64,000 nt of DNA, taken from Anaerolineales bacterium. GTDB lineage: Bacteria > Chloroflexota > Anaerolineae > Anaerolineales > Villigracilaceae. The notes below the pieces were generated by a model. It was given only the letters and a program-made list of their open reading frames with translations. It made no database searches and was not told the DNA's origin. A program made the translations under genes and the position numbers. Each line of letters opens with the position of its first letter. Positions within the stretch are counted from its first letter, which is position 1. Of the stretch, positions 1 to 64,000 are shown one piece after another. The DNA is taken from NCBI GenBank assembly GCA_013140605.1, contig JABFSL010000007.1, positions 1 to 64,000 on the forward strand, written 5' to 3'.

Positions 1-53
1 AAGTTGAAGAACAATCAGCAAGTGAAGAAGTTGTTCCCGCCGTTGTTGGGTAG
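1..53 (+). CDS. 3' end of an upstream CDS (partial)
   Basis: Frame 3 reads VEEQSASEEVVPAVVG then TAG at 51-53; truncated by window start. Confidence 0.3.
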   Translation, partial: VEEQSASEEVVPAVVG

Positions 54-84
54 GGTTATGTAACATCACAGTTAGGAGGTCGCC

Positions 85-471
85 ATGACTACAGTTGAAG
101 AAAGAATGAAAATATTAAAGATGATCGAGGAGGGAAAGATCAGCGCGGATGAGGGCTCAAAGTTGCTTTCGGCATTGAGCGATAACCGCCGCGGAATTCC
201 AATGCCGCCGCGCCCGCCCGGTTCAGGCGGACCTGCGCGCTGGTTGCGCATCCGAGTGACAGATACCCGCACTGGTAGATCGAAGGCCTCCGTTCAAATT
301 CCGCTCGCATTGGTGGATGCCGGCATGAAGATCGGCGCGCACTTCGCTCCCGAAGTCGAAGGCGTGGACATGTCCAATGTGATGGAAGCTCTGCGCGCGG
401 GCGTGACCGGCAAGATCATCGATGTCGTGGACGAGGAAGACGGCGAGCACGTCGAGATTTACGTGGAATAA
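85..471 (+). CDS. SHOCT-like/YvlB-type small regulatory domain protein
   Basis: ORF 128 aa with N-terminal EERMKILKMIEEGKISADEGSKLLSAL helix typical of SHOCT-like domains; upstream AGGAGG. Confidence 0.65.
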   Translation: MTTVEERMKILKMIEEGKISADEGSKLLSALSDNRRGIPMPPRPPGSGGPARWLRIRVTDTRTGRSKASVQIPLALVDAGMKIGAHFAPEVEGVDMSNVMEALRAGVTGKIIDVVDEEDGEHVEIYVE

Positions 472-623
472 ATTTTAGAGAAAGTTGAGTGTGACATGTA
501 CCTGTATTTCTATAAACTGCTGCAATAGTTTGTATGCCTGTCTGGCAGTCAAATACCAGCCTAAATTAGGCCTGGTTCTTATCGCTATTTTTAATTTGTT
601 TTGAGAAACCCAGGAAAAATAAC

Positions 624-1982
624 ATGGAAGAAACCACTATAAAACGCCCCACTGGCATGTTCGGTTTTACCATTGTATGGCTCGGACAGATCGTTTCAGT
701 GCTTGCCAGTTCGATGAGCCAATTTGCGCTAAGCATTTGGATGTATGACCAAACCAAAAGCGCACTTGCGATGGGCATGATGCAGGTCTTTTTCATTACG
801 CCATTTCTAATTATTTCCCCCATCGCCGGCGTAATGGTAGACCGCCACAATCGTAAAATGATGATGATGGTCAGTGATCTCGCGGCGGGAGTTGCCACGC
901 TCGCCATTCTTGCCTTGCAGTATTTTGGCGTTCTTGAATATTGGCATTTGTATGCCACATCCATTGTGTATGGCTTGGGCATGGCATTCCAATGGCCCGC
1001 CTATTCAGCCGCCATCAGTACGATGGTTCCCAAGGAACAATATGGCCGCGCCAATGGCATGATGTCTTTGGTGGAAGCCGGGCCGCAAGTTGTTGCGCCT
1101 TTATTGGCTGGCGCATTACTTCCAATTATTGGGCTTACTGGTATTTTGTTTTTTGATGTTGCCACGTTCATTCTTGCCATTGGCGCATTAATGATCGTAC
1201 ATATCCCTCAGCCCGTCCGCACGGAGGAAGGCCGGCAAGGTCAGGGCAATATCTTGAAGGAAGCCGCCTATGGTTTCAAATACATCTTTGCCCGCCCAAG
1301 TTTACTCGGCTTACAGATGACCTTCTTCGCAGGCAATCTCTTCTTTGGCATCGCGTTTACTGTCATGGCTCCCATGGTTTTGGCGCATACAAATAGCAAC
1401 AGCCTGATATTCGGTTCGGTTCAAACAGCAGGCGCGATTGGCGCTGTGATCGGCGGTGTCATCATGAGTGCCTGGGGAGGATTCAAACGTCGTGTCAATG
1501 GCATTCTTCTCGGTTGGGCTATTAGCGGAATCGGTGTGGCGATCATCGGCCTTGGCGGAGGCTTGCCAGTTTGGATCGTTGGCGTTGTATTAGCTGCGCT
1601 TGTCAGCCCGCTGATGAATGGATCGAATCAGGCGATTTGGCAAGCCAAGGTTGCTCCCGATGTGCAGGGCCGCGTCTTTTCTGCCCGACGGTTGATCGCG
1701 TGGCTGACGAATCCCATTTCCCCGATCATTGCCGGCTCACTGGCGGACTTTGTCCTTGAGCCGCAAATGCGAGTGACAAGCTCACTCTCCAATACATTTG
1801 GCTGGCTGGTTGGGACAGGCCCCGGCGCAGGCATGAGTTTGCTGATTTTCTTCTGCGGCATATTTGCTGCATTCATTGGGTTGGTAGGTTACTTCAATCC
1901 AGCCATCCGTAATGCGGAGACGATACTGCCCGACCACGACGCATTACCAAAAGCGGAAGCGACACCAGCATTAACTTCCTGA
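624..1982 (+). CDS. MFS transporter
   Basis: 452 aa, about 12 hydrophobic segments, MFS loop VMVDRHNRKMMM. Confidence 0.85.
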   Translation: MEETTIKRPTGMFGFTIVWLGQIVSVLASSMSQFALSIWMYDQTKSALAMGMMQVFFITPFLIISPIAGVMVDRHNRKMMMMVSDLAAGVATLAILALQYFGVLEYWHLYATSIVYGLGMAFQWPAYSAAISTMVPKEQYGRANGMMSLVEAGPQVVAPLLAGALLPIIGLTGILFFDVATFILAIGALMIVHIPQPVRTEEGRQGQGNILKEAAYGFKYIFARPSLLGLQMTFFAGNLFFGIAFTVMAPMVLAHTNSNSLIFGSVQTAGAIGAVIGGVIMSAWGGFKRRVNGILLGWAISGIGVAIIGLGGGLPVWIVGVVLAALVSPLMNGSNQAIWQAKVAPDVQGRVFSARRLIAWLTNPISPIIAGSLADFVLEPQMRVTSSLSNTFGWLVGTGPGAGMSLLIFFCGIFAAFIGLVGYFNPAIRNAETILPDHDALPKAEATPALTS

Positions 1983-2102
1983 AACATAATCGCTTTATGA
2001 GATTTAAGAACAACCCTGAAAATGGGTTGTTCTTCTTTATAATAGATGTATCAAAACTCTGGAGTCTATCAGCTTGCTGATAGACATATAAGGAAACTTC
2101 AC

Positions 2103-3035
2103 ATGAAATTTGCGATCTTTGGAACAGGCGGCGTTGGCGGATACTTTGGCGGGAGACTCGCGCAGGCTGGCGAGGATGTGACCTTCATTGCCCGGGGCAG
2201 GCATCTGTCAGCGATTCAGCAAACAGGCCTCAGCGTGGATTCGATCCGCGGCGACTTTGTGGTGAATCCTGCCAAAGCGACGGATTCGCCGCAATCCATT
2301 GGCGCCGTGGATGTAATCATCCTTGCGATAAAGGCGTGGCAACTTGATGACGCGATGATTCAAATGAAACCGCTTGTTGGTGAAAATACATTGATCGTTC
2401 CATTGTTGAACGGCATTGAACATATGGAGGCTTTGATCAATGCATTTGGGCGCGAACATGTGCTCGGCGGATTGTGCCGCATCAGCACGTTTGTTGCGGA
2501 TGCCGGTCACATCAAACATGTTGGCATTGACCCATTTATTACGTTCGGCGAATTGAGCGGCGGGAAAAGCGAACGCGTTCAAAAACTTTACGATGTATTC
2601 AAAAACCTTCCTGGTGTTACCGTTCAGGCGAGCGAGAATATCGAGTTTGGCATGTGGGAGAAATATTTGTTCATTTGCGCGATGAGCGGTGTCGGCGCAG
2701 TGACTCGCCAGCCTGTTGGCGGATTTCGCTCCATACCTGAATCACGCGCCATGTTCCGCCGCGCATTGGAAGAGGTTGTCCTTGTTGCAAACGCGCGCGG
2801 AATTGGCCTTACAGAAAATTCTGTTCAAAGTGTGATGGATCGCATTGATCAAATTCAGCCTGATGTAATGGCGTCCATGCAAAAGGATATTTTGGAAGGG
2901 CGGCCTTCTGAGTTGGAGTCGCAAACAGGCGCGCTCGTGCGCATGGCTCGCGCCGCAACTGTCTCAGTACCGACTCATGAATTCATTTATGCAAGCCTGT
3001 TGCCAATGGAAAAGAAGGCGCGTACCATTCGGTAA
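2103..3035 (+). CDS. panE: 2-dehydropantoate 2-reductase (ketopantoate reductase family)
   Basis: MKFAIFGTGGVGGYFGGRLAQAGEDVTFIARG Rossmann start; trimmed to internal ATG at 2103. Confidence 0.8.
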   Translation: MKFAIFGTGGVGGYFGGRLAQAGEDVTFIARGRHLSAIQQTGLSVDSIRGDFVVNPAKATDSPQSIGAVDVIILAIKAWQLDDAMIQMKPLVGENTLIVPLLNGIEHMEALINAFGREHVLGGLCRISTFVADAGHIKHVGIDPFITFGELSGGKSERVQKLYDVFKNLPGVTVQASENIEFGMWEKYLFICAMSGVGAVTRQPVGGFRSIPESRAMFRRALEEVVLVANARGIGLTENSVQSVMDRIDQIQPDVMASMQKDILEGRPSELESQTGALVRMARAATVSVPTHEFIYASLLPMEKKARTIR

Positions 3036-3074
3036 AACTTAACCACAAGCACACGAGGCGTAAAGGATGTTAGT

Positions 3075-3548
3075 ATGAATAAAAGAAAATTTAACTATTC
3101 GAAAAAAACACAGCGATCAAAAGACGTAATGAAAGTTTTCGCTGTATTGTCTCTTTTGTTGATTCCATTGTTGATAATAAGTAATGACTTCAAGACAATA
3201 TTTGAATTTTGCCTCGCCTTTTTTGTGCCATTGTTTATGACATTCAGTTGCATTTTTTATTTAGGCTCTTGGGCCGATTTGGAAATTTCTGACGATGGGG
3301 TTTATGTAGAGTTTTTGTGGAAAAAATTATATGTACCTTGGAATGGTATAGTAAAAATAAAAAGCGCGGGTTTTGGATTTATGCGCACCGATCTTGTTTT
3401 AGTTGATAATCAGCATCTTACAGGATTTCACAGAATCTATAGTTTATTTACTGTTGGTTCACTTCAACCAGGTTTTCATATTCATTCACATTTTCTCCAA
3501 TCTCGTGAATTATTCCAGCTTATTCAGAAATATAGGGGGATTAATTAG
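3075..3548 (+). CDS. hypothetical membrane protein
   Basis: 157 aa ORF with two hydrophobic N-terminal segments. Confidence 0.5.
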   Translation: MNKRKFNYSKKTQRSKDVMKVFAVLSLLLIPLLIISNDFKTIFEFCLAFFVPLFMTFSCIFYLGSWADLEISDDGVYVEFLWKKLYVPWNGIVKIKSAGFGFMRTDLVLVDNQHLTGFHRIYSLFTVGSLQPGFHIHSHFLQSRELFQLIQKYRGIN

Positions 3549-3659
3549 CTTTACAAAATTAGCACCCTCACCCTACCCATATGTCCAGTACAAAGCTATT
3601 CGTTTAGGCGATACACTCCAATCACGCATTCGCTATACTGATGCGCAAGGAGATAAACT

Positions 3660-4559
3660 ATGACAAAAAATATGTTGGTTGAACTTTCTGATGCAATTGC
3701 AGACGCCGCTGAGCGCGCTGGAAAATCCACTGTGCTGGTGGATGCGCGCCGAAAATTCCCTGCGAGCGGAATTGTTTTCGCCAAAGATTTGATCTTAACT
3801 GCGGATCATGTCGTTGAGCGTGAAGAAGATATCAAAGTGATTCTCGCGGATGGAACCGAAGTGACAGCGCGCCTCGCTGGTCGGGACCCGGGAACTGATC
3901 TGGCGGTATTAAAATTAGACAACGCCTCAGCCACTCCCGCTGAAGTCTCGAAGACTCCCGCGCGTGTGGGTCAATTTGTATTGGCGATTGGAAGACCCTC
4001 CACAAAAGGAATCGAATCCAGCTTTGGAACAGTCAACTCCATTGGCGGCCCAGTTCGTACCGGGCGAGGGAGTATGCTCGAACGCTATATCAAAACGGAT
4101 GTGGTTTCCTACCCGGGCTTTTCCGGCGGCCCATTGGTAAATGGTGACGGCACGATTTTCGGCATCAACACTTCTGGCTTTGGAAACGGCGGCGCGATCA
4201 CCATCCCTGCTGATGTTGCCTGGAAGATCGCAGAGACTCTTGCGAAGCATGGCAAGATCAAGCGCGGTTATCTTGGTATTCGCAGCCAGACCGTGGAGAT
4301 TTCCGCTGACCCACGAAAAGCATTAAAGCGTGAACAGGAAACTGGCCTTTTACTGGTCGGCCTCGAAGCGGACAGCCCGGCTGGCAAAAGCGGCTTGATA
4401 GTTGGTGATATTCTTGTCGGCGTGGCTGGCGAGGCAGTTGCTCATCAAGACGATTTGTTCGTGCGTTTGAGCGGTGATGTGGTTGGAAAATCCATCCCCA
4501 TTGATGTCCTGCGCGGCGGAAAATTGGAATCTGTCAAAGTGGAAATTGGCGAAAGATAA
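3660..4559 (+). CDS. HtrA/DegP-like trypsin-PDZ serine protease
   Basis: Catalytic motifs TADHVV (H), DPGTDLAVL (D), YPGFSGGPLV (S), C-terminal PDZ (LLVGLEADSPAGKSGLIVGDILV). Confidence 0.85.
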   Translation: MTKNMLVELSDAIADAAERAGKSTVLVDARRKFPASGIVFAKDLILTADHVVEREEDIKVILADGTEVTARLAGRDPGTDLAVLKLDNASATPAEVSKTPARVGQFVLAIGRPSTKGIESSFGTVNSIGGPVRTGRGSMLERYIKTDVVSYPGFSGGPLVNGDGTIFGINTSGFGNGGAITIPADVAWKIAETLAKHGKIKRGYLGIRSQTVEISADPRKALKREQETGLLLVGLEADSPAGKSGLIVGDILVGVAGEAVAHQDDLFVRLSGDVVGKSIPIDVLRGGKLESVKVEIGER

Positions 4560-4563
4560 ACCA

Positions 4564-4651
4564 TGTCGTTGCGAGGCGATGCTCTTTCGCCGAAGCAACC
4601 TCCACTTTTACAAGGAGGTTGCTTCGAGCAAAGAACGCTCTCGCAACGACA
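4564..4651. repeat. dispersed imperfect palindrome, family 1 copy D
   Basis: TGTCGTTGCGAGG...CGAAGCAACCTCC-loop-GGAGGTTGCTTCG...CTCGCAACGACA; related copies at 33822, 34245, 39589. Confidence 0.8.
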
Positions 4652-4667
4652 TAAATAAAGAGGCCTA

Positions 4668-5276
4668 TTGATCCGTGTAACAATCGTCTCACCGAACCAT
4701 GCGCTGCGGGTTGGCTTGCGCGAGATGCTTGGCAATCAACCTGATATCAAGGTGGTTGGTGAGACACCTGATCTTGAAAGCGTAAATGAAAAAGAGACCG
4801 AGGTGGTTGTACTTGCCTCGGTCTCTTCTGCGCGTTTGTTCGAGGATAAATTAACTTTTGGAATATTATTTTTAACGGATGATGTGGAGGATGTTCGCAA
4901 GATGTTGAATTCAACTTCGCGCGCTTGGGGAGTGTTATCACCCAATGCAACGGAAGATGAATTGGCGGTGGCAGTCCATGCAGTGGCGGAAGGGCTTTGG
5001 GTTGGCGCACCAGGCCTGGTTAAGAGTCTGATCCGCTTGAATGGGAGAAGGGAATCTTCGGGCGAAGAGTCTCTGGTAGACCCGCTCACTGCCCGGGAGA
5101 TGGAAGTCATCCAATTAATGGCGCAGGGGCTGGCGAATAAGCAGATCGCGCTGGCGCTTGGCATTAGCGAGCATACGGTGAAGTTCCATCTTTCTTCCCT
5201 GTATGCCAAATTGAATTGTACGAGCCGAACCGAAGCGGTCAAAAAGGGGATCGAGCTTGGGTTGATATCCTTATAA
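4668..5276 (+). CDS. LuxR/NarL-family response regulator-like transcription factor
   Basis: C-terminal HTH LTAREMEVIQLMAQGLANKQIALALGISEHTVKFHLSSLYAKL; TTG start. Confidence 0.85.
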   Translation: MIRVTIVSPNHALRVGLREMLGNQPDIKVVGETPDLESVNEKETEVVVLASVSSARLFEDKLTFGILFLTDDVEDVRKMLNSTSRAWGVLSPNATEDELAVAVHAVAEGLWVGAPGLVKSLIRLNGRRESSGEESLVDPLTAREMEVIQLMAQGLANKQIALALGISEHTVKFHLSSLYAKLNCTSRTEAVKKGIELGLISL

Positions 5277-5305
5277 AAAAATCCCGCAGAATTCTGCGGG
5301 ATTTT
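5277..5305. terminator. bidirectional intrinsic terminator
   Basis: AAATCCCGCAGAATTCTGCGGGATTTT between convergent genes. Confidence 0.85.
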
Positions 5306-5307
5306 GC

Positions 5308-5556
5308 TTAATTCTTTTTTCTGTGAAACAGCACGGGGACGATTACGATCAGGCTGATGATCACTCCCATTAACATGATCCCGTCTGTTGAGCCGATCTC
5401 GGATATTCCATCTTCGACCGGGGTTGGAATCTGCAATGAGATGGATGCCGCTGTGTTTTGCGCCGAAGCGAAGGACGGATTGAAATTTGCGACCACAAGC
5501 GCGAACACGATGACCGTAAATAAAAAGGCAATGCCGAAAATATGGGTTGTTTTCAT
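5308..5556 (-). CDS. small secreted/membrane protein
   Basis: 82 aa, N-terminal signal-like and C-terminal TM segment ending HRKKN. Confidence 0.6.
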   Translation of the reverse strand: MKTTHIFGIAFLFTVIVFALVVANFNPSFASAQNTAASISLQIPTPVEDGISEIGSTDGIMLMGVIISLIVIVPVLFHRKKN

Positions 5557-5694
5557 CGTTTGTTAATTATAATTGTATCATGTACTCGAAAGTGTACAAA
5601 TTAACCCTTTTATGTACTTTTCCACCCTTTCGTTGTATAATGCGCCGAGTTATTTGCTGGAGGGATTCAGCAAATGATTAATGGAGAGAGAGCT

Positions 5695-5832
5695 ATGGAA
5701 GCATTCATGAATGACGCATTCCTTTATCTCGTCCTGATGATCATCGGGGCGGTTTTTGTGTATGTACATAGCATTGCTTACCTTTCTTCAACTCGAAATT
5801 TTTGTTGCTCTTTATTTTCCAAAGTAAGTTAA
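5695..5832 (+). CDS. putative 45-aa membrane microprotein
   Basis: ATG preceded by GGAGAGAGAG; MEAFMNDAFLYLVLMIIGAVFVYVHSIAYLSSTRNFCCSLFSKVS; not in supplied ORF track. Confidence 0.45.
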   Translation: MEAFMNDAFLYLVLMIIGAVFVYVHSIAYLSSTRNFCCSLFSKVS

Positions 5833-5894
5833 TTCAGCCCTCGCCGCCTTATCCATTTGGCGGCGTTGCGCTTAATTTCATTTTAGGAGCATCC

Positions 5895-6470
5895 ATGATC
5901 AAAAGACTTTTTGACTGGCTGAAACAGCCTTTGGGTCTGATTGCGGTGGGGATCGCATTTTTGGCGTTGTTCAGCCTTGCGGCCTATGGCATATTTCAGA
6001 GCCAACAATCGCCGGCGCAGCCGATTCAATTCCCTCACGCCACACATGCCGCGCGAGGTCTTCAGTGTTTGTATTGTCACCCCGGTGCTGCCCGCGGCCC
6101 GTCTGCCGGCATTCCCGCGCAAGCCAAATGCTGGGCCTGCCATCAACAGATCCAAAAGACCCTGGATAGCCAATTGGCGGATACCCAGTTCCCGCTTTTG
6201 AAACCATTGGTTGCGGCGGTCACGAGCAATACGCCTCTTGAGTGGGTGCCTGTTGCGATGGTGCCGGATTTCGTTCAATTTAATCACCGCGCCCATGTGG
6301 CCGCGGGACAGAACTGCGAAAATTGCCACGGCGATATGACCAAGGTGACTGTCGCGGAAAATCCGCAGGTATTCAATATGGGTTTTTGTTTGAATTGTCA
6401 TAAAAAGGTCGCAGGCGAGAACCATGAATTATTGGTGAAACTCACCGACTGCGGCACGTGCCATTATTAA
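5895..6470 (+). CDS. actA: pentaheme cytochrome c, ActA-like subunit
   Basis: Five CXXCH motifs (CLYCH, CWACH, CENCH, CLNCH, CGTCH), N-terminal TM; ATG 5895 after AGGAG. Confidence 0.8.
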   Translation: MIKRLFDWLKQPLGLIAVGIAFLALFSLAAYGIFQSQQSPAQPIQFPHATHAARGLQCLYCHPGAARGPSAGIPAQAKCWACHQQIQKTLDSQLADTQFPLLKPLVAAVTSNTPLEWVPVAMVPDFVQFNHRAHVAAGQNCENCHGDMTKVTVAENPQVFNMGFCLNCHKKVAGENHELLVKLTDCGTCHY

Positions 6471-6490
6471 CCGGGCGAAAGGAAACAACC

Positions 6491-8704
6491 ATGAGCGATA
6501 AATTATCCCGGCGTGATTTTCTAAAACTGGCTGGTGTGGGCGCGGCATCCACTGCGGTCCTCACGGGGTGCGGGCCGGCTTCGCGTTCTGTCAAACGCGA
6601 GCCATACATGCAAATGCCCGAGTACACCTATAACGGCCTGAGCACATATTACGCCACCACATGCCGCGAATGCGCGGCCGGATGCGGACTCGTTGTCCGC
6701 ACATCACAAGGACGCGCCATCAAAACCGAAGGGAATGCGAACAATCCGCTGAACCTCGGCAAGACCTGCGCGCGCGGACAGGCGACATTGCACGGTCTCT
6801 ATAACCCAGATCGTGTGACCGACCCAATCAAACGCACACGCGGAAATGCCTCTGGCGATATTGTCACATGGGAAAACGCCACGCAGATAGTTGCCGACGC
6901 CCTCAAGAATAACAAACCCGAAGAGATCGCCTTCTTAATGGGCATGGCCCCGGATCATCTCTTTGACCTGGTAGCTGATCTTGCCAATTCGACAGGCATC
7001 AACGCCCCTGTGAGATTTGGCGCGTTGAACATGTTTGAATCCCGCGCCACATTGAGCAAGGCCGCTGAGAATCTTTTTGGTGAAGCTGGCCTGCCCTTCT
7101 TCGATGTGGGTGGGGCGCAGGTGGTCTTCTCCTTCGGCGCGAACTTCCTTGAGACGTGGCTCTCGCCCGTTTCATACACTCGTGGATTTGCAGGTCTGCG
7201 CGAAGGCCAAACCAAGAAGCGCGGGACTTTTGTTCAATTTGAATCGCGCATGTCTTCAACGGCTGGCAAGGCGGATGAATGGATGCCGCTTCGCCCAGGG
7301 ACCGAAGCCTTGGTCGCGCTTGCAATTGGCAGACTAGCCTCTGAATTACGCGGCGGCTCAATGCCTCGCGCCTTCGCAGATGTTGATCCGTTGGAAGCCG
7401 CATCGAAATCTGGCATCAAACTTGAAACACTTGAACATCTGGCTGAGATGTTCGCCAATTCAACTGGCGCGCTGGCAATTCCCGGCGGAACGGCTCTCGG
7501 CCAGAGCAATGGTCTCGCCGTTGCTGAAGCTGTGCTGGCCTTGAATGCCATTGCCGATAATTTTGGCAAGCCCGGCGGCGTATTCTTCTCTGCACTTGCT
7601 CCCAACCAGACCGAATATCAACGCTCCGCTTCTGTGAAGGAAATGCAGGAATTCGTTCAACAAATGGCTGATGGCAAATTCAAGGTTCTGTTCGTGCATG
7701 GCCTCAATCCTATTTTTGAATTGCCCGCTTCTTTGGATTTCAAAAATGCATTGAAGAATGTTGAGCAGGTGATTTCCTTCGCCACCTTCCCCGATGAAAC
7801 CGCATTGGAATCTGATTACGTCTTCCCCGATCATCACGGACTTGAGTCATGGGGTTACCAGCGTGTAGCCACTGGTTCTGCTCAACCTGTTCTTTCGGGC
7901 GCACAGCCAGTTGTTTCTCCCTTCTATAACACTCGCGCAACCGCCGACGTTTTAATTGCCGCCGCTCAACTTGCCAGTGGAAAATTTGCAGAGGCTTTGC
8001 CTTTCCAGGATGAAGTTGAATTCCTGCAAAGTAAAATTTCTCCGCTGATGAGTGAAGCGGATGGTTTCTTCTCTGCGGCGGATATTGATACCTTTGCGGC
8101 TTATTTCCAACAATATGGCGGCTGGTGGAAGTTGTCTGATGGACGCGCTGTTCCCAATTCTGCGGATGTGCTCAATCGCAGTTTGAGCAGCGCAGAAGCG
8201 GAATTTGCCGGCGAAGGTGAATTCTTCTTCGTGCCATTCGTCTCACCGACATTGGCTGAAGCTGGCGCGAACAAACCGTGGCTTCAGGAATTGCCCGATC
8301 CCACAACCACTGTCATGTGGAATACGTGGGTTGAGATCAATCCCGTCACTGCCGAAGAACTCGGTCTCAAAGATGATGATGTCGTGACGATCACGAGCGA
8401 AGCCGGGGTGTTGGAAGTGCCAGTTTACCGCTACCCAGCCATCCGTCCAGATACGATCGCGATTCCTTTTGGTCAGGGTCATACTGCCTATGGTCGCTAC
8501 GCTACTGCATTAGATGAAAACGGAAAGATTATAAAGCGTGGCGTCAATCCAACAGATTTACTTGGTCAACACTTTAATGAAGCAGGTGACCTTGCATTTG
8601 CCGGTATGAAAGTCAATATTAAAAAGACTGGGAAGAAACAATTGCTTTCACGCCTTGAAAGTATTATGGGTGTCTATGGTGTGGGCCTTGGCGAGGAGAA
8701 GTAA
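6491..8704 (+). CDS. molybdopterin oxidoreductase-like subunit (ActB1/QrcB-like)
   Basis: Tat signal SRRDFLKLAGVGAAS; CRECAAGCGLVVRTSQGRAIKTEGNANNPLNLGKTCARGQA. Confidence 0.8.
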   Translation: MSDKLSRRDFLKLAGVGAASTAVLTGCGPASRSVKREPYMQMPEYTYNGLSTYYATTCRECAAGCGLVVRTSQGRAIKTEGNANNPLNLGKTCARGQATLHGLYNPDRVTDPIKRTRGNASGDIVTWENATQIVADALKNNKPEEIAFLMGMAPDHLFDLVADLANSTGINAPVRFGALNMFESRATLSKAAENLFGEAGLPFFDVGGAQVVFSFGANFLETWLSPVSYTRGFAGLREGQTKKRGTFVQFESRMSSTAGKADEWMPLRPGTEALVALAIGRLASELRGGSMPRAFADVDPLEAASKSGIKLETLEHLAEMFANSTGALAIPGGTALGQSNGLAVAEAVLALNAIADNFGKPGGVFFSALAPNQTEYQRSASVKEMQEFVQQMADGKFKVLFVHGLNPIFELPASLDFKNALKNVEQVISFATFPDETALESDYVFPDHHGLESWGYQRVATGSAQPVLSGAQPVVSPFYNTRATADVLIAAAQLASGKFAEALPFQDEVEFLQSKISPLMSEADGFFSAADIDTFAAYFQQYGGWWKLSDGRAVPNSADVLNRSLSSAEAEFAGEGEFFFVPFVSPTLAEAGANKPWLQELPDPTTTVMWNTWVEINPVTAEELGLKDDDVVTITSEAGVLEVPVYRYPAIRPDTIAIPFGQGHTAYGRYATALDENGKIIKRGVNPTDLLGQHFNEAGDLAFAGMKVNIKKTGKKQLLSRLESIMGVYGVGLGEEK

Positions 8705-8706
8705 CC

Positions 8707-9432
8707 ATGATCAAACCTGAAGAAATTAAGATGAGCACAGACGAAAGCGGCAAATGGGGTATGGTCATTGACCAGGATATTTGCACCGGCTGTCAGGCCT
8801 GCGTGGCCGCGTGCGCGATGGAAAATAATATTTCGTTTGTTGGTGAAGCGGACTCAGGTTATGGCCGCTCCATGCACTGGATCCGCATTGAGCGTTTTTG
8901 GGAGGGTGAGTATCCCGAAGTAAAGATGACTCCCAACCAGCCGATGATGTGCCAGCAATGCGGAAGCGCAACCTGTGAACCAGTCTGCCCCGCGTTTGCG
9001 ACTATTCATTCACAGGCCGAACAATTAAATTTGCAGGTTTACAACCGTTGTATTGGTACACGGTATTGCGCGAACAACTGTCCGTATCAGGTGCGTTCCT
9101 TTAACTGGCGTGATTATGAACGTCCCGAACCTTTGCCGAATCAATTTAATCCAGATGTAACCGTCCGCCGCCGTGGTGTGATGGAAAAATGCACATTCTG
9201 CATTCAACGCATTCATAAGGCGCAGGATAAGGCGAAATCAGAAGGACGCGAAGTCCTGGATGGTGAATTCACCACTGCCTGCGCACAAGCCTGTCCTGCA
9301 AGCGCCATCACCTTTGGCCGCGTGGACGATCCCGAATCTCTCGTCTCACAATTGGCTCATCGTGGTCATGGAGTTAAACATCTTGAAGAACTTGGCACGT
9401 TACCAAACGTGACCTACTTCAAGGGAGGGTAA
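8707..9432 (+). CDS. 4Fe-4S ferredoxin-type subunit (ActB2/QrcC-like)
   Basis: Cys motifs CTGCQACVAAC, CQQCGSATCEPVCP, CIGTRYCANNCPYQVRSFNW, CTFC...CAQACP. Confidence 0.85.
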   Translation: MIKPEEIKMSTDESGKWGMVIDQDICTGCQACVAACAMENNISFVGEADSGYGRSMHWIRIERFWEGEYPEVKMTPNQPMMCQQCGSATCEPVCPAFATIHSQAEQLNLQVYNRCIGTRYCANNCPYQVRSFNWRDYERPEPLPNQFNPDVTVRRRGVMEKCTFCIQRIHKAQDKAKSEGREVLDGEFTTACAQACPASAITFGRVDDPESLVSQLAHRGHGVKHLEELGTLPNVTYFKGG

Positions 9433-9434
9433 TT

Positions 9435-10901
9435 ATGGCTGGATATAATAATAATGCTGTGCACAAAAAAGTAGAATCTGCTCATCCCAAGGCCGAATCT
9501 CATCACCATGATGAAGAGCATTTCCGCGAAAAGCACTTAATGCTTGATCCGCTTCCACGCGGACAGATGAACGATATGGTCATGGAATCCATGACAACCA
9601 CCTCGTGGAAGTTTTGGGCTGTATTCGGGCTTCTGAGTGTGATCGTAGCTGTATGCTTGTTCTATGTTTGGGGTTACATGATCTCAGAAGGCCTGGGAGT
9701 GACAGGCAAGAACCGCCCATCCTATTGGGGCCTCTTCCTCGTCAATACCGTGTTCTGGATCGGCATCAGTCATGCGGGCACGTTCATCTCTGCCATTCTG
9801 CGTGTTTTCAAAGCTGAGTTTCGCCGCCCGTTCACCCGTGCCGCAGAGTTGATGACCACCTTCGGTCTCGTACAGGCTGGGTTTAGCGTTTTCATGCATT
9901 TGGGCCGCGTATGGCTTTTCTACTGGCTCCTTCCTTATCCCAACCAGCGCATGTTGTGGCCCAATCTTCATTCCCCTCTTTCGTGGGACTTGCTTGCGAT
10001 TACAACATACCTGCTGTCCTCAACCATGTACCTCTTCCTGCCTTTAATCCCGGATCTGGCAATGGCACGCGACAAATCCACCGGCTGGCGTAAGACATTC
10101 TATAAAACTCTTGCGCTTGGTTTCCGCGGTACAGAGGGAGAGTGGACACACTTGCGGAATGCGATGAACATCTTCGCGTTTGCGATCATCCCGGTCATGT
10201 TCTCGGTACATACCATAGTGTCATGGGACTTTGCGGCTGCGACCCGTCCGGGTTGGAATTCCACTATTTTTGGTCCATACTTCGTTGTTGGTGCGTTGCA
10301 CTCTGGCATGGGCGCGGTCGTCATGGTTCTCGCAGTTGTACGCGGCACAATGAAGAACATGAAGTACTTCATCCGCCCCGAACACTTTGACGCTATCGGT
10401 AAACTCATGCTCATTATTTCAATGGCATGGGCCTACTTCTTCTTCAACGATTATATGGTGCAGTGGTACGGCGGCGATAAGTGGACGAAGCAATTGCTCC
10501 ATTTTCATGAAGCCGGCCCCATGGGCTGGATGTGGTTTGCCATGTTGATTGCTAATATCGCGATCCCATGGGCAGTCTTATGGAATCCAAAATGGCGTTC
10601 CACACCGTGGATTGTATTTGTTGTGGGCCTGATAATTAATTTTGGTATGTACCTCGAACGTTATATTATCGTCCCTGTTTCACTCTCGATCAACCGTATG
10701 CCTTTTACATGGAGGCTGTATTATCCGCGCGTTGAAGTTCTGTTGGGCATTGGAACACTGGCGTTCTTCATCTGGCTCTACATGGCGGCTTCCCGTCTCA
10801 TCCCTCTCATCCCCGTTTGGGAAGTTGAGGAAGGCCAGATGGCGCACGAACTCAAGAAATTTGGACGCGAGACCGTTGTATCGGTCAGCGAATTGGAATA
10901 G
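9435..10901 (+). CDS. actC: NrfD/PsrC-family quinol-interacting membrane subunit (ActC-like)
   Basis: 488 aa polytopic protein in conserved gene order after the FeS subunit. Confidence 0.85.
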   Translation: MAGYNNNAVHKKVESAHPKAESHHHDEEHFREKHLMLDPLPRGQMNDMVMESMTTTSWKFWAVFGLLSVIVAVCLFYVWGYMISEGLGVTGKNRPSYWGLFLVNTVFWIGISHAGTFISAILRVFKAEFRRPFTRAAELMTTFGLVQAGFSVFMHLGRVWLFYWLLPYPNQRMLWPNLHSPLSWDLLAITTYLLSSTMYLFLPLIPDLAMARDKSTGWRKTFYKTLALGFRGTEGEWTHLRNAMNIFAFAIIPVMFSVHTIVSWDFAAATRPGWNSTIFGPYFVVGALHSGMGAVVMVLAVVRGTMKNMKYFIRPEHFDAIGKLMLIISMAWAYFFFNDYMVQWYGGDKWTKQLLHFHEAGPMGWMWFAMLIANIAIPWAVLWNPKWRSTPWIVFVVGLIINFGMYLERYIIVPVSLSINRMPFTWRLYYPRVEVLLGIGTLAFFIWLYMAASRLIPLIPVWEVEEGQMAHELKKFGRETVVSVSELE

Positions 10902-10911
10902 GAGGATTCAC

Positions 10912-11469
10912 ATGGCTGACAATATTTCCAGAAGAGAGCGTTCTGGACAGGTGTCCCTGTTAGCGGTCTTCCCTGACCTCGAGCCTGCTGCAGATGCAAT
11001 TGACCATCTCCGCACTTTGGGCATTTCGGACGATCAAATGAACGTCATCTCCGGTATTCCCGTTACCGAAGCCATGCTTGGCCGTCCCAACCAGTGGACG
11101 AACGTTCCCCGGCTCGCAGGCGGCGGTGCTGTGTTGGGATTTTTGGGAGCCGTCTTTCTCATGTATGGTGTTCCCTATTTGTATCCATACCCCATTCAGG
11201 TAAGCACGCAGGCTGTTATCCCCGGCCCGCCCACCGTTGTCGTATTGTTCGAGATAACCATGCTCGGTATGCTGCTCTCAACCTTCCTCGGCGTATTTCT
11301 AGATAGCTATTTCCCCAACTATCGTCCGATGGAATATGTAAAAGAAGTCAGCGATGGAAAAATTGCCGTCTTCTTTATCTGTCCGGAAGAAAGCAGGGAA
11401 AAATTCACCAAAGCCATGACCGCCCTCGGCGCGGAAAAGGTTGAGGTTGCGGAGGTTGAACACCTATGA
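10912..11469 (+). CDS. actD: ActD-like DUF3341 membrane subunit
   Basis: Start trimmed to ATG 10912 after AGGAGG; two TM segments, DUF3341-like sequence. Confidence 0.75.
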   Translation: MADNISRRERSGQVSLLAVFPDLEPAADAIDHLRTLGISDDQMNVISGIPVTEAMLGRPNQWTNVPRLAGGGAVLGFLGAVFLMYGVPYLYPYPIQVSTQAVIPGPPTVVVLFEITMLGMLLSTFLGVFLDSYFPNYRPMEYVKEVSDGKIAVFFICPEESREKFTKAMTALGAEKVEVAEVEHL

Positions 11470-12020
11470 GATTGTTCAAACAACTCGTTGGAGTTTTTGC
11501 AGTGCTTGGTGTGCTTGTTGGCGCGCTGGCGATATTTGCTTTTGACGTGGTCAAGATTGACTGGGTCGTCTTCATGGAGATCCAGCCTTCCTTCGGCACA
11601 CAAGAACAGCCGCGCGCTGTTCCAGCCCGATCCATTCCAGTGGAAGGCGCTGCTTATATCCCCGGAGCAGGCGCTCCTGTCAACCCAGTAGCTGCGGATG
11701 AAGTATCACTTTCACGCGGTTCCCAACTTTTCGCCACACATTGTCAGATGTGCCATGGTGATGAAGGGTTGGGGAATGGCCCTGTTTCCGCTTTCCTCGT
11801 CAAAAAGAAACCGGCAGACCTCACCAGCGATCTGGTTCAAAGTAAAAGTGACGGCAGTATTTTCATGGTCATCACCAATGGCGTATATAACCCGAATAAC
11901 ACACTTTTCCCCGGTGTTGAATTCTCAGGTCAATGCCCGCCTTTGAATGAGAACTTCACCGTTCGCGAACGGTGGGATCTGGTCAATTATGTTCGCACGC
12001 TCAAAGCGGCAGGACAATAG
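11466..12020 (+). CDS. actE: monoheme cytochrome c, ActE-like
   Basis: N-terminal TM, CQMCHGDEGLGNGPVSAFLVKKKPADLT; 4-bp overlap with actD. Confidence 0.8.
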   Translation: MRLFKQLVGVFAVLGVLVGALAIFAFDVVKIDWVVFMEIQPSFGTQEQPRAVPARSIPVEGAAYIPGAGAPVNPVAADEVSLSRGSQLFATHCQMCHGDEGLGNGPVSAFLVKKKPADLTSDLVQSKSDGSIFMVITNGVYNPNNTLFPGVEFSGQCPPLNENFTVRERWDLVNYVRTLKAAGQ

Positions 12021-12032
12021 GGAGGTCCCAGC

Positions 12033-12701
12033 ATGAATGATGATGTTCGAAAAACCATCTATACCACATTGACGTTATTTTTATTTGGCGTGATCTTGTG
12101 GATCGGCTTTCTATTTGTCAACGCCTGTGGGTTTACCCTGACTTGTAAACAAGGCAATTTCCCTGTTGATCGCACGCCAATGCCCACGCTATTGCCGGCC
12201 ACAATGCCTGCCATGCAAACGGGCGGCGGTGATGTTACTGTTTCCAATCACGAAACGTGCCGTGTCGCGGCGGTTGATCTGGTTGGCGCATGGGTGTCAG
12301 CTGGCGCTTCAGAGACTGAAGTTTTCCAATTCACAGATATTAATTTGCAGAATTGTGAAGCCACATTTACAGAAGTGAAACCGCTTTTTGTGGATGCCAA
12401 TCTTTGGTATTCAGGTTCACGTTCCTGCGTTTCCTGCCACTCAGTGGATATGACCATTTCTTCCGCGCAATTGGATTTGAGCAGTTACGCTGGCATCACA
12501 TCCGGTTCGCGCCGCGCTGATTCAGGATCCAAAGGCACGGACATTCTCGGCGCTGGCAAATGGGAATCATCCCTGTTGTTCGACTTCATTTCCACCAGCC
12601 ACGCCGACGCTCCCGGGCATAAGAATGCCTTATCAGATCTGGTGATATTTGCAGGAAAACCACACCCTGTTCCTGAACCAACTATTACACCAACTCCATA
12701 A
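12033..12701 (+). CDS. membrane-anchored monoheme protein, last gene of Act operon
   Basis: N-terminal TM and CVSCHSVDM...LDLSSYAGITSGSR resembling planctomycete-type cytochrome c domain. Confidence 0.55.
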   Translation: MNDDVRKTIYTTLTLFLFGVILWIGFLFVNACGFTLTCKQGNFPVDRTPMPTLLPATMPAMQTGGGDVTVSNHETCRVAAVDLVGAWVSAGASETEVFQFTDINLQNCEATFTEVKPLFVDANLWYSGSRSCVSCHSVDMTISSAQLDLSSYAGITSGSRRADSGSKGTDILGAGKWESSLLFDFISTSHADAPGHKNALSDLVIFAGKPHPVPEPTITPTP

Positions 12702-12710
12702 TCAAAAGAA

Positions 12711-12740
12711 AAAAACATCCTTGAAAAAGGATGTTTTTTT
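12711..12740. terminator. intrinsic terminator
   Basis: AAAAACATCCTTGAAAAAGGATGTTTTTTT. Confidence 0.8.
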
Positions 12741-12741
12741 C

Positions 12742-13010
12742 TGGCGGAGAGGGCGGGATTCGAATATCACCTCCCTCAACGGGGGCGCGTGAACCTAAAA
12801 TAAAAAGTCCCTTGGTATAGGGACTTTTCTTCTGGCGGAGAGGGCGGGATTCGAATATCATCCCCTAAATGGGGACGCGTGAACCTAAATAAAAACGCCC
12901 CTTTTTAGGAACGTTTTTTCTGGCGGAGAGGGCGGGATTCGAATATCATCCCCTCAATGGGGACGCGTGAACCTAAAATAAAAAGTCCCTTGGTATAGGG
13001 ACTTTTCTTC
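12742..13010 (-). repeat. three tandem units carrying the 3' end of tRNA-Ser plus hairpins
   Basis: TGGCGGAGAGGGCGGGATTCGAATATC at 12742, 12833 and 12921 (periods 91, 88, 90 to the intact tRNA at 13011). Confidence 0.85.
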
Positions 13011-13100
13011 TGGCGGAGAGGGCGGGATTCGAACCCGCGAACCTTTGTGGGTTACACGCTTTCCAAGCGTGCGCGCTAAGCCAGACTACGCGACCTCTCC
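13011..13100 (-). tRNA. tRNA-Ser(GGA) with encoded CCA
   Basis: Minus strand GGAGAGGTCGCGTAG...CGCTTGGAAAGCG...GGGTTCGAATCCCGCCCTCTCCGCCA; long variable arm. Confidence 0.95.
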
Positions 13101-13893
13101 GTTTTTTGGACGGGCAGATTATACCACAGGGAATTTTGTCAATTACAAGAAAAAACAGCGGTGGATTCTCATTTTGACCGAATTGATTTCTCGATCATAT
13201 TCAATTCTCCCAAATGATTGATGTGCTTGTGGTTACTTTCAGATTGATAATCACAAAGATAAATGAACTCGTTGCACTGATCGCAAAATTAATGAATACT
13301 GGAGTCTGACGGATACTCTTACCCTAATCATCATTTTTGGCACTACCGTTTTTAACGGGACAACTCTTTTCAAACACAAAGTACACAACACTTGCACCGC
13401 ACTGCGTTCCCTGGCACCGCCCGCCACATCGGCTTCGCTTTGCGACGCGATGCGAAGAGCAGGTGTGGTGCAGTGCAGGTGAGGTCATGAAGGAAAAACC
13501 TATGAAATCAAGGCTCTTTTCCCCTTGGTGTCCTTCGTGTTTAGGCTTTTCTCGCCAGAAACGCGAGAGCCTCCTTTTTCTATGATTTTGGGGTTGAAAA
13601 GCAAAAAATACATATCCTTGAAAAACACAAGTCTGATAAAACTAATCCACTTAACAAAAAAGATAGGTGCCTTGCAATGCCCTTACAATGAACTGTAAGG
13701 GTTAATTATGATATTTTAGTAAAGTATTTTTACTCCAATAGTTAATATTACTTAGATTTTTCGCATGGCAGCATGGGGTATTGATTCAATAATTATTGAA
13801 GCGATCATGGATATGTAAAACACAACCAGGGAGACGTTAGTGGCTTGCGGCCAGTAACAAATATTCAACGCAAGTCAACGCGGGAGGGCTTAT

Positions 13894-16800
13894 ATGAGAA
13901 CGACAACTCAGTCGGGGTTATCATCTTTTTCGGCATTTATAGTTGCGGTAGTGACGCTTCTGGGGATTACCGGCGTGGCCTTTGCCGGCGGCGGAGCCAT
14001 GTTTACTCCCGGGAGCCTCAGTACGGTTCCCGGCGCACCTTTGGGGGGGATAACCTCTCATTCTGAGATTCAACAATGCAGTACCTGCCATGCCGCCCCT
14101 TGGGATACGGACACCATGGCAGATCGTTGTCTGGCCTGCCACAGCGATATCACCGCCCAATTACAGGACCCAACCAGTTTACATAGCCTCGTCCGTTTCG
14201 GTGCGACAGATCTCAATTGCCGCACCTGTCATACGGAACATCACGGCCCAACGGCATCCCTTACTCGAATTCCACCGGGCTGGGACCCGCATGATCAGCT
14301 TGGTTTTTCCCTAAAGTCACACCGTCTGCGAATGGACGGTACTCCGTTTGAATGTAAAGACTGCCATGTAAATGGTTATAGCGGACCGTTCGATCAGGCA
14401 ACTTGCGCAAACTGCCATTTACAAGTTGACCAGGTATTTACCCAGGAACATATGCTGACCTTCGGGGCAGATTGTCAGGCCTGTCATGATGGGATCGATT
14501 CGCACGGATCAAACTTTGACCATAATAAGGTTCCGTTCAATCTTGTTGGAATTCATGCTCTTACAGCATGTTCCCAGTGCCATGTCAACGCGCGCAACCT
14601 CGCCGACCTGCAAGCCACCACCCAGGATTGCTATGCCTGTCACGCGAAGGATGACCAGCATGAGGGTCGGTTCGGAACGAAATGTGGAGTTTGCCATACT
14701 CCCGAAGGCTGGGGAAAATCCGCCCAGTTCGATCATGATCTCGCAAACTTCAAATTAAGAGGGCTGCATCTGAAGGTGGCCTGTGCAAGCTGCCATGTAA
14801 ACAATGTTTATAAAGGCATCCCCTCAGATTGTTTCTCCTGTCATAAGCAGGATGATAAACATGCCGGCGAATTTGGCCCCCAATGCGAATTATGTCATGT
14901 GGCAGAAGGTTGGAACAGGGCGGTCGATCATTCGAAATTTGCATTCAAGCTCGATGGCAAACACACCACCGTGGCCTGCGAGAGCTGCCATATCAATGCG
15001 CTCTTCATCGGCACGCCCATGGACTGCGCCTCCTGTCATAAAAAGGATGATGCCCATCTTGGAAGATTTGGCAATTCATGCGGAGACTGCCACACCACAG
15101 AGAATTGGACATCCGCAACATTCGATCACAATACGGTCTCATTCAAACTCAATGCGCATCAAACCAAATCAGACGGCAGCGCTTTCGTTTGCAAGGATTG
15201 CCATGTAAAAAATTACGCATCGCCTTTTGACCAGAATATATGCGCCAACTGTCACTTGCGGGTGAATCAGGCATTTGCCACGGAACATATTTTGACGTTC
15301 TGGACAAACTGCATGGCCTGTCATGATGGGATTGACTCACACGGTTCAAACTTTGACCATAACCGGGTCCCGTTCAATTTGGTTGGGAAGCACGCTTTGG
15401 CACTTTGCTCCAACTGCCATCTCAATGACCGCACCATCGCTGATATGCAAGCCACTCCGCAGCAATGTTATACCTGCCATCAAAAAGATGATTTCCACAA
15501 CGGCCAGTTTGGACAGGACTGTGCGGCCTGTCATGCGCCCGATGGATGGAAACCCGCCCATGTGGATCACTCCAAGTTTGCCTTCCACCTTGACGGAAAA
15601 CATGCCACTGTAGCATGCGAAAACTGTCATATCAATGGCGTCTTCAAGGGCACGCCCATGGACTGCGCCTCCTGTCATATTGATGACGATGCGCATGGCG
15701 GTACTCTTGGCACTCAATGCGAAACCTGCCATACACCTGACGGTTGGAAACCCGCCAAAGTTGATCACTCGAAATTTGCCTTCAAACTCGATGGCAAACA
15801 TGCAACAGCCGCCTGTACAGATTGTCATAAGGATAATTTGTTCAAAGGCACGCCCATGGACTGCGCCGCATGTCATCTCATGGATGACGCCCATGCAGGT
15901 AGTCTCGGTACAGAATGCGGAACCTGTCACAATCCCAACGGTTGGAGTCCCGCCACTTTCGATCACAACACATCTTCCTTCAAACTTACTGCTCATCAAA
16001 CCAAATCGGATGGGACTGCGTTCGCCTGTAAAGATTGTCACGTAAAGGGCTATGCTCCGCCGTTCGATCAAAATTCATGCGGTAATTGTCATTTACAAAT
16101 TGACCAAGCATTTTCCACAGACCACTTCCTGACTTTTGGCACAGACTGCATGGCCTGTCACGATGGGGTGGAGTCACACGGCTCAACTTTTGACCATAAC
16201 AAGGTGCCGTTTAATCTGATCGGCAAACATGCGCCGTTGGCCTGTTCCAAGTGCCATGTCAATGCTCGCAAGTTCGCTGATTTGCAGAACACTCCCCAAA
16301 CGTGTTTCTCATGCCACTCGCAGGATGACCATCACAACGGTCAGTTTGGAACCGACTGTGCCGCGTGCCATACTTCCGAAGGCTGGGAACTGGCAACTGT
16401 CGATCATTCCAAATTTGCCTTCCATCTTGATGGGAAACATTCCACCGTTGCCTGTGAGAAATGCCATGTGAATGGTGTCTTCAAAGGCACGCCTCAAGAC
16501 TGCGGTTCCTGTCATACCAAGGATGATGCGCATCAGGGTCAGCTTGGAACGCAATGCGGAACCTGCCACACTCCCGATGGCTGGAAGCCCGCCAAGGTGG
16601 ATCACTCCAAATTCGCCTTCCATCTCGATGGTCAACATGCAACTGCTGCATGTACAGATTGCCATAAGGATAACTTGTTCAAAGGCACGCCCATGGACTG
16701 TGCCTCCTGCCATCTCAAGGATGATGCCCACTCCGGGCAGCTCGGAACAGAGTGCGCCACCTGCCATACACCCGAAGGTTGGAAACCCGCCAAAGTTGAC

Positions 16801-19647
16801 CACTCGAAGTTTGCGTTCCATCTTGATGGTCAACACGCAACTGCCGCCTGCACAGATTGCCATAAGGATAATTTGTTCAAGGGCACGCCAATGGATTGCG
16901 CCGCCTGTCATATTGACGATGATGCCCATGCGGGCAGTCTTGGCACACAATGCGGGACTTGTCATAGCCCCAACGGTTGGAGTCCCGCCACATTCGATCA
17001 CAACACCGTTTCATTCAAACTTACTGCTCACAAGACCAAATCAGATGGGGCCACATTTGCCTGTAAGGATTGTCACGTAAAAGGCTATGCCGCGCCATTC
17101 GACCAGAACACATGCGGCAATTGCCATTTGCAATTTGATCAAATCTTCTCCACGGAACATTTCCTGACCTTTGGCACAGACTGTATGGCCTGTCACGATG
17201 GCGTTGAATCACATGGTTCGAATTTTGATCATAACAAGGTGCCATTTAATCTGATCGGAAAACATGCGCCGTTGGAATGTTCCAAGTGTCATATCAACGC
17301 GCGCAAGTTCTCTGATTTGCAGAACACTCCACAGGCATGTTTCTCCTGCCACTCGCAGGATGACCATCACAACGGTCAGTTTGGAACCGACTGCGCGGCC
17401 TGTCACTCTCCCGAAGGCTGGGAGAATGCAAAGGTGGATCATTCCAAATTCGCATTCCATCTGGATGGAAAACATGCGACAGTGGCTTGCGAGAATTGTC
17501 ATGTGAACGGTGTCTTCAAAGGCACGCCTCAAGATTGTGCCTCCTGCCATACCAAGGATGACGCTCACAAAGGTCAGCTTGGCAATCAGTGCGGAAGCTG
17601 TCACTCGCCCGAAGGTTGGAAGCCCGCGAAAGTGGACCACTCGAAGTTTGCCTTCCACCTTGATGGTCAACATGCAACTGTGGCCTGTGAGAATTGCCAT
17701 ATCAACGGAGTCTTCAAAGGCACGCCTCAAGACTGTGCTTCCTGTCACGCCTCTGATGACGCGCATAATGGTACCTATGGTGCGCAATGCGCCACCTGCC
17801 ACAATCCCACCGATTGGAAACAGGTTGCCTTTGACCACAACACGACCAGATTTACTCTGAAGGCACACAAGGACAATGCATGTAAAGACTGCCATGAAAA
17901 TGGATTTGTCGCGCCATTCGATCAAAACACATGCGGCAATTGTCACTTGCAAATTGACCAGCCATTTGCCACCGAGCATTTCATAACATTCGGAACAAAT
18001 TGTATAGCCTGTCATGATGGTGAAGACTCACACGGCTCAAGCTTTGACCATAATCAGGTGCCGTTCAATCTGATAGGAAAACACGCGCCGGTAGCCTGTT
18101 CCAAGTGCCATATCGCTTCGCGCAACCTGCATGATCTGAAAGCAACCTCCCAGGAATGTATCTCCTGTCACGCACAGGATGACCATCACAACGGTCAGTT
18201 CGGAACTGACTGCGCCGCGTGTCACTCTCCCGAAGGCTGGGAGAATGCAAAGGTGGATCATTCATTATTCGCCTTCCATCTTGACGGCAAACATGCCAGC
18301 GTGGCTTGCCAGAATTGCCATATCAACGGTGTCTTCAAAGGCACGCCCATGGACTGCGCATCCTGTCACAGTGATACAGATCCGCATGGCGGCAGTTTAG
18401 GCTCGCAATGCGAAACCTGCCATACACCCAATGGCTGGAAGCCGAGCAGTTTTGATCATAACAATTCCATCTTCAAGCTGACTGGCCGGCACAACACAGT
18501 TGTCTGTAGCAATTGTCATATCGACTTGAAGTTCAAGGGCACGCCTACAAACTGCGCCTCATGCCACTCAAAGAATGATCCGCATGCCGGCAAGCTTGGC
18601 ACCGATTGTGCTTCATGCCATACAACCAACGGCTGGACTCCGTCCACCTTTGACCATAGCCGCTCCACCTTCGCATTGGACGGCAAGCATACATCAGTAG
18701 CATGCAGTCAATGCCATACAGATAAATTGTTCAAAGGCACGCCATCTGACTGTGCCTCCTGTCACAGCGACACCGACCCGCATGGCGGCGCGCTTGGCAA
18801 TCAGTGTACAGACTGTCATACAACGAGCGGATGGAAACCGAGCAGCTTTAATCACAACAATTCCATCTTCAAATTGACCGGCAAGCATGACAGCGTTACC
18901 TGTACCAAATGTCATACCGACCTGAAGTTCAAAGGTACGCCCACAAATTGTTATTCCTGTCATGCCGCGGATGATTTCCACAAGGGCGCGTTTGGACAGA
19001 ATTGCGCGGCCTGTCACGCCACCTCGGGTTGGAAGCCCTCCACCTTCGATCACAGCAAATCGGCCTTCCCGTTGACTGGAAAGCATAGCAGCACGGCTTG
19101 TACCAATTGCCATATCAATAATGTTTTCACTGGTACGCCGAAGGACTGTATCTCCTGCCATCAGAAAGACGACCATCACAACGGCACGTTTGGAACGAAT
19201 TGCGCGGCCTGTCACTCCACTTCAGGCTGGAAGCCGTCCACCTTCGATCACAGCAAATCGGCCTTCCCACTCACCGGAAAGCATACCAGCACGACTTGTA
19301 CCAAGTGCCATGTCAACAATGTCTTTAAGGGCACGCCGACAAATTGCTATGCCTGCCATGCCAACAATGACCGTCACGGCGGCAAATACGGCACGAATTG
19401 CGCGGCCTGTCATTCCACTGCGGCTTGGAGACCCGCCACCTTCAATCACACCTTCCCGCTCGATCATGGCGAAAGCGGAACTGTGGCCTGCGCGACCTGT
19501 CACCCCGGCGGCAATACCAGCTCATACACCTGCTTTGGTTGTCACGAACACACAAGTACGAACATGGCAGATAAACACAAAGAGGAACGCGACTACGCGC
19601 CGAACAAGTGCGCAGACTGTCATGCCAACGGTCAAAGTAACGACTGA
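13894..19647 (+). CDS. giant secreted multiheme cytochrome c (81 CXXCH)
   Basis: Signal peptide then 81 CXXCH motifs by manual count; internal repeats; GAGGG upstream of ATG 13894. Confidence 0.93.
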   Translation: MRTTTQSGLSSFSAFIVAVVTLLGITGVAFAGGGAMFTPGSLSTVPGAPLGGITSHSEIQQCSTCHAAPWDTDTMADRCLACHSDITAQLQDPTSLHSLVRFGATDLNCRTCHTEHHGPTASLTRIPPGWDPHDQLGFSLKSHRLRMDGTPFECKDCHVNGYSGPFDQATCANCHLQVDQVFTQEHMLTFGADCQACHDGIDSHGSNFDHNKVPFNLVGIHALTACSQCHVNARNLADLQATTQDCYACHAKDDQHEGRFGTKCGVCHTPEGWGKSAQFDHDLANFKLRGLHLKVACASCHVNNVYKGIPSDCFSCHKQDDKHAGEFGPQCELCHVAEGWNRAVDHSKFAFKLDGKHTTVACESCHINALFIGTPMDCASCHKKDDAHLGRFGNSCGDCHTTENWTSATFDHNTVSFKLNAHQTKSDGSAFVCKDCHVKNYASPFDQNICANCHLRVNQAFATEHILTFWTNCMACHDGIDSHGSNFDHNRVPFNLVGKHALALCSNCHLNDRTIADMQATPQQCYTCHQKDDFHNGQFGQDCAACHAPDGWKPAHVDHSKFAFHLDGKHATVACENCHINGVFKGTPMDCASCHIDDDAHGGTLGTQCETCHTPDGWKPAKVDHSKFAFKLDGKHATAACTDCHKDNLFKGTPMDCAACHLMDDAHAGSLGTECGTCHNPNGWSPATFDHNTSSFKLTAHQTKSDGTAFACKDCHVKGYAPPFDQNSCGNCHLQIDQAFSTDHFLTFGTDCMACHDGVESHGSTFDHNKVPFNLIGKHAPLACSKCHVNARKFADLQNTPQTCFSCHSQDDHHNGQFGTDCAACHTSEGWELATVDHSKFAFHLDGKHSTVACEKCHVNGVFKGTPQDCGSCHTKDDAHQGQLGTQCGTCHTPDGWKPAKVDHSKFAFHLDGQHATAACTDCHKDNLFKGTPMDCASCHLKDDAHSGQLGTECATCHTPEGWKPAKVDHSKFAFHLDGQHATAACTDCHKDNLFKGTPMDCAACHIDDDAHAGSLGTQCGTCHSPNGWSPATFDHNTVSFKLTAHKTKSDGATFACKDCHVKGYAAPFDQNTCGNCHLQFDQIFSTEHFLTFGTDCMACHDGVESHGSNFDHNKVPFNLIGKHAPLECSKCHINARKFSDLQNTPQACFSCHSQDDHHNGQFGTDCAACHSPEGWENAKVDHSKFAFHLDGKHATVACENCHVNGVFKGTPQDCASCHTKDDAHKGQLGNQCGSCHSPEGWKPAKVDHSKFAFHLDGQHATVACENCHINGVFKGTPQDCASCHASDDAHNGTYGAQCATCHNPTDWKQVAFDHNTTRFTLKAHKDNACKDCHENGFVAPFDQNTCGNCHLQIDQPFATEHFITFGTNCIACHDGEDSHGSSFDHNQVPFNLIGKHAPVACSKCHIASRNLHDLKATSQECISCHAQDDHHNGQFGTDCAACHSPEGWENAKVDHSLFAFHLDGKHASVACQNCHINGVFKGTPMDCASCHSDTDPHGGSLGSQCETCHTPNGWKPSSFDHNNSIFKLTGRHNTVVCSNCHIDLKFKGTPTNCASCHSKNDPHAGKLGTDCASCHTTNGWTPSTFDHSRSTFALDGKHTSVACSQCHTDKLFKGTPSDCASCHSDTDPHGGALGNQCTDCHTTSGWKPSSFNHNNSIFKLTGKHDSVTCTKCHTDLKFKGTPTNCYSCHAADDFHKGAFGQNCAACHATSGWKPSTFDHSKSAFPLTGKHSSTACTNCHINNVFTGTPKDCISCHQKDDHHNGTFGTNCAACHSTSGWKPSTFDHSKSAFPLTGKHTSTTCTKCHVNNVFKGTPTNCYACHANNDRHGGKYGTNCAACHSTAAWRPATFNHTFPLDHGESGTVACATCHPGGNTSSYTCFGCHEHTSTNMADKHKEERDYAPNKCADCHANGQSND

Positions 19648-19663
19648 GACATGAATCAGAGTC

Positions 19664-19699
19664 AGCCCCGTATCCAAAAGATGCGGGGCTTTTATTTTT
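19664..19699 (+). terminator. intrinsic terminator
   Basis: AGCCCCGTATCCAAAAGATGCGGGGCTTTTATTTTT. Confidence 0.8.
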
Positions 19700-19762
19700 G
19701 AGAGGAATTGACCGGGTTCTCGAATACAATCGATTAACTTTAATAATAAGGAGAATTTTCCC

Positions 19763-20677
19763 ATGAAGAAATTTAAACGCTTCCTGCTTGGACTTTTAGC
19801 TGTTCTGGCGATTCTGATTCTGTTCATCCCCCTCAGCATATTCACGGACTCGCTCCTCGGAGCGAATCGACTCGATTCCCTTGTCAATACCACAGTCCCC
19901 GGCCTGAACGGCGAACCCGATGTACGCGCCTACATTGCCAAACCCGCAGGTGACGGCCCATTTCCCACTGTCATCATGATCCACGAATTCTTCGGCTTGC
20001 GCGAGTCAATTGTCGGCAAAGCGGATTTACTTGCGCAGGAAGGTTATCTTGTCATCGCTCCCGATACATTCCGCGGCTCCACCACTTCATGGATTCCGCG
20101 TGCCATTTATCAAGTCATCAGCACCAAACCTGAAAACGTAAATGCTGATTTGGATTCCATTTATGCATGGCTTGAAACTCAACCCGACGTGGATTCAAAA
20201 CGCATCGCCATTGCAGGTTTCTGCTACGGCGGGCGGACTTCACTGGTCTACAGTCTGCATAATAACAAATTGGCATCCACTGTAATTTTCTACGGCTCCC
20301 CCGAAATTGACCCAGAAGTGTTGAAAGCATTGCCTGGCCCCGTGCTCGGCATTTTCGGCGGCGCTGACCAATCCATCTCTGTGGAAAGTGTCCACCAGTT
20401 TGATGAGGCTCTCACAACAGCAAATATCCCGCATGAGATTTCCATTTACGACGGCCAGCCGCACGCCTTCGTGGAAGATGCGGCGGGTATCAAAGCAGGC
20501 GGCGCGCAAGGCGAAGCATGGAATCAAATGCTCGCGTTCCTTGAAAAGAATCTCAAGAATATATCTTCTTCAAGAACGAGTCAATCCATTGCATATGCAG
20601 ATACATTCAACTGGAAATATTACGCCATGCTGGTTTACGAACACGCCTTCGGCACAGCCAGTCACCAACAACATTAA
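19763..20677 (+). CDS. dienelactone hydrolase family protein
   Basis: Alpha/beta hydrolase motifs MIHEFFGLRE, AGFCYGGRTS, DGQPHAF. Confidence 0.8.
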   Translation: MKKFKRFLLGLLAVLAILILFIPLSIFTDSLLGANRLDSLVNTTVPGLNGEPDVRAYIAKPAGDGPFPTVIMIHEFFGLRESIVGKADLLAQEGYLVIAPDTFRGSTTSWIPRAIYQVISTKPENVNADLDSIYAWLETQPDVDSKRIAIAGFCYGGRTSLVYSLHNNKLASTVIFYGSPEIDPEVLKALPGPVLGIFGGADQSISVESVHQFDEALTTANIPHEISIYDGQPHAFVEDAAGIKAGGAQGEAWNQMLAFLEKNLKNISSSRTSQSIAYADTFNWKYYAMLVYEHAFGTASHQQH

Positions 20678-20739
20678 AAACTATCGTGTCGTTGCGAGGG
20701 CTTACTGCTCAAGCCGCCGCGAGAGCAGTAAATAGTACA

Positions 20740-21297
20740 ATGAGCGCGGAGAAAACCATGCAAGCATTCATTGAACAACCAAAACGAATCCCGCTCATTC
20801 TTAAACTCGGCATTTGGGCATCTGAAAAAATAACCGGCAAGACCATGCTCCCCGCGCGGATATTGGCCTGGTATCCTAAAGCCGCAATTGGCTCAGGCAT
20901 CATGGAATCATTGGTTGCGCACGAAGACGGCGCGATGACTCAGCGTATGCTCAAACTAATTCGCATGACCGCCTCGCACGCGGTAGCCTGTCCATTTTGC
21001 GTGGACATGAATTCATACGAATATCGCGAAGTGGGTATCACCGATGAAGAAGCCGCATCTCTGCGCGGAGATTTCGAGAAGGTGAGTACTTTTTCTGAAC
21101 GCGAAAAACTGGCGATTCAATACACGCGAGTCATCTCGCAAACACCCTTGAAATTTCACCCTAATTTAGTGGAGCGTGTACAGTTAGCATTCACTGAACG
21201 CGAGTTCGTCATCCTTGCCAGCACTGCCGCACAGGTCAATTATTGGGCGAGGTTGATCCAAGCCTTGGGAATCCCACCTGCGGGATTTGGAGAATAA
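20740..21297 (+). CDS. carboxymuconolactone decarboxylase/AhpD-like family protein
   Basis: HAVACPFCVDMNSYEYREVGITDEEAASLRGDF; start trimmed to ATG 20740. Confidence 0.75.
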   Translation: MSAEKTMQAFIEQPKRIPLILKLGIWASEKITGKTMLPARILAWYPKAAIGSGIMESLVAHEDGAMTQRMLKLIRMTASHAVACPFCVDMNSYEYREVGITDEEAASLRGDFEKVSTFSEREKLAIQYTRVISQTPLKFHPNLVERVQLAFTEREFVILASTAAQVNYWARLIQALGIPPAGFGE

Positions 21298-21298
21298 A

Positions 21299-21345
21299 AG
21301 AAAAAGTCATCCAGGTTTTCTAAAACTCGGATGACTTTTTGAGTT
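21299..21345. terminator. bidirectional terminator
   Basis: AGAAAAAGTCATCCAGGTTTTCTAAAACTCGGATGACTTTTTGA; related copies near 26950 and 29325. Confidence 0.7.
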
Positions 21346-21351
21346 GCTGGT

Positions 21352-23595
21352 TTACTCGTCCCTAACCTCTATCAAAACAGCGCGGACAATGCGCCGGAAT
21401 CGATAGCTATTGTTTTTCTCGTTATACCCCTGACAGGTTATCAGCGTCAGAAACGAATTGTCTTCCAGGTGCTGAAGGGCATAATCGGTGGTTCCAGGTC
21501 TCACTAGCAGCGTCTTGCGGACTTCGAAAATATATTGCTCGCCATACAAGTGGACGATGATCTGGTCGCCATAAGCGAGAGACTTGATGTTTACAAAGGG
21601 ACCGGGTAAGCCATCCGCGTTGGTGACGTGCGCGGTCAGCGCCGAGTTGCCCTCCCAAGTGGGGAAGGCTGTGCCGTTAAGCCAGCCAACCTCATTGCCA
21701 AGCCAGTCTACATCCCAAGTGTTGTTGAGCTTGGGCACACCAACGATATTAGCGTTGACATTCAAAGCGGGGATTTCCAGCCAGATGTCGCCCAATGCAC
21801 GATATGCCAACTCCGTGGGTTGATTCAGGAGTTGGGTAACGACCTTCGGCGCAAAGCCGGTATGTGGCAGGGATATTGCCTCGCCATCTCCTCCAGATAC
21901 TGCTGTTGAAATGGTGAAGTCAATTATGAAATCGGATATGCCGTTATTAAGTTCCAGCCCGGCAACGCTCCAGATGGATGTGGTTCCACAGACGAATAAG
22001 CGATACGTTCCATCTATCAGCGAACTGGCGAGGGTGAGTGTGGAGTTCATGGTCGCGTTGTTGTAACTGGCATTGCTGATGGTTTGTTTGATATCGTCAC
22101 CAGCAAGACCGGCCTTGCAGGATTGGGTATTGAAAGCCTTATCCGAGCCGCGTTCAACCAACAGATAGTTGTTGATGTTCTGGGCACCATTTGCCGAGGC
22201 ATCGCCCACCATATCCTGATTGAAGGTGACAAAAATGGAGCTAAGGCTTGTGAGAATAGCATTGGTGGTAGGAGTGGAGGTCGTGACAGCGGGAATGACC
22301 GGACCGAACTCATATGCGCCGATATCGCATCCCGCGCCCTGTGGACGGTTCACGCCGCGCTGGTCAACATTGCCAATTCCGAGGCATATTGCGGCATTAC
22401 CCACGTCAATGGCATGGGAACCGCTGAGCAAAGCCATTGTCTGGGTAGGACCACCGTTATCTGCCAGCTGACCGAGATTGATCTCGGCAATCGTCTTTTG
22501 GGTGGCATTACCGCATGACCCGTCGGTATCGAAGTTGTAGGCTTCTGCGGTAATCGAGCTCGTGCCTCCAGGTGAGCAATCCCCGCCAGAAACGCTATTT
22601 GCAACGATAGTATTACTGAGCGTTGCTATGCCGAAGATGCCGCCGCCGACAGATGCCTGATTGCCAGAGAAGGTACTGTTTGTCGCGCTCACGGTGCCCA
22701 TGTAGCTGTAGTTGTAAATGCCACCGCCGTGGGGTGCCCGATTACCAGAGAAGGTACTGTTCTTCACGGTCAAAGTGCCAAACCAGTTGCTGATGCCGCC
22801 GCCACTACTTTTCGCGTAATTGCCGGAGAAGGTACTGTTTTGTACGTGCAAGGTTCCTCCGTCGTGGATGCCTCCGTTCTGAATGCCGCCGCCGTAGGTG
22901 TCTGCCTGATTGCTGGAGAAGGTGCTGTTCGTCACGGTCAGGTTGCCGCTGTTCCGAATGCCACCGCCATTGCTGGGGTATGCCTGATTGCTGGAGAAGC
23001 TACTGTTCGTTACGGTCAGGGTGCCCCAGTTGTAAATGCCACCGCCGGAGAATCCCTGATTGCCGAAGAAGGTACTGTTCATCACGGTTAGGGTGCCTCC
23101 ATTGTGGATGCCGCCGCCACTGCTTCCGACTGCCTGATTGCCAGAGAGGGTGCTGTTTGTCACAGTCATGATGCCAGTGTAGGGATTGACAATACCGCCG
23201 CGACCATTCCTGATTGTGACGCTGGAGATGTTTACCGTAAACGCTCCGGTGTTATGAAAGATGCGCTCAATATTGTCGCCGTCAATGATTGTACTGCCCG
23301 CATCCGCGCCAACGATGTTCAGGCTCTTGGTGAAATCGAGATCGCCGCTTGCATTCGCATCCTCACCGTTCGCACCGGTGAGCGTAATCGTACAAGCTGC
23401 CGGGATGTTGATCGTGTCACCAGAGGCAGCTGCGTTCATCAACGTTCGTAACTGCCCGTCAGCGCCGCTATCTCTGCAATCAGTAACAGTGTGTGTCGCC
23501 GCGTATACAGGCGAGGCTCCTACCGCGCTGAAAGTCAACGCTAGCAGGTTGGCGAAGATCAGGGTATGAAAAAATTTGTTTTGTAAGGATTTCAT
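21352..23595 (-). CDS. secreted Pmp-like beta-helix repeat protein with LPHTGF motif and C-terminal sortase-like domain
   Basis: Signal peptide; repeated NSTFSGNQA..GGGI; SLPHTGFAP; sortase-like H (TAHVTNADG), C (TLITCQGY), R (RFRRIVRA). Confidence 0.85.
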   Translation of the reverse strand: MKSLQNKFFHTLIFANLLALTFSAVGASPVYAATHTVTDCRDSGADGQLRTLMNAAASGDTINIPAACTITLTGANGEDANASGDLDFTKSLNIVGADAGSTIIDGDNIERIFHNTGAFTVNISSVTIRNGRGGIVNPYTGIMTVTNSTLSGNQAVGSSGGGIHNGGTLTVMNSTFFGNQGFSGGGIYNWGTLTVTNSSFSSNQAYPSNGGGIRNSGNLTVTNSTFSSNQADTYGGGIQNGGIHDGGTLHVQNSTFSGNYAKSSGGGISNWFGTLTVKNSTFSGNRAPHGGGIYNYSYMGTVSATNSTFSGNQASVGGGIFGIATLSNTIVANSVSGGDCSPGGTSSITAEAYNFDTDGSCGNATQKTIAEINLGQLADNGGPTQTMALLSGSHAIDVGNAAICLGIGNVDQRGVNRPQGAGCDIGAYEFGPVIPAVTTSTPTTNAILTSLSSIFVTFNQDMVGDASANGAQNINNYLLVERGSDKAFNTQSCKAGLAGDDIKQTISNASYNNATMNSTLTLASSLIDGTYRLFVCGTTSIWSVAGLELNNGISDFIIDFTISTAVSGGDGEAISLPHTGFAPKVVTQLLNQPTELAYRALGDIWLEIPALNVNANIVGVPKLNNTWDVDWLGNEVGWLNGTAFPTWEGNSALTAHVTNADGLPGPFVNIKSLAYGDQIIVHLYGEQYIFEVRKTLLVRPGTTDYALQHLEDNSFLTLITCQGYNEKNNSYRFRRIVRAVLIEVRDE

Positions 23596-23742
23596 TGCTT
23601 ACCCTTGAAAAGCAGAAAATTTTCTCGGCCTTTCAGAGGTCTCTAACTTCTTTCCCAAAAAAATAACAATGAAGGAGACCAAATTGAGGTTTGATTCATT
23701 GTATAAGAAGTGAGGGGTTTCGTCAATATTTTAACCTGAAGT

Positions 23743-24828
23743 TCAGACATTAGATCGGACAGGCAGGAGGCAGGAATAAAAGGATAAAAGAGCATGAGAG
23801 AAAGCATGCAAAACATCAGGAGGGGAAAGGTTGATTTTGAGTTTCAAGAAAATGAACAGACCAGAATAAAGCTTTTGTTTGCGACTGTCTTTTGGAAAAA
23901 TAGTCTCTCGTAAAGTTTCACCTAACCAGAGCGCGATCGTGTATGCAATCAAAAGAAGCGCCACCATCTTCTCCATGTGATCTCGGCGTTTCGACATCAA
24001 CTTTCCCATGCCTAACAAGTTTTTCAGATCTCGAAAACTCTCTTCTATCTTCATGCGTTGCAAATAAATATCCAGACCATCTTCGGCTTTGAGATTGGTC
24101 ATCACCCACATCGGTTGGCTGAAACCTTCTTTCCAGACCCCGATCAGATTGACAAATACCTTGCCCATGTAAAAAACCTTGTTGATAATCCGCGTTTCTC
24201 CTTTGGAAACCGTCAAAGCAATTATGTTCCCTTCCTGATCAGTGAATTTTGGTCCCACTTTCAGCCGAATGACAAAATTCAATCCTTCGAATACCAAATT
24301 TTCCATCAACTCCAAATAGCTAAACTCACGGTCCAGGACCAAAGGTCGATCCCCGATCATTTCTTTGACCTTGGCGAAGGCTTCGAAGTGGTGACGGTTT
24401 CGTGAGGTAGATTCTTGATTAATGGTTTTGGAAGAATAACTTACAAAACCACAGGGAATGGAGCGTCCGTGAAAAGCCGTCGACAAAAATAACAGCCAAT
24501 ACCCGCTTGTCTGACCATCACTCAATGTACCGACATAGTCCGTCTTCTTTGCCTGGGGTCGCGGCATTTCAGTTGGATCTCCAATCACAAAGGAGGCGCT
24601 CTCTTGAAATAACCGCAGTAATGTCTCCTGGGGACTTGTCTTTTCAAGAAACCGCTGGATGTATTTGTAATTCCTATCTTCTTTGCCCACCATTTCTCGC
24701 GCAATATCGCTCAATCGCGGTGAGCGAGCCTTCAAAATCCCTTCGATGATCGGCTTTGCTTTTTTGACTGTCTCTTTTTCATCAAACATAGACTGCACAA
24801 ACTGCAAAAGATGGGTAAACTTGTTCAT
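23743..24828 (-). CDS. IS4-like DDE transposase
   Basis: LVLDREFSYLELMENL and MKIEESFRDLKNLLGMGK (D...E signature); element ends not confidently defined. Confidence 0.75.
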   Translation of the reverse strand: MNKFTHLLQFVQSMFDEKETVKKAKPIIEGILKARSPRLSDIAREMVGKEDRNYKYIQRFLEKTSPQETLLRLFQESASFVIGDPTEMPRPQAKKTDYVGTLSDGQTSGYWLLFLSTAFHGRSIPCGFVSYSSKTINQESTSRNRHHFEAFAKVKEMIGDRPLVLDREFSYLELMENLVFEGLNFVIRLKVGPKFTDQEGNIIALTVSKGETRIINKVFYMGKVFVNLIGVWKEGFSQPMWVMTNLKAEDGLDIYLQRMKIEESFRDLKNLLGMGKLMSKRRDHMEKMVALLLIAYTIALWLGETLRETIFPKDSRKQKLYSGLFIFLKLKINLSPPDVLHAFSHALLSFYSCLLPVRSNV

Positions 24829-24936
24829 GGAAACCTTCTTTCTGGTTTGGGACCCTAAGCCCGTATAAACCAGTATAGAAGGTTTCCTTCTTTTTGTCCG
24901 AACTCTTGCCCGAAGATCAGTTTAACCGTTTCTTTG

Positions 24937-26244
24937 CATGGCTGTAGCAAAGTCAGGAAAAAGGGGTAACAAGAAGGGCAAAAGCTAGGGAAAGATGAGC
25001 GGCAAAAAACCGCCTTGCTTGTGCCGCATTTAAAAAGCCGGCTTGACGGATCAATGCCAAGATAAGATTGTTGATATTGGCCATTATTCGTGCGCCATTG
25101 CCAATGGTGAAGCGAGTGGCGTCTTCACGGAGCGTGAGATCCCGCCGATAATGGGAGCCTGTTTCAATACCCCAATGAGCACGACGAACTTCCAAGAGTT
25201 TCATCGGCGTGACTTTTTTGCGCGATAGGCTGGTAATTCCAAACTCAACTTCACGAGAAGTTTTGTAACAAACTCCTTGTCGCCACCATTGGAATTCACG
25301 TTCGAGACGATAGACTTGCGCCAACCCTGGCCAGGCAGCATAGGTATTGAGCATTTCGCTGGTCGTCAAAGTTCGTTTCTCGATCCGTCCATGACCCTTA
25401 TTAACTTTTTGTGCTTGAAGAAAATCTGTTTGGATTTTCCCAAACCCAGGCTTGGGATATTCAGGCGCAAAAAGGGATTGGATGTTTTTGTACAGATTGG
25501 ATTGGTTTTCTTTCACGGGAAAAACATAGTCACCTTTTTCATCCAAGATCGTTTGTGCCAAGCGTTTTTGAGTATGCAAAGCGTCTCCTGTGACCACTTT
25601 TCCAGCAATTTTCGCCAATTTTATAGCTTCCGGCGCCTTGGTGATTTCATTTTCCTTGCTCCCTACTCCCACTTGCGATATGGTTTTCCCTGCCTGCACA
25701 TCATACACACTCAGGGCATATTCCGATGTGCCATCCTCGCGCTTCAACATGCCCAATAAGGCTTTGCCATCCAAGGCACAAATGTCGCCGCGCTTGTCGC
25801 TTTGATTGTATTCCCCCACCATTCGTTCTATTTCTGTTTCATAGACTTTGTATGCCATAAGCCGCTGATAGGTGCTTCGTTCTGGCATGCGTTTTGGTTT
25901 GATCCGCAGGGCTGCCACTACTTCACTCTGGTGATGATTGCCCCACTCTGCCATTGCAGTCGGCGAATCTGCCCCGCCCAACTTTGCCAACAACACAATC
26001 ATCAACAAGGTTGCCAGGCTGTACCTTTTCCCTCTCGCTTTCCGCGTATCTGTTAGTGTCTGCAATCGCCCGTATACGCTCCCTTTGTCATAAATCACCC
26101 CTTCTGCGCTAATTTCTTGCCCTTTGCCAATCGTGCTATACTCCATTTCAGATCCTCCTCGTTTTTTGCTTGTTTTGTCACTCGCAATTTTACCGAGAAG
26201 GATCTGTTTTTTATCTTTTGTCAAGCGACTTTGCTACAGCCATA
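24937..26244 (-). mobile_element. ISAs1-family insertion sequence, 1308 bp
   Basis: Terminal inverted repeats ATGGCTGTAGCAAAGTC / GACTTTGCTACAGCCAT; 10-bp direct repeat CGTTTCTTTG at 24927-24936 and 26245-26254. Confidence 0.9.
24953..26224 (-). CDS. ISAs1-family transposase
   Basis: ALDGKALLGMLKREDG, VTGDALHTQKRLAQTILDEKGDYVFPVKENQ, RRAHWGIETGSHYRRDLTLREDATR. Confidence 0.9.
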   Translation of the reverse strand: MTKDKKQILLGKIASDKTSKKRGGSEMEYSTIGKGQEISAEGVIYDKGSVYGRLQTLTDTRKARGKRYSLATLLMIVLLAKLGGADSPTAMAEWGNHHQSEVVAALRIKPKRMPERSTYQRLMAYKVYETEIERMVGEYNQSDKRGDICALDGKALLGMLKREDGTSEYALSVYDVQAGKTISQVGVGSKENEITKAPEAIKLAKIAGKVVTGDALHTQKRLAQTILDEKGDYVFPVKENQSNLYKNIQSLFAPEYPKPGFGKIQTDFLQAQKVNKGHGRIEKRTLTTSEMLNTYAAWPGLAQVYRLEREFQWWRQGVCYKTSREVEFGITSLSRKKVTPMKLLEVRRAHWGIETGSHYRRDLTLREDATRFTIGNGARIMANINNLILALIRQAGFLNAAQARRFFAAHLSLAFALLVTPFS

Positions 26245-26339
26245 CGTTTCTTTGAACAATAGCTTCGCCAAAGTTAGGCTGAAAAGTAGTTTTGCGAAAA
26301 CATCCCAAGCCCAGAAAGCCTATAATAAAGATTCTAGTA

Positions 26340-26930
26340 CTTTTACAAAATATTGCGCCATGTAATCTTTGGCATGTTGATCAGCGACGGACGGATGACC
26401 ATGTTGGAAATATCACACTGGACAGAAATAGGAGGAAGTTACCATATCATCCAACGCTTGTATCATACGCCATGGATCTGGCTGCAAATCCAGTGAATAA
26501 TTTTTACAAACCAGTTACAGAAACCAGGGTATAAATACATTGTCGCAGGAGATGAAATGGTATTTGGCAAAGCAAGGAAAGAGACATATGGGATTGGGCG
26601 TTTCTTTTCGAGTTTGCAAAACCGTGCCATTCCTGGTTTATCGTTCTTTACGTTTTCTATGATTGACGTCAAAGAGCGGCAATCGTATCCAATTCAAGTA
26701 GTTCAAATGATCAAAGAGAAAGAAGATAAAACCAAGAAGGAAAAAGAAAAATCATCTGAAGCAAAAAAACGCCCAGTAGTTCGTCCGAAAGGTAATCGGA
26801 ATAAACGAACTGAAAACCCGACGCTGATCCTGAGTTATTGCGGGTTCAGCCTGTTTTACAGGCATCTTTGGCGATTTTGAAAGGCGTTTTAGATGTACAT
26901 TATTTGGTGATGGATGGTCATTTTTGGAAT
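26340..26930 (+). pseudogene. degraded transposase remnant, frameshifted and 3'-truncated
   Basis: VAGDEMVFGKARKETYGIGRFFSSLQNRAIPGLSFFTFSMIDVKERQSYPIQVVQM, later frame ADPELLRVQPVLQASLAILKGVLDVHYLVMDGHF; several frames needed. Confidence 0.65.
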
Positions 26931-27008
26931 CCCACCTGCGGATTTGGAGAATAAAAGAAAAAGTCATCCAGGTTTTCTAAAACTCGGATGACTTTTTGAG
27001 TTGCTGGT

Positions 27009-29039
27009 TTACTCGTCCCTAACCTCTATCAAAACAGCGCGGACAATGCGCCGGAATCGATAGCTATTGTTTTTCTCGTTATACCCCTGACAGGTTATCA
27101 GCGTCAGAAACGAATTATCTTCCAGGTGCTGAAGGGCATAATCGGTGGTTCCAGGTCTCACCAGCAGCGTTTTGCGGATTTCGAAAATATATTGCCCGCC
27201 ATATAAGTGGATGATGATTTGGTCACCATATTTGAGGCTCTTGAGATTCGCAAACGGACCCGGCAAGCCGCTGGCATTGTAGACGTGACCAGTGATCACA
27301 GAGTTGCCATCCCAGCTGGGGAATGCAGTTCCGTTGAGCCAGCCGGTGTCATTGCCAAGCCAGTCTACATCCCAAGTGTTGTTGAGTTTGGGTACGCCGA
27401 CGATATTGGCTTTGACATTGAGTGCGGGAATCTCCATCCAGATGTCGTCCAGTTTCATATAGGCGATATTGGAAGGCTGTGCTGACAGAGAGGTAATACG
27501 ATTCGGGGCAAAGCCGGTATCGGGTAGTGATAAGGAACCGGGTGTTACTACGAAACCAAAGATGTAATCGAATGCACCATTATTGAGCGGAGTAAGCGCA
27601 ATATCTACAATTGAAGTGGTTCCGCATACGAACAAGCGATACTTGCCGGGGGGCAGTGCGCTAGCCAACGTGACTCTTGATGTAAAAGTACCCGAATCGT
27701 AGATCACACTTGTGACTGTGATCCGTATATCATCAGCTACAACCCCTCCCGAACAGGACGCAGTCTCAACGAGACTATTTGCTCCTGTATTGACGAGGAG
27801 ATAGTTATTCGGATTGGTAACATCATCCTTGTTGGTGTTGCCTGCGGGATTATTCACGGCTTCGCTGAACGTAACAGTGAATGTGGCTGGACCTGTCCCT
27901 ACATTACTGGCAAGCAGGCTGGTCGAAACGACCGTGGGAGGGGTATTATCTTCAACAAATTTCCACAACTCGCTGCCTGTGCCATCATTACCGTCGGCGT
28001 TGAAGTAGAGCGCTCCATTATAAGCAGCTAAAAATGCAGGCACTGAACCGTTTGGCCCACTATAGAGATCAGTCACCCGCGAGGCGGTGTTGGTGGCGCT
28101 ATCGTACTTCCATAACTCATGACCTGCGCCATCATTGGCATTGGCTTGGAAATACAGCGCTCCGTTGTAGACAGCCAAAAATTTGGGGGCGTCGGTCCAC
28201 CAATCGAAGATATTGGTAACTCGCGAGGCAGTATTAGTGGCACTGTCATACTTCCACAATTCGGTGCCCTCGCCATCTTGCCCATCGGCGCTGAAATAGA
28301 GCTCTCCGTTATAGACAGTTAAGTAATCGGGGGTTGAACCGATTGGTCCGCTTGCGATGTCGGCGGCTCGCGAGGCAGTGTTCGTCGTGCTGTCATACTT
28401 CCACAACTCAGGGCCTGCGCCATCGTTACCAGTGGCGTGGAAATACAACGCTCCGTTGTAGACGGCTAAGAATGAAGGTCCTGGTCCACTGTAGATATTA
28501 GTAACGCGTGAGGCTGTATTGGTCGTGCCATCGTACTTCCATAGCTCATAGCCCGCGCCATCATTACCATTCGCGGTGAAGTAGAGTGCTCCATTGTAGA
28601 CGGCTAAATCTCTTGGATTCCGCTGCGGCGGAAAAACCGCACTAAAGATGTTGGTAACCCGTGAGGCGGTGTTGGTCGTGCTGTCATATTTCCACAACTG
28701 CTGGCCCGCGCCATCGTTACCATTGGCGCTGAAGTAGAGCGCTCCGTTGTATACGGCTGAATATGAGGGGGCTAAGGAGAAGAAATTAGTTACCCGTGAG
28801 GTAGTGTTGGTGGCACTGTCGTGCTTCCACAATTGGTTGCCTGTGCCATCACTGCCCAAGGCCTTGAAATAAAGAGCTCCGTTGTAGGCGGTTAAGGATT
28901 CGGGCGATGAGCTATTTGCTCCGCTGTAGATATCAGCAACCCGTGTGAGGAGAGTATCAGCACCTGCAGGCCGGATGAAGAATCCAGCCAGTACGCCTAT
29001 GATCAAGAAGGTGTATAAAAACTGTTTCAGGGATTTCAT
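27009..29039 (-). CDS. secreted ELWxxDGT-repeat protein with LPDTGF motif and C-terminal sortase-like domain
   Basis: Repeats AVYNGALYFxANGNDGAGxELWKYDSxTNTASRVTNI; SLPDTGFAP; TGHVYNASG, TLITCQGY, RRIVRA. Confidence 0.85.
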   Translation of the reverse strand: MKSLKQFLYTFLIIGVLAGFFIRPAGADTLLTRVADIYSGANSSSPESLTAYNGALYFKALGSDGTGNQLWKHDSATNTTSRVTNFFSLAPSYSAVYNGALYFSANGNDGAGQQLWKYDSTTNTASRVTNIFSAVFPPQRNPRDLAVYNGALYFTANGNDGAGYELWKYDGTTNTASRVTNIYSGPGPSFLAVYNGALYFHATGNDGAGPELWKYDSTTNTASRAADIASGPIGSTPDYLTVYNGELYFSADGQDGEGTELWKYDSATNTASRVTNIFDWWTDAPKFLAVYNGALYFQANANDGAGHELWKYDSATNTASRVTDLYSGPNGSVPAFLAAYNGALYFNADGNDGTGSELWKFVEDNTPPTVVSTSLLASNVGTGPATFTVTFSEAVNNPAGNTNKDDVTNPNNYLLVNTGANSLVETASCSGGVVADDIRITVTSVIYDSGTFTSRVTLASALPPGKYRLFVCGTTSIVDIALTPLNNGAFDYIFGFVVTPGSLSLPDTGFAPNRITSLSAQPSNIAYMKLDDIWMEIPALNVKANIVGVPKLNNTWDVDWLGNDTGWLNGTAFPSWDGNSVITGHVYNASGLPGPFANLKSLKYGDQIIIHLYGGQYIFEIRKTLLVRPGTTDYALQHLEDNSFLTLITCQGYNEKNNSYRFRRIVRAVLIEVRDE

Positions 29040-29374
29040 AATTTATTCTCCGCTTTTCAGGAGGATGTGGTATTCATGGGCGCTAGTGGTCCGTGACAGA
29101 ACTCTCGGTAACCACTTACCCAAAATCACAGCATCCAGGAAAAGTCAGGATGCGTCATGGTTGCGTGATCAGGAATGGGTAACCTTCAATGTTATTTGCA
29201 TAGAATAGCATTAATCAATGGGTGGGTCAACTAATGAAAGTAACAGACCTGCGAGCCAACTGACTTAAAGGTCTGTTTTCATGTCCACTGGTTTACTTTC
29301 TTACTTTCCTAAATTCTTAAAGAAAAAGTCATCTAGGTTTTCTAAAAACTCGGATGACTTTTTGAATTGCTGGT

Positions 29375-31486
29375 TTACTCGTCCCTAACCTCTATCAAAA
29401 CAGCGCGGACAATGCGCCGGAATCGATAGCTATTGTTTTTCTCGTTATACCCCTGACAGGTTATCAGCGTCAGAAACGAATTATCTTCCAGGTGCTGAAG
29501 GGCATAATCGGTGGTTCCAGGTCTCACCAGCAGCGTTTTGCGGATTTCGAAAATATATTGCCCGCCATATAAGTGGATGATGATTTGGTCACCATATTTG
29601 AGGCTCTTGAGATTCGCAAACGGACCCGGCAAGCCGCTGGCATTGTAGACGTGACCAGTGATCACAGAGTTGCCATCCCAGCTGGGGAATGCAGTTCCGT
29701 TGAGCCAGCCGGTGTCATTGCCAAGCCAGTCTACATCCCAAGTGTTGTTGAGTTTGGGTACGCCGACGATATTGGCTTTGACATTGAGTGCGGGAATCTC
29801 CATCCAGATGTCGTCCAGTTTCATATAGGCGATATTGGAAGGCTGTGCTGACAGAGAGGTAATACGATTCGGGGCAAAGCCGGTATCGGGTAGTGATAAG
29901 GAACCGGGTGTTACTACGAAACCAAAGATGTAATCGAATGCACCATTATTGAGCGGAGTAAGCGCAATATCTACAATTGAAGTGGTTCCGCATACGAACA
30001 AGCGATACTTGCCGGGGGGCAGTGCGCTAGCCAACGTGACTCTTGATGTAAAAGTACCCGAATCGTAGATCACACTTGTGACTGTGATCCGTATATCATC
30101 AGCTACAACCCCTCCCGAACAGGACGCAGTCTCAACGAGACTATTTGCTCCTGTATTGACGAGGAGATAGTTATTCGGATTGGTAACATCATCCTTGTTG
30201 GTGTTGCCTGCGGGATTATTCACGGCTTCGCTGAACGTAACAGTGAATGTGGCTGGACCTGTCCCTACATTACTGGCAAGCAGGCTGGTCGAAACGACCG
30301 TGGGAGCAACTGTATTGCAGGTGTTGAGTAGGATGGAAATATTATTGCTATTATGGTTTGCCGTCGCCAGATCCAGTTTTCCATCACCGTTGAAATCGCC
30401 CACCGCGACGGAGAGTGGGCTCGTTCCCACTCCAAAATTCGTTGCTGCACCGAAACTTCCCGCCCCGCTCCCTAATAGGACGGAAACATTATCGCCGTGG
30501 AGATTCGCTGTTACTAAATCCTGTTTGCCGTCGCCATTGAGATCGCCTACTACGATGGCTGCTGGGCCTATGCCCACCCCAAAATATGTCGCTGTGCCGA
30601 AACTTCCTGTTCCGTTTCCCAATAGAATTGCAACACTGTCAGCATGATTGTTTGCCGTCAAATCCTGTTTACCATCGCCGTTGAAATCGCCCACTGCCAC
30701 AAAGAATGGGAAGTTTGCCGCCCCAAAATTTGTTGATGGGCCAAAGCTCCCTGTTCCATCTCCCAATAGGATGGATATATTATTCATACCACCGTTTGTC
30801 GCTGTCAAATCTTGTCTGCCGTCACCATTGAAATCGCCTATCGCGATAGAGGACGGGTTAAGCCCAGCTCCAAAATTCATTGCCGCGCTGAAACCCCCGG
30901 TTCCATCTCCCAATAAGATGGAGATATTATTGCTGGTACTGTTAGCTGTTGCCAAGTCTTGCATGCCATCGCTGTTGAAATCGCCTGCCACGATGTCATA
31001 TGGTCCCAGTCCTATTCCAAAATTTGTTGCAGCACTGAAACTTCCGGTTCCGTTCCCCAACAGGACAGAGACATTATTACTTAGGAAATTTGATGTTGCC
31101 ACGTCTTGCATGCCATCGTTGTTGAAATCGCCGGTCGCGATGGAGGATGGGAAGGTTGCTACTCCAAAATTAGTTGCCGCACCAAAACTCCCTGCTCCAT
31201 TTCCCAATAGGATGGATACTGTATGGCTTTGGTAATTTGCTGTTGCCAAATCCTGGCTACCATCGCCATTGAAATCGCTCACCGTGACAGAGTATGGGTA
31301 TATCCCCACCCCAAAATTCTTCGCTGCACCAAAGGCAACAGAACTGCACGCGACCAAAGAGTTTCCAATAGCGAAGGATGTATAGTTTATGAGCGCAGAC
31401 ACGGGAGTGATCTGAACCATGCTTAGTACTAGCATCAAAAGAAAAATTGAGTTTAAAATTATCTTAAGTCTACAAGGTGGCATCAT
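29375..31486 (-). CDS. secreted FG-GAP/VCBS-repeat protein with LPDTGF motif and C-terminal sortase-like domain
   Basis: Repeats VGDFNGDGKQDLATAN..NNISILLGNGTGSFGAATNFGVG; start trimmed to ATG 31486 after GGAGG; C-terminal half identical to 27009..29039 product. Confidence 0.85.
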   Translation of the reverse strand: MMPPCRLKIILNSIFLLMLVLSMVQITPVSALINYTSFAIGNSLVACSSVAFGAAKNFGVGIYPYSVTVSDFNGDGSQDLATANYQSHTVSILLGNGAGSFGAATNFGVATFPSSIATGDFNNDGMQDVATSNFLSNNVSVLLGNGTGSFSAATNFGIGLGPYDIVAGDFNSDGMQDLATANSTSNNISILLGDGTGGFSAAMNFGAGLNPSSIAIGDFNGDGRQDLTATNGGMNNISILLGDGTGSFGPSTNFGAANFPFFVAVGDFNGDGKQDLTANNHADSVAILLGNGTGSFGTATYFGVGIGPAAIVVGDLNGDGKQDLVTANLHGDNVSVLLGSGAGSFGAATNFGVGTSPLSVAVGDFNGDGKLDLATANHNSNNISILLNTCNTVAPTVVSTSLLASNVGTGPATFTVTFSEAVNNPAGNTNKDDVTNPNNYLLVNTGANSLVETASCSGGVVADDIRITVTSVIYDSGTFTSRVTLASALPPGKYRLFVCGTTSIVDIALTPLNNGAFDYIFGFVVTPGSLSLPDTGFAPNRITSLSAQPSNIAYMKLDDIWMEIPALNVKANIVGVPKLNNTWDVDWLGNDTGWLNGTAFPSWDGNSVITGHVYNASGLPGPFANLKSLKYGDQIIIHLYGGQYIFEIRKTLLVRPGTTDYALQHLEDNSFLTLITCQGYNEKNNSYRFRRIVRAVLIEVRDE

Positions 31487-31671
31487 ACAATTTCCTCCAA
31501 TTGATTCCGCTGACTTTAACAAAACCACTTGTTGAGGGAATGTATCCATGAGTAATCTCCTTAGTCGCGCAGAAGATTAGCATTAATCAGCATGTAAGTC
31601 AACTAACGAAAATAACAGACCTTTAAGTCAACTTTCTTAAAGGTCTGTTTTGTGTTTATGTGTGTATTTAT

Positions 31672-32685
31672 CTACTTCCCCATTTTCTTCTTCATGGCCT
31701 CTGTCAACGCAGGGACAATTTGGAACAAGTCACCAACCACGCCATAGCGCGCCTGCTTGAAAACGGGTGCATCCGCGTCTTTGTTGATAGCCACGATGAC
31801 TTTGGCGTTTCGCATGCCCACAAGATGCTGGATCGCGCCAGAGATGCCGCAGGCGATGTACAGATCGGGAGTGACAACTTTGCCTGTCTGCCCGACTTGA
31901 TGGGCGTAGGTGATGTAGCCGCCATCTACAGCCGCGCGGGATGCGCCGACTGCGCCACCTAGTAAAGTTGCGAGATCGGTGATGAGCGCGAAGCCTTGCT
32001 GGGCGCGCCAGATCTCGGCTTGTTTTTCATCCATGCCCGCGGGCGGAGTTAAGGATGGGTTATTTGAGACGCCACGCCCGCCAGAGACGATCACAGCCGC
32101 ATCGCCGAGGTTTACTGCGCTTTCAGCGGCAGAATAGCCTTGCACGGTTGAGAGTGCATCGGTCTTGGCATCACCTTTTGTGAGCGTGCCTGTCTTGCCA
32201 GCTTCACGTGCGGGCTTCGGGAAAACACGTCCGCGAATGGTGGCCATGACGGGTTTGCCAGAGCAGACAGTTTTCTCCAACAACTTGCCTTCGTAAATAG
32301 GGCGGGTTGCAATAACTTGATCGCCATTCATTTCAAAACCTGTGATATCGGTTAACACGCCTGTGTTTAAGTCCACGGCGGACATGGCGGCCAACTCACG
32401 GGTTCGAGCTGTCGTCGGAAACAGGATCAGGTCCGGGGTCGAAGAAGAAGCGAGCGCCGATAACGTTGAAGCATACGGTTCAGCGCGATAATCTGTCAGT
32501 GCTGCATCATCCACGACGATGACTTCATCGGCGCCATATTCAAAAGCGGCTTTTGTGATTTCATCTGTGCCTGCGCCAAAGACCACGGCCACGGCTGTGC
32601 CATATTTTTTCGCGAGGCCAATCGCCTCCCATGAAGCAGGCTGAACCTCACCTTTGAAATGATCAATGTAAACAAAAGTTTTCAT
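31672..32685 (-). CDS. etfA: electron transfer flavoprotein alpha subunit
   Basis: [74 protein letters not shown]. Confidence 0.93.
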
Positions 32686-33452
32686 AGCACTTTCTCCGCG
32701 AGAATTTTGTCGGCGAGTTTGTCGGCGATCTCGGCGGCGCTGTCGCCTGTGATCATCTCAACTTCTTTTTCCTGCGCGGGCGGGTTCATCAACTCGCTGC
32801 GCGTGATAACGGGCGCGGGCGCGGCGGTGCTGAGATCTGCCAGCGACCAAACGGGGATGGTTGCCTTCGACGCTTTGCGAATGCCCATGAACGACGGGTA
32901 GCGCGGTTCGCCGATGCTTTGGACAACGCTCAACACGACGGGCATTTTCGCGCTGACGGTTTGCCGGCCTTCTTCGAGGACTCGTTCAACGGTCACGCTT
33001 CCACCGTCGACTTTGATCTGGCCTGCCAACCCAAGCATCGGCCACCCGATAATGCGGGCGGTCTGCGCGGGGGTGAGACCTGCGCCATTGTCGAGGGTCT
33101 GACGGCCAAAGATGACCATATCCGCGCCGCCGATCTTGTTGATTGCGGCTGCCAGCACGCGAGCCGCGCCAACAGTATCAAGATCGTTAAGCGCCGCGTC
33201 AGAGACGAGCACTGCGTCATCCGCGCCCATGGCGAGCGCATGCTTGAGCGCATCCCTGGCTGATTCGCCGCCGACGCACAAGGCTGTCACGGTGCCGCCT
33301 GAAGCTTCCTTCTGCTGAAGCGCGCCTTCGACCGCGTACTCGTCGAACGGGTTGATGACCAACGGCGCGTCCCCCCAAGAGACCTGCCCGCCCTCGGCTT
33401 TGACTTTCGCCTCCGAGTCGGGTACTTGCTTGATACATGCGATGATTTTCAA
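32682..33452 (-). CDS. etfB: electron transfer flavoprotein beta subunit
   Basis: KIIACIKQVPDSEAKVK; TTG start at 33452 after AAGGAG; overlaps etfA by 4 bp. Confidence 0.92.
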   Translation of the reverse strand: MKIIACIKQVPDSEAKVKAEGGQVSWGDAPLVINPFDEYAVEGALQQKEASGGTVTALCVGGESARDALKHALAMGADDAVLVSDAALNDLDTVGAARVLAAAINKIGGADMVIFGRQTLDNGAGLTPAQTARIIGWPMLGLAGQIKVDGGSVTVERVLEEGRQTVSAKMPVVLSVVQSIGEPRYPSFMGIRKASKATIPVWSLADLSTAAPAPVITRSELMNPPAQEKEVEMITGDSAAEIADKLADKILAEKVL

Positions 33453-33480
33453 TGTGGTGCTCCTTGTGAGGTTAATATTT

Positions 33481-33768
33481 TTACTGACCAAAAATAAAAG
33501 CATAAATTAATAAGCAGTCAACAGCCAACAAAATAAGAGTATTGAATGTGCCTAATGCTCTTCCTTGAAAAGCCCATGCCTTCTTATTTTTGATTAGGTT
33601 TTCTGCATAACTTCTAAATGGATATTTCGGATGTAGATTTTTAATTCTATTTTGGTTTCGCTTATGATGATTGTCAATATCAAACCAGAATCTATATAAA
33701 TTATATAGGGATAACATTGTTACAGAAGAAGCGGCAATTACGAGGAGTAAGGGAGGTTTCATTAGCAT
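33481..33768 (-). CDS. small two-TM hypothetical protein (paralog of 34347..34628)
   Basis: 95 aa; LYRFWFDIDNHHKRN...ENLIKNKKAW...LLAVDCLLIYAFIFGQ. Confidence 0.5.
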   Translation of the reverse strand: MLMKPPLLLVIAASSVTMLSLYNLYRFWFDIDNHHKRNQNRIKNLHPKYPFRSYAENLIKNKKAWAFQGRALGTFNTLILLAVDCLLIYAFIFGQ

Positions 33769-33821
33769 TTTTTATTTACCATCAGATATAGATCTCATAA
33801 GTACCAAGACATCCGCGCTTC

Positions 33822-33919
33822 CGTCATTGCGAGGAGGGTGCTTTTCCCGACGAAGCAATCTCTTTTCCGTTGATGGAGATTGCTTCGGGCTAAGAACAAG
33901 AGCGCCCTCGCAATGACGG
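33822..33919. repeat. dispersed imperfect palindrome, family 1 copy A
   Basis: CGTCATTGCGAGG...GACGAAGCAATCTC..GAGATTGCTTCGGGC..CCCTCGCAATGACGG. Confidence 0.85.
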
Positions 33920-33929
33920 GAAAGGTTAT

Positions 33930-34229
33930 TTATACAAAAAACTCATCGTACAAATCTTTCCACTCAGGATTCTTGCTTTTAATCAAATCAATTTTCTTTT
34001 GTCTTGAACCGCCTTTGATCTGTTTCTCGCGGGCGATGGCTTCCTCCATTGTGGCGTACTCTTCGTAGTAAACCAGTTTTGTCACATGGTATTGGCTGGT
34101 AAAACCTGCTATTGTTTTCTCTTTGTGCTCGGTTATTCTTCTCGGTAAATTGCTGGTCACGCCTGTGTAAAGAACTTTGTTGTATTGGTTCGTCATAATG
34201 TAAATACAAGGGTGAAGTTGTCTTTTCAT
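33930..34229 (-). CDS. GIY-YIG nuclease superfamily protein
   Basis: CIYIMTNQYNKVLYTGVTSNLPRRITEHKEK...KLVYYEEYATMEEAIAREKQIKGGSRQKKIDLI; probable start ATG 34229. Confidence 0.85.
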   Translation of the reverse strand: MKRQLHPCIYIMTNQYNKVLYTGVTSNLPRRITEHKEKTIAGFTSQYHVTKLVYYEEYATMEEAIAREKQIKGGSRQKKIDLIKSKNPEWKDLYDEFFV

Positions 34230-34244
34230 TATATGTCTCTCTTC

Positions 34245-34342
34245 CATCATTGCGAGGAGCGAACGATAGTGAGCGACGAAGCAATCCCGTTTGCCCTGTT
34301 AGAGATTGCTTCGGGCGAAAGAACGTCGCCCTCGCAATGACG
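34245..34342. repeat. dispersed imperfect palindrome, family 1 copy B
   Basis: CATCATTGCGAGGAGCG...GACGAAGCAATCCC..GAGATTGCTTCGGGC..GCCCTCGCAATGACG. Confidence 0.85.
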
Positions 34343-34346
34343 AGAA

Positions 34347-34628
34347 TTATTGTATGAAAGCCATCACAACCAAAACATCCGCACCAAAAATTGCCACAAA
34401 CCCGATCACGCTGAAAATCTTTTGCTCCACTTCCCAGCGTTTTCTGTTTTCCAGACGCTTTAGGAAAAACTGCTTGAATGGCACAGGCGAGCGGAGGAGA
34501 CTGTTGTAAACATCTTGATAGTACGAGTCCGTTTTGAACCAGAGCTTGTAGGTGTTCGAGAGAAAGAGCAAGCTAAATAGCAGAAAGACGAGCACAAATC
34601 CGAATGAAGGTTGAGCGGCGTTGGTCAT
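34347..34628 (-). CDS. small two-TM hypothetical protein (paralog of 33481..33768)
   Basis: 93 aa; NTYKLWFKTDSYYQDVYN...KRLENRKRW...GADVLVVMAFIQ. Confidence 0.5.
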   Translation of the reverse strand: MTNAAQPSFGFVLVFLLFSLLFLSNTYKLWFKTDSYYQDVYNSLLRSPVPFKQFFLKRLENRKRWEVEQKIFSVIGFVAIFGADVLVVMAFIQ

Positions 34629-34915
34629 CGAAAGGAGGTAAAGCTGATGAGTTTCCCATCTTTCAGGTTGAGTTCACAGGCGTGGCCGTGAGTGGTATAT
34701 GCGGAAAATGTATTTCCATCCTCGTTTAGTTTTACGCGCGAAAAATAGGTGCTTATATCGGGCTTTTCGGCTTTCCAAATGATGTGTCCGTTTTGCTCAA
34801 TCAGGTATAAATTAGATTCATTGAGCGGGAATCCGCTTGAACTCTCCAGCACGATGGTCCCGACCGAGAGTTGGATCGTTTTTTCAATTTTCGTATAAAG
34901 CGCCTCGACAGCCAT
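34625..34915 (-). CDS. hypothetical protein
   Basis: 96 aa ORF, 4-bp overlap with 34347..34628. Confidence 0.5.
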   Translation of the reverse strand: MAVEALYTKIEKTIQLSVGTIVLESSSGFPLNESNLYLIEQNGHIIWKAEKPDISTYFSRVKLNEDGNTFSAYTTHGHACELNLKDGKLISFTSFR

Positions 34916-35032
34916 TTTTACCTATCCTTGTCATTCCTGCTCATGATAAGCAGGCCGCGTAAATTCCATGAATGTTTGGAATTATATCTCAAAACAATTC
35001 AACCTACCGCTCGGTAGGGAAGTTCGTGGCAA

Positions 35033-35070
35033 CAAAAAAGCCCGACGCTTTGTTGATTGCGTCGGGCTAG
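35033..35070. terminator. intrinsic terminator-like hairpin
   Basis: AAAAAAGCCCGACGC...GCGTCGGGCT, downstream of the minus-strand microORF 35090..35206. Confidence 0.6.
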
Positions 35071-35089
35071 GGGATGGGGTGGTCGTCTG

Positions 35090-35206
35090 TCATTTCTCTT
35101 CGACTCCCATGCTGCTCAGTTCGTCTGAGTCATACTGGGCCACGAACAAATTTGAGCCAGCCAGGGTAAAAAGAAAAATACAAGCGACTGCGGCGAATAC
35201 AAACAT
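35090..35206 (-). CDS. putative 38-aa membrane microprotein
   Basis: GAAAGGAGTTGCAT-ATG; MFVFAAVACIFLFTLAGSNLFVAQYDSDELSSMGVEEK; not in supplied ORF track. Confidence 0.5.
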   Translation of the reverse strand: MFVFAAVACIFLFTLAGSNLFVAQYDSDELSSMGVEEK

Positions 35207-35423
35207 ATGCAACTCCTTTCTTTATATATCTACTATAACAATCCTGGAAACAAAAAGATATTCCCCTATCGGTACTGTAATGAATTAACAATACAATTGT
35301 GAAAGGATTGGTAGGCAGACGATTAAAAATGTAAATTTGTTCCCGGATATTCAACGTTCATTTAAACTTCCCGATATTTGACAAAACACTCTTTTGAGAT
35401 AAAATACAACCCGCACAACTTAA

Positions 35424-35507
<84 letters not shown>

Positions 35508-35512
35508 CACGA

Positions 35513-35545
35513 TAATAGACCCGCATCATGCGGGTCTATTATTTT
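35513..35545 (+). terminator. terminator after tRNA-Leu
   Basis: AATAGACCCGCATCATGCGGGTCTATTATTTT. Confidence 0.8.
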
Positions 35546-35845
35546 ATTAAGTCACACCTTACGCAGTGTCGTTCTGAGCGAAGCGAAGAACCTCTGAGAT
35601 TATCGTAGAGACCCTCACCGCACTGGCGCGCGGCGCAAGTGTCGCTCCGCTCAGGGAATCACAGACAAGAGTGAAGTGATCCTATAAAAACAGCACTCTC
35701 CAACTCGTTAGTATAAGGGCTGGAGATGGTATAATTGCACTAACAAATAGAGTTCCCTTCATCTAATGCAGACACGAAGTTTTTCCCCATCTTCGTGTCT
35801 TTTTGTGCCATTTTGATGCAATTTTGACCACATTAAGGATATTTT

Positions 35846-38380
35846 ATGGCTGAAGAAAACATAGTCCCTGCAAATACAGGAAACATCGAGAGCGTTGATA
35901 TTGACTCGCAGATGCGCACCGCCTATCTCGATTACGCCATGAGCGTGATCGTGGCGCGCGCGCTGCCCGATGCCCGTGACGGCTTGAAACCTGTCCATCG
36001 GCGCATTTTATTTGCCATGCATGAACTGGGAATGCGCTCAAACTCTGCTTACAAAAAATCCGCCCGTATCGTTGGTGAAGTACTTGGTAAGTATCATCCG
36101 CACGGCGATTCGGCGGTGTACGAGTCAATGGCGCGCATGGCACAGGATTTCTCCCTGCGTTATCTGCTCGTGGATGGTCAGGGTAACTTCGGTTCAGTTG
36201 ATGGTGACTCTCCTGCCGCCATGCGTTATACCGAGGCCCGTCTGCAAAAAATGGCTGAGGAATTACTGGCAGACCTCGAAAAAGATACAGTGGATTTTGG
36301 CCCCAACTTTGATGATTCACTTGAAGAGCCGCTCGTTCTTCCTGCTCGTTTGCCAAATTTATTATTGAATGGTTCGTCGGGTATTGCTGTGGGTATGTCC
36401 ACCAATATCCCGCCGCAGAATTTGCGTGAACTGGTTGGGGCGATCAACTATATTATTGATAATTACGACAACGCCGAAGATATCACGGTTGATGATCTGA
36501 TGAAATTTGTTCTCGGACCCGATTTCCCGACTGGCGGCATGATTGTCGGGGTGGAGGGAATTCACTCGGCGTACGGAACAGGCCGGGGCCGAATCGTGAT
36601 GCGCGGTATTGCTCACATCGAAGAGTCAAAGGCCGGGCGTTATCAGATCAACATAACGGAGATTCCGTATCAGGTAAATAAATCCACTTTGATCGAGCGC
36701 ATCGCCGAGCTTGTGCGTGACGATAAGATCGATCAGATCTCTGACCTGCGGGATGAATCTGACCAACGCGGCATGAGCATCATCATTGAGTTGAAGCGCG
36801 GTGCGCAGCCGAAGAAGGTGCTCAACCAACTTTATAAATATACAGCCTTGCAATCCACGTTTGGCGTGCAAATGCTCGCGCTCGTGGATGGTGAGCCGCG
36901 CACCCTGCCGCTCAAGCGCATGCTGCAAATATTCCTTGAGCATCGTCAAACGGTGATCACACGCCGCTCGAAATTTGAACTTGCCAAGGCGCAGGCGCGT
37001 TTACATATCCTTGATGGATATTTGATCGCGCTCAATAATATTGACGCTGTCATCAAGACCATCCGCGAAGCCGAAGATGCGGATGTAGCCAAGACCAATT
37101 TGATGAAACGATTCAAGTTGAGTGAGTTACAAGCTCAAGCTATTCTTGACATGCAATTGCGCAGATTGGCCGCATTGGAACGTTGGAAGATCGAAGAGGA
37201 ACACAAACAAGTGCGCGCAGTCATTGAAGGTCTCGAAGACCTGCTCGCGCATCCGAAAAAGATTTTAGCTCTTATCAAATCGGAATTGATCGAGCTTGCT
37301 GAAAAATATGGTGATGATCGCCGCACGCAGATTTCAGCGGAGGCCAAGGAAAATATTCACGATGAAGATCTCGTTGCTGATGAAGCAGTGCTGATCAGCC
37401 TCACCGCGCGCGGATACATCAAACGCGTTGCCGCGACTGCGTTCCGCTCGCAAAGCCGCGGCGGGCGCGGTGTGATGGGACATACCACCAAGGATGAGGA
37501 TGAAGTAGTGATGCTCATTCCTGCGCGCAGTTTAAATACCATGTTGTTCTTTACAGATAAAGGCAAAGTGTATTCCGAGAAAATTTACCAGATCCCCGAT
37601 TCTGACCGCGCCACAAAAGGCATTCCATTAGTCAATGTGTTGTCACTGGATGCCAACGAAAAAGTAACAGCCGCAATGGCGGTGGGAGATTTCTCCTCGC
37701 ATAGTTTCTGTATGATGATGACCGCGCGCGGCAAAATTAAACGTGTGACGATGGAAGAATTCGCATCGGTCCGCCCTTCAGGTTTGATCGCCATGTCTTT
37801 GGAGGAAGGTGACCAATTAGGCTGGGCGAGGTTAACATCTGGCAAGGATGAGATCATCATCGTCACCGAAAACGGGCAGGCGCTGCGCTTTAGCGAAACA
37901 AAAGTCCGCTCGATGGGACGTCAGGCGGCAGGCGTGCAGGGTATTAAACTTAAGAAAGATGATGCTGTGACCAGTATGGATGTGGTTGAAAAAGAAGGCT
38001 CTCTGTTGATCGTGACCACCAAGGGTTTTGGTAAGCAGACCCCTCTTAATGAGTACACTCCAAAAGGCCGCGCGACAAACGGCATATCTACGATAAACAT
38101 AAAAGCCATCAGCGAAGTTGGAAAGATCGCAGCGGCGCGTGTTGTGCAGAATGCAGATGATTTGACCATTATGACCGCCAACGGTGTGACGTTACGCATG
38201 AAGGTAAAAGATGTGAAGCAGTCAGGCCGTGCGACAAAAGGTGTGCATCTCATCAAACCGAACGAGGGTGATGGCGTTGCGTCCGTGGCGCGCACATCTG
38301 CGGAAGATTTGAAGAAGGTTGGGGCGCAAGTCAGCGAAAATGGCGGCGAGAAGGAAGAGGCGCAGCAGAAGATGATGTAA
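35846..38380 (+). CDS. gyrA: DNA gyrase subunit A
   Basis: 844 aa; [45 protein letters not shown]. Confidence 0.95.
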
Positions 38381-38387
38381 AAGCAAA

Positions 38388-38423
38388 ACGGGCGAAGCTA
38401 ACAACTTCGCCCGTTTTTTTTAT
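38388..38423 (+). terminator. intrinsic terminator of gyrA
   Basis: ACGGGCGAAGCTAACAACTTCGCCCGTTTTTTTT. Confidence 0.85.
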
Positions 38424-38457
38424 ATGTGGCGCGGATTCAAGTCCGCATTCCGAGTGC

Positions 38458-38715
38458 TTAGATCGCGATCTTGTTCATCACAAACAAAAACATCACCCCG
38501 ATAACACATACCGTGATCATCAGCATAAAGACAATAACGAATCGTTGGGCAGATGTCATCCCCAAAAAGCGACTCGGTGCTGCGGGCTCGTCATAAGATG
38601 ATGTGCCTGCGGCGGGTTGAAATTTTGCTTCTTCTTCTTCGTAGAACGGTTTCGATGCGGCATCTTCGCGGAGATTATCAAACATGTTGACCTCTTTTTT
38701 CACAAGGTATCGCAT
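38458..38715 (-). CDS. small single-TM hypothetical protein
   Basis: 85 aa; C-terminal TM RFVIVFMLMITVCVIGVMFLFVMNKIAI. Confidence 0.6.
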   Translation of the reverse strand: MRYLVKKEVNMFDNLREDAASKPFYEEEEAKFQPAAGTSSYDEPAAPSRFLGMTSAQRFVIVFMLMITVCVIGVMFLFVMNKIAI

Positions 38716-38797
38716 AATTTACCAAACAGAAATTGTGATGTTTACTCGCAATTTCCGCCAAAAATTTAGTAATTTATGAGACAGGCGATAAAGTATA

Positions 38798-39574
38798 TCA
38801 CGCGGCGGGTCTCAGGCTGACATCGCCAAATCGGACTATTATGGATTTGTCATGCGCATTACGCAGGCGCAGACTTCCATCTGATTCAAGCCCGAGCAGT
38901 TCGCCTGTGATCGGGTTTTCGCTTCCGGTCTTGACCTGAACCTGCTCGCCGCGAAAGGCGAGGATCTCCTCCCAGGCTTTGATCAAATCATCGCTTTCCA
39001 AACGCGCGCGCCAGTGGATGAAAGAATTTAAAACGTTGTATAGAATTTCCTCGCGTGCGGGAGGTGCTTTTCCAAGTTCGTCTTCAAGGCTCGTGGCGGG
39101 GAATTGCAGGAACTCTTGCGGCGGGATAGATGTTGAATGAACATTGATTCCCATGCCCACCACAACCGAGTCCACATCCTCGCCAGACCAGACAGTCTCG
39201 ATCAGGATGCCAGCCGCTTTTTTACCGTTCAGTAAAATATCGTTCGGCCATTTAATGCGCGGAGCGAGTCCAAGCGTCCGACACGATTCTGCGATTGAAA
39301 GTGCAGCCAGCCCAACGGTCCGCGAGAGATGCGTGGGCGCGGAGGGGCGCAGGATCAAACTAAAAGCGAGAGCGCTCTCTTTTGGTGTGAACCATTTTCG
39401 GTTGAGTCTGCCGCGTCCCTGCGTTTGTTCATCCGCAATGACGATGGACAGGTCGCGTGCATTCTCTGTTGCCCATGCCAGCGCCTCATCGTTTGTGGAA
39501 CCGATGGAATCAAAATAGCGCAAATCACCGATGGTTAATTTGGAGAGAGTTTTTTTGAGGGAGTTTTCGTTCAT
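38798..39574 (-). CDS. birA: biotin--[acetyl-CoA-carboxylase] ligase
   Basis: GSTNDEAL, ADEQTQGRGRLNRKWFTPKESALAFSLILRP, IKWPNDILLNGKKAAGILIE. Confidence 0.9.
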   Translation of the reverse strand: MNENSLKKTLSKLTIGDLRYFDSIGSTNDEALAWATENARDLSIVIADEQTQGRGRLNRKWFTPKESALAFSLILRPSAPTHLSRTVGLAALSIAESCRTLGLAPRIKWPNDILLNGKKAAGILIETVWSGEDVDSVVVGMGINVHSTSIPPQEFLQFPATSLEDELGKAPPAREEILYNVLNSFIHWRARLESDDLIKAWEEILAFRGEQVQVKTGSENPITGELLGLESDGSLRLRNAHDKSIIVRFGDVSLRPAA

Positions 39575-39588
39575 GGATTAAAACATCT

Positions 39589-39685
39589 CGTCATTGCGAG
39601 GGCGACGTTTTTCGCCCGAAGCAATCTCCAAATGATGAGTGAGATTGCTTCGTCGCGAAGAACACGAACGCTCCTCGCAATGACG
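39589..39685. repeat. dispersed imperfect palindrome, family 1 copy C (opposite orientation to B)
   Basis: CGTCATTGCGAGGGCGACG..CGCCCGAAGCAATCTCC..GAGATTGCTTCGTCGCG..GCTCCTCGCAATGACG. Confidence 0.85.
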
Positions 39686-39694
39686 AAACGTTAT

Positions 39695-40852
39695 CTATTG
39701 AACAATATCATACGGGTTGACGTTCGTGCCACCGATGCGAATTTCAAAGTGCAAGTGCGCGCCAAAGGAGTTGCCCGTATTGCCGGAGTAGCCGATCAAC
39801 GTGCCTTGTCCCACTGGTGTACACACACCCACATTGATCTGGCTTAAGTGGGCATATACAGTCACGTAGCCATTGCCATGATCGATTTGGATCACGTTGC
39901 CATAACCATAGTTATAACCGCCCTGTGCCATGGTTACAACGCCAGAGCCTGCCGCATACACATTGGAACCTTCCGGCGCAGAAATATCAATGCCAAGGTG
40001 GCCTGGCCCATAGGGATTTCCTGAAAGGCTATGGTCATCTGCGGGCCAGCCAAACCCGGATGAAACAGGTCCGCCGCCGCAGGCGTTGCCGCCAAAATCG
40101 GATGTGCCGGTGCTGCCGTTATTACTGCGTCCTGCGGTTTGCAAATCCGCGGCCCAGTTGCGTAATTCGCGCGATCCGCCGGGGATCATTGCCAATGTGC
40201 CGGGTTCAATTTTAGGATCGGTAAGGTCAACTCTGTTGCCGGGGAAATTTATAATTTCCTCGGGAGTCGTATCGAATTTTTCCGCGACGGCCTCAAAGGT
40301 GTCTCCATCCTGCCATTCATAATACAAACCATCCACAGGCGGAATGGTCAATTCCATGCCGGGCTTGAGATTATGCGGATTATCTTCCAATTGTTTATTG
40401 ACGTAGAGAATGGTTTCGGATGTGATCTTGTATTCATCGGCAATCGAAAGCATTGCATCGCCGCGTGTGACACGATAAATGACGGAATCATATCGCGGCC
40501 GTTCTGGGATGTTTGTCTTCAATTGCAGTTCGCGCAATATGGATGAAGTGCCGCTTCCACCTGACCCGGCAACTGGTACGCCATCTTGAGACAGACCAGC
40601 GCCTGATTCAACTGTCGGCAGCGGCGATTGCGTGATGGTGGACGGGCGTGAGTTTTTATAAAGAATTGTTGAAACCAATAATGTAACAACGATAAAAATG
40701 GTGAACACCCAACTAATGATCGTAAAACGATCCGCTTTGCCTTTGACGCGCGGAACTGCATCCGCAGCATTCACCTGTGCGGATGATTCACTCTTTGGTT
40801 GTCGTTTGAATCGTTGAAGAAAGGTTCGAATATTCTCTAAAATATTTTTCAT
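39695..40852 (-). CDS. LysM domain M23 family metallopeptidase
   Basis: LysM-like YRVTRGDAMLSIADEYKIT; M23 motifs HLGIDISAPEGSNVYAAGSG and HLHFEIR. Confidence 0.9.
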   Translation of the reverse strand: MKNILENIRTFLQRFKRQPKSESSAQVNAADAVPRVKGKADRFTIISWVFTIFIVVTLLVSTILYKNSRPSTITQSPLPTVESGAGLSQDGVPVAGSGGSGTSSILRELQLKTNIPERPRYDSVIYRVTRGDAMLSIADEYKITSETILYVNKQLEDNPHNLKPGMELTIPPVDGLYYEWQDGDTFEAVAEKFDTTPEEIINFPGNRVDLTDPKIEPGTLAMIPGGSRELRNWAADLQTAGRSNNGSTGTSDFGGNACGGGPVSSGFGWPADDHSLSGNPYGPGHLGIDISAPEGSNVYAAGSGVVTMAQGGYNYGYGNVIQIDHGNGYVTVYAHLSQINVGVCTPVGQGTLIGYSGNTGNSFGAHLHFEIRIGGTNVNPYDIVQ

Positions 40853-40924
40853 TCTTTAGTTTTACTCTGGAGTGTGACAGCTAGCTGTCACATTTGCAGG
40901 AGCAAGCTCCTGCATTCCAAATGA

Positions 40925-42202
40925 TTAAGCATCTCTCGTCAAATTCTCAAGGAATTCTATATTATTCTTCGCGCGTTCCATGCGGGTGATGATGGCTTCG
41001 GTTGCGACTGCATTATCCATGCCAGCGCCCTGAGGGGGAGGAGAGATCATTTGGATGAACATACGGCGCATCAGCCAAACGCGTTGGAGAAGATCGGGTC
41101 CAAGCAGCAGATCTTCGCGGCGGGTGGACGAGCGTTCGATATCCACTGCGGGGAAAATGCGGCGTTCCTGCAATTTGCGCGAAAGGATCAATTCCATATT
41201 GCCGGTACCTTTGAACTCTTCATACACCACGTCATCCAGGCGGGACCCGGTATCTACCAAACAGGTTGCTATGATCGTGAGCGAGCCGCCGTCTTCCACA
41301 TTACGCGCCGCGCCGAAGAAGCGTTTGGGCGGGTAAAGCGCTGATGGATCCATACCGCCGGAGAGGGTGCGTCCTGATGGGTTGACGACCAGGTTATAGG
41401 CGCGGGCGAGGCGGGTGATCGAGTCCATTAAGATTACCACGTGACGGCCGATCTCAACCAATCTCTTAGCGCGCTCTAAGGCAAGTTCCGCCGTGCGCAC
41501 ATGGGAGGTGACTGGTTCATCGAAGGTGGATGCAACCACTTCCGCATCCACAGAGCGGTCCATATCGGTCACTTCTTCTGGGCGTTCACCGATCAGGGCA
41601 ATAATAAGATGCACATCTGGATATTTGGTTGAAATGGAATTCGCAATTTGCTTGAGGATCGTGGTCTTGCCCGCCTTGGGAGGAGAAACGATCAGTCCGC
41701 GCTGGCCTCTGCCTATGGGTGCGATCAGGTTGATCAGACGAGGGGCGAGGGTGTCATGTTCAATTTCAAGATCAAAACGTACTTCTGGAAAAATAGGGGT
41801 GAGATTTTCAAAAATAACTCTTTTTGCGCCTGTCTCTGGTTCCAGCCCATTGATTGATTCTACTTTGAGTAACCCGAAATGCCTTTCACTTTCACGCGGC
41901 GGGCGGACTTGCCCAATCACGAGGTCACCTGCGCGCAGATCGTATTTTCTTAACTGCGCCTGTGAGACGTAAACATCGTGGTCGCTGATGCGGTAATTGG
42001 TTGCCCGCAGGAAGCCGATACCTTCGCTCATGATCTCCAGGATACCACCGCGCAGTTCAATGCCTTCCTTTTGCGCTTCCGCCTCGCGGATCATCATTGC
42101 GAGGGATTCCTTCTTTAAACGGTTGTAATTTGGAATATTGAGGGTTTTCCCCATGGCGCGCAGTTTTGATAGCGGTTCGTTCTCTAGCTCGAGTATTTTC
42201 AT
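40925..42202 (-). CDS. rho: transcription termination factor Rho
   Basis: GRGQRGLIVSPPKAGKTTILKQIA, ALIGERPEEVTDM, MDSITRLARAYN. Confidence 0.95.
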   Translation of the reverse strand: MKILELENEPLSKLRAMGKTLNIPNYNRLKKESLAMMIREAEAQKEGIELRGGILEIMSEGIGFLRATNYRISDHDVYVSQAQLRKYDLRAGDLVIGQVRPPRESERHFGLLKVESINGLEPETGAKRVIFENLTPIFPEVRFDLEIEHDTLAPRLINLIAPIGRGQRGLIVSPPKAGKTTILKQIANSISTKYPDVHLIIALIGERPEEVTDMDRSVDAEVVASTFDEPVTSHVRTAELALERAKRLVEIGRHVVILMDSITRLARAYNLVVNPSGRTLSGGMDPSALYPPKRFFGAARNVEDGGSLTIIATCLVDTGSRLDDVVYEEFKGTGNMELILSRKLQERRIFPAVDIERSSTRREDLLLGPDLLQRVWLMRRMFIQMISPPPQGAGMDNAVATEAIITRMERAKNNIEFLENLTRDA

Positions 42203-42428
42203 GTTGTGTTTTCTCTTGGTGGATTTTTAATATGAATGCGAAAAAACCAGCATCCCAAATTGAGGGCTGGTAAATTTCCTTAGGATGTTGTAGGTGAATC
42301 AGGGGTTTCGGTCAAGGTTCTCGTTACGTTCTTCCACGAAGTTTTATTTCATGCGTATGGAAGTCAGTTGTCAAATATCTGGGGAGTTGCCGTCATTATA
42401 GCACGCACATTAATATGGCGCAAGCAAG

Positions 42429-45400
42429 TTAATCAAGAATACGATTTTGATACGTCCACAAGCGATGATACAAACCGTTTTCCCGAATCAAATTCGCGTG
42501 AGTTCCGCGCTCGACAATGCGGCCATGATCCATTACCAAAATCTCATCCATATTTTCCATTCCCACCAAACGGTGGGTGATCAGCAGGGATGTTTTCTTT
42601 TTCATCAAAGCATACAAAGTCTCAAGCACCTGCTTTTCAGTCAACGGGTCGAGGTTGGCGGTGGGCTCATCCAAAATTAGAATAGGCGCGTCTTTGATGA
42701 TCGCGCGCGCAATGGCCAGCCGCTGGCGTTCTCCGCCTGAAAGGCGCAGTCCCTGTTCGCCGATCATCGTGTCATATCCTTTTGGCAGCCCCATAATAAA
42801 ATCGTGGATTTGCGCGGCTTGTGCGGCAGCTTCGACGTCTTCTCTTGTGACTCGGCGGCGGGCGAAACGTAAATTTTCAAACACAGTTGTGTTGAAGAAA
42901 TAAGTATTTTGGGAGACGAGACCGATTCGCGCCCGAACCTCATCCTGCTCATACACCTTGAGCGACTCAGCGCCGAGAGTGATATCGCCTGAGCTGTAAT
43001 CCCAGAAGCGTAATAGTAAATTAGCCAGCGTGGATTTCCCCGCACCGCTTGGGCCAACGATGGCAATTGAAGTTGAAGGTCGAAGGTCAAAGGTCACGTT
43101 TTGGAGAGCGGGCGTGGATTGATTGGGATAGGTAAAGGATAGATCAGTAACTCGCAAATCGTAACCCAAAGGGGTAATTGGTAACTGTTCACTGCCCACT
43201 TCCCACTGTTCACTGACCACTGGTTCCGTATCCACCACTTCAAATAATCTTCGTGCGGCTTCACGCGCAGAGTTCCACATTTGAGCAGCGAGAGGTAGCG
43301 GCATGACAGCTTCGAATGCGGCCACGGTCAATAATGATAAAGAAGCCAACATCGGACCTGCAATTGTCCCTGCGTTGACAAGCGGAATAGCGAGTACAAG
43401 AATTGTCCACAAACCAAGATTGGTTAAGAGCGTGGACAATCCAGAATGAAACCCAGTCACACGAGCCATGCGGCGTTGGGCGTTGCCGTAATTAATCCCG
43501 TTGTTGGAAATCTCGGTTAAGCGATGAGCGCCGCGTCCATAAGCCAGCAAGTCCGCCATGCCTTGAATGCCGTCTACGAGGCGGGTGTGCAAATCTGCGC
43601 GCAGGGTGATGGTTTCCACTGCGGGTTTGCGGCTGATGATTTGGGCGAGGATCGGCAGGATCAGGCCGAGGCTGAGAAAAAAGAAAACGAAGGCCAGAGC
43701 AAGTTGAAGTCCGAATGAAGCGAGAAAAAGGGCGACGAAGAATCCGATCAGGATGGCGGTCAACGGCGGCGAGACAACTCGAACGTAGAAATTTTCCAGC
43801 GTTTCCACGTCGCCGACAATGCGGGCGAGCAGATCGCCTGCGCGGTATTCCATCAAACGGGCTGGGGCGAGCGGCTCAAGTTTTTCGTAGAACCAAATGC
43901 GCAGACGCGAGAGCAACCTAAATGTGACATCGTGGGAAACCAAACGTTCGGCATAGCGAAAAAGTCCGCGTGCGATACCGAAGAAACGCACACCAACAAC
44001 CGAGACGCCGAGGTCAGCCACGGATGGATGCAATGCGGCGGTGGAGATGAGCCACGCGGATGTGCCCATCAGCGCAACGCTTGAGCCAATTGTGCCCGCG
44101 CCAATAAAAACGGAAAGTGCAACTCGCCCCCAATTGCCTTCGAGGAAACTGAGTAAGCGGGGGAGGATTTTTGATTTTTGATTTTTGATTTTCGATTTTC
44201 GATTGGTGGAAGGTTCTTTAATGTCAAAGGTTGAAGGTTGAAGGTCAGAGGTTGATGATTGAAAGTTTTCGACTTTTGACTTTTGACCCTTTGACACGGT
44301 GAGCGAATGTCGAACCGTCAGGGCAGGCTTTTCGACCTGATAGCTTTTTACCATGCTCGCATACATGCCGTTGTTTGTAAGTAGTTCGTTATGTGTTCCC
44401 TGTTCCACGATGCGGCTTGAGTCGAGAACGACGATCTGGTCGGCTTGGAAGATGGTGTTGAGGCGATGAGCGATGGTTAGGACAGTACGTCCCTTCATAA
44501 GGCGATGAGTGGATTCTTCAAGCAAAGATTCGGTCTCAGGGTCGAGGCTGGAAGTTGGTTCATCGAGGATGAGGATGGGTGCGTCTTTGAGGAATGCCCG
44601 TGCCAACGCGAGGCGCTGCGCCTGTCCGCTGGAGAGACGTGCGCCGCTTTCGCCAATGACTGTTTCATATTTTTGCGGAAGCGAGTCGATGAATTCATGC
44701 AGGTGTGCAGACCGTGCCGCAGAGATGACTTGTTCATCTGTCGCTTCGGGATTGCCGAGACAGATATTTGCTGAAATCGTATCGTGGAAGAGATATGGCT
44801 TTTGCGGGACCCAGGCTATGTTGGCAGTGGACGGTGGACGGTGGACGGTGTTTGGGCCTTCTGAAGTCAATATCTGGCCAAAGGTAGGTTTAATGAACCC
44901 GAGCAGGAGATTGATGAGTGTGGTTTTGCCTGCTCCGCTTGGGCCGACGAGGGCGATGTTCTGTCCGCGCTGGATGGTGAGGTTGATATTTTCTAGCGCG
45001 GGGGTAGTTTCATTTGGATAAGTGAACGAAACATTTTCGAAAATAATTGAAGTTATTTCAGCGGACTGATCACTGTCCACCGCCCACTCTCCACTGTCTA
45101 CTTTTGTATCCAAAATTTCATAAATCCGTTTTGCCGCTGTTGTCCCAGACATTCCTGCATGGAATCTTGCGCCGAGGGCACGCAATGGCATGTAAAACTC
45201 TGGCGCCAGTACCAGCAAAAAGAGCGCAGGTTGGAATTCCATTTTGTCGTAGAGTAAACGGAATCCGATTTCAACGGCGATCACTGCTGTACTAAGTGTG
45301 GCAAGTAATTCAAGCGCCAGCGCAGATAGGAATGTGACGCGCAGCACTCCCAGAGTTGTATCGCGGAATTTGTCGCTGACTTGCGCAATGGTCTGAGTCT

Positions 45401-46046
45401 GCGCTTTGGATTGGCCGAATAATTTCAGCGTGGTGAGGCCTTGCAAACTGTCGAGGAAGTGGGCGCTCAACAGGCGCAAGGTTTCGTATTGACGTTTGGT
45501 GACGATCTCCGCACCCTTGCCGATCATGATCATGAAGAATGGAATCAATGGCGCGGTAATGAGAAAAACGATTCCAGAAAGTAAATCAATGGGGAAAACA
45601 AAAACAAGAATGGACAGAGGAACAAGTGCTGTGATAACTAATTGAGGAAGATATTGACTGAAATAAGCATCCAGCGCTTCGATGCCTTCAACTGCGGCGG
45701 CGGTTAATTCACCCGTGCGTTGTCCACGTGAGTAAGCTGGACCGAGGTTGAGAATGTGTGCGAAGAGCCGATTTCTTAGATCCGTTTTGATTCTCACGGC
45801 CACGGCGTTGGCCGCGATTTCAGTCAGCCATGATAGAAAGGCGCGTCCGCCGATGGCGACCAGGATCAGGCGCAGGAGTACGGTTACTTGCGCAAGAGTT
45901 TGTCCCTCAAGGAAAACATTGTTGATCGAACTGCTGAGGAGCCAGGCCTGCCAAATCGTAAGCAGACCAGCTAAAAATCCAGAAAGGATCGTTAAAGTCA
46001 AGGCGGAACGGGTGTCACGGGTGAGTTGTAAAAGTCTACGATGCAT
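42429..46046 (-). CDS. cydDC: fused CydD-CydC thiol exporter ABC transporter
   Basis: 1205 aa; two TMD-NBD halves with Walker A GPSGAGKTTLINLLLG and GPSGAGKSTLANLLLR and two ABC signatures. Confidence 0.88.
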   Translation of the reverse strand: MHRRLLQLTRDTRSALTLTILSGFLAGLLTIWQAWLLSSSINNVFLEGQTLAQVTVLLRLILVAIGGRAFLSWLTEIAANAVAVRIKTDLRNRLFAHILNLGPAYSRGQRTGELTAAAVEGIEALDAYFSQYLPQLVITALVPLSILVFVFPIDLLSGIVFLITAPLIPFFMIMIGKGAEIVTKRQYETLRLLSAHFLDSLQGLTTLKLFGQSKAQTQTIAQVSDKFRDTTLGVLRVTFLSALALELLATLSTAVIAVEIGFRLLYDKMEFQPALFLLVLAPEFYMPLRALGARFHAGMSGTTAAKRIYEILDTKVDSGEWAVDSDQSAEITSIIFENVSFTYPNETTPALENINLTIQRGQNIALVGPSGAGKTTLINLLLGFIKPTFGQILTSEGPNTVHRPPSTANIAWVPQKPYLFHDTISANICLGNPEATDEQVISAARSAHLHEFIDSLPQKYETVIGESGARLSSGQAQRLALARAFLKDAPILILDEPTSSLDPETESLLEESTHRLMKGRTVLTIAHRLNTIFQADQIVVLDSSRIVEQGTHNELLTNNGMYASMVKSYQVEKPALTVRHSLTVSKGQKSKVENFQSSTSDLQPSTFDIKEPSTNRKSKIKNQKSKILPRLLSFLEGNWGRVALSVFIGAGTIGSSVALMGTSAWLISTAALHPSVADLGVSVVGVRFFGIARGLFRYAERLVSHDVTFRLLSRLRIWFYEKLEPLAPARLMEYRAGDLLARIVGDVETLENFYVRVVSPPLTAILIGFFVALFLASFGLQLALAFVFFFLSLGLILPILAQIISRKPAVETITLRADLHTRLVDGIQGMADLLAYGRGAHRLTEISNNGINYGNAQRRMARVTGFHSGLSTLLTNLGLWTILVLAIPLVNAGTIAGPMLASLSLLTVAAFEAVMPLPLAAQMWNSAREAARRLFEVVDTEPVVSEQWEVGSEQLPITPLGYDLRVTDLSFTYPNQSTPALQNVTFDLRPSTSIAIVGPSGAGKSTLANLLLRFWDYSSGDITLGAESLKVYEQDEVRARIGLVSQNTYFFNTTVFENLRFARRRVTREDVEAAAQAAQIHDFIMGLPKGYDTMIGEQGLRLSGGERQRLAIARAIIKDAPILILDEPTANLDPLTEKQVLETLYALMKKKTSLLITHRLVGMENMDEILVMDHGRIVERGTHANLIRENGLYHRLWTYQNRILD

Positions 46047-46109
46047 AGTCGCCTATTATAAACGACTGAGCCGGGGAACTTCCCCGGCTCAGTCTTCACG
46101 CTCTTGACT

Positions 46110-46238
46110 TTAGTGCCACTTGCTTTGTACGGCAATCGTGTAGATCTTGACGTTGAGCACGATGAAGCGCCATAACTGATACAGTTTAAAGTTCATCCAG
46201 AACTTTTCTGCTTTGCTAAATTCTTGTTCGTTTTGCAT
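46110..46238 (-). CDS. putative 42-aa microprotein in cyd/SQR operon
   Basis: TAGGAGACTGAC-ATG; MQNEQEFSKAEKFWMNFKLYQLWRFIVLNVKIYTIAVQSKWH; not in supplied ORF track. Confidence 0.65.
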   Translation of the reverse strand: MQNEQEFSKAEKFWMNFKLYQLWRFIVLNVKIYTIAVQSKWH

Positions 46239-46247
46239 GTCAGTCTC

Positions 46248-47687
46248 CTATTCAGGGATCAATTTCCAGCCCAGCAGGCCTTTGAATTTCCAGATGAAGG
46301 TGTAATGGAGCATAAACTTCATCCATGCGCCGCTCACGCCCATTTCGAGATGTGAGATGAAAAGGTCGCGACCGAATTCATTTTGATATTTCTTGCGATC
46401 TGGAACCACCGGTCGCATTACGATTGTGACTGCGTTGCCATCCCAGAGAGAATCTCCCATTGAGGCGATGCAGGCGGCCACCATTTCGGTCATGCGTTCG
46501 CTATGAGTCATCTTGCCGGTCTGAATCAAGTCCGCGATATTCATGGCTACCACGCGTCCAATCACACCGCTGACCATACCTGTGCGCGGCGGAGCCGGGG
46601 CAATGGCAAGGTTGTTCTTGTTGGTAAATGGTTTGGAGATCGGGCCTGGAGGCGCAAAGGCGATTCCCGCCGCAAAGACATTTTGATAATTTGGATTTTG
46701 ATATTGGGCAGGCCAGGCTTCGGGAGTTTGTGAGAGTTCAGGGTAGGGCAGTCCATATTTGCCATCCACAAGCACAAATCCCATTGGGTTGATCAACTTG
46801 GAAGAAACGTCAGAACCATCTTTGCCGATATATTTGAACGGCTGGCCTTTGAATTGCGGAATGAGCATTGAGAAATCGAAATCGGTTGTGCCTTCTTCGC
46901 CTTCATAATTCTGCCAGTGGATCCTGCCTTCCTCCACTTTTGTTACGCCGGTCTGCACTTGATAGCGGATGCCATGGTCGTTGAAAACAGATTTGATGAA
47001 TTCATCACTTTTTTGCACAACCCCATTCCGCTTGATCTGCACGCCGTTGACGCCAAAATCACCCAGTGCTGGTTCATTGGAAAGCCAGAGGATGTCGGCT
47101 TTGTCGCGCAGGCCCTTTTTAACCAAATCCTTATGAACGTTGACGATGTACTCGAAGGCCGCACCCTGACAGGTGGCAGCGGGGTGACCGGTACCGATCA
47201 CGATCTTTACCTTTTCACCTTTCTTCATGCGATCACACAAAGCGAGGTAGGCGTCGCGGGTCTTTATAGCGTGGGGCAGGGAGCAAATGGAGTGAGTGAA
47301 TCCGTTCTCAGGTCCCAGCCCGGGCGTGCCGGCAAAGTTGAGCAGGGGACCCGGTGCGATGACGAGATAGTCATAGTCCAGACGAACCTCTTTGCCTGTG
47401 CCAACTTCATCGCCCAAGACATACTGGTCGCCATCATCGGGGTGAATTTCCTTCGCGGAGGCGTGAACGAATTTGACATGCATGCGGTCATAGACTGGCT
47501 TAAGTTTGAATATGGTCTTCTCGGGCTTCATATGTCCCACGCCCACCCAGACCCATGAGGGAACATAGCCAAACACATCTCGATTCGATATTACAGTTAC
47601 TTCATGCTGTCTGCCGATTTTATTCCCCAAATAAAGGGCGGCAGTGTGACCTGCAAATCCTGCACCGATTACAAGAACTTTTGCCAT
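46248..47687 (-). CDS. sulfide:quinone oxidoreductase-like FAD flavoprotein
   Basis: VLVIGAGFAGHTAALYLG, GTGHPAATCQGAAFEYIVNVH, CIASMGDSLWDGNA, hydrophobic C-terminus. Confidence 0.8.
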   Translation of the reverse strand: MAKVLVIGAGFAGHTAALYLGNKIGRQHEVTVISNRDVFGYVPSWVWVGVGHMKPEKTIFKLKPVYDRMHVKFVHASAKEIHPDDGDQYVLGDEVGTGKEVRLDYDYLVIAPGPLLNFAGTPGLGPENGFTHSICSLPHAIKTRDAYLALCDRMKKGEKVKIVIGTGHPAATCQGAAFEYIVNVHKDLVKKGLRDKADILWLSNEPALGDFGVNGVQIKRNGVVQKSDEFIKSVFNDHGIRYQVQTGVTKVEEGRIHWQNYEGEEGTTDFDFSMLIPQFKGQPFKYIGKDGSDVSSKLINPMGFVLVDGKYGLPYPELSQTPEAWPAQYQNPNYQNVFAAGIAFAPPGPISKPFTNKNNLAIAPAPPRTGMVSGVIGRVVAMNIADLIQTGKMTHSERMTEMVAACIASMGDSLWDGNAVTIVMRPVVPDRKKYQNEFGRDLFISHLEMGVSGAWMKFMLHYTFIWKFKGLLGWKLIPE

Positions 47688-47789
47688 AGCTGACTCCTTT
47701 TGCTCTTTTTGAATTTACAAGGTATCACTTATTTGTGACGGTTGGTACAAAAAATAAAGGCGGAGTGAATTCACTCCGCCTTGTTTATA

Positions 47790-48812
47790 CTAGTAGACCA
47801 GTGTCTTTTTGTCAGTGCTAATGCGTTTGCGGAACATGTAGTATGTCCAGCCCTGGTAAGCCAGCACGATCGGCACGAAGATCAGGGCTACGATGGACAT
47901 GACCGTCAATGTATATTGTGACGATGATGCGTTGTAGATGGTCAGCGACCAATCGGGGTTGGTGGTGGAGAGCATCACGTTCGGGAAGGTCATGCTGAAG
48001 AATGTGACCTGGGTCAACACGATGTTCAGTGCAACCATGATGAACGACCAGCCTTCCATCTTGCGATTAAGGAAATAACCCGCCAGCAAAAGAACGACCA
48101 CTGCTGCGATTGGGACAATGCCAGGGTTGACAACTCCACGTGACCAGAAGCCTGCTACGTATGTGAATACACCGAGCAAGATATACAGGACGGTTGTTAC
48201 TGCCCAAATTTTCTTGGCCGCCGCGTTGACGCGGTTGCGCATTTCACCTTCAAGTTTGAGGCCGAGGAAGTTTGCGCCGTGCAGAAGGAAGATCGCAACT
48301 GTGGTCACGCCGCCGAGCAAGCCGTAGGGATTGAGCAGGGTGAATAGATTGCCTGTGAACATTTTGTCTGCGTTGATCGGTACGCCGCGTGCGAGATTTG
48401 CAAAGGCGGCGCCAAGCAAAAGAGCGGAAAGGAATGAGCCAATTGCAATCATCCAGTCAAAGCGATTGCGCCAGGCGGGAGCGGCATCTTTTGAACGATA
48501 TTCAAAAGAGATACCGCGCAGGATCAGGCCGACCAAGAGCAGGAACAGCGCCAGATAGAATCCGCTGAACATGGTGGCGTACCATTCAGGAAAAGCTGCG
48601 AAAGTTGCGCCGCCTGCGGTGAGCAGCCATACTTCATTGCCATCCCACACAGAACCGATGGTGTTGATGATGGCGCGGCGTTCTTCATCTTTCTTTCCGA
48701 GGAAAGGCAGGAGCATACCCACACCGAAGTCGAAACCTTCCAGGAAGAAGAAGCCGATCCATAGTACGGCGATCAGAATGAACCAAAGGATTTGTAAAAA
48801 TTCGTAAGACAT
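47790..48812 (-). CDS. cydB: cytochrome bd oxidase subunit II
   Basis: LEGFDFGVGMLLPFLGKKDEERRAIINTIGSVWDGNEVWLLTAGGATFAAFP. Confidence 0.93.
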   Translation of the reverse strand: MSYEFLQILWFILIAVLWIGFFFLEGFDFGVGMLLPFLGKKDEERRAIINTIGSVWDGNEVWLLTAGGATFAAFPEWYATMFSGFYLALFLLLVGLILRGISFEYRSKDAAPAWRNRFDWMIAIGSFLSALLLGAAFANLARGVPINADKMFTGNLFTLLNPYGLLGGVTTVAIFLLHGANFLGLKLEGEMRNRVNAAAKKIWAVTTVLYILLGVFTYVAGFWSRGVVNPGIVPIAAVVVLLLAGYFLNRKMEGWSFIMVALNIVLTQVTFFSMTFPNVMLSTTNPDWSLTIYNASSSQYTLTVMSIVALIFVPIVLAYQGWTYYMFRKRISTDKKTLVY

Positions 48813-48830
48813 GTTGTTGTTCCTCCGCGA

Positions 48831-50240
48831 TTAATCTTGTGAGCCAACGCGCGCAGGAGCTACATCAACTGACTCGTGCATGGCGGCATCCGGGCCGGCG
48901 ATGGCGTATTTCTTCATCAGGTACACCATGGCAACAGCCAGTGAACCGTAGACAGCTGTGTAGCCAATCAGGGAGATGAGCAAATCAACTGCGGTCAGGT
49001 TCGGGGAAACAGCATCCTGCACTTTGAGCAGGCCGTAGACGATCCAGGGTTGACGTCCCATCTCGGTCAGGATCCAGCCGCTGGCGTTGGCAAGATACGG
49101 CAGGATCAGCATCGCAGGCACCCACTTCATCCACTTGGCTTTGGTGATATCGCCGCGTGAATTCGACCATACGAAGAATGCAGTCATACCCATCATAACG
49201 AAACCAAAAGCCATCATGATACGGAATGTCCAGTAGGTGACAATCATGAGCGGGACATAGTCACCGGGGCCATATTGCTGTTCATATTGCGCCTGGAGTT
49301 CGTTGACACCTTTGACTTCACAGGTGAAGTTATTGCATGCGAGGAAACTCATTGCGCCTGGAATGCGGATCGACCAGACTTCCTTTTTGCCTGAAAGATC
49401 ACCAATGGTGAGCAGAGAGAAAGATGCGGGCTGTTCAGTTTCCCAAATGGCTTCGATGGCCGCTAATTTCATCGGCTGTACTTCGCGCATGTATTGTCCC
49501 ATGGTGTGACCACCAAGGAAGATCAAAACGCTGGCGACCAAACCAACGACTGCGGCGATTTGGAAGGAAAGTTTGAAGAAAGCCAAATTTTGTTTGCGGA
49601 TGATATGGTAGGCGCTGACTGCAAGGATAAGGAATGCGGCCATTGCCAAACCATCAGAAATGGTGTGCCAGAAGAATATCCAGCCCTTGGGGTTGCCAAT
49701 GAGGGCGAAGAAGTTGACAAGTTCAAGACGCCCCTTTTCTGCATTGAAAACATAGGAAGCGGCGGGGGGAGCCTGCATGAAGCTATTTGCCAGCAAGATC
49801 CATAAAGCCGAGAGATTCGAACCGAGTGCGGCCAGCCAGATCGAAGCGAGGTGTACCTTTTCAGGTACGCGGCCTTCACCAAAGATCCAGATGCCGAGGA
49901 ATGTCGATTCCATGAAGAATGCCACCAGAGCTTCCACAGCCAGCGGTGCGCCGAAGATATCGCCCACATAGCGGCTGTATTCGCTCCAGTTCATACCGAA
50001 CTGGAATTCCTGTACGATGCCTGTCACTACGCCAATGGCGAAGTTGATCAGGAATAACTTGCCCCAAAACTTGGTCATCTTGTGCCAGGTCTCATCTTTT
50101 GTTTGGTAATAACGGGTTTGGAAAAAGGCCACAAACCAGCCCAAACCCAATGTCAATGGGACGAAGAGCCAGTGATAGATGGTCGTGAGTGCGAACTGCA
50201 ATCGAGAAAGTATTACTATGTCCATATCTTTGTTCTCCAA
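48831..50240 (-). CDS. cydA: cytochrome bd oxidase subunit I
   Basis: LSRLQFALTTIYHWLFVPLTLGLGW, EFQFGMNWSEYSRYVGDIFGAPLAVEALVAFFMESTFLG, GRQPWIVYGLLK. Confidence 0.95.
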   Translation of the reverse strand: MENKDMDIVILSRLQFALTTIYHWLFVPLTLGLGWFVAFFQTRYYQTKDETWHKMTKFWGKLFLINFAIGVVTGIVQEFQFGMNWSEYSRYVGDIFGAPLAVEALVAFFMESTFLGIWIFGEGRVPEKVHLASIWLAALGSNLSALWILLANSFMQAPPAASYVFNAEKGRLELVNFFALIGNPKGWIFFWHTISDGLAMAAFLILAVSAYHIIRKQNLAFFKLSFQIAAVVGLVASVLIFLGGHTMGQYMREVQPMKLAAIEAIWETEQPASFSLLTIGDLSGKKEVWSIRIPGAMSFLACNNFTCEVKGVNELQAQYEQQYGPGDYVPLMIVTYWTFRIMMAFGFVMMGMTAFFVWSNSRGDITKAKWMKWVPAMLILPYLANASGWILTEMGRQPWIVYGLLKVQDAVSPNLTAVDLLISLIGYTAVYGSLAVAMVYLMKKYAIAGPDAAMHESVDVAPARVGSQD

Positions 50241-50358
50241 AAGGATTTATTAATTACTTGGTGGTGATGAATTGTGTTGCGGGATTGAACTTGGCTGGTG
50301 ATGCCTCCTTTTATACGTTTTGACATTTTCCCTGGTTACTAACTTTAGGTATTTGATT

Positions 50359-50868
50359 TTACGAAACGCTCATCGGAATGAGTTGTTCTACAGGAATCAA
50401 AGTGGACGAGGCTGTTAGATTGGCTTCGATCAGGTTGCCTTCTTCCACAAGTTGTTCAAAGGTGATACGGGCCATTTCGTTTCGAAGTATGTTTTTTAGC
50501 CGTATCCACTGACAATGGACCGGGCAGCGGGTATCGAATGGACATTCGCCGGGTTTCAGGACACAATCTGAAAGATAAAGTTCGCCTTCAAAATGCTCTA
50601 CGACCTGAAGCAGTGTGATATTTTCGGGATTGTGGGCGAGTGATATGCCTCCGTCACGCCCAACTTGGGTGTTGATGAAACCACCGCTTGACAACTCCGC
50701 CACAATTCTTTGAAGCAGAACCGGGGGAATCAGCATTTCGCGCCCAATTTCGGAAGTGGGGAAAAGTTTGCCCTTTTCTTTTTTAGAGAGAGCCAGCACT
50801 ACTCGTACGGCGTAATCGGTTTGACGGTTGATTCGGAGCATGGTTTTGTCCAGTTTTATATTGACCAC
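50359..50868 (-). CDS. Rrf2-family transcriptional regulator
   Basis: MLRINRQTDYAVRVVLALSKKEKGKLFPTSEIGREMLIPPVLLQRIVAEL; Cys cluster CVLKPGECPFDTRCPVHC; likely internal start. Confidence 0.85.
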   Translation of the reverse strand: MVNIKLDKTMLRINRQTDYAVRVVLALSKKEKGKLFPTSEIGREMLIPPVLLQRIVAELSSGGFINTQVGRDGGISLAHNPENITLLQVVEHFEGELYLSDCVLKPGECPFDTRCPVHCQWIRLKNILRNEMARITFEQLVEEGNLIEANLTASSTLIPVEQLIPMSVS

Positions 50869-51079
50869 GGTGGTAAATGTTTACTGCTATTGTATGGATT
50901 TAGCTTAATTTTTCATGTGGCTTTAATCACAATTCTTAAATGACAATCGTCTTTTCTTTTGTGTTTCTGTGTGCGATATTTATTACAGTAATTGTCTGGA
51001 TTTTTTCACGCATTTGCGTACGAATTCTTTGTAATGTTTGGATGATATAATCTTCAAAACTTAATTCACGAGGTAGTAG

Positions 51080-52150
51080 ATGATAGATCCAGTAATTTTT
51101 GAATTCAATCTTTTAGGTTTGCCAATTGTTCTGCGCTGGTATGGAGTGCTGGTGATGCTTGGCGCAGTAAGCGGCGCACTGATCGCAGAACGGGAGATCA
51201 AACGCCGTGGCGAGAATGGCGAGAGCGTCTGGGACGCGCTTGTATGGATTTTGCCAGCCGGTATTATTGGTGCGCGTTTGTGGTATGTGTTGAATAGCAT
51301 TCTGGGCGGTAATACCTACTATATTGATAATCCCGCCAACATCCTGTACATTTGGGAGGGCGGCCTGCATTTCTTTGGCGGCTTATTGTTTGGCGGCATC
51401 GCGTTGTACTATTTCTTAAAACAGAATGGAATGGATTTTTGGCTGTTTCTGGATGCGATTGCCCCAGCCGCGCTGATCGGTCAGGCTTTGGCGCGCCCGG
51501 CGAACTTTATTAATCAGGAACTGTACGGTCAGCCAACCAAACTTATGTGGGGAATTCCGATTGATGCTGGTCATCGCCTCCCGCAATTTTCAGATTTGAC
51601 TCAATTCCCCGTTGAGACGACCCGTTTTCACCCGACCTTTGCTTATGAGATGATCTTGAATATTCTCCTGGCATTGTTACTATTATGGATTTCCCGCCGA
51701 TATGCAGAAAAGATGAAGCCGGGCGCAATATTTGCTGGCTGGTTAATTTCTGCGGGACTCATCCGCACGTTCATTGAATTCTTCCGCCCCGATCAACCGC
51801 GCATTGGTGATTCAATTGTTACTTATTCGATGTTTGTTTCGATCCTGATGGCGATTTCAGGCGTGGTGCTGCTGCTTATTCGTTATGGCAGATTAAAATT
51901 TGCGGTGGCAGACGGTTGGGAAGAGCAATATCAGATCAAACCAGTTGAGAAAAAAGCGCGCGCACGCAGTGAAAGACCCATTGCTGCTGATTTGTCTGCT
52001 GAGGTTGACGATGAATTAGACGGGGATGTGGTCGCAGAACCTGTACAAAAGAAACGTGTTGCGAAAGCAAAAGCGCCTGTAAAGAATACTCCAGCGAAGA
52101 AAGCGCTCATAAAGCCGACAGAGTCAAAAAGTAAAAGTGTGAAAAAATAA
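51080..52150 (+). CDS. lgt: prolipoprotein diacylglyceryl transferase with basic C-terminal tail
   Basis: RWYGVLVMLGAVSGALIAEREIKRRG, GQALARPANFINQELYGQPT, EFFRPDQPRIGDS. Confidence 0.92.
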   Translation: MIDPVIFEFNLLGLPIVLRWYGVLVMLGAVSGALIAEREIKRRGENGESVWDALVWILPAGIIGARLWYVLNSILGGNTYYIDNPANILYIWEGGLHFFGGLLFGGIALYYFLKQNGMDFWLFLDAIAPAALIGQALARPANFINQELYGQPTKLMWGIPIDAGHRLPQFSDLTQFPVETTRFHPTFAYEMILNILLALLLLWISRRYAEKMKPGAIFAGWLISAGLIRTFIEFFRPDQPRIGDSIVTYSMFVSILMAISGVVLLLIRYGRLKFAVADGWEEQYQIKPVEKKARARSERPIAADLSAEVDDELDGDVVAEPVQKKRVAKAKAPVKNTPAKKALIKPTESKSKSVKK

Positions 52151-52321
52151 GAATCAAAGACATAATTAACCCCAAATTTAATCTGGACGCAGATGAACGC
52201 TGATTTCGCTGATTCAAGAGCAAAAATCAGCGTTTTCTGCGTTTATTTGCGTCCCTTTTGTTCTTAAAAACAAACACGCCCACGAAAGATTAATTTCGGG
52301 GTGTGTCATGTCTCTTTATTT

Positions 52322-53506
52322 TTATATTTCCGCTTTGACGTTGTTATTAACTGCTGGTTCGCGTGTTTCAAAATTAAATCGTTCAAAAATTTCGGGGTAC
52401 ATTTCCACAATTTGCTCGCGGGTGAATCCCATTTTTTCATATGAATACGCGTGATCACTATTAAAGGTCATTGTCTCTTTTACGGCCTGGTCAATGATGA
52501 TCGGCAGGCCGGGTTTATCGGGGTAGCCAAATTGCTCATAGAACCCGCGGATGACATGCTCCGGGCGCTGAACCATGTCATCGTATTTCAGGATCAGGTG
52601 TCGGGGCGAAGGATGCGCATCCAAATATTTAAGCGGGTGACTGTACCAGTGTTTGGTCATATCCACGATCTCGTCCAAATAATGAAATCCATCGACGGGA
52701 TCGGTGAATTGCCGCCGCGCGTAATTGATCCATGATACGGTGGAGGGGAGCATGTCCAGCGGATTGCGGGCGAGGTAGATGATGCGTGCATCGGGGAAGA
52801 AATCCACCAGCGTTTCGATCTTCGCGCTGAAAGCTGGATTCTTCGCGACATAATATTTCTTACCCGTGGCATACATGTGCCGCTGTACCATTGATTTATA
52901 GAAGGTCATGATGCGGCGTTTATGTTCTGGGCTGAGGGCCTCGTCGAAATGCTGATAGTTCGGCATCTCATCCATGAAGGGGAAAAGAAATGTGACGAAG
53001 TAACCGTCCCAAATGTGCAGGTGAATGTTTTCATCCTCCTCAGGCTGGAAGAAGGAAATGGGATGGATCTTTAATTTGCCAAGCGTGGCATCGTCAAATT
53101 TATGGAGCAGGCGATGAAAGGTATTGTTGAAATATTTTGTGTCGAGCTTCGCGAAAAATTGGGTAATCTTCTTTTGTGTAACGGAGGGAGTCAGGTAAAT
53201 ATCCCACGTGGTTAAACTGGTGAAGGTCTGGGTATCGCGTGAAAGCAGGCGGTGCAGAAATGTCGATCCGCTGCGCAGATTGCCGAGGATGAACAACGGC
53301 TTTTCGATGGGATGATCTTTGTATGCGGGGAAGAGAATGTCATCCAGCCAAAAGAAAAACCAATGCATGAGCGAGCCGAGCGGCCAGACGATGTAGAAGA
53401 GCGCAAGGAAAATAATGCGTTTTCGAGTGAGGCGGGCGGTGGTGTTTTTTGCGGCGAAGAATGAGCGGTAGAGGGTGCGCCAGAAAAGGCGGAAGTTATA
53501 TTTCAT
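52322..53506 (-). CDS. sulfotransferase family protein
   Basis: PLFILGNLRSGSTFLHRLLSRDTQTF (PAPS loop), RIIYLARNPLDMLPSTVSWINYARR. Confidence 0.85.
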   Translation of the reverse strand: MKYNFRLFWRTLYRSFFAAKNTTARLTRKRIIFLALFYIVWPLGSLMHWFFFWLDDILFPAYKDHPIEKPLFILGNLRSGSTFLHRLLSRDTQTFTSLTTWDIYLTPSVTQKKITQFFAKLDTKYFNNTFHRLLHKFDDATLGKLKIHPISFFQPEEDENIHLHIWDGYFVTFLFPFMDEMPNYQHFDEALSPEHKRRIMTFYKSMVQRHMYATGKKYYVAKNPAFSAKIETLVDFFPDARIIYLARNPLDMLPSTVSWINYARRQFTDPVDGFHYLDEIVDMTKHWYSHPLKYLDAHPSPRHLILKYDDMVQRPEHVIRGFYEQFGYPDKPGLPIIIDQAVKETMTFNSDHAYSYEKMGFTREQIVEMYPEIFERFNFETREPAVNNNVKAEI

Positions 53507-53596
53507 GTACGAGAATGGTTCCTTGCGTTTTGTGTTTACACATAAAAAGCCCGTTAGGGCCTTTTCAAATATTCTATCACCAATTAATGTTTATGT

Positions 53597-54037
53597 TTAT
53601 GATTTTTCCACAAACGTCTTTATGCGTTTTAGCATTTCTTCGTGCGCGGTTTGCGCCTGCTGGAATGCATAACTGAATAACATGTCTGGTGCTTTGAGCG
53701 TAACGGTTTCATGCAAGGTTACACCATTTTGCGCGGGCATCACCTTGGTCATATTATCCACAAATGTGTTCGGTGATTGATACGCCTCGGTATGGACGGA
53801 ATTTTCCGTGATCGCAAGAATATCAGCGCGATATTTGATCTTGAATTTGAACGGCCCCCATTGCAATTGATCGGTGATGAAATATCTTTGCAATATGTTC
53901 GCGGGCGCATCTGCGCGTTCAACTTTCACGATCAGCGGATGCACCTTATGATGCTGGCTGTATTCGGATACAACCGCCATCACTTTTTTTGCCTCTGCCT
54001 GAATGAATATTTGCTTTTCGAAAGTTCCTTGTTTCAT
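53597..54037 (-). CDS. SRPBCC/START-like protein
   Basis: 146 aa, polyketide-cyclase-like pattern. Confidence 0.6.
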   Translation of the reverse strand: MKQGTFEKQIFIQAEAKKVMAVVSEYSQHHKVHPLIVKVERADAPANILQRYFITDQLQWGPFKFKIKYRADILAITENSVHTEAYQSPNTFVDNMTKVMPAQNGVTLHETVTLKAPDMLFSYAFQQAQTAHEEMLKRIKTFVEKS

Positions 54038-54138
54038 GGGATGATTATACTCTGCGGAAGTTAATCTGTGAAAATGCGGCGCTTCATTCCGCCCTGATAA
54101 TTGATTCTGCGTTCTACCAGCCGCTCAGCGCTGATGCT

Positions 54139-54576
54139 TTATGGCTTCTCCACAAAATCCTTGAAGCGCTGCATATCGCGCTCGGTGCGCAGGATGTAAT
54201 TTGTTTTCATGGACGGTCCAATGAGCTTCATAATTAATGTCTTGAATTTGAATTCGACCTCGCTTCTCCAAAGTGTTTCATTATCATTGACGATAACAAA
54301 AGTGTTCTTGACGCTGTTGTCAGCAAACTCGTTTTCATAGATAATGTCAAAGCGGTCTGGCTCGGCGCGATGGGTAACTTTTTCGATCAGAGAAAATTCG
54401 CGTTTACCTTCCTTATAGGTAAGCTTGGATACCGCTCCCGTCTGGCCTTGTGTTCCGCTGACGGTCTCAAAATTGATCAGGCTTGGCTGCCATATTTTCG
54501 TATTCTCAGGGTTGTCAAACGCCTTCCATACTTCATCTCTGGATTTTTGCAGGGGAAGTTCCAGCGCAAATTTCAT
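54139..54576 (-). CDS. SRPBCC/START-like protein
   Basis: LPLQKSRDEVWKAFDNPENTKIWQPSLINFETVSG. Confidence 0.7.
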   Translation of the reverse strand: MKFALELPLQKSRDEVWKAFDNPENTKIWQPSLINFETVSGTQGQTGAVSKLTYKEGKREFSLIEKVTHRAEPDRFDIIYENEFADNSVKNTFVIVNDNETLWRSEVEFKFKTLIMKLIGPSMKTNYILRTERDMQRFKDFVEKP

Positions 54577-54770
54577 TTTAGACTCCTAAAACGGAAGTGA
54601 ATTTTTTCCTGATATTATAAAACCAATAACAGGCAGTAAAATGTAAGTATTAGATTTGGAGCGCGGACGCTTGTGCTGAGTTTATCGAAGCATCAGTCCG
54701 CAATTTGTTAAAAAGCGGACTGAAGTCCGCGCTCCATTATTAGGCTAGAAAAAAACTTTGGAGGTATCTT

Positions 54771-55409
54771 ATGAGCGAATTAACGTATCAGGCAACACAA
54801 AACTATCTGACATCCCTTGTCCCGCCGCGAGAGCAGGAATTGCAGGAAATGGAAGCCTATGCCGAGAAGCATAACTTTCCCATTATCGGCCCAGCGTGCG
54901 GATATTACTGTTATCAACTGGCGCGGATGATCGGCGCGAAATCAATCTTTGAGTTGGGTTCAGGCTATGGATATTCCACCGCATGGTTTTCGAAGGCTGT
55001 GCGGGAAAACGGAGGCGGTGTGGTGCATCACACTGTCTGGGATGAGGAACTGTCAAAGAGCGCAATCAGCCACCTGTTAAAGTTGGGATTCGCTGACATA
55101 GTCCAGTACCATGTTTCTGAGGCCGTTGAATCCCTTCGGCAGGAATCGGGTCCGTTTGATATCATCTTCAATGATATTGATAAACAGGCCTATCCAGCGT
55201 CTTTGCCTGTCATCAAGGAAAAATTGCGGAGCGGCGGATTATTGATCATTGACAATATGCTCTGGCATGGACGTATCTTTGACGATACGGATATTTCTCC
55301 TGCCACGGAAGGTGTGCGCGAATTTACCCGCCAAATCACTTCGGATAAAGATTGGATCGTTTCGCTCGCGCCCATGCGTGATGGGATGATCGTAGCCTAT
55401 AAAAAATAA
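54771..55409 (+). CDS. class I SAM-dependent O-methyltransferase
   Basis: AKSIFELGSGYGYSTAWFSKAV, FDIIFNDIDKQAYPASLPVIKEKLRSGGLLIIDNMLWHGRI. Confidence 0.88.
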   Translation: MSELTYQATQNYLTSLVPPREQELQEMEAYAEKHNFPIIGPACGYYCYQLARMIGAKSIFELGSGYGYSTAWFSKAVRENGGGVVHHTVWDEELSKSAISHLLKLGFADIVQYHVSEAVESLRQESGPFDIIFNDIDKQAYPASLPVIKEKLRSGGLLIIDNMLWHGRIFDDTDISPATEGVREFTRQITSDKDWIVSLAPMRDGMIVAYKK

Positions 55410-55420
55410 AAGGAAAACTC

Positions 55421-56584
55421 ATGGCAGATTTCAACAAGGTACCAAATCGTCGCAGTTCCAGTAATTCGATTAAGTGGTTAAAGTATCCAAAAGATGTGCT
55501 TCCAATGTGGGTGGCGGATATGGATTTCCTTTCACCTAAACCGATCATAAGCACGCTACATAAAGCTGTGGATCATGGTGTGTTCGGATATGAGCTGCCC
55601 ACAAAGGCGTTGAAAGAAACCGTCGCCGCCCGCATGGATAAGTTGTACGGCTGGAAGATCAAACCTGAGATGGTGATCGCCACAACTGGCATTGTCAGCG
55701 GACTTAGCGTTGCGGCGCGGATTGCCTGTACACCGAAACATGGCGTGCTGATACAAACGCCAGTTTACAATGAATTCCATGAAGTGAAAGATAATATTGG
55801 TATTCCGCAACTGGATGCGCCGCTCATCAAACATGTAAATGGAAATATCATCAGTTATGAAATTGACTGGGATGTTTTCGAAAAGCAGGTTAAGAAAGCG
55901 GGCATGTTCCTGTTATGCAATCCGCATAATCCGCTGGGAATTATCTTCTCGCGCAAAGATTTGTTGAAGATGGCGGAATTGTGCATTAAGAATAATGTCT
56001 TGATCGTTTCGGATGAAATCCATTCTGAGTTGCTGTTGGATAATAATAAATTCACCCCGATGGCGAAGCTATCCGCTGAGATCGCAAGGCATACGATCAC
56101 ATTGATCGCACCATCGAAGACCTTCAATGTCGCAGGGCTGTTTTGCGGATTTGCCATCATCTCAGATAAGGAATTGCGCGAACGCTACGAAAAGGAAGTC
56201 AACCATTTGCGATTGCATGTCGGCAGCATGGGGTTGCTCGCCGCGCAGACCGCGTTCTCGGGCAGGTGTGATGACTGGCTGAAAGAACTTAATCGCTACC
56301 TGACAGGCAACCGTGATTTTCTTGTGGATTATGTCACCGAGCACATGCCTGATGTTCGCCTGACTGTTCCCGATGCGACCTATCTCGGCTGGCTCGATTT
56401 CACTCAAACAGGTATTGACGGTTCGCCATTTGAATTCTTCCTGAAGAACGCCAAAGTCGCCGCGAGTGAAGGGAAGATGTTTGGCAGGGAAGGTGAGGGG
56501 CATCTCCGCTTGAATTTTGGGACTTCGAGAAAACTGCTTGAGCAGGGGCTTGAGCGGATGCGGAAGGCGCTTCAATCAATTTAA
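55421..56584 (+). CDS. PLP-dependent aminotransferase / cystathionine beta-lyase (PatB/MalY type)
   Basis: RRSSSNSIKWLKYPKDVLPMWVADMDFLSPKPI, LLCNPHNPLG, SDEIHSELLLD, APSKTFNVAGL. Confidence 0.9.
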   Translation: MADFNKVPNRRSSSNSIKWLKYPKDVLPMWVADMDFLSPKPIISTLHKAVDHGVFGYELPTKALKETVAARMDKLYGWKIKPEMVIATTGIVSGLSVAARIACTPKHGVLIQTPVYNEFHEVKDNIGIPQLDAPLIKHVNGNIISYEIDWDVFEKQVKKAGMFLLCNPHNPLGIIFSRKDLLKMAELCIKNNVLIVSDEIHSELLLDNNKFTPMAKLSAEIARHTITLIAPSKTFNVAGLFCGFAIISDKELRERYEKEVNHLRLHVGSMGLLAAQTAFSGRCDDWLKELNRYLTGNRDFLVDYVTEHMPDVRLTVPDATYLGWLDFTQTGIDGSPFEFFLKNAKVAASEGKMFGREGEGHLRLNFGTSRKLLEQGLERMRKALQSI

Positions 56585-56776
56585 TAACTGATGTTTACGC
56601 AGTGTCGTTCTGAGTAAAACCACGGCCAAAGAAACAAAGGCTTCAGCCGCAGATTACACGAATTTTCGCGAACTGGTTTAAAAAAATCCGTGTAAATTTG
56701 CGAAATTCGCGGCAAAAAGGTTTTGAAAATCCTTGTCGCTCAGGGAATCACAATTGAGTGCGTAACATCAGTTAAT
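56583..56776. repeat. ~195-bp composite palindromic intergenic element
   Basis: Terminal inverted match ATAACTGATGTTTACGCA / TGCGTAACATCAGTTAAT with an inner palindrome. Confidence 0.6.
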
Positions 56777-56785
56777 AATGAGACC

Positions 56786-56820
56786 CTAAAGGTTCAGAAA
56801 CCTTCAGGGTCTTTTGATAA
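56786..56820. terminator. intrinsic terminator hairpin
   Basis: GACCCTAAAGGTTCAGAAACCTTCAGGGTCTTTT. Confidence 0.7.
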
Positions 56821-57268
56821 AAAAAGACGGACGAGAGTTTACTCGTCCGTCGAAAGTTCACTATGTTAGGAAAGGAACGAATCAGCAACCTTCATATCGT
56901 TTGGGGAACGTCTGGTTCTACAATAAAACTTACTTGACCAGGTCAGTGCGTCTCGACCTTTCCATATTTATGTAGTTCAGGTGGTGTATTTATCGCAACC
57001 TCCTTTTAATGATCTACAATATGTTTTGGGAGAGTATCTGATTACTAAGGGCAAGTTCAAATCAGATCAGGGTCTACAATCTTTCCCTTGGTGTCAATTA
57101 GGTGGTCTTTGTGTCGCAACCTCCTTTTCGTTTTCTAGCTTCATCATACAACGAAAAAGGTTTGCTACATTAAAACTTTATGAAGATAGCATATTAAATT
57201 TGCAAACTCTTTTTTGCGGTATATGCGAATGAACAAATATTTCAAGAACATATGAACAGTACTGCGGG

Positions 57269-57748
57269 CTATTGCAAGGCTTTATCCATAAGATCGCGTA
57301 AATAAGTGACAAGCGGCTCCAATCCCGAAGCGGATAATGTGACATCATCCACCTGATAGACAACCTTTTTTCCATTTACCTGCGTTTCAATGCCATAGAT
57401 AAAACAATCAGCGCAACTGGATCGTTGAGGTTTTGTTGCTGACGAGAAATTTGAATCTGAAACGATCCCGTTTATTTTTGACAACTCATTTGCAGTGAGT
57501 TCTCCTGTGATCGTTTTATCGGCCATTTCATCCGCAACAGTATATTTCCCATCGGATGAAATTTCAATTGAACGAGCCACCCCCATGATGCCGCCAGAGT
57601 GCGTCATTTTTATCGACCATTCGGCTTCAACCGCTTTGGGCGTTGGCAAACTGGTATTGAGCGGAATGGGCGTTGAAGGTGAGAATGAGGAACAACCTGT
57701 AATGAGCACAGTCATTAGCAATGCGAATAAATAAATGGTTCGGGACAT
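57269..57748 (-). CDS. putative lipoprotein
   Basis: Start trimmed to ATG 57748: MSRTIYLFALLMTVLITGCSSFSPS, lipobox LITGC; AAGGAG upstream. Confidence 0.7.
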   Translation of the reverse strand: MSRTIYLFALLMTVLITGCSSFSPSTPIPLNTSLPTPKAVEAEWSIKMTHSGGIMGVARSIEISSDGKYTVADEMADKTITGELTANELSKINGIVSDSNFSSATKPQRSSCADCFIYGIETQVNGKKVVYQVDDVTLSASGLEPLVTYLRDLMDKALQ

Positions 57749-57862
57749 GTGAATCTCCTTTTGGTATAGCATAGCAAGGAATAGACGAGAGTGCAATATC
57801 ATTTGTTCAGCTATTTGGATAGTTCCTGAGAGAGCAATGCGGTAGAATTTGAGAGAGGTCTT

Positions 57863-59014
57863 ATGAGAAAAATAGCCGTTCTTGGAATTGGTCAAACAAA
57901 AATCGGCGAGCATTGGGAGAAGTCCCTGCGCGAGATCGGGGGCGATGCCGCCTTTGCCGCCATGCAGGACGCCGGTGTTGAAAAAGTGGATTCGCTTTTT
58001 GTGGGCAACATGCTTTCGCCATTGGTGAATGGACAGAATCAACTCGGAACATTTTTTGCGGATTGGATCGGGCTGTGGAAACAGGAAGCCGTGAAGGTCG
58101 AGGCCGCTTGCGGATCAGGAGCGGCGGCGTTTCGGGCCGCGCTGATGGCTGTTGCCTCCGGCGACGTAGAGTCAGCGCTGGTAGTGGGTGTCGAAAAGAT
58201 GACCGACAAAGCCGGTCGCGATGTCACTGCCGCACTGGCCACCGCCGCCGATGCGGATTACGAAGTGGATCAGGGTGTTTCATTTGTTGGCATTAACGCC
58301 CTGGTCATGCGAAGATATATGCACGAGTTCGGCTGGAAACATGAAGACTTCGCACCGTTCTCGATCAATGCCCACGCGAACGCCATGCATAATCCGTATG
58401 CGCGTTTGCATGAAAAAATTTCTGTTGATAAATTTGAAAGATCATCCATGGTGGCAACGCCCATCAATTTACTGGATGCATCCCCAACTGGCGATGGGGC
58501 GGCGGCGATGGTGATTGTCCCTGCTGAAAAAGTGCAACGCCATCCGCGGGTTATCGTCTCAGCCTCCGCTGCTGCAACGGATACGATTGCGGTACATTCA
58601 CGCAAAGACCCTTTATTTTTGCAGGCCGCGTATGCATCTTCACGGCGCGCTTATGACATGGCTGGCGTCACACCAAATGACATTGATGTCTTTGAATTGC
58701 ACGATGCTTTTTCCATCATGGCCGCGCTCTCACTCGAAGCCAGCGGATTTGCGGAAAGAGGTCAAGGCGTAAGACTCGCTCTCGATAACGAGATCAGCAT
58801 TCAGGGCCGTGTGCCCGTCTGCACTCGCGGCGGATTAAAAGCTCGCGGTCACCCAGTCGGCGCAACGGGGATGTATCAACTTGTGGAGGTAGTCCAGCAA
58901 TTGCGCGGCGAGTGCGGGCACACACAGGTGGATGGGGCAAAGATCGGCATGGCCCAGAATATTGGCGGCTCTGGTGCGACGATCCTGACCCATATTTTGC
59001 GCTCTGAAAACTGA
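57863..59014 (+). CDS. thiolase family (acetyl-CoA acetyltransferase-like) protein
   Basis: KVEAACGSGAAAFRAALMAVASGDVESALVVGVEKM, DVFELHDAFSIMAAL, GGLKARGHPVGATGMYQLVEVV. Confidence 0.88.
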   Translation: MRKIAVLGIGQTKIGEHWEKSLREIGGDAAFAAMQDAGVEKVDSLFVGNMLSPLVNGQNQLGTFFADWIGLWKQEAVKVEAACGSGAAAFRAALMAVASGDVESALVVGVEKMTDKAGRDVTAALATAADADYEVDQGVSFVGINALVMRRYMHEFGWKHEDFAPFSINAHANAMHNPYARLHEKISVDKFERSSMVATPINLLDASPTGDGAAAMVIVPAEKVQRHPRVIVSASAAATDTIAVHSRKDPLFLQAAYASSRRAYDMAGVTPNDIDVFELHDAFSIMAALSLEASGFAERGQGVRLALDNEISIQGRVPVCTRGGLKARGHPVGATGMYQLVEVVQQLRGECGHTQVDGAKIGMAQNIGGSGATILTHILRSEN

Positions 59015-59086
59015 GAAATCTTATTGCGCCGCACAAAATTTTGATTTATACTCACAGCCACCTTTCAATTTTGCAAGGAGGTTGTT

Positions 59087-59476
59087 ATGGTAACGGATCG
59101 ACGAAAATTGTCGCGGCGAAATCTTTCATATTACATGCGAGTGTTGGATGAGGCCACTGGCAAATTACTGGGGCACCTTTCAGATATCAGCACGGGTGGT
59201 TTTAAGTTGGATTGTTCGCGGCCCCTCGCCCTGAAAGTGGATTATCGCCTTCGTATTGATCAGACCAATGAGATCTCAAACAGAAGTTACATGTCATTTT
59301 CCGCGCGTGCCATGTGGTGTCAGGTGGATCAATTTGACCCCAATACCTATAACGTTGGTTTTCAGATCGTGGAGATGACCCCGGCAGATTATGATGTGTT
59401 CATAAAAATGTTCAATACCTATGGGACAAAAAGTTCCCCTCATCATAAAAGTAATTCGGATTATCTTTTTGGATAA
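59087..59476 (+). CDS. PilZ domain protein
   Basis: RRKLSRRNLSYYMRVLDEATGKLLGHLSDISTGGFKLDC. Confidence 0.82.
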   Translation: MVTDRRKLSRRNLSYYMRVLDEATGKLLGHLSDISTGGFKLDCSRPLALKVDYRLRIDQTNEISNRSYMSFSARAMWCQVDQFDPNTYNVGFQIVEMTPADYDVFIKMFNTYGTKSSPHHKSNSDYLFG

Positions 59477-59489
59477 TAAAAATGAAATT

Positions 59490-59520
59490 GAAAGCCCCGT
59501 GAAAAACGGGGCTTTTTTGT
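59490..59520 (+). terminator. intrinsic terminator
   Basis: AAAGCCCCGTGAAAAACGGGGCTTTTTTGT. Confidence 0.85.
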
Positions 59521-59781
59521 AGGTCATTGGGAATCGCCGTGATAAACCTTTTTTAGTACACGGATTTCACGGGAAACACGGAAAAGAGCAGATTTTAATG
59601 GTTTTTCCGTGTGGTCCGTGTTGTCCGTGTCACGGCAAATCCCAGAGAGCTTTTTTATAGGAGCATCTTTGAAAACCGTGTAAAATTACATGTGCCGCAT
59701 AATTAACTAAACCGTAATCATGATCTTTACTCGTAATTTCTCCCATATAAGTATGGTAATTTATGCAATAGGCGGTAATCC

Positions 59782-60444
59782 ATGAAAAAATTTCTACGCT
59801 GGTTGATACATACTGTTTTAAAGATACTCACAAAGATAGAAACAAAAGGCTATGAAAACCTGCCTGAAAAAGGCGGGTTTGTCATCGCTGTCAATCATCT
59901 TGGCTTTTTGGATACGCCCATGGCATTTTACGCGCTGGATAACTGGAATCTATTTATCCCTGTCGCGGAAAAATGGGAGAAGATCCCGATCCTTAAATGG
60001 CTGGGCAAACATCTCAACTTAATTTTTATTGACCGTTTCAACCCCGACCTTAAATCGATGCGCGAGATGATAAAACGCATGGATGAAGGGCAGACGTTGG
60101 TGATCGCGCCCGAAGGCACGCGCGCCCGCGATGAAAAGATGGCGCAAGGCAAACCCGGTGTCGCGTACCTGGCTTCAAAGATGAATTGGCAGATCGTGCC
60201 TGTGGCCGTCTCTGGCACCGAAGACCGCATTTTTCTTGGGAACCTCAAGCGGCTTCGTCGAACGCATATAAAACTTACAGCAGGAAAATCTTTTAAACTA
60301 CCGCCCTTCCCGAAAGAGAACCGCGAAGAGATATTGCAGGAATATACCGATGAGATCATGTGTCGAATTGCGGTGATGCTGCCTGAAAAGAATCGCGGAT
60401 ATTATGCGGAGAATCCGCGTGTAAAGGAATTATTGAGTGACTAA
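59782..60444 (+). CDS. 1-acyl-sn-glycerol-3-phosphate acyltransferase-like
   Basis: GFVIAVNHLGFLDTPM (NHxxxxD), IAPEGTRARDEKMAQGKPGVAYLA. Confidence 0.85.
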   Translation: MKKFLRWLIHTVLKILTKIETKGYENLPEKGGFVIAVNHLGFLDTPMAFYALDNWNLFIPVAEKWEKIPILKWLGKHLNLIFIDRFNPDLKSMREMIKRMDEGQTLVIAPEGTRARDEKMAQGKPGVAYLASKMNWQIVPVAVSGTEDRIFLGNLKRLRRTHIKLTAGKSFKLPPFPKENREEILQEYTDEIMCRIAVMLPEKNRGYYAENPRVKELLSD

Positions 60445-60447
60445 AAA

Positions 60448-61110
60448 ATGAAATATAAAACTTTGCGTTCCATTGTTCGTTTTGTTATGAATATCATCGC
60501 CGATGTGGAAGTGGTCGGCATGGAGAAAATTCCGCAGGGAAACCTCATGATCGCCGCCAATCATCTGGGTCGGCTGGATACGGCTGTTCTGTTGTATGCG
60601 ATTGACCGCGAAGATATCATCATGGCGGTGGCTGAAAAATATAAGGATCACCCGCTGTTTGGCGCAATTGGCCGCACAGTTGATGCCATCTGGCTTAATC
60701 GCTTCGAAGCGGATTTTTCCGCGCTGCGTGAAATTTTGACTCGAATGCAAAAGGGCGGATTGATGGTCATTGCGCCCGAAGGCACGCGCTCCAAAACCGA
60801 AGCGCTGCAGGAGGGCAAAATGGGCGTGGCGTTTCTTGCGAGCAAAAGCGGATATCCTGTTATGCCCGTCGCGCTCACTGGCACGGAAGACCGCAGTGTG
60901 ATCGAAAATCTAAAAAGATTTCGCCGTTCCAAGATCAAGGCTGTGGCGGGAGAGTTGTTTTACGTTGAAATTCCCAAGGGCAGGGGACGGGAAGAAGCCA
61001 TGCGAAAAGCAACCGATGAGATCATGTGTCAGATCGCGGCAAAACTGCCCGAAAGTTATCGCGGATTTTACAAGGATTACCCGAGGGTGCGGGAACTGAT
61101 GCAAAAGTAG
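60448..61110 (+). CDS. 1-acyl-sn-glycerol-3-phosphate acyltransferase-like, tandem paralog
   Basis: LMIAANHLGRLDTAV, VIAPEGTRSKTEALQEGKMGVAFLA. Confidence 0.85.
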   Translation: MKYKTLRSIVRFVMNIIADVEVVGMEKIPQGNLMIAANHLGRLDTAVLLYAIDREDIIMAVAEKYKDHPLFGAIGRTVDAIWLNRFEADFSALREILTRMQKGGLMVIAPEGTRSKTEALQEGKMGVAFLASKSGYPVMPVALTGTEDRSVIENLKRFRRSKIKAVAGELFYVEIPKGRGREEAMRKATDEIMCQIAAKLPESYRGFYKDYPRVRELMQK

Positions 61111-61198
61111 CGAAAAATATAAAGAAGCCGAAACACTGAGAAGTGAAGTCGGCTTCCTGCTTTATAGACTTATAACATCAATGAAATAAATGAACCTC

Positions 61199-62884
61199 TC
61201 AACCTATAAATCGATCAAACCTTTCCTGCTTTAGACAGAACTCACACCTGCGCCTCTCAGCCTCGACGATGGCCTGATCGCTGGACCAAAAGAAATTTTT
61301 CTCCCCGATGATTTTTACCAACCCGCCGCGTTCCATCATGTTGCGTGCGTTGTCATGAATGCCCGCGAACATCAGCGTTCCGCCTTGCTTATGCAAACGT
61401 TCATACAGTCGGTGAATGGATTCGAGTCCAGCCGTGTCGATCAACGACACACCGCGCATTGAAAGGATCAGCGCGTGTGTATCTCCCAGATTTGCAAATG
61501 CTTCGTTGAATTGACCAGTGGCCGCAAAGAAGAGCGGACCTGTAAGAAATGCCACGCGCACATGTTTGCATTTGCCTTCGGTTTCAATTCCCCTTTCTCT
61601 TAATCGTTTTATATCCACATCCTGCACGGTGATGTCAATGCTGGCGATCTTGTTTAGGAAGACCGCGCCCGCAAGGAATGAACCGATCAGGATGGCTTGC
61701 GTCAAGTCAAGGACAATGGTGGCGACCATTGTGATGACAAAAGCGATCATGTCTGTTTTGAAGAGGTTTCCAAACATGAACTTGATCGCCGCCCATTCAT
61801 TCATGCGGATGGCGGTCACCATCAATACACCAGCCAGCGCCGCCAGCGGAATACGCGCCATAAACGGCGCAAGCAGGAACATGGACAATAGCAATCCAAC
61901 GGCATGAATGATGCTGACCAAACGAGTCTGTCCGCCAGATTTGATGCCCACACTCGAACGCGCGATTGCGGCAGTGGCGGGGACTCCGCCAAAGAATGGA
62001 ATGATCAAATTGCCCACACCTTGCGCGATGAGTTCCTGATTTGCTTGCAGACGAACCCCTGTCATATTTGAACCGACTGCGCCGCTTAACAATGATTCGA
62101 CAGCGCCGAGTGCAGTGATGGTCATTGCGGGTGCGAGGAATTCAGGGAAACTTGACCACGGAATGCTGGCGAAGTTGAGGCGTTGTTCGAGAAACAATGT
62201 CTGGGGGATGGCTCCGATCATCGCGACTGGCCAGTTCAAAGTCCAGTTAAGAAGCGTGGCGAGGATGATTCCCAAAAGCGAAGCGGGGAAGCGCGCGTTC
62301 CATTTCGCAGGCAAAAAAAGCATGGTCGCAATGACAACGAGTCCGAGTGAAAGGGAGCGCAGGTCGGGCGTGAATCCACCGCTGAAATATCCGATCAATT
62401 TTTGCGCGGCGGTTTCGGTGGCGGCAGTTTTGATGCCGAGAAGATTATCAATTTGGCCGATAAAGATGATGAGCGCGATGCCCGATGTGAAGCCGCTGAT
62501 GACGGGCGCGGGAATGAATGCGATGAAGCGGCCAATGCGCATGATGCCGATCAGAAGCAGGAACGCGCCCGAGATCAAGCCTGCGATCCAAATGCCTTCG
62601 AGTCCGTAGCGTGAGACGAGCACGATCAACACGGCAGACATCGCGCCTGTCGGCCCGCTGATCTGATATGGCGCGCCGCCGAGCAGCCCCATGATGACAC
62701 CCGCCAGAATCGCGGTGACCAATCCCGCCGCCGCGCTTGCGCCTGATGCAACGCCAAACGCCAACGCGAGCGGAAGCGCGACTGCCGCAACGGTCAGACC
62801 TGCAAGCAAGTCCTGTTGAAATTTGGCGAGTGAATATCCTGAGAATTCATCCTGATAAAGACGTACAAGGCTTCTTCGCGGCAT
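61199..62884 (-). CDS. SulP family anion transporter with STAS domain
   Basis: 561 aa; KFQQDLLAGLTVAAVALPLALAFGVASGASAAAGL, C-terminal STAS LILSMRGVSLIDTAGLESIHRL. Confidence 0.9.
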   Translation of the reverse strand: MPRRSLVRLYQDEFSGYSLAKFQQDLLAGLTVAAVALPLALAFGVASGASAAAGLVTAILAGVIMGLLGGAPYQISGPTGAMSAVLIVLVSRYGLEGIWIAGLISGAFLLLIGIMRIGRFIAFIPAPVISGFTSGIALIIFIGQIDNLLGIKTAATETAAQKLIGYFSGGFTPDLRSLSLGLVVIATMLFLPAKWNARFPASLLGIILATLLNWTLNWPVAMIGAIPQTLFLEQRLNFASIPWSSFPEFLAPAMTITALGAVESLLSGAVGSNMTGVRLQANQELIAQGVGNLIIPFFGGVPATAAIARSSVGIKSGGQTRLVSIIHAVGLLLSMFLLAPFMARIPLAALAGVLMVTAIRMNEWAAIKFMFGNLFKTDMIAFVITMVATIVLDLTQAILIGSFLAGAVFLNKIASIDITVQDVDIKRLRERGIETEGKCKHVRVAFLTGPLFFAATGQFNEAFANLGDTHALILSMRGVSLIDTAGLESIHRLYERLHKQGGTLMFAGIHDNARNMMERGGLVKIIGEKNFFWSSDQAIVEAERRRCEFCLKQERFDRFIG

Positions 62885-62942
62885 TTTTTATTTCTCCAAA
62901 AACCTGAATTGGCGGGATTTTATCATGAAGGTTTGGTGGGAA

Positions 62943-64000
62943 TCATTCACCCATCTGATGCGACGCATTACTTTCATTATCTGATTCGCAAAACTGACAG
63001 CGGCGCCTCTCTGCCTCGACGATGGCCTGGTCGCTGGACCAAAAGAAATTTTCCTCGCCGATCATTTCCACAAGATCGTCGCGTTCCATCATGATGCGCA
63101 CATTGTCATGGACTCCTGCGAGCATCAGTGTGCCGCCCTGCTTATGCAGTTTTTCATACAGGCTGTTGATCCGTTCGAGTCCTTCGGTATCAATTAATGG
63201 CACTCCGCGCATCGAGAGGATCAGCGCGTGGGTATCTGTCAGGTTGGCAAAGGCTTCATCGAATTGGCTTGTGGCCGCAAAGAACAGCGGTCCCGTTAGA
63301 AATGCCACGTGAACATGTTTGCATTTGCCAGCCGTTGTGATCCCTTTTTGTTTGAGACGATTTATATCCACATCTTGAACATCTATTTCAATGCTTGCGA
63401 TCTTGTTTAGGAAAACCGCACCCACAAGAAAAGAGCCGATCAAAATCGCGTTTGTTAAATTTAGGAATACTGTCGCAAGCATGGCTATGGAAAAAGCGAT
63501 CATGTTCGTTTTGAAGCGTTTGCCAAACTTGCGCTTGATCGCATCCCACTCAATGGTGCGAATGGCTGTGACCATTAATACGCCAGCCAAAGCAGACAAT
63601 GGAATCTTTTTAATAAATGAAGCCAGAAATAACATGGCAAGCAATAAAATGATCGAGTGGATGATGCTGACAAGCCGAGTCTGTGCGCCTGAGCGGATGG
63701 CTACCTTGGTGCGGATCATGGCTGAGGTGGTTGGGATCCCGCCGAAGAAGGGCAGCGCCATGTTTCCCAATCCCTGCCCGATCAATTGTTGATTCACTTG
63801 CAGGCGCACGCCTGTCATGTTCGAGCCAGCCGCGCCGCATAGGAATGCTTCGATTGAGCCAAGCACGGTTAATGTCAACGCGGGGGCAATGAAGTCAGGA
63901 AGATTGTCCCAGGGAATTTCCGTCAGGCTGAGGTGCGGGGTGAGGATTAATGTGCGGGGGATGTCACTGATGATCGCGGCTGACCAGCCCAAAGTCCAGT
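62943..64000 (-). CDS. SulP family anion transporter with STAS domain, partial (5' end outside window)
   Basis: Close paralog of 61199..62884; reading frame continues to the window edge. Confidence 0.88.
   Translation of the reverse strand, partial: WTLGWSAAIISDIPRTLILTPHLSLTEIPWDNLPDFIAPALTLTVLGSIEAFLCGAAGSNMTGVRLQVNQQLIGQGLGNMALPFFGGIPTTSAMIRTKVAIRSGAQTRLVSIIHSIILLLAMLFLASFIKKIPLSALAGVLMVTAIRTIEWDAIKRKFGKRFKTNMIAFSIAMLATVFLNLTNAILIGSFLVGAVFLNKIASIEIDVQDVDINRLKQKGITTAGKCKHVHVAFLTGPLFFAATSQFDEAFANLTDTHALILSMRGVPLIDTEGLERINSLYEKLHKQGGTLMLAGVHDNVRIMMERDDLVEMIGEENFFWSSDQAIVEAERRRCQFCESDNESNASHQMGE

What the first reader, a model, noticed from the sequence alone, without database searches (positions are those of the whole stretch)
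13894..19647. Giant secreted cytochrome with 81 CXXCH motifs
Manual count of the 1917-aa product gives 81 CXXCH heme-binding motifs after a signal peptide and no obvious C-terminal membrane anchor. This is far above the decaheme-scale cytochromes usually described for extracellular electron transfer. It lies 1.2 kb downstream of a quinol-oxidising Act/CISM operon on the same strand, so a periplasm-spanning or extracellular conductive role is plausible but inferred.
Basis: partly seen in the sequence, partly recalled or inferred. Interest (0 to 1): 0.85.

Follow-up and report, generated by a model that had tools for sequence, protein, structure and literature searches.

The report
Giant 81-heme repeat-built secreted cytochrome
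An uncultured Chloroflexota bacterium encodes a secreted protein built from repeated three-heme modules carrying 81 hemes, an oversized version of an already described family of putative electron-wire cytochromes, whose relatives in the same genus carry 47 to 105 hemes.

Summary
In detail: 13894-19647 encodes 1917 aa with 81 CXXCH, a signal peptide and no other hydrophobic segment. It is neither a sequencing nor an assembly artefact. The longest exact internal DNA repeat is 47 bp, and orthologues in other genomes of the genus carry 47, 57, 75, 78+ and 105 hemes. All 162 Cys are in motifs. In 66 homologues, 15 conserved non-motif His match the first 15 hemes one to one, so bis-His coordination is likely throughout. 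The protein is a chain of 66-aa triheme modules (spacing 32-16-18), grouped into about five tandem copies of a ~12-heme block that short relatives carry once. The family is widespread in Anaerolineales and shares its module with the IMP-adjacent 24-heme cytochrome of proteobacterial PCC3-like clusters. Short members sit directly behind an inner-membrane protein with the PCC3/PCC4 bis-heme-b signature and an FAD oxidoreductase. The giant has left that operon, and its genome lacks both partners. Act lies upstream in close relatives too, but terminators and an opposite-strand tRNA-Ser separate it. Best reading: a secreted, wall-zone electron wire. Eighty-one is not a record (85 and 113 published), and large Anaerolineales cytochromes with variable heme number are published. 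It is a new variant of a known kind; function is inferred.

The parts
13894..19647 (+). Giant multiheme cytochrome c, 1917 aa, 81 CXXCH
   Evidence: Pfam PF14522 Cytochrome_C7 E=7e-81
13894..13986 (+). Signal peptide, cleavage likely after AFA (residues 1-31)
   Evidence: hydropathy peak at residues 12-30 only; A-F-A conserved in the giant clade
14272..15093 (+). First copy of the ~12-heme block (residues 127-400), the part carried once by short family members
   Evidence: alignments A1/A2
15124..15930 (+). Second copy of the 12-heme block, 61% identical to the first
15934..16767 (+). Third copy of the 12-heme block, 62%
16969..17802 (+). Fourth copy of the 12-heme block, 62% (one extra triheme module precedes it)
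   Evidence: spacing table
17836..18621 (+). Fifth copy of the 12-heme block, 57%
18409..19488 (+). Tail of consecutive canonical triheme modules, hemes 63-78 (overlaps the end of the fifth block)
   Evidence: spacing 32-16-18 repeated
19489..19644 (+). C-terminal cap with hemes 79-81, spacing 14-26 (13-26 in most relatives)
19664..19690 (+). Terminator-like hairpin directly after the gene (11 bp stem plus T run), suggesting a monocistronic unit
13011..13100 (-). tRNA-Ser(GGA) between Act and the cytochrome, opposite strand
12707..13010 (.). Terminator-like hairpins and three tandem ~90-bp units each with a copy of the tRNA-Ser 3' end; separates Act from the cytochrome
5892..12701 (+). Act (alternative complex III) genes: pentaheme c, MoCo-like protein, FeS protein, NrfD-type, ActD, two monoheme c; upstream neighbour, separate transcription unit

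Best explanation
A secreted single-chain electron wire. The protein is an over-expanded member of an Anaerolineales cytochrome family made of 66-aa triheme, bis-histidine modules. Shown: 81 heme sites, one conserved distal His per heme in the tested part, strict triheme periodicity, about five tandem copies of a 12-heme block, an export signal, no anchor, purifying selection, and a place in the same clade as a 47-heme second cytochrome of an operon whose inner-membrane protein has the PCC3/PCC4 bis-heme-b signature. Inferred: after Sec export and heme attachment the chain forms an extended heme array lying in or across the cell-wall zone (no outer-membrane machinery was found). It carries electrons between a cytoplasmic-membrane quinol oxidase and extracellular acceptors or donors. 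Short relatives would be fed by the PCC3-like membrane b-cytochrome plus NAD(P)H/FAD oxidoreductase. This genome lacks those, so another quinol oxidase, most plausibly the co-located Act complex, would have to serve.
For: 81 motifs, all Cys used, spacing 32-16-18 repeated. In 66 homologues, 14 non-motif His are 100% and one is 94% conserved, matching 15 hemes; the other two non-motif His are at most 12% conserved. Orthologues with 47, 57, 75, 78+ and 105 hemes. Heme counts across the family change in threes (54 of 93 are 3n, 38 are 3n+2). dN/dS about 0.07 between orthologues G008 and G016. 52 loci have the membrane protein next to a family member; all 52 carry two WX3HX13H and SGXXG, the PCC3/PCC4 signature (He et al. 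2017). The same triheme spacing occurs in the IMP-adjacent 24-heme cytochrome of Thiobacillus. The giants form one clade (SH-aLRT 100) that includes the operon-linked 47-heme L063. Omp85 absent. Cytochrome c assembly proteins present in this genome. 23.7 residues per heme, within the range called 'molecular wires' in PMC5566968.
Against: No expression, heme content, localisation or conductivity data exist. AlphaFold models are of moderate to low global confidence (pTM 0.51 and 0.34), no solved structure matches, and heme-heme distances could not be measured. The canonical partners are absent from this genome. It is only one of several multiheme clusters in the genome. Direction of electron flow is unknown.
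Confidence: 0.6

Rival explanations
1. Electron capacitor: the chain mainly stores electrons (up to 81) outside the membrane as a redox buffer while terminal acceptors fluctuate, rather than conducting them over distance.
For: Very high heme density; charge storage has been proposed for large multiheme cytochromes in general (PMC7399161; PMC10734462). The gene appears monocistronic and has lost the conduit operon. A cytochrome bd oxidase lies in the same window, so other acceptors exist.
Against: Storage does not explain strict conservation of an ordered, regular module chain any better than conduction does; the two roles are not exclusive.
Confidence: 0.2
2. Electron uptake wire: as proposed for PCC3 in Fe(II) oxidisers, electrons run inward from an extracellular donor (Fe(II), mineral, partner cell) to the quinone pool.
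For: The module is homologous to the IMP-adjacent cytochrome of PCC3-like clusters, proposed for iron oxidation; one close relative carries a Lac Pavin isolate name.
Against: Nothing in the sequence fixes direction; an Act quinol oxidase next door and NAD(P)H/FAD partners of short relatives point outward as readily; PCC3 itself is unproven.
Confidence: 0.15
3. Neutral repeat inflation of a short periplasmic-type cytochrome, with no role for the extra length.
For: Heme number varies 47-105 among close relatives; the nearest copy of a module is in the same protein for 8 of 13 window modules, showing lineage-specific duplication.
Against: Every copy keeps intact CXXCH, and the reading frame is intact in several species; dN/dS about 0.07 over the first 400 codons.
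Confidence: 0.05

Closest known systems
Large Anaerolineales multiheme cytochromes with variable heme number (PMC7399161, Fig. 5)
   Same: Same order, no porin-cytochrome complex, homologous cytochromes differing by several hemes at a time; probably the same family (their sequences were not compared here)
   Different: Largest class reported there is 30-53 hemes; the 81-105-heme concatemers, the PCC3-like operon partners and the triheme rule are not described in the text read
PCC3 porin-cytochrome cluster (PMC5566968, PMC10734462)
   Same: The IMP-adjacent cytochrome of PCC3-like Thiobacillus clusters has the same triheme spacing and ~36% identity to the N-terminal region; short Anaerolineales members sit behind an IMP with the same motifs
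   Different: No porin, no second diheme-repeat cytochrome, no IMP next to the giant or found elsewhere in its genome
Geobacter GSU1996-type 'nanowire' cytochromes (triheme-domain concatemers, 12-27 hemes; PMC10138318)
   Same: Chain of triheme domains in one polypeptide, Pfam cytochrome c7 match
   Different: GSU1996 has one His-Met heme per domain; here every tested heme has a conserved His; no structural match found
113-heme cytochrome of Ca. Methanoperedens manganicus (PMC7082337) and 85-heme PCC3 cytochrome of Agromonas oligotrophica (PMC5566968)
   Same: Comparable or larger heme number
   Different: Different organisms; homology not tested here
OmcS/OmcE/OmcZ filaments
   Same: Extracellular multiheme conduction is the proposed role
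   Different: Those are polymers of small subunits; here many modules are covalently linked in one chain; no fold match

Membership tests
Anaerolineales triheme-module cytochrome family (this work; PMC7399161) | N-terminal hemes with spacing 17-30-45-16/17-23-32-20-18 followed by 32-16-18 modules and a 13/14-26 cap | tested here: met
Anaerolineales triheme-module cytochrome family (this work; PMC7399161) | One conserved distal His per heme | tested here: met
   15 hemes, 15 conserved non-motif His in 66 homologues; modules beyond residue 400 judged by the same motifs
Anaerolineales triheme-module cytochrome family (this work; PMC7399161) | Located behind IMP and FAD oxidoreductase (short members) | tested here: not met
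   absent at this locus and not found in this genome, IMP controls positive in relatives; IMP met at 52 loci of relatives
PCC3 porin-cytochrome complex | Outer-membrane porin gene in the cluster | tested here: not met
   no such gene recognised in the neighbourhood; no Omp85 in genome
PCC3 porin-cytochrome complex | Inner-membrane protein with two WX3HX13H and SGXXG | tested here: not met
   present beside short homologues
PCC3 porin-cytochrome complex | IMP-adjacent (periplasmic) cytochrome with 21-27 hemes | tested here: inconclusive
   same 32-16-18 module in the Thiobacillus 24-heme gene, but 81 hemes and a different branch; reference PCC3 proteins themselves were not fetched
GSU1996-type c7 nanowire | Tandem triheme c7-like domains | tested here: met
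   PF14522 E=7e-81, periodicity
GSU1996-type c7 nanowire | One His-Met heme per domain (as in GSU1996) | tested here: not met
   conserved His for every heme tested
OmcS/OmcE/OmcZ-type polymer | Fold and polymer interface of those subunits | tested here: inconclusive
   no match, but models are heme-free and of modest confidence
Conductive extracellular cytochrome | Heme loading, extracellular location, conductance | not testable with these tools
   needs experiments

The most novel reading that the evidence does not exclude
A covalent, single-polypeptide heme wire, grown by concatenating whole 12-heme cytochrome blocks, that crosses the cell-wall zone of a bacterium lacking outer-membrane machinery and is driven by the neighbouring Act complex instead of the ancestral PCC3-like membrane partner. 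Wire length would be tuned between species by repeat number (47-105 hemes).
Probability: 0.25. Interest if true: 0.75.

Novelty: new variant of a known kind. Interest (0 to 1): 0.5.

Why it matters
Known cytochrome nanowires (OmcS and kin) are polymers of small subunits. Here evolution appears to have made the long heme array by genetic concatenation, and a series of relatives with 15 to 105 hemes offers a natural length ladder to test what heme number does. The link to the PCC3 inner-membrane signature suggests how Anaerolineales without outer membranes may load such wires.

Tried and rejected
Assembly or frameshift artefact: rejected (longest exact repeat 47 bp, intact orthologues). Operon with Act: rejected as one transcription unit (terminator-like hairpins, opposite-strand tRNA), adjacency kept as a conserved neighbourhood only. 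Record heme number: rejected (85 and 113 published). HmcA: NCBIfam hit far below cut-off. Foldseek against PDB with both models: no significant match. phmmer of the whole protein and of one module against PDB: nothing useful; profiles reach 16-heme and other c3/c7-type cytochromes weakly. PHROGs: uninformative. ResB (system II maturation) was not found in the genome, but Cytochrom_C_asm proteins were. A second NrfD-type complex on G000:C67 has no multiheme partner on its contig.

Full report
Check of the observation. The ORF 13894-19647 on the + strand encodes 1917 aa with 81 CXXCH motifs; all 162 cysteines are in motifs. Shuffled versions of the protein contain 1.4 motifs on average, 5 at most. 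The only strongly hydrophobic stretch is the signal peptide ending at AFA. The longest exact DNA repeat inside the gene is 47 bp, so collapse by short reads is unlikely.

Architecture. The distances between successive motifs are strikingly regular: 32-16-18 residues, a 66-aa triheme unit, interrupted at intervals by a variant 37-17-23-32-20-18. Searching the genome with residues 1-400 recovers four further copies of residues ~127-400 within the same protein at 57-62% identity. The giant is therefore a concatemer of about five 12-heme blocks plus a tail of triheme modules and a C-terminal cap. Short family members hold this block once. Across 93 complete family members the heme number is 3n in 54 and 3n+2 in 38: the family grows by triheme steps.

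Axial ligands. In an alignment of 66 homologues, 14 non-motif histidines of the first 400 residues are fully conserved and one is 94% conserved, while the other two non-motif histidines are at most 12% conserved. There are 15 hemes in that stretch. The likely ligands in a unit are FDH and GKH before one motif and DDxH after another.

Relatives. The same genus holds versions with 105 (G008 = CAIWRB010000095), 78 in a truncated contig (G019), 75 (G016), 57 (G022) and 47 hemes (G064 = L063), plus two cut by contig ends (G007, L061). Giants occur in 8 of 57 genomes of the genus; 44 of 57 have some family member. The wider family is found across Anaerolineales and, more distantly, in Thiobacillus and other Proteobacteria. 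In a tree of 99 N-terminal regions (quick method, SH-aLRT support only) the giants form one clade (100), nested in a 21-row group (96) that also holds the second cytochromes of several two-cytochrome operons. dN/dS over 400 codons is about 0.07 (G008-G016; dS is saturated against the window copy).

Operon context of the family. Clustering neighbours showed a small membrane protein directly upstream of a family member in 52 loci (median 13 bp), an FAD/NAD(P)H oxidoreductase in 46, and a 4Fe-4S protein in 15. All 52 membrane proteins carry two WX3HX13H motifs and SGXXG, the signature that He et al. (PMC5566968) give for the inner-membrane protein of PCC3 and PCC4. The Thiobacillus cytochrome adjacent to that protein has the same 32-16-18 spacing, and the next gene, with 46 hemes, has a different 24-23 diheme repeat. 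By gene order these match the periplasmic and extracellular cytochromes of PCC3; the reference PCC3 proteins themselves were not fetched.

The giant is detached from this operon. Its own genome (96% complete) has no match to the membrane protein or the FAD protein, whereas the other giant-bearing genomes tested have the membrane protein. In L063 the 47-heme orthologue still follows the operon. This is the link between the giant and the PCC3-like system.

Act. The Act genes 5892-12701 are real. They end at terminator-like hairpins; a tRNA-Ser lies on the opposite strand, and the cytochrome has its own terminator. The order Act - tRNA-Ser - giant is contiguous in L061. In G008, G016 and G019 the contigs break in the tandem repeat just there, with an 89-bp overlap of the two contig ends in G016. 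G022 keeps only the tRNA; G007 and L063 have neither. Act occurs in all 10 genomes tested. So Act is a conserved neighbour in the close relatives and a candidate electron source, not an operon partner.

Cell envelope. No Omp85 was found in the genome while the control rang in 7 of 14 genomes, in line with the statement in PMC7399161 that Anaerolineales lack a Gram-negative envelope. Cytochrome c assembly proteins are present.

Structure. AlphaFold models of residues 1-400 (pLDDT 79, pTM 0.51) and of the last 478 residues (pLDDT 71, pTM 0.34) have repeating secondary structure but no significant match in the PDB. Without hemes they cannot test heme spacing, and the low pTM leaves overall shape open.

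Comparison with the known. Heme number is not a record: 85 in a PCC3 cytochrome, 113 in Ca. Methanoperedens manganicus. Large Anaerolineales cytochromes with variable heme numbers are published (largest class 30-53). What I did not find in the papers read is the concatemer architecture reaching 105 hemes in bacteria, the triheme counting rule, and the PCC3-type membrane partner of the Anaerolineales family. The paper library is partial, so priority is not claimed.

Length, as inference only: PMC10734462 suggests that 21-27 hemes of a PCC3 periplasmic cytochrome could span a periplasm; 81 hemes would be three to four times that.

Noticed in passing
window 12742-13100: Three tandem ~90-bp units, each with a ~23-bp copy of the tRNA-Ser(GGA) 3' end and a hairpin, lie beside the real tRNA-Ser; similar arrays with different unit sequence sit at the same place in G008, G016, G019 and L061 and break assemblies.
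   Followed up: partly
window 21355-31549 (-): Three secreted proteins with different N-terminal parts (Chlam_PMP-like repeats, kelch/OLF-like, FG-GAP) all end in a C-terminal sortase domain.
   Followed up: no
window 46251-50240 (-): Cytochrome bd oxidase genes with a pyridine nucleotide-disulphide-type oxidoreductase next to them: oxygen use or protection is likely.
   Followed up: no
window 23746-26224 (-): Two adjacent ORFs that look like transposases (by reading of the translations only) downstream of the cytochrome region.
   Followed up: no
L117 2231-5437, L099 2999-5203, L138 9662-13375: A second repeat type in the same clusters: diheme units with spacing 17-24 (Chloroflexota) or 24-23 (Thiobacillus), distinct from the triheme module.
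   Followed up: partly
G000 contigs C4, C86, C110, C111 (L050, L052-L054, L059): Further multiheme cytochrome clusters in the same genome (up to 15 hemes in a 2267-aa protein), apparently unrelated to the giant.
   Followed up: no
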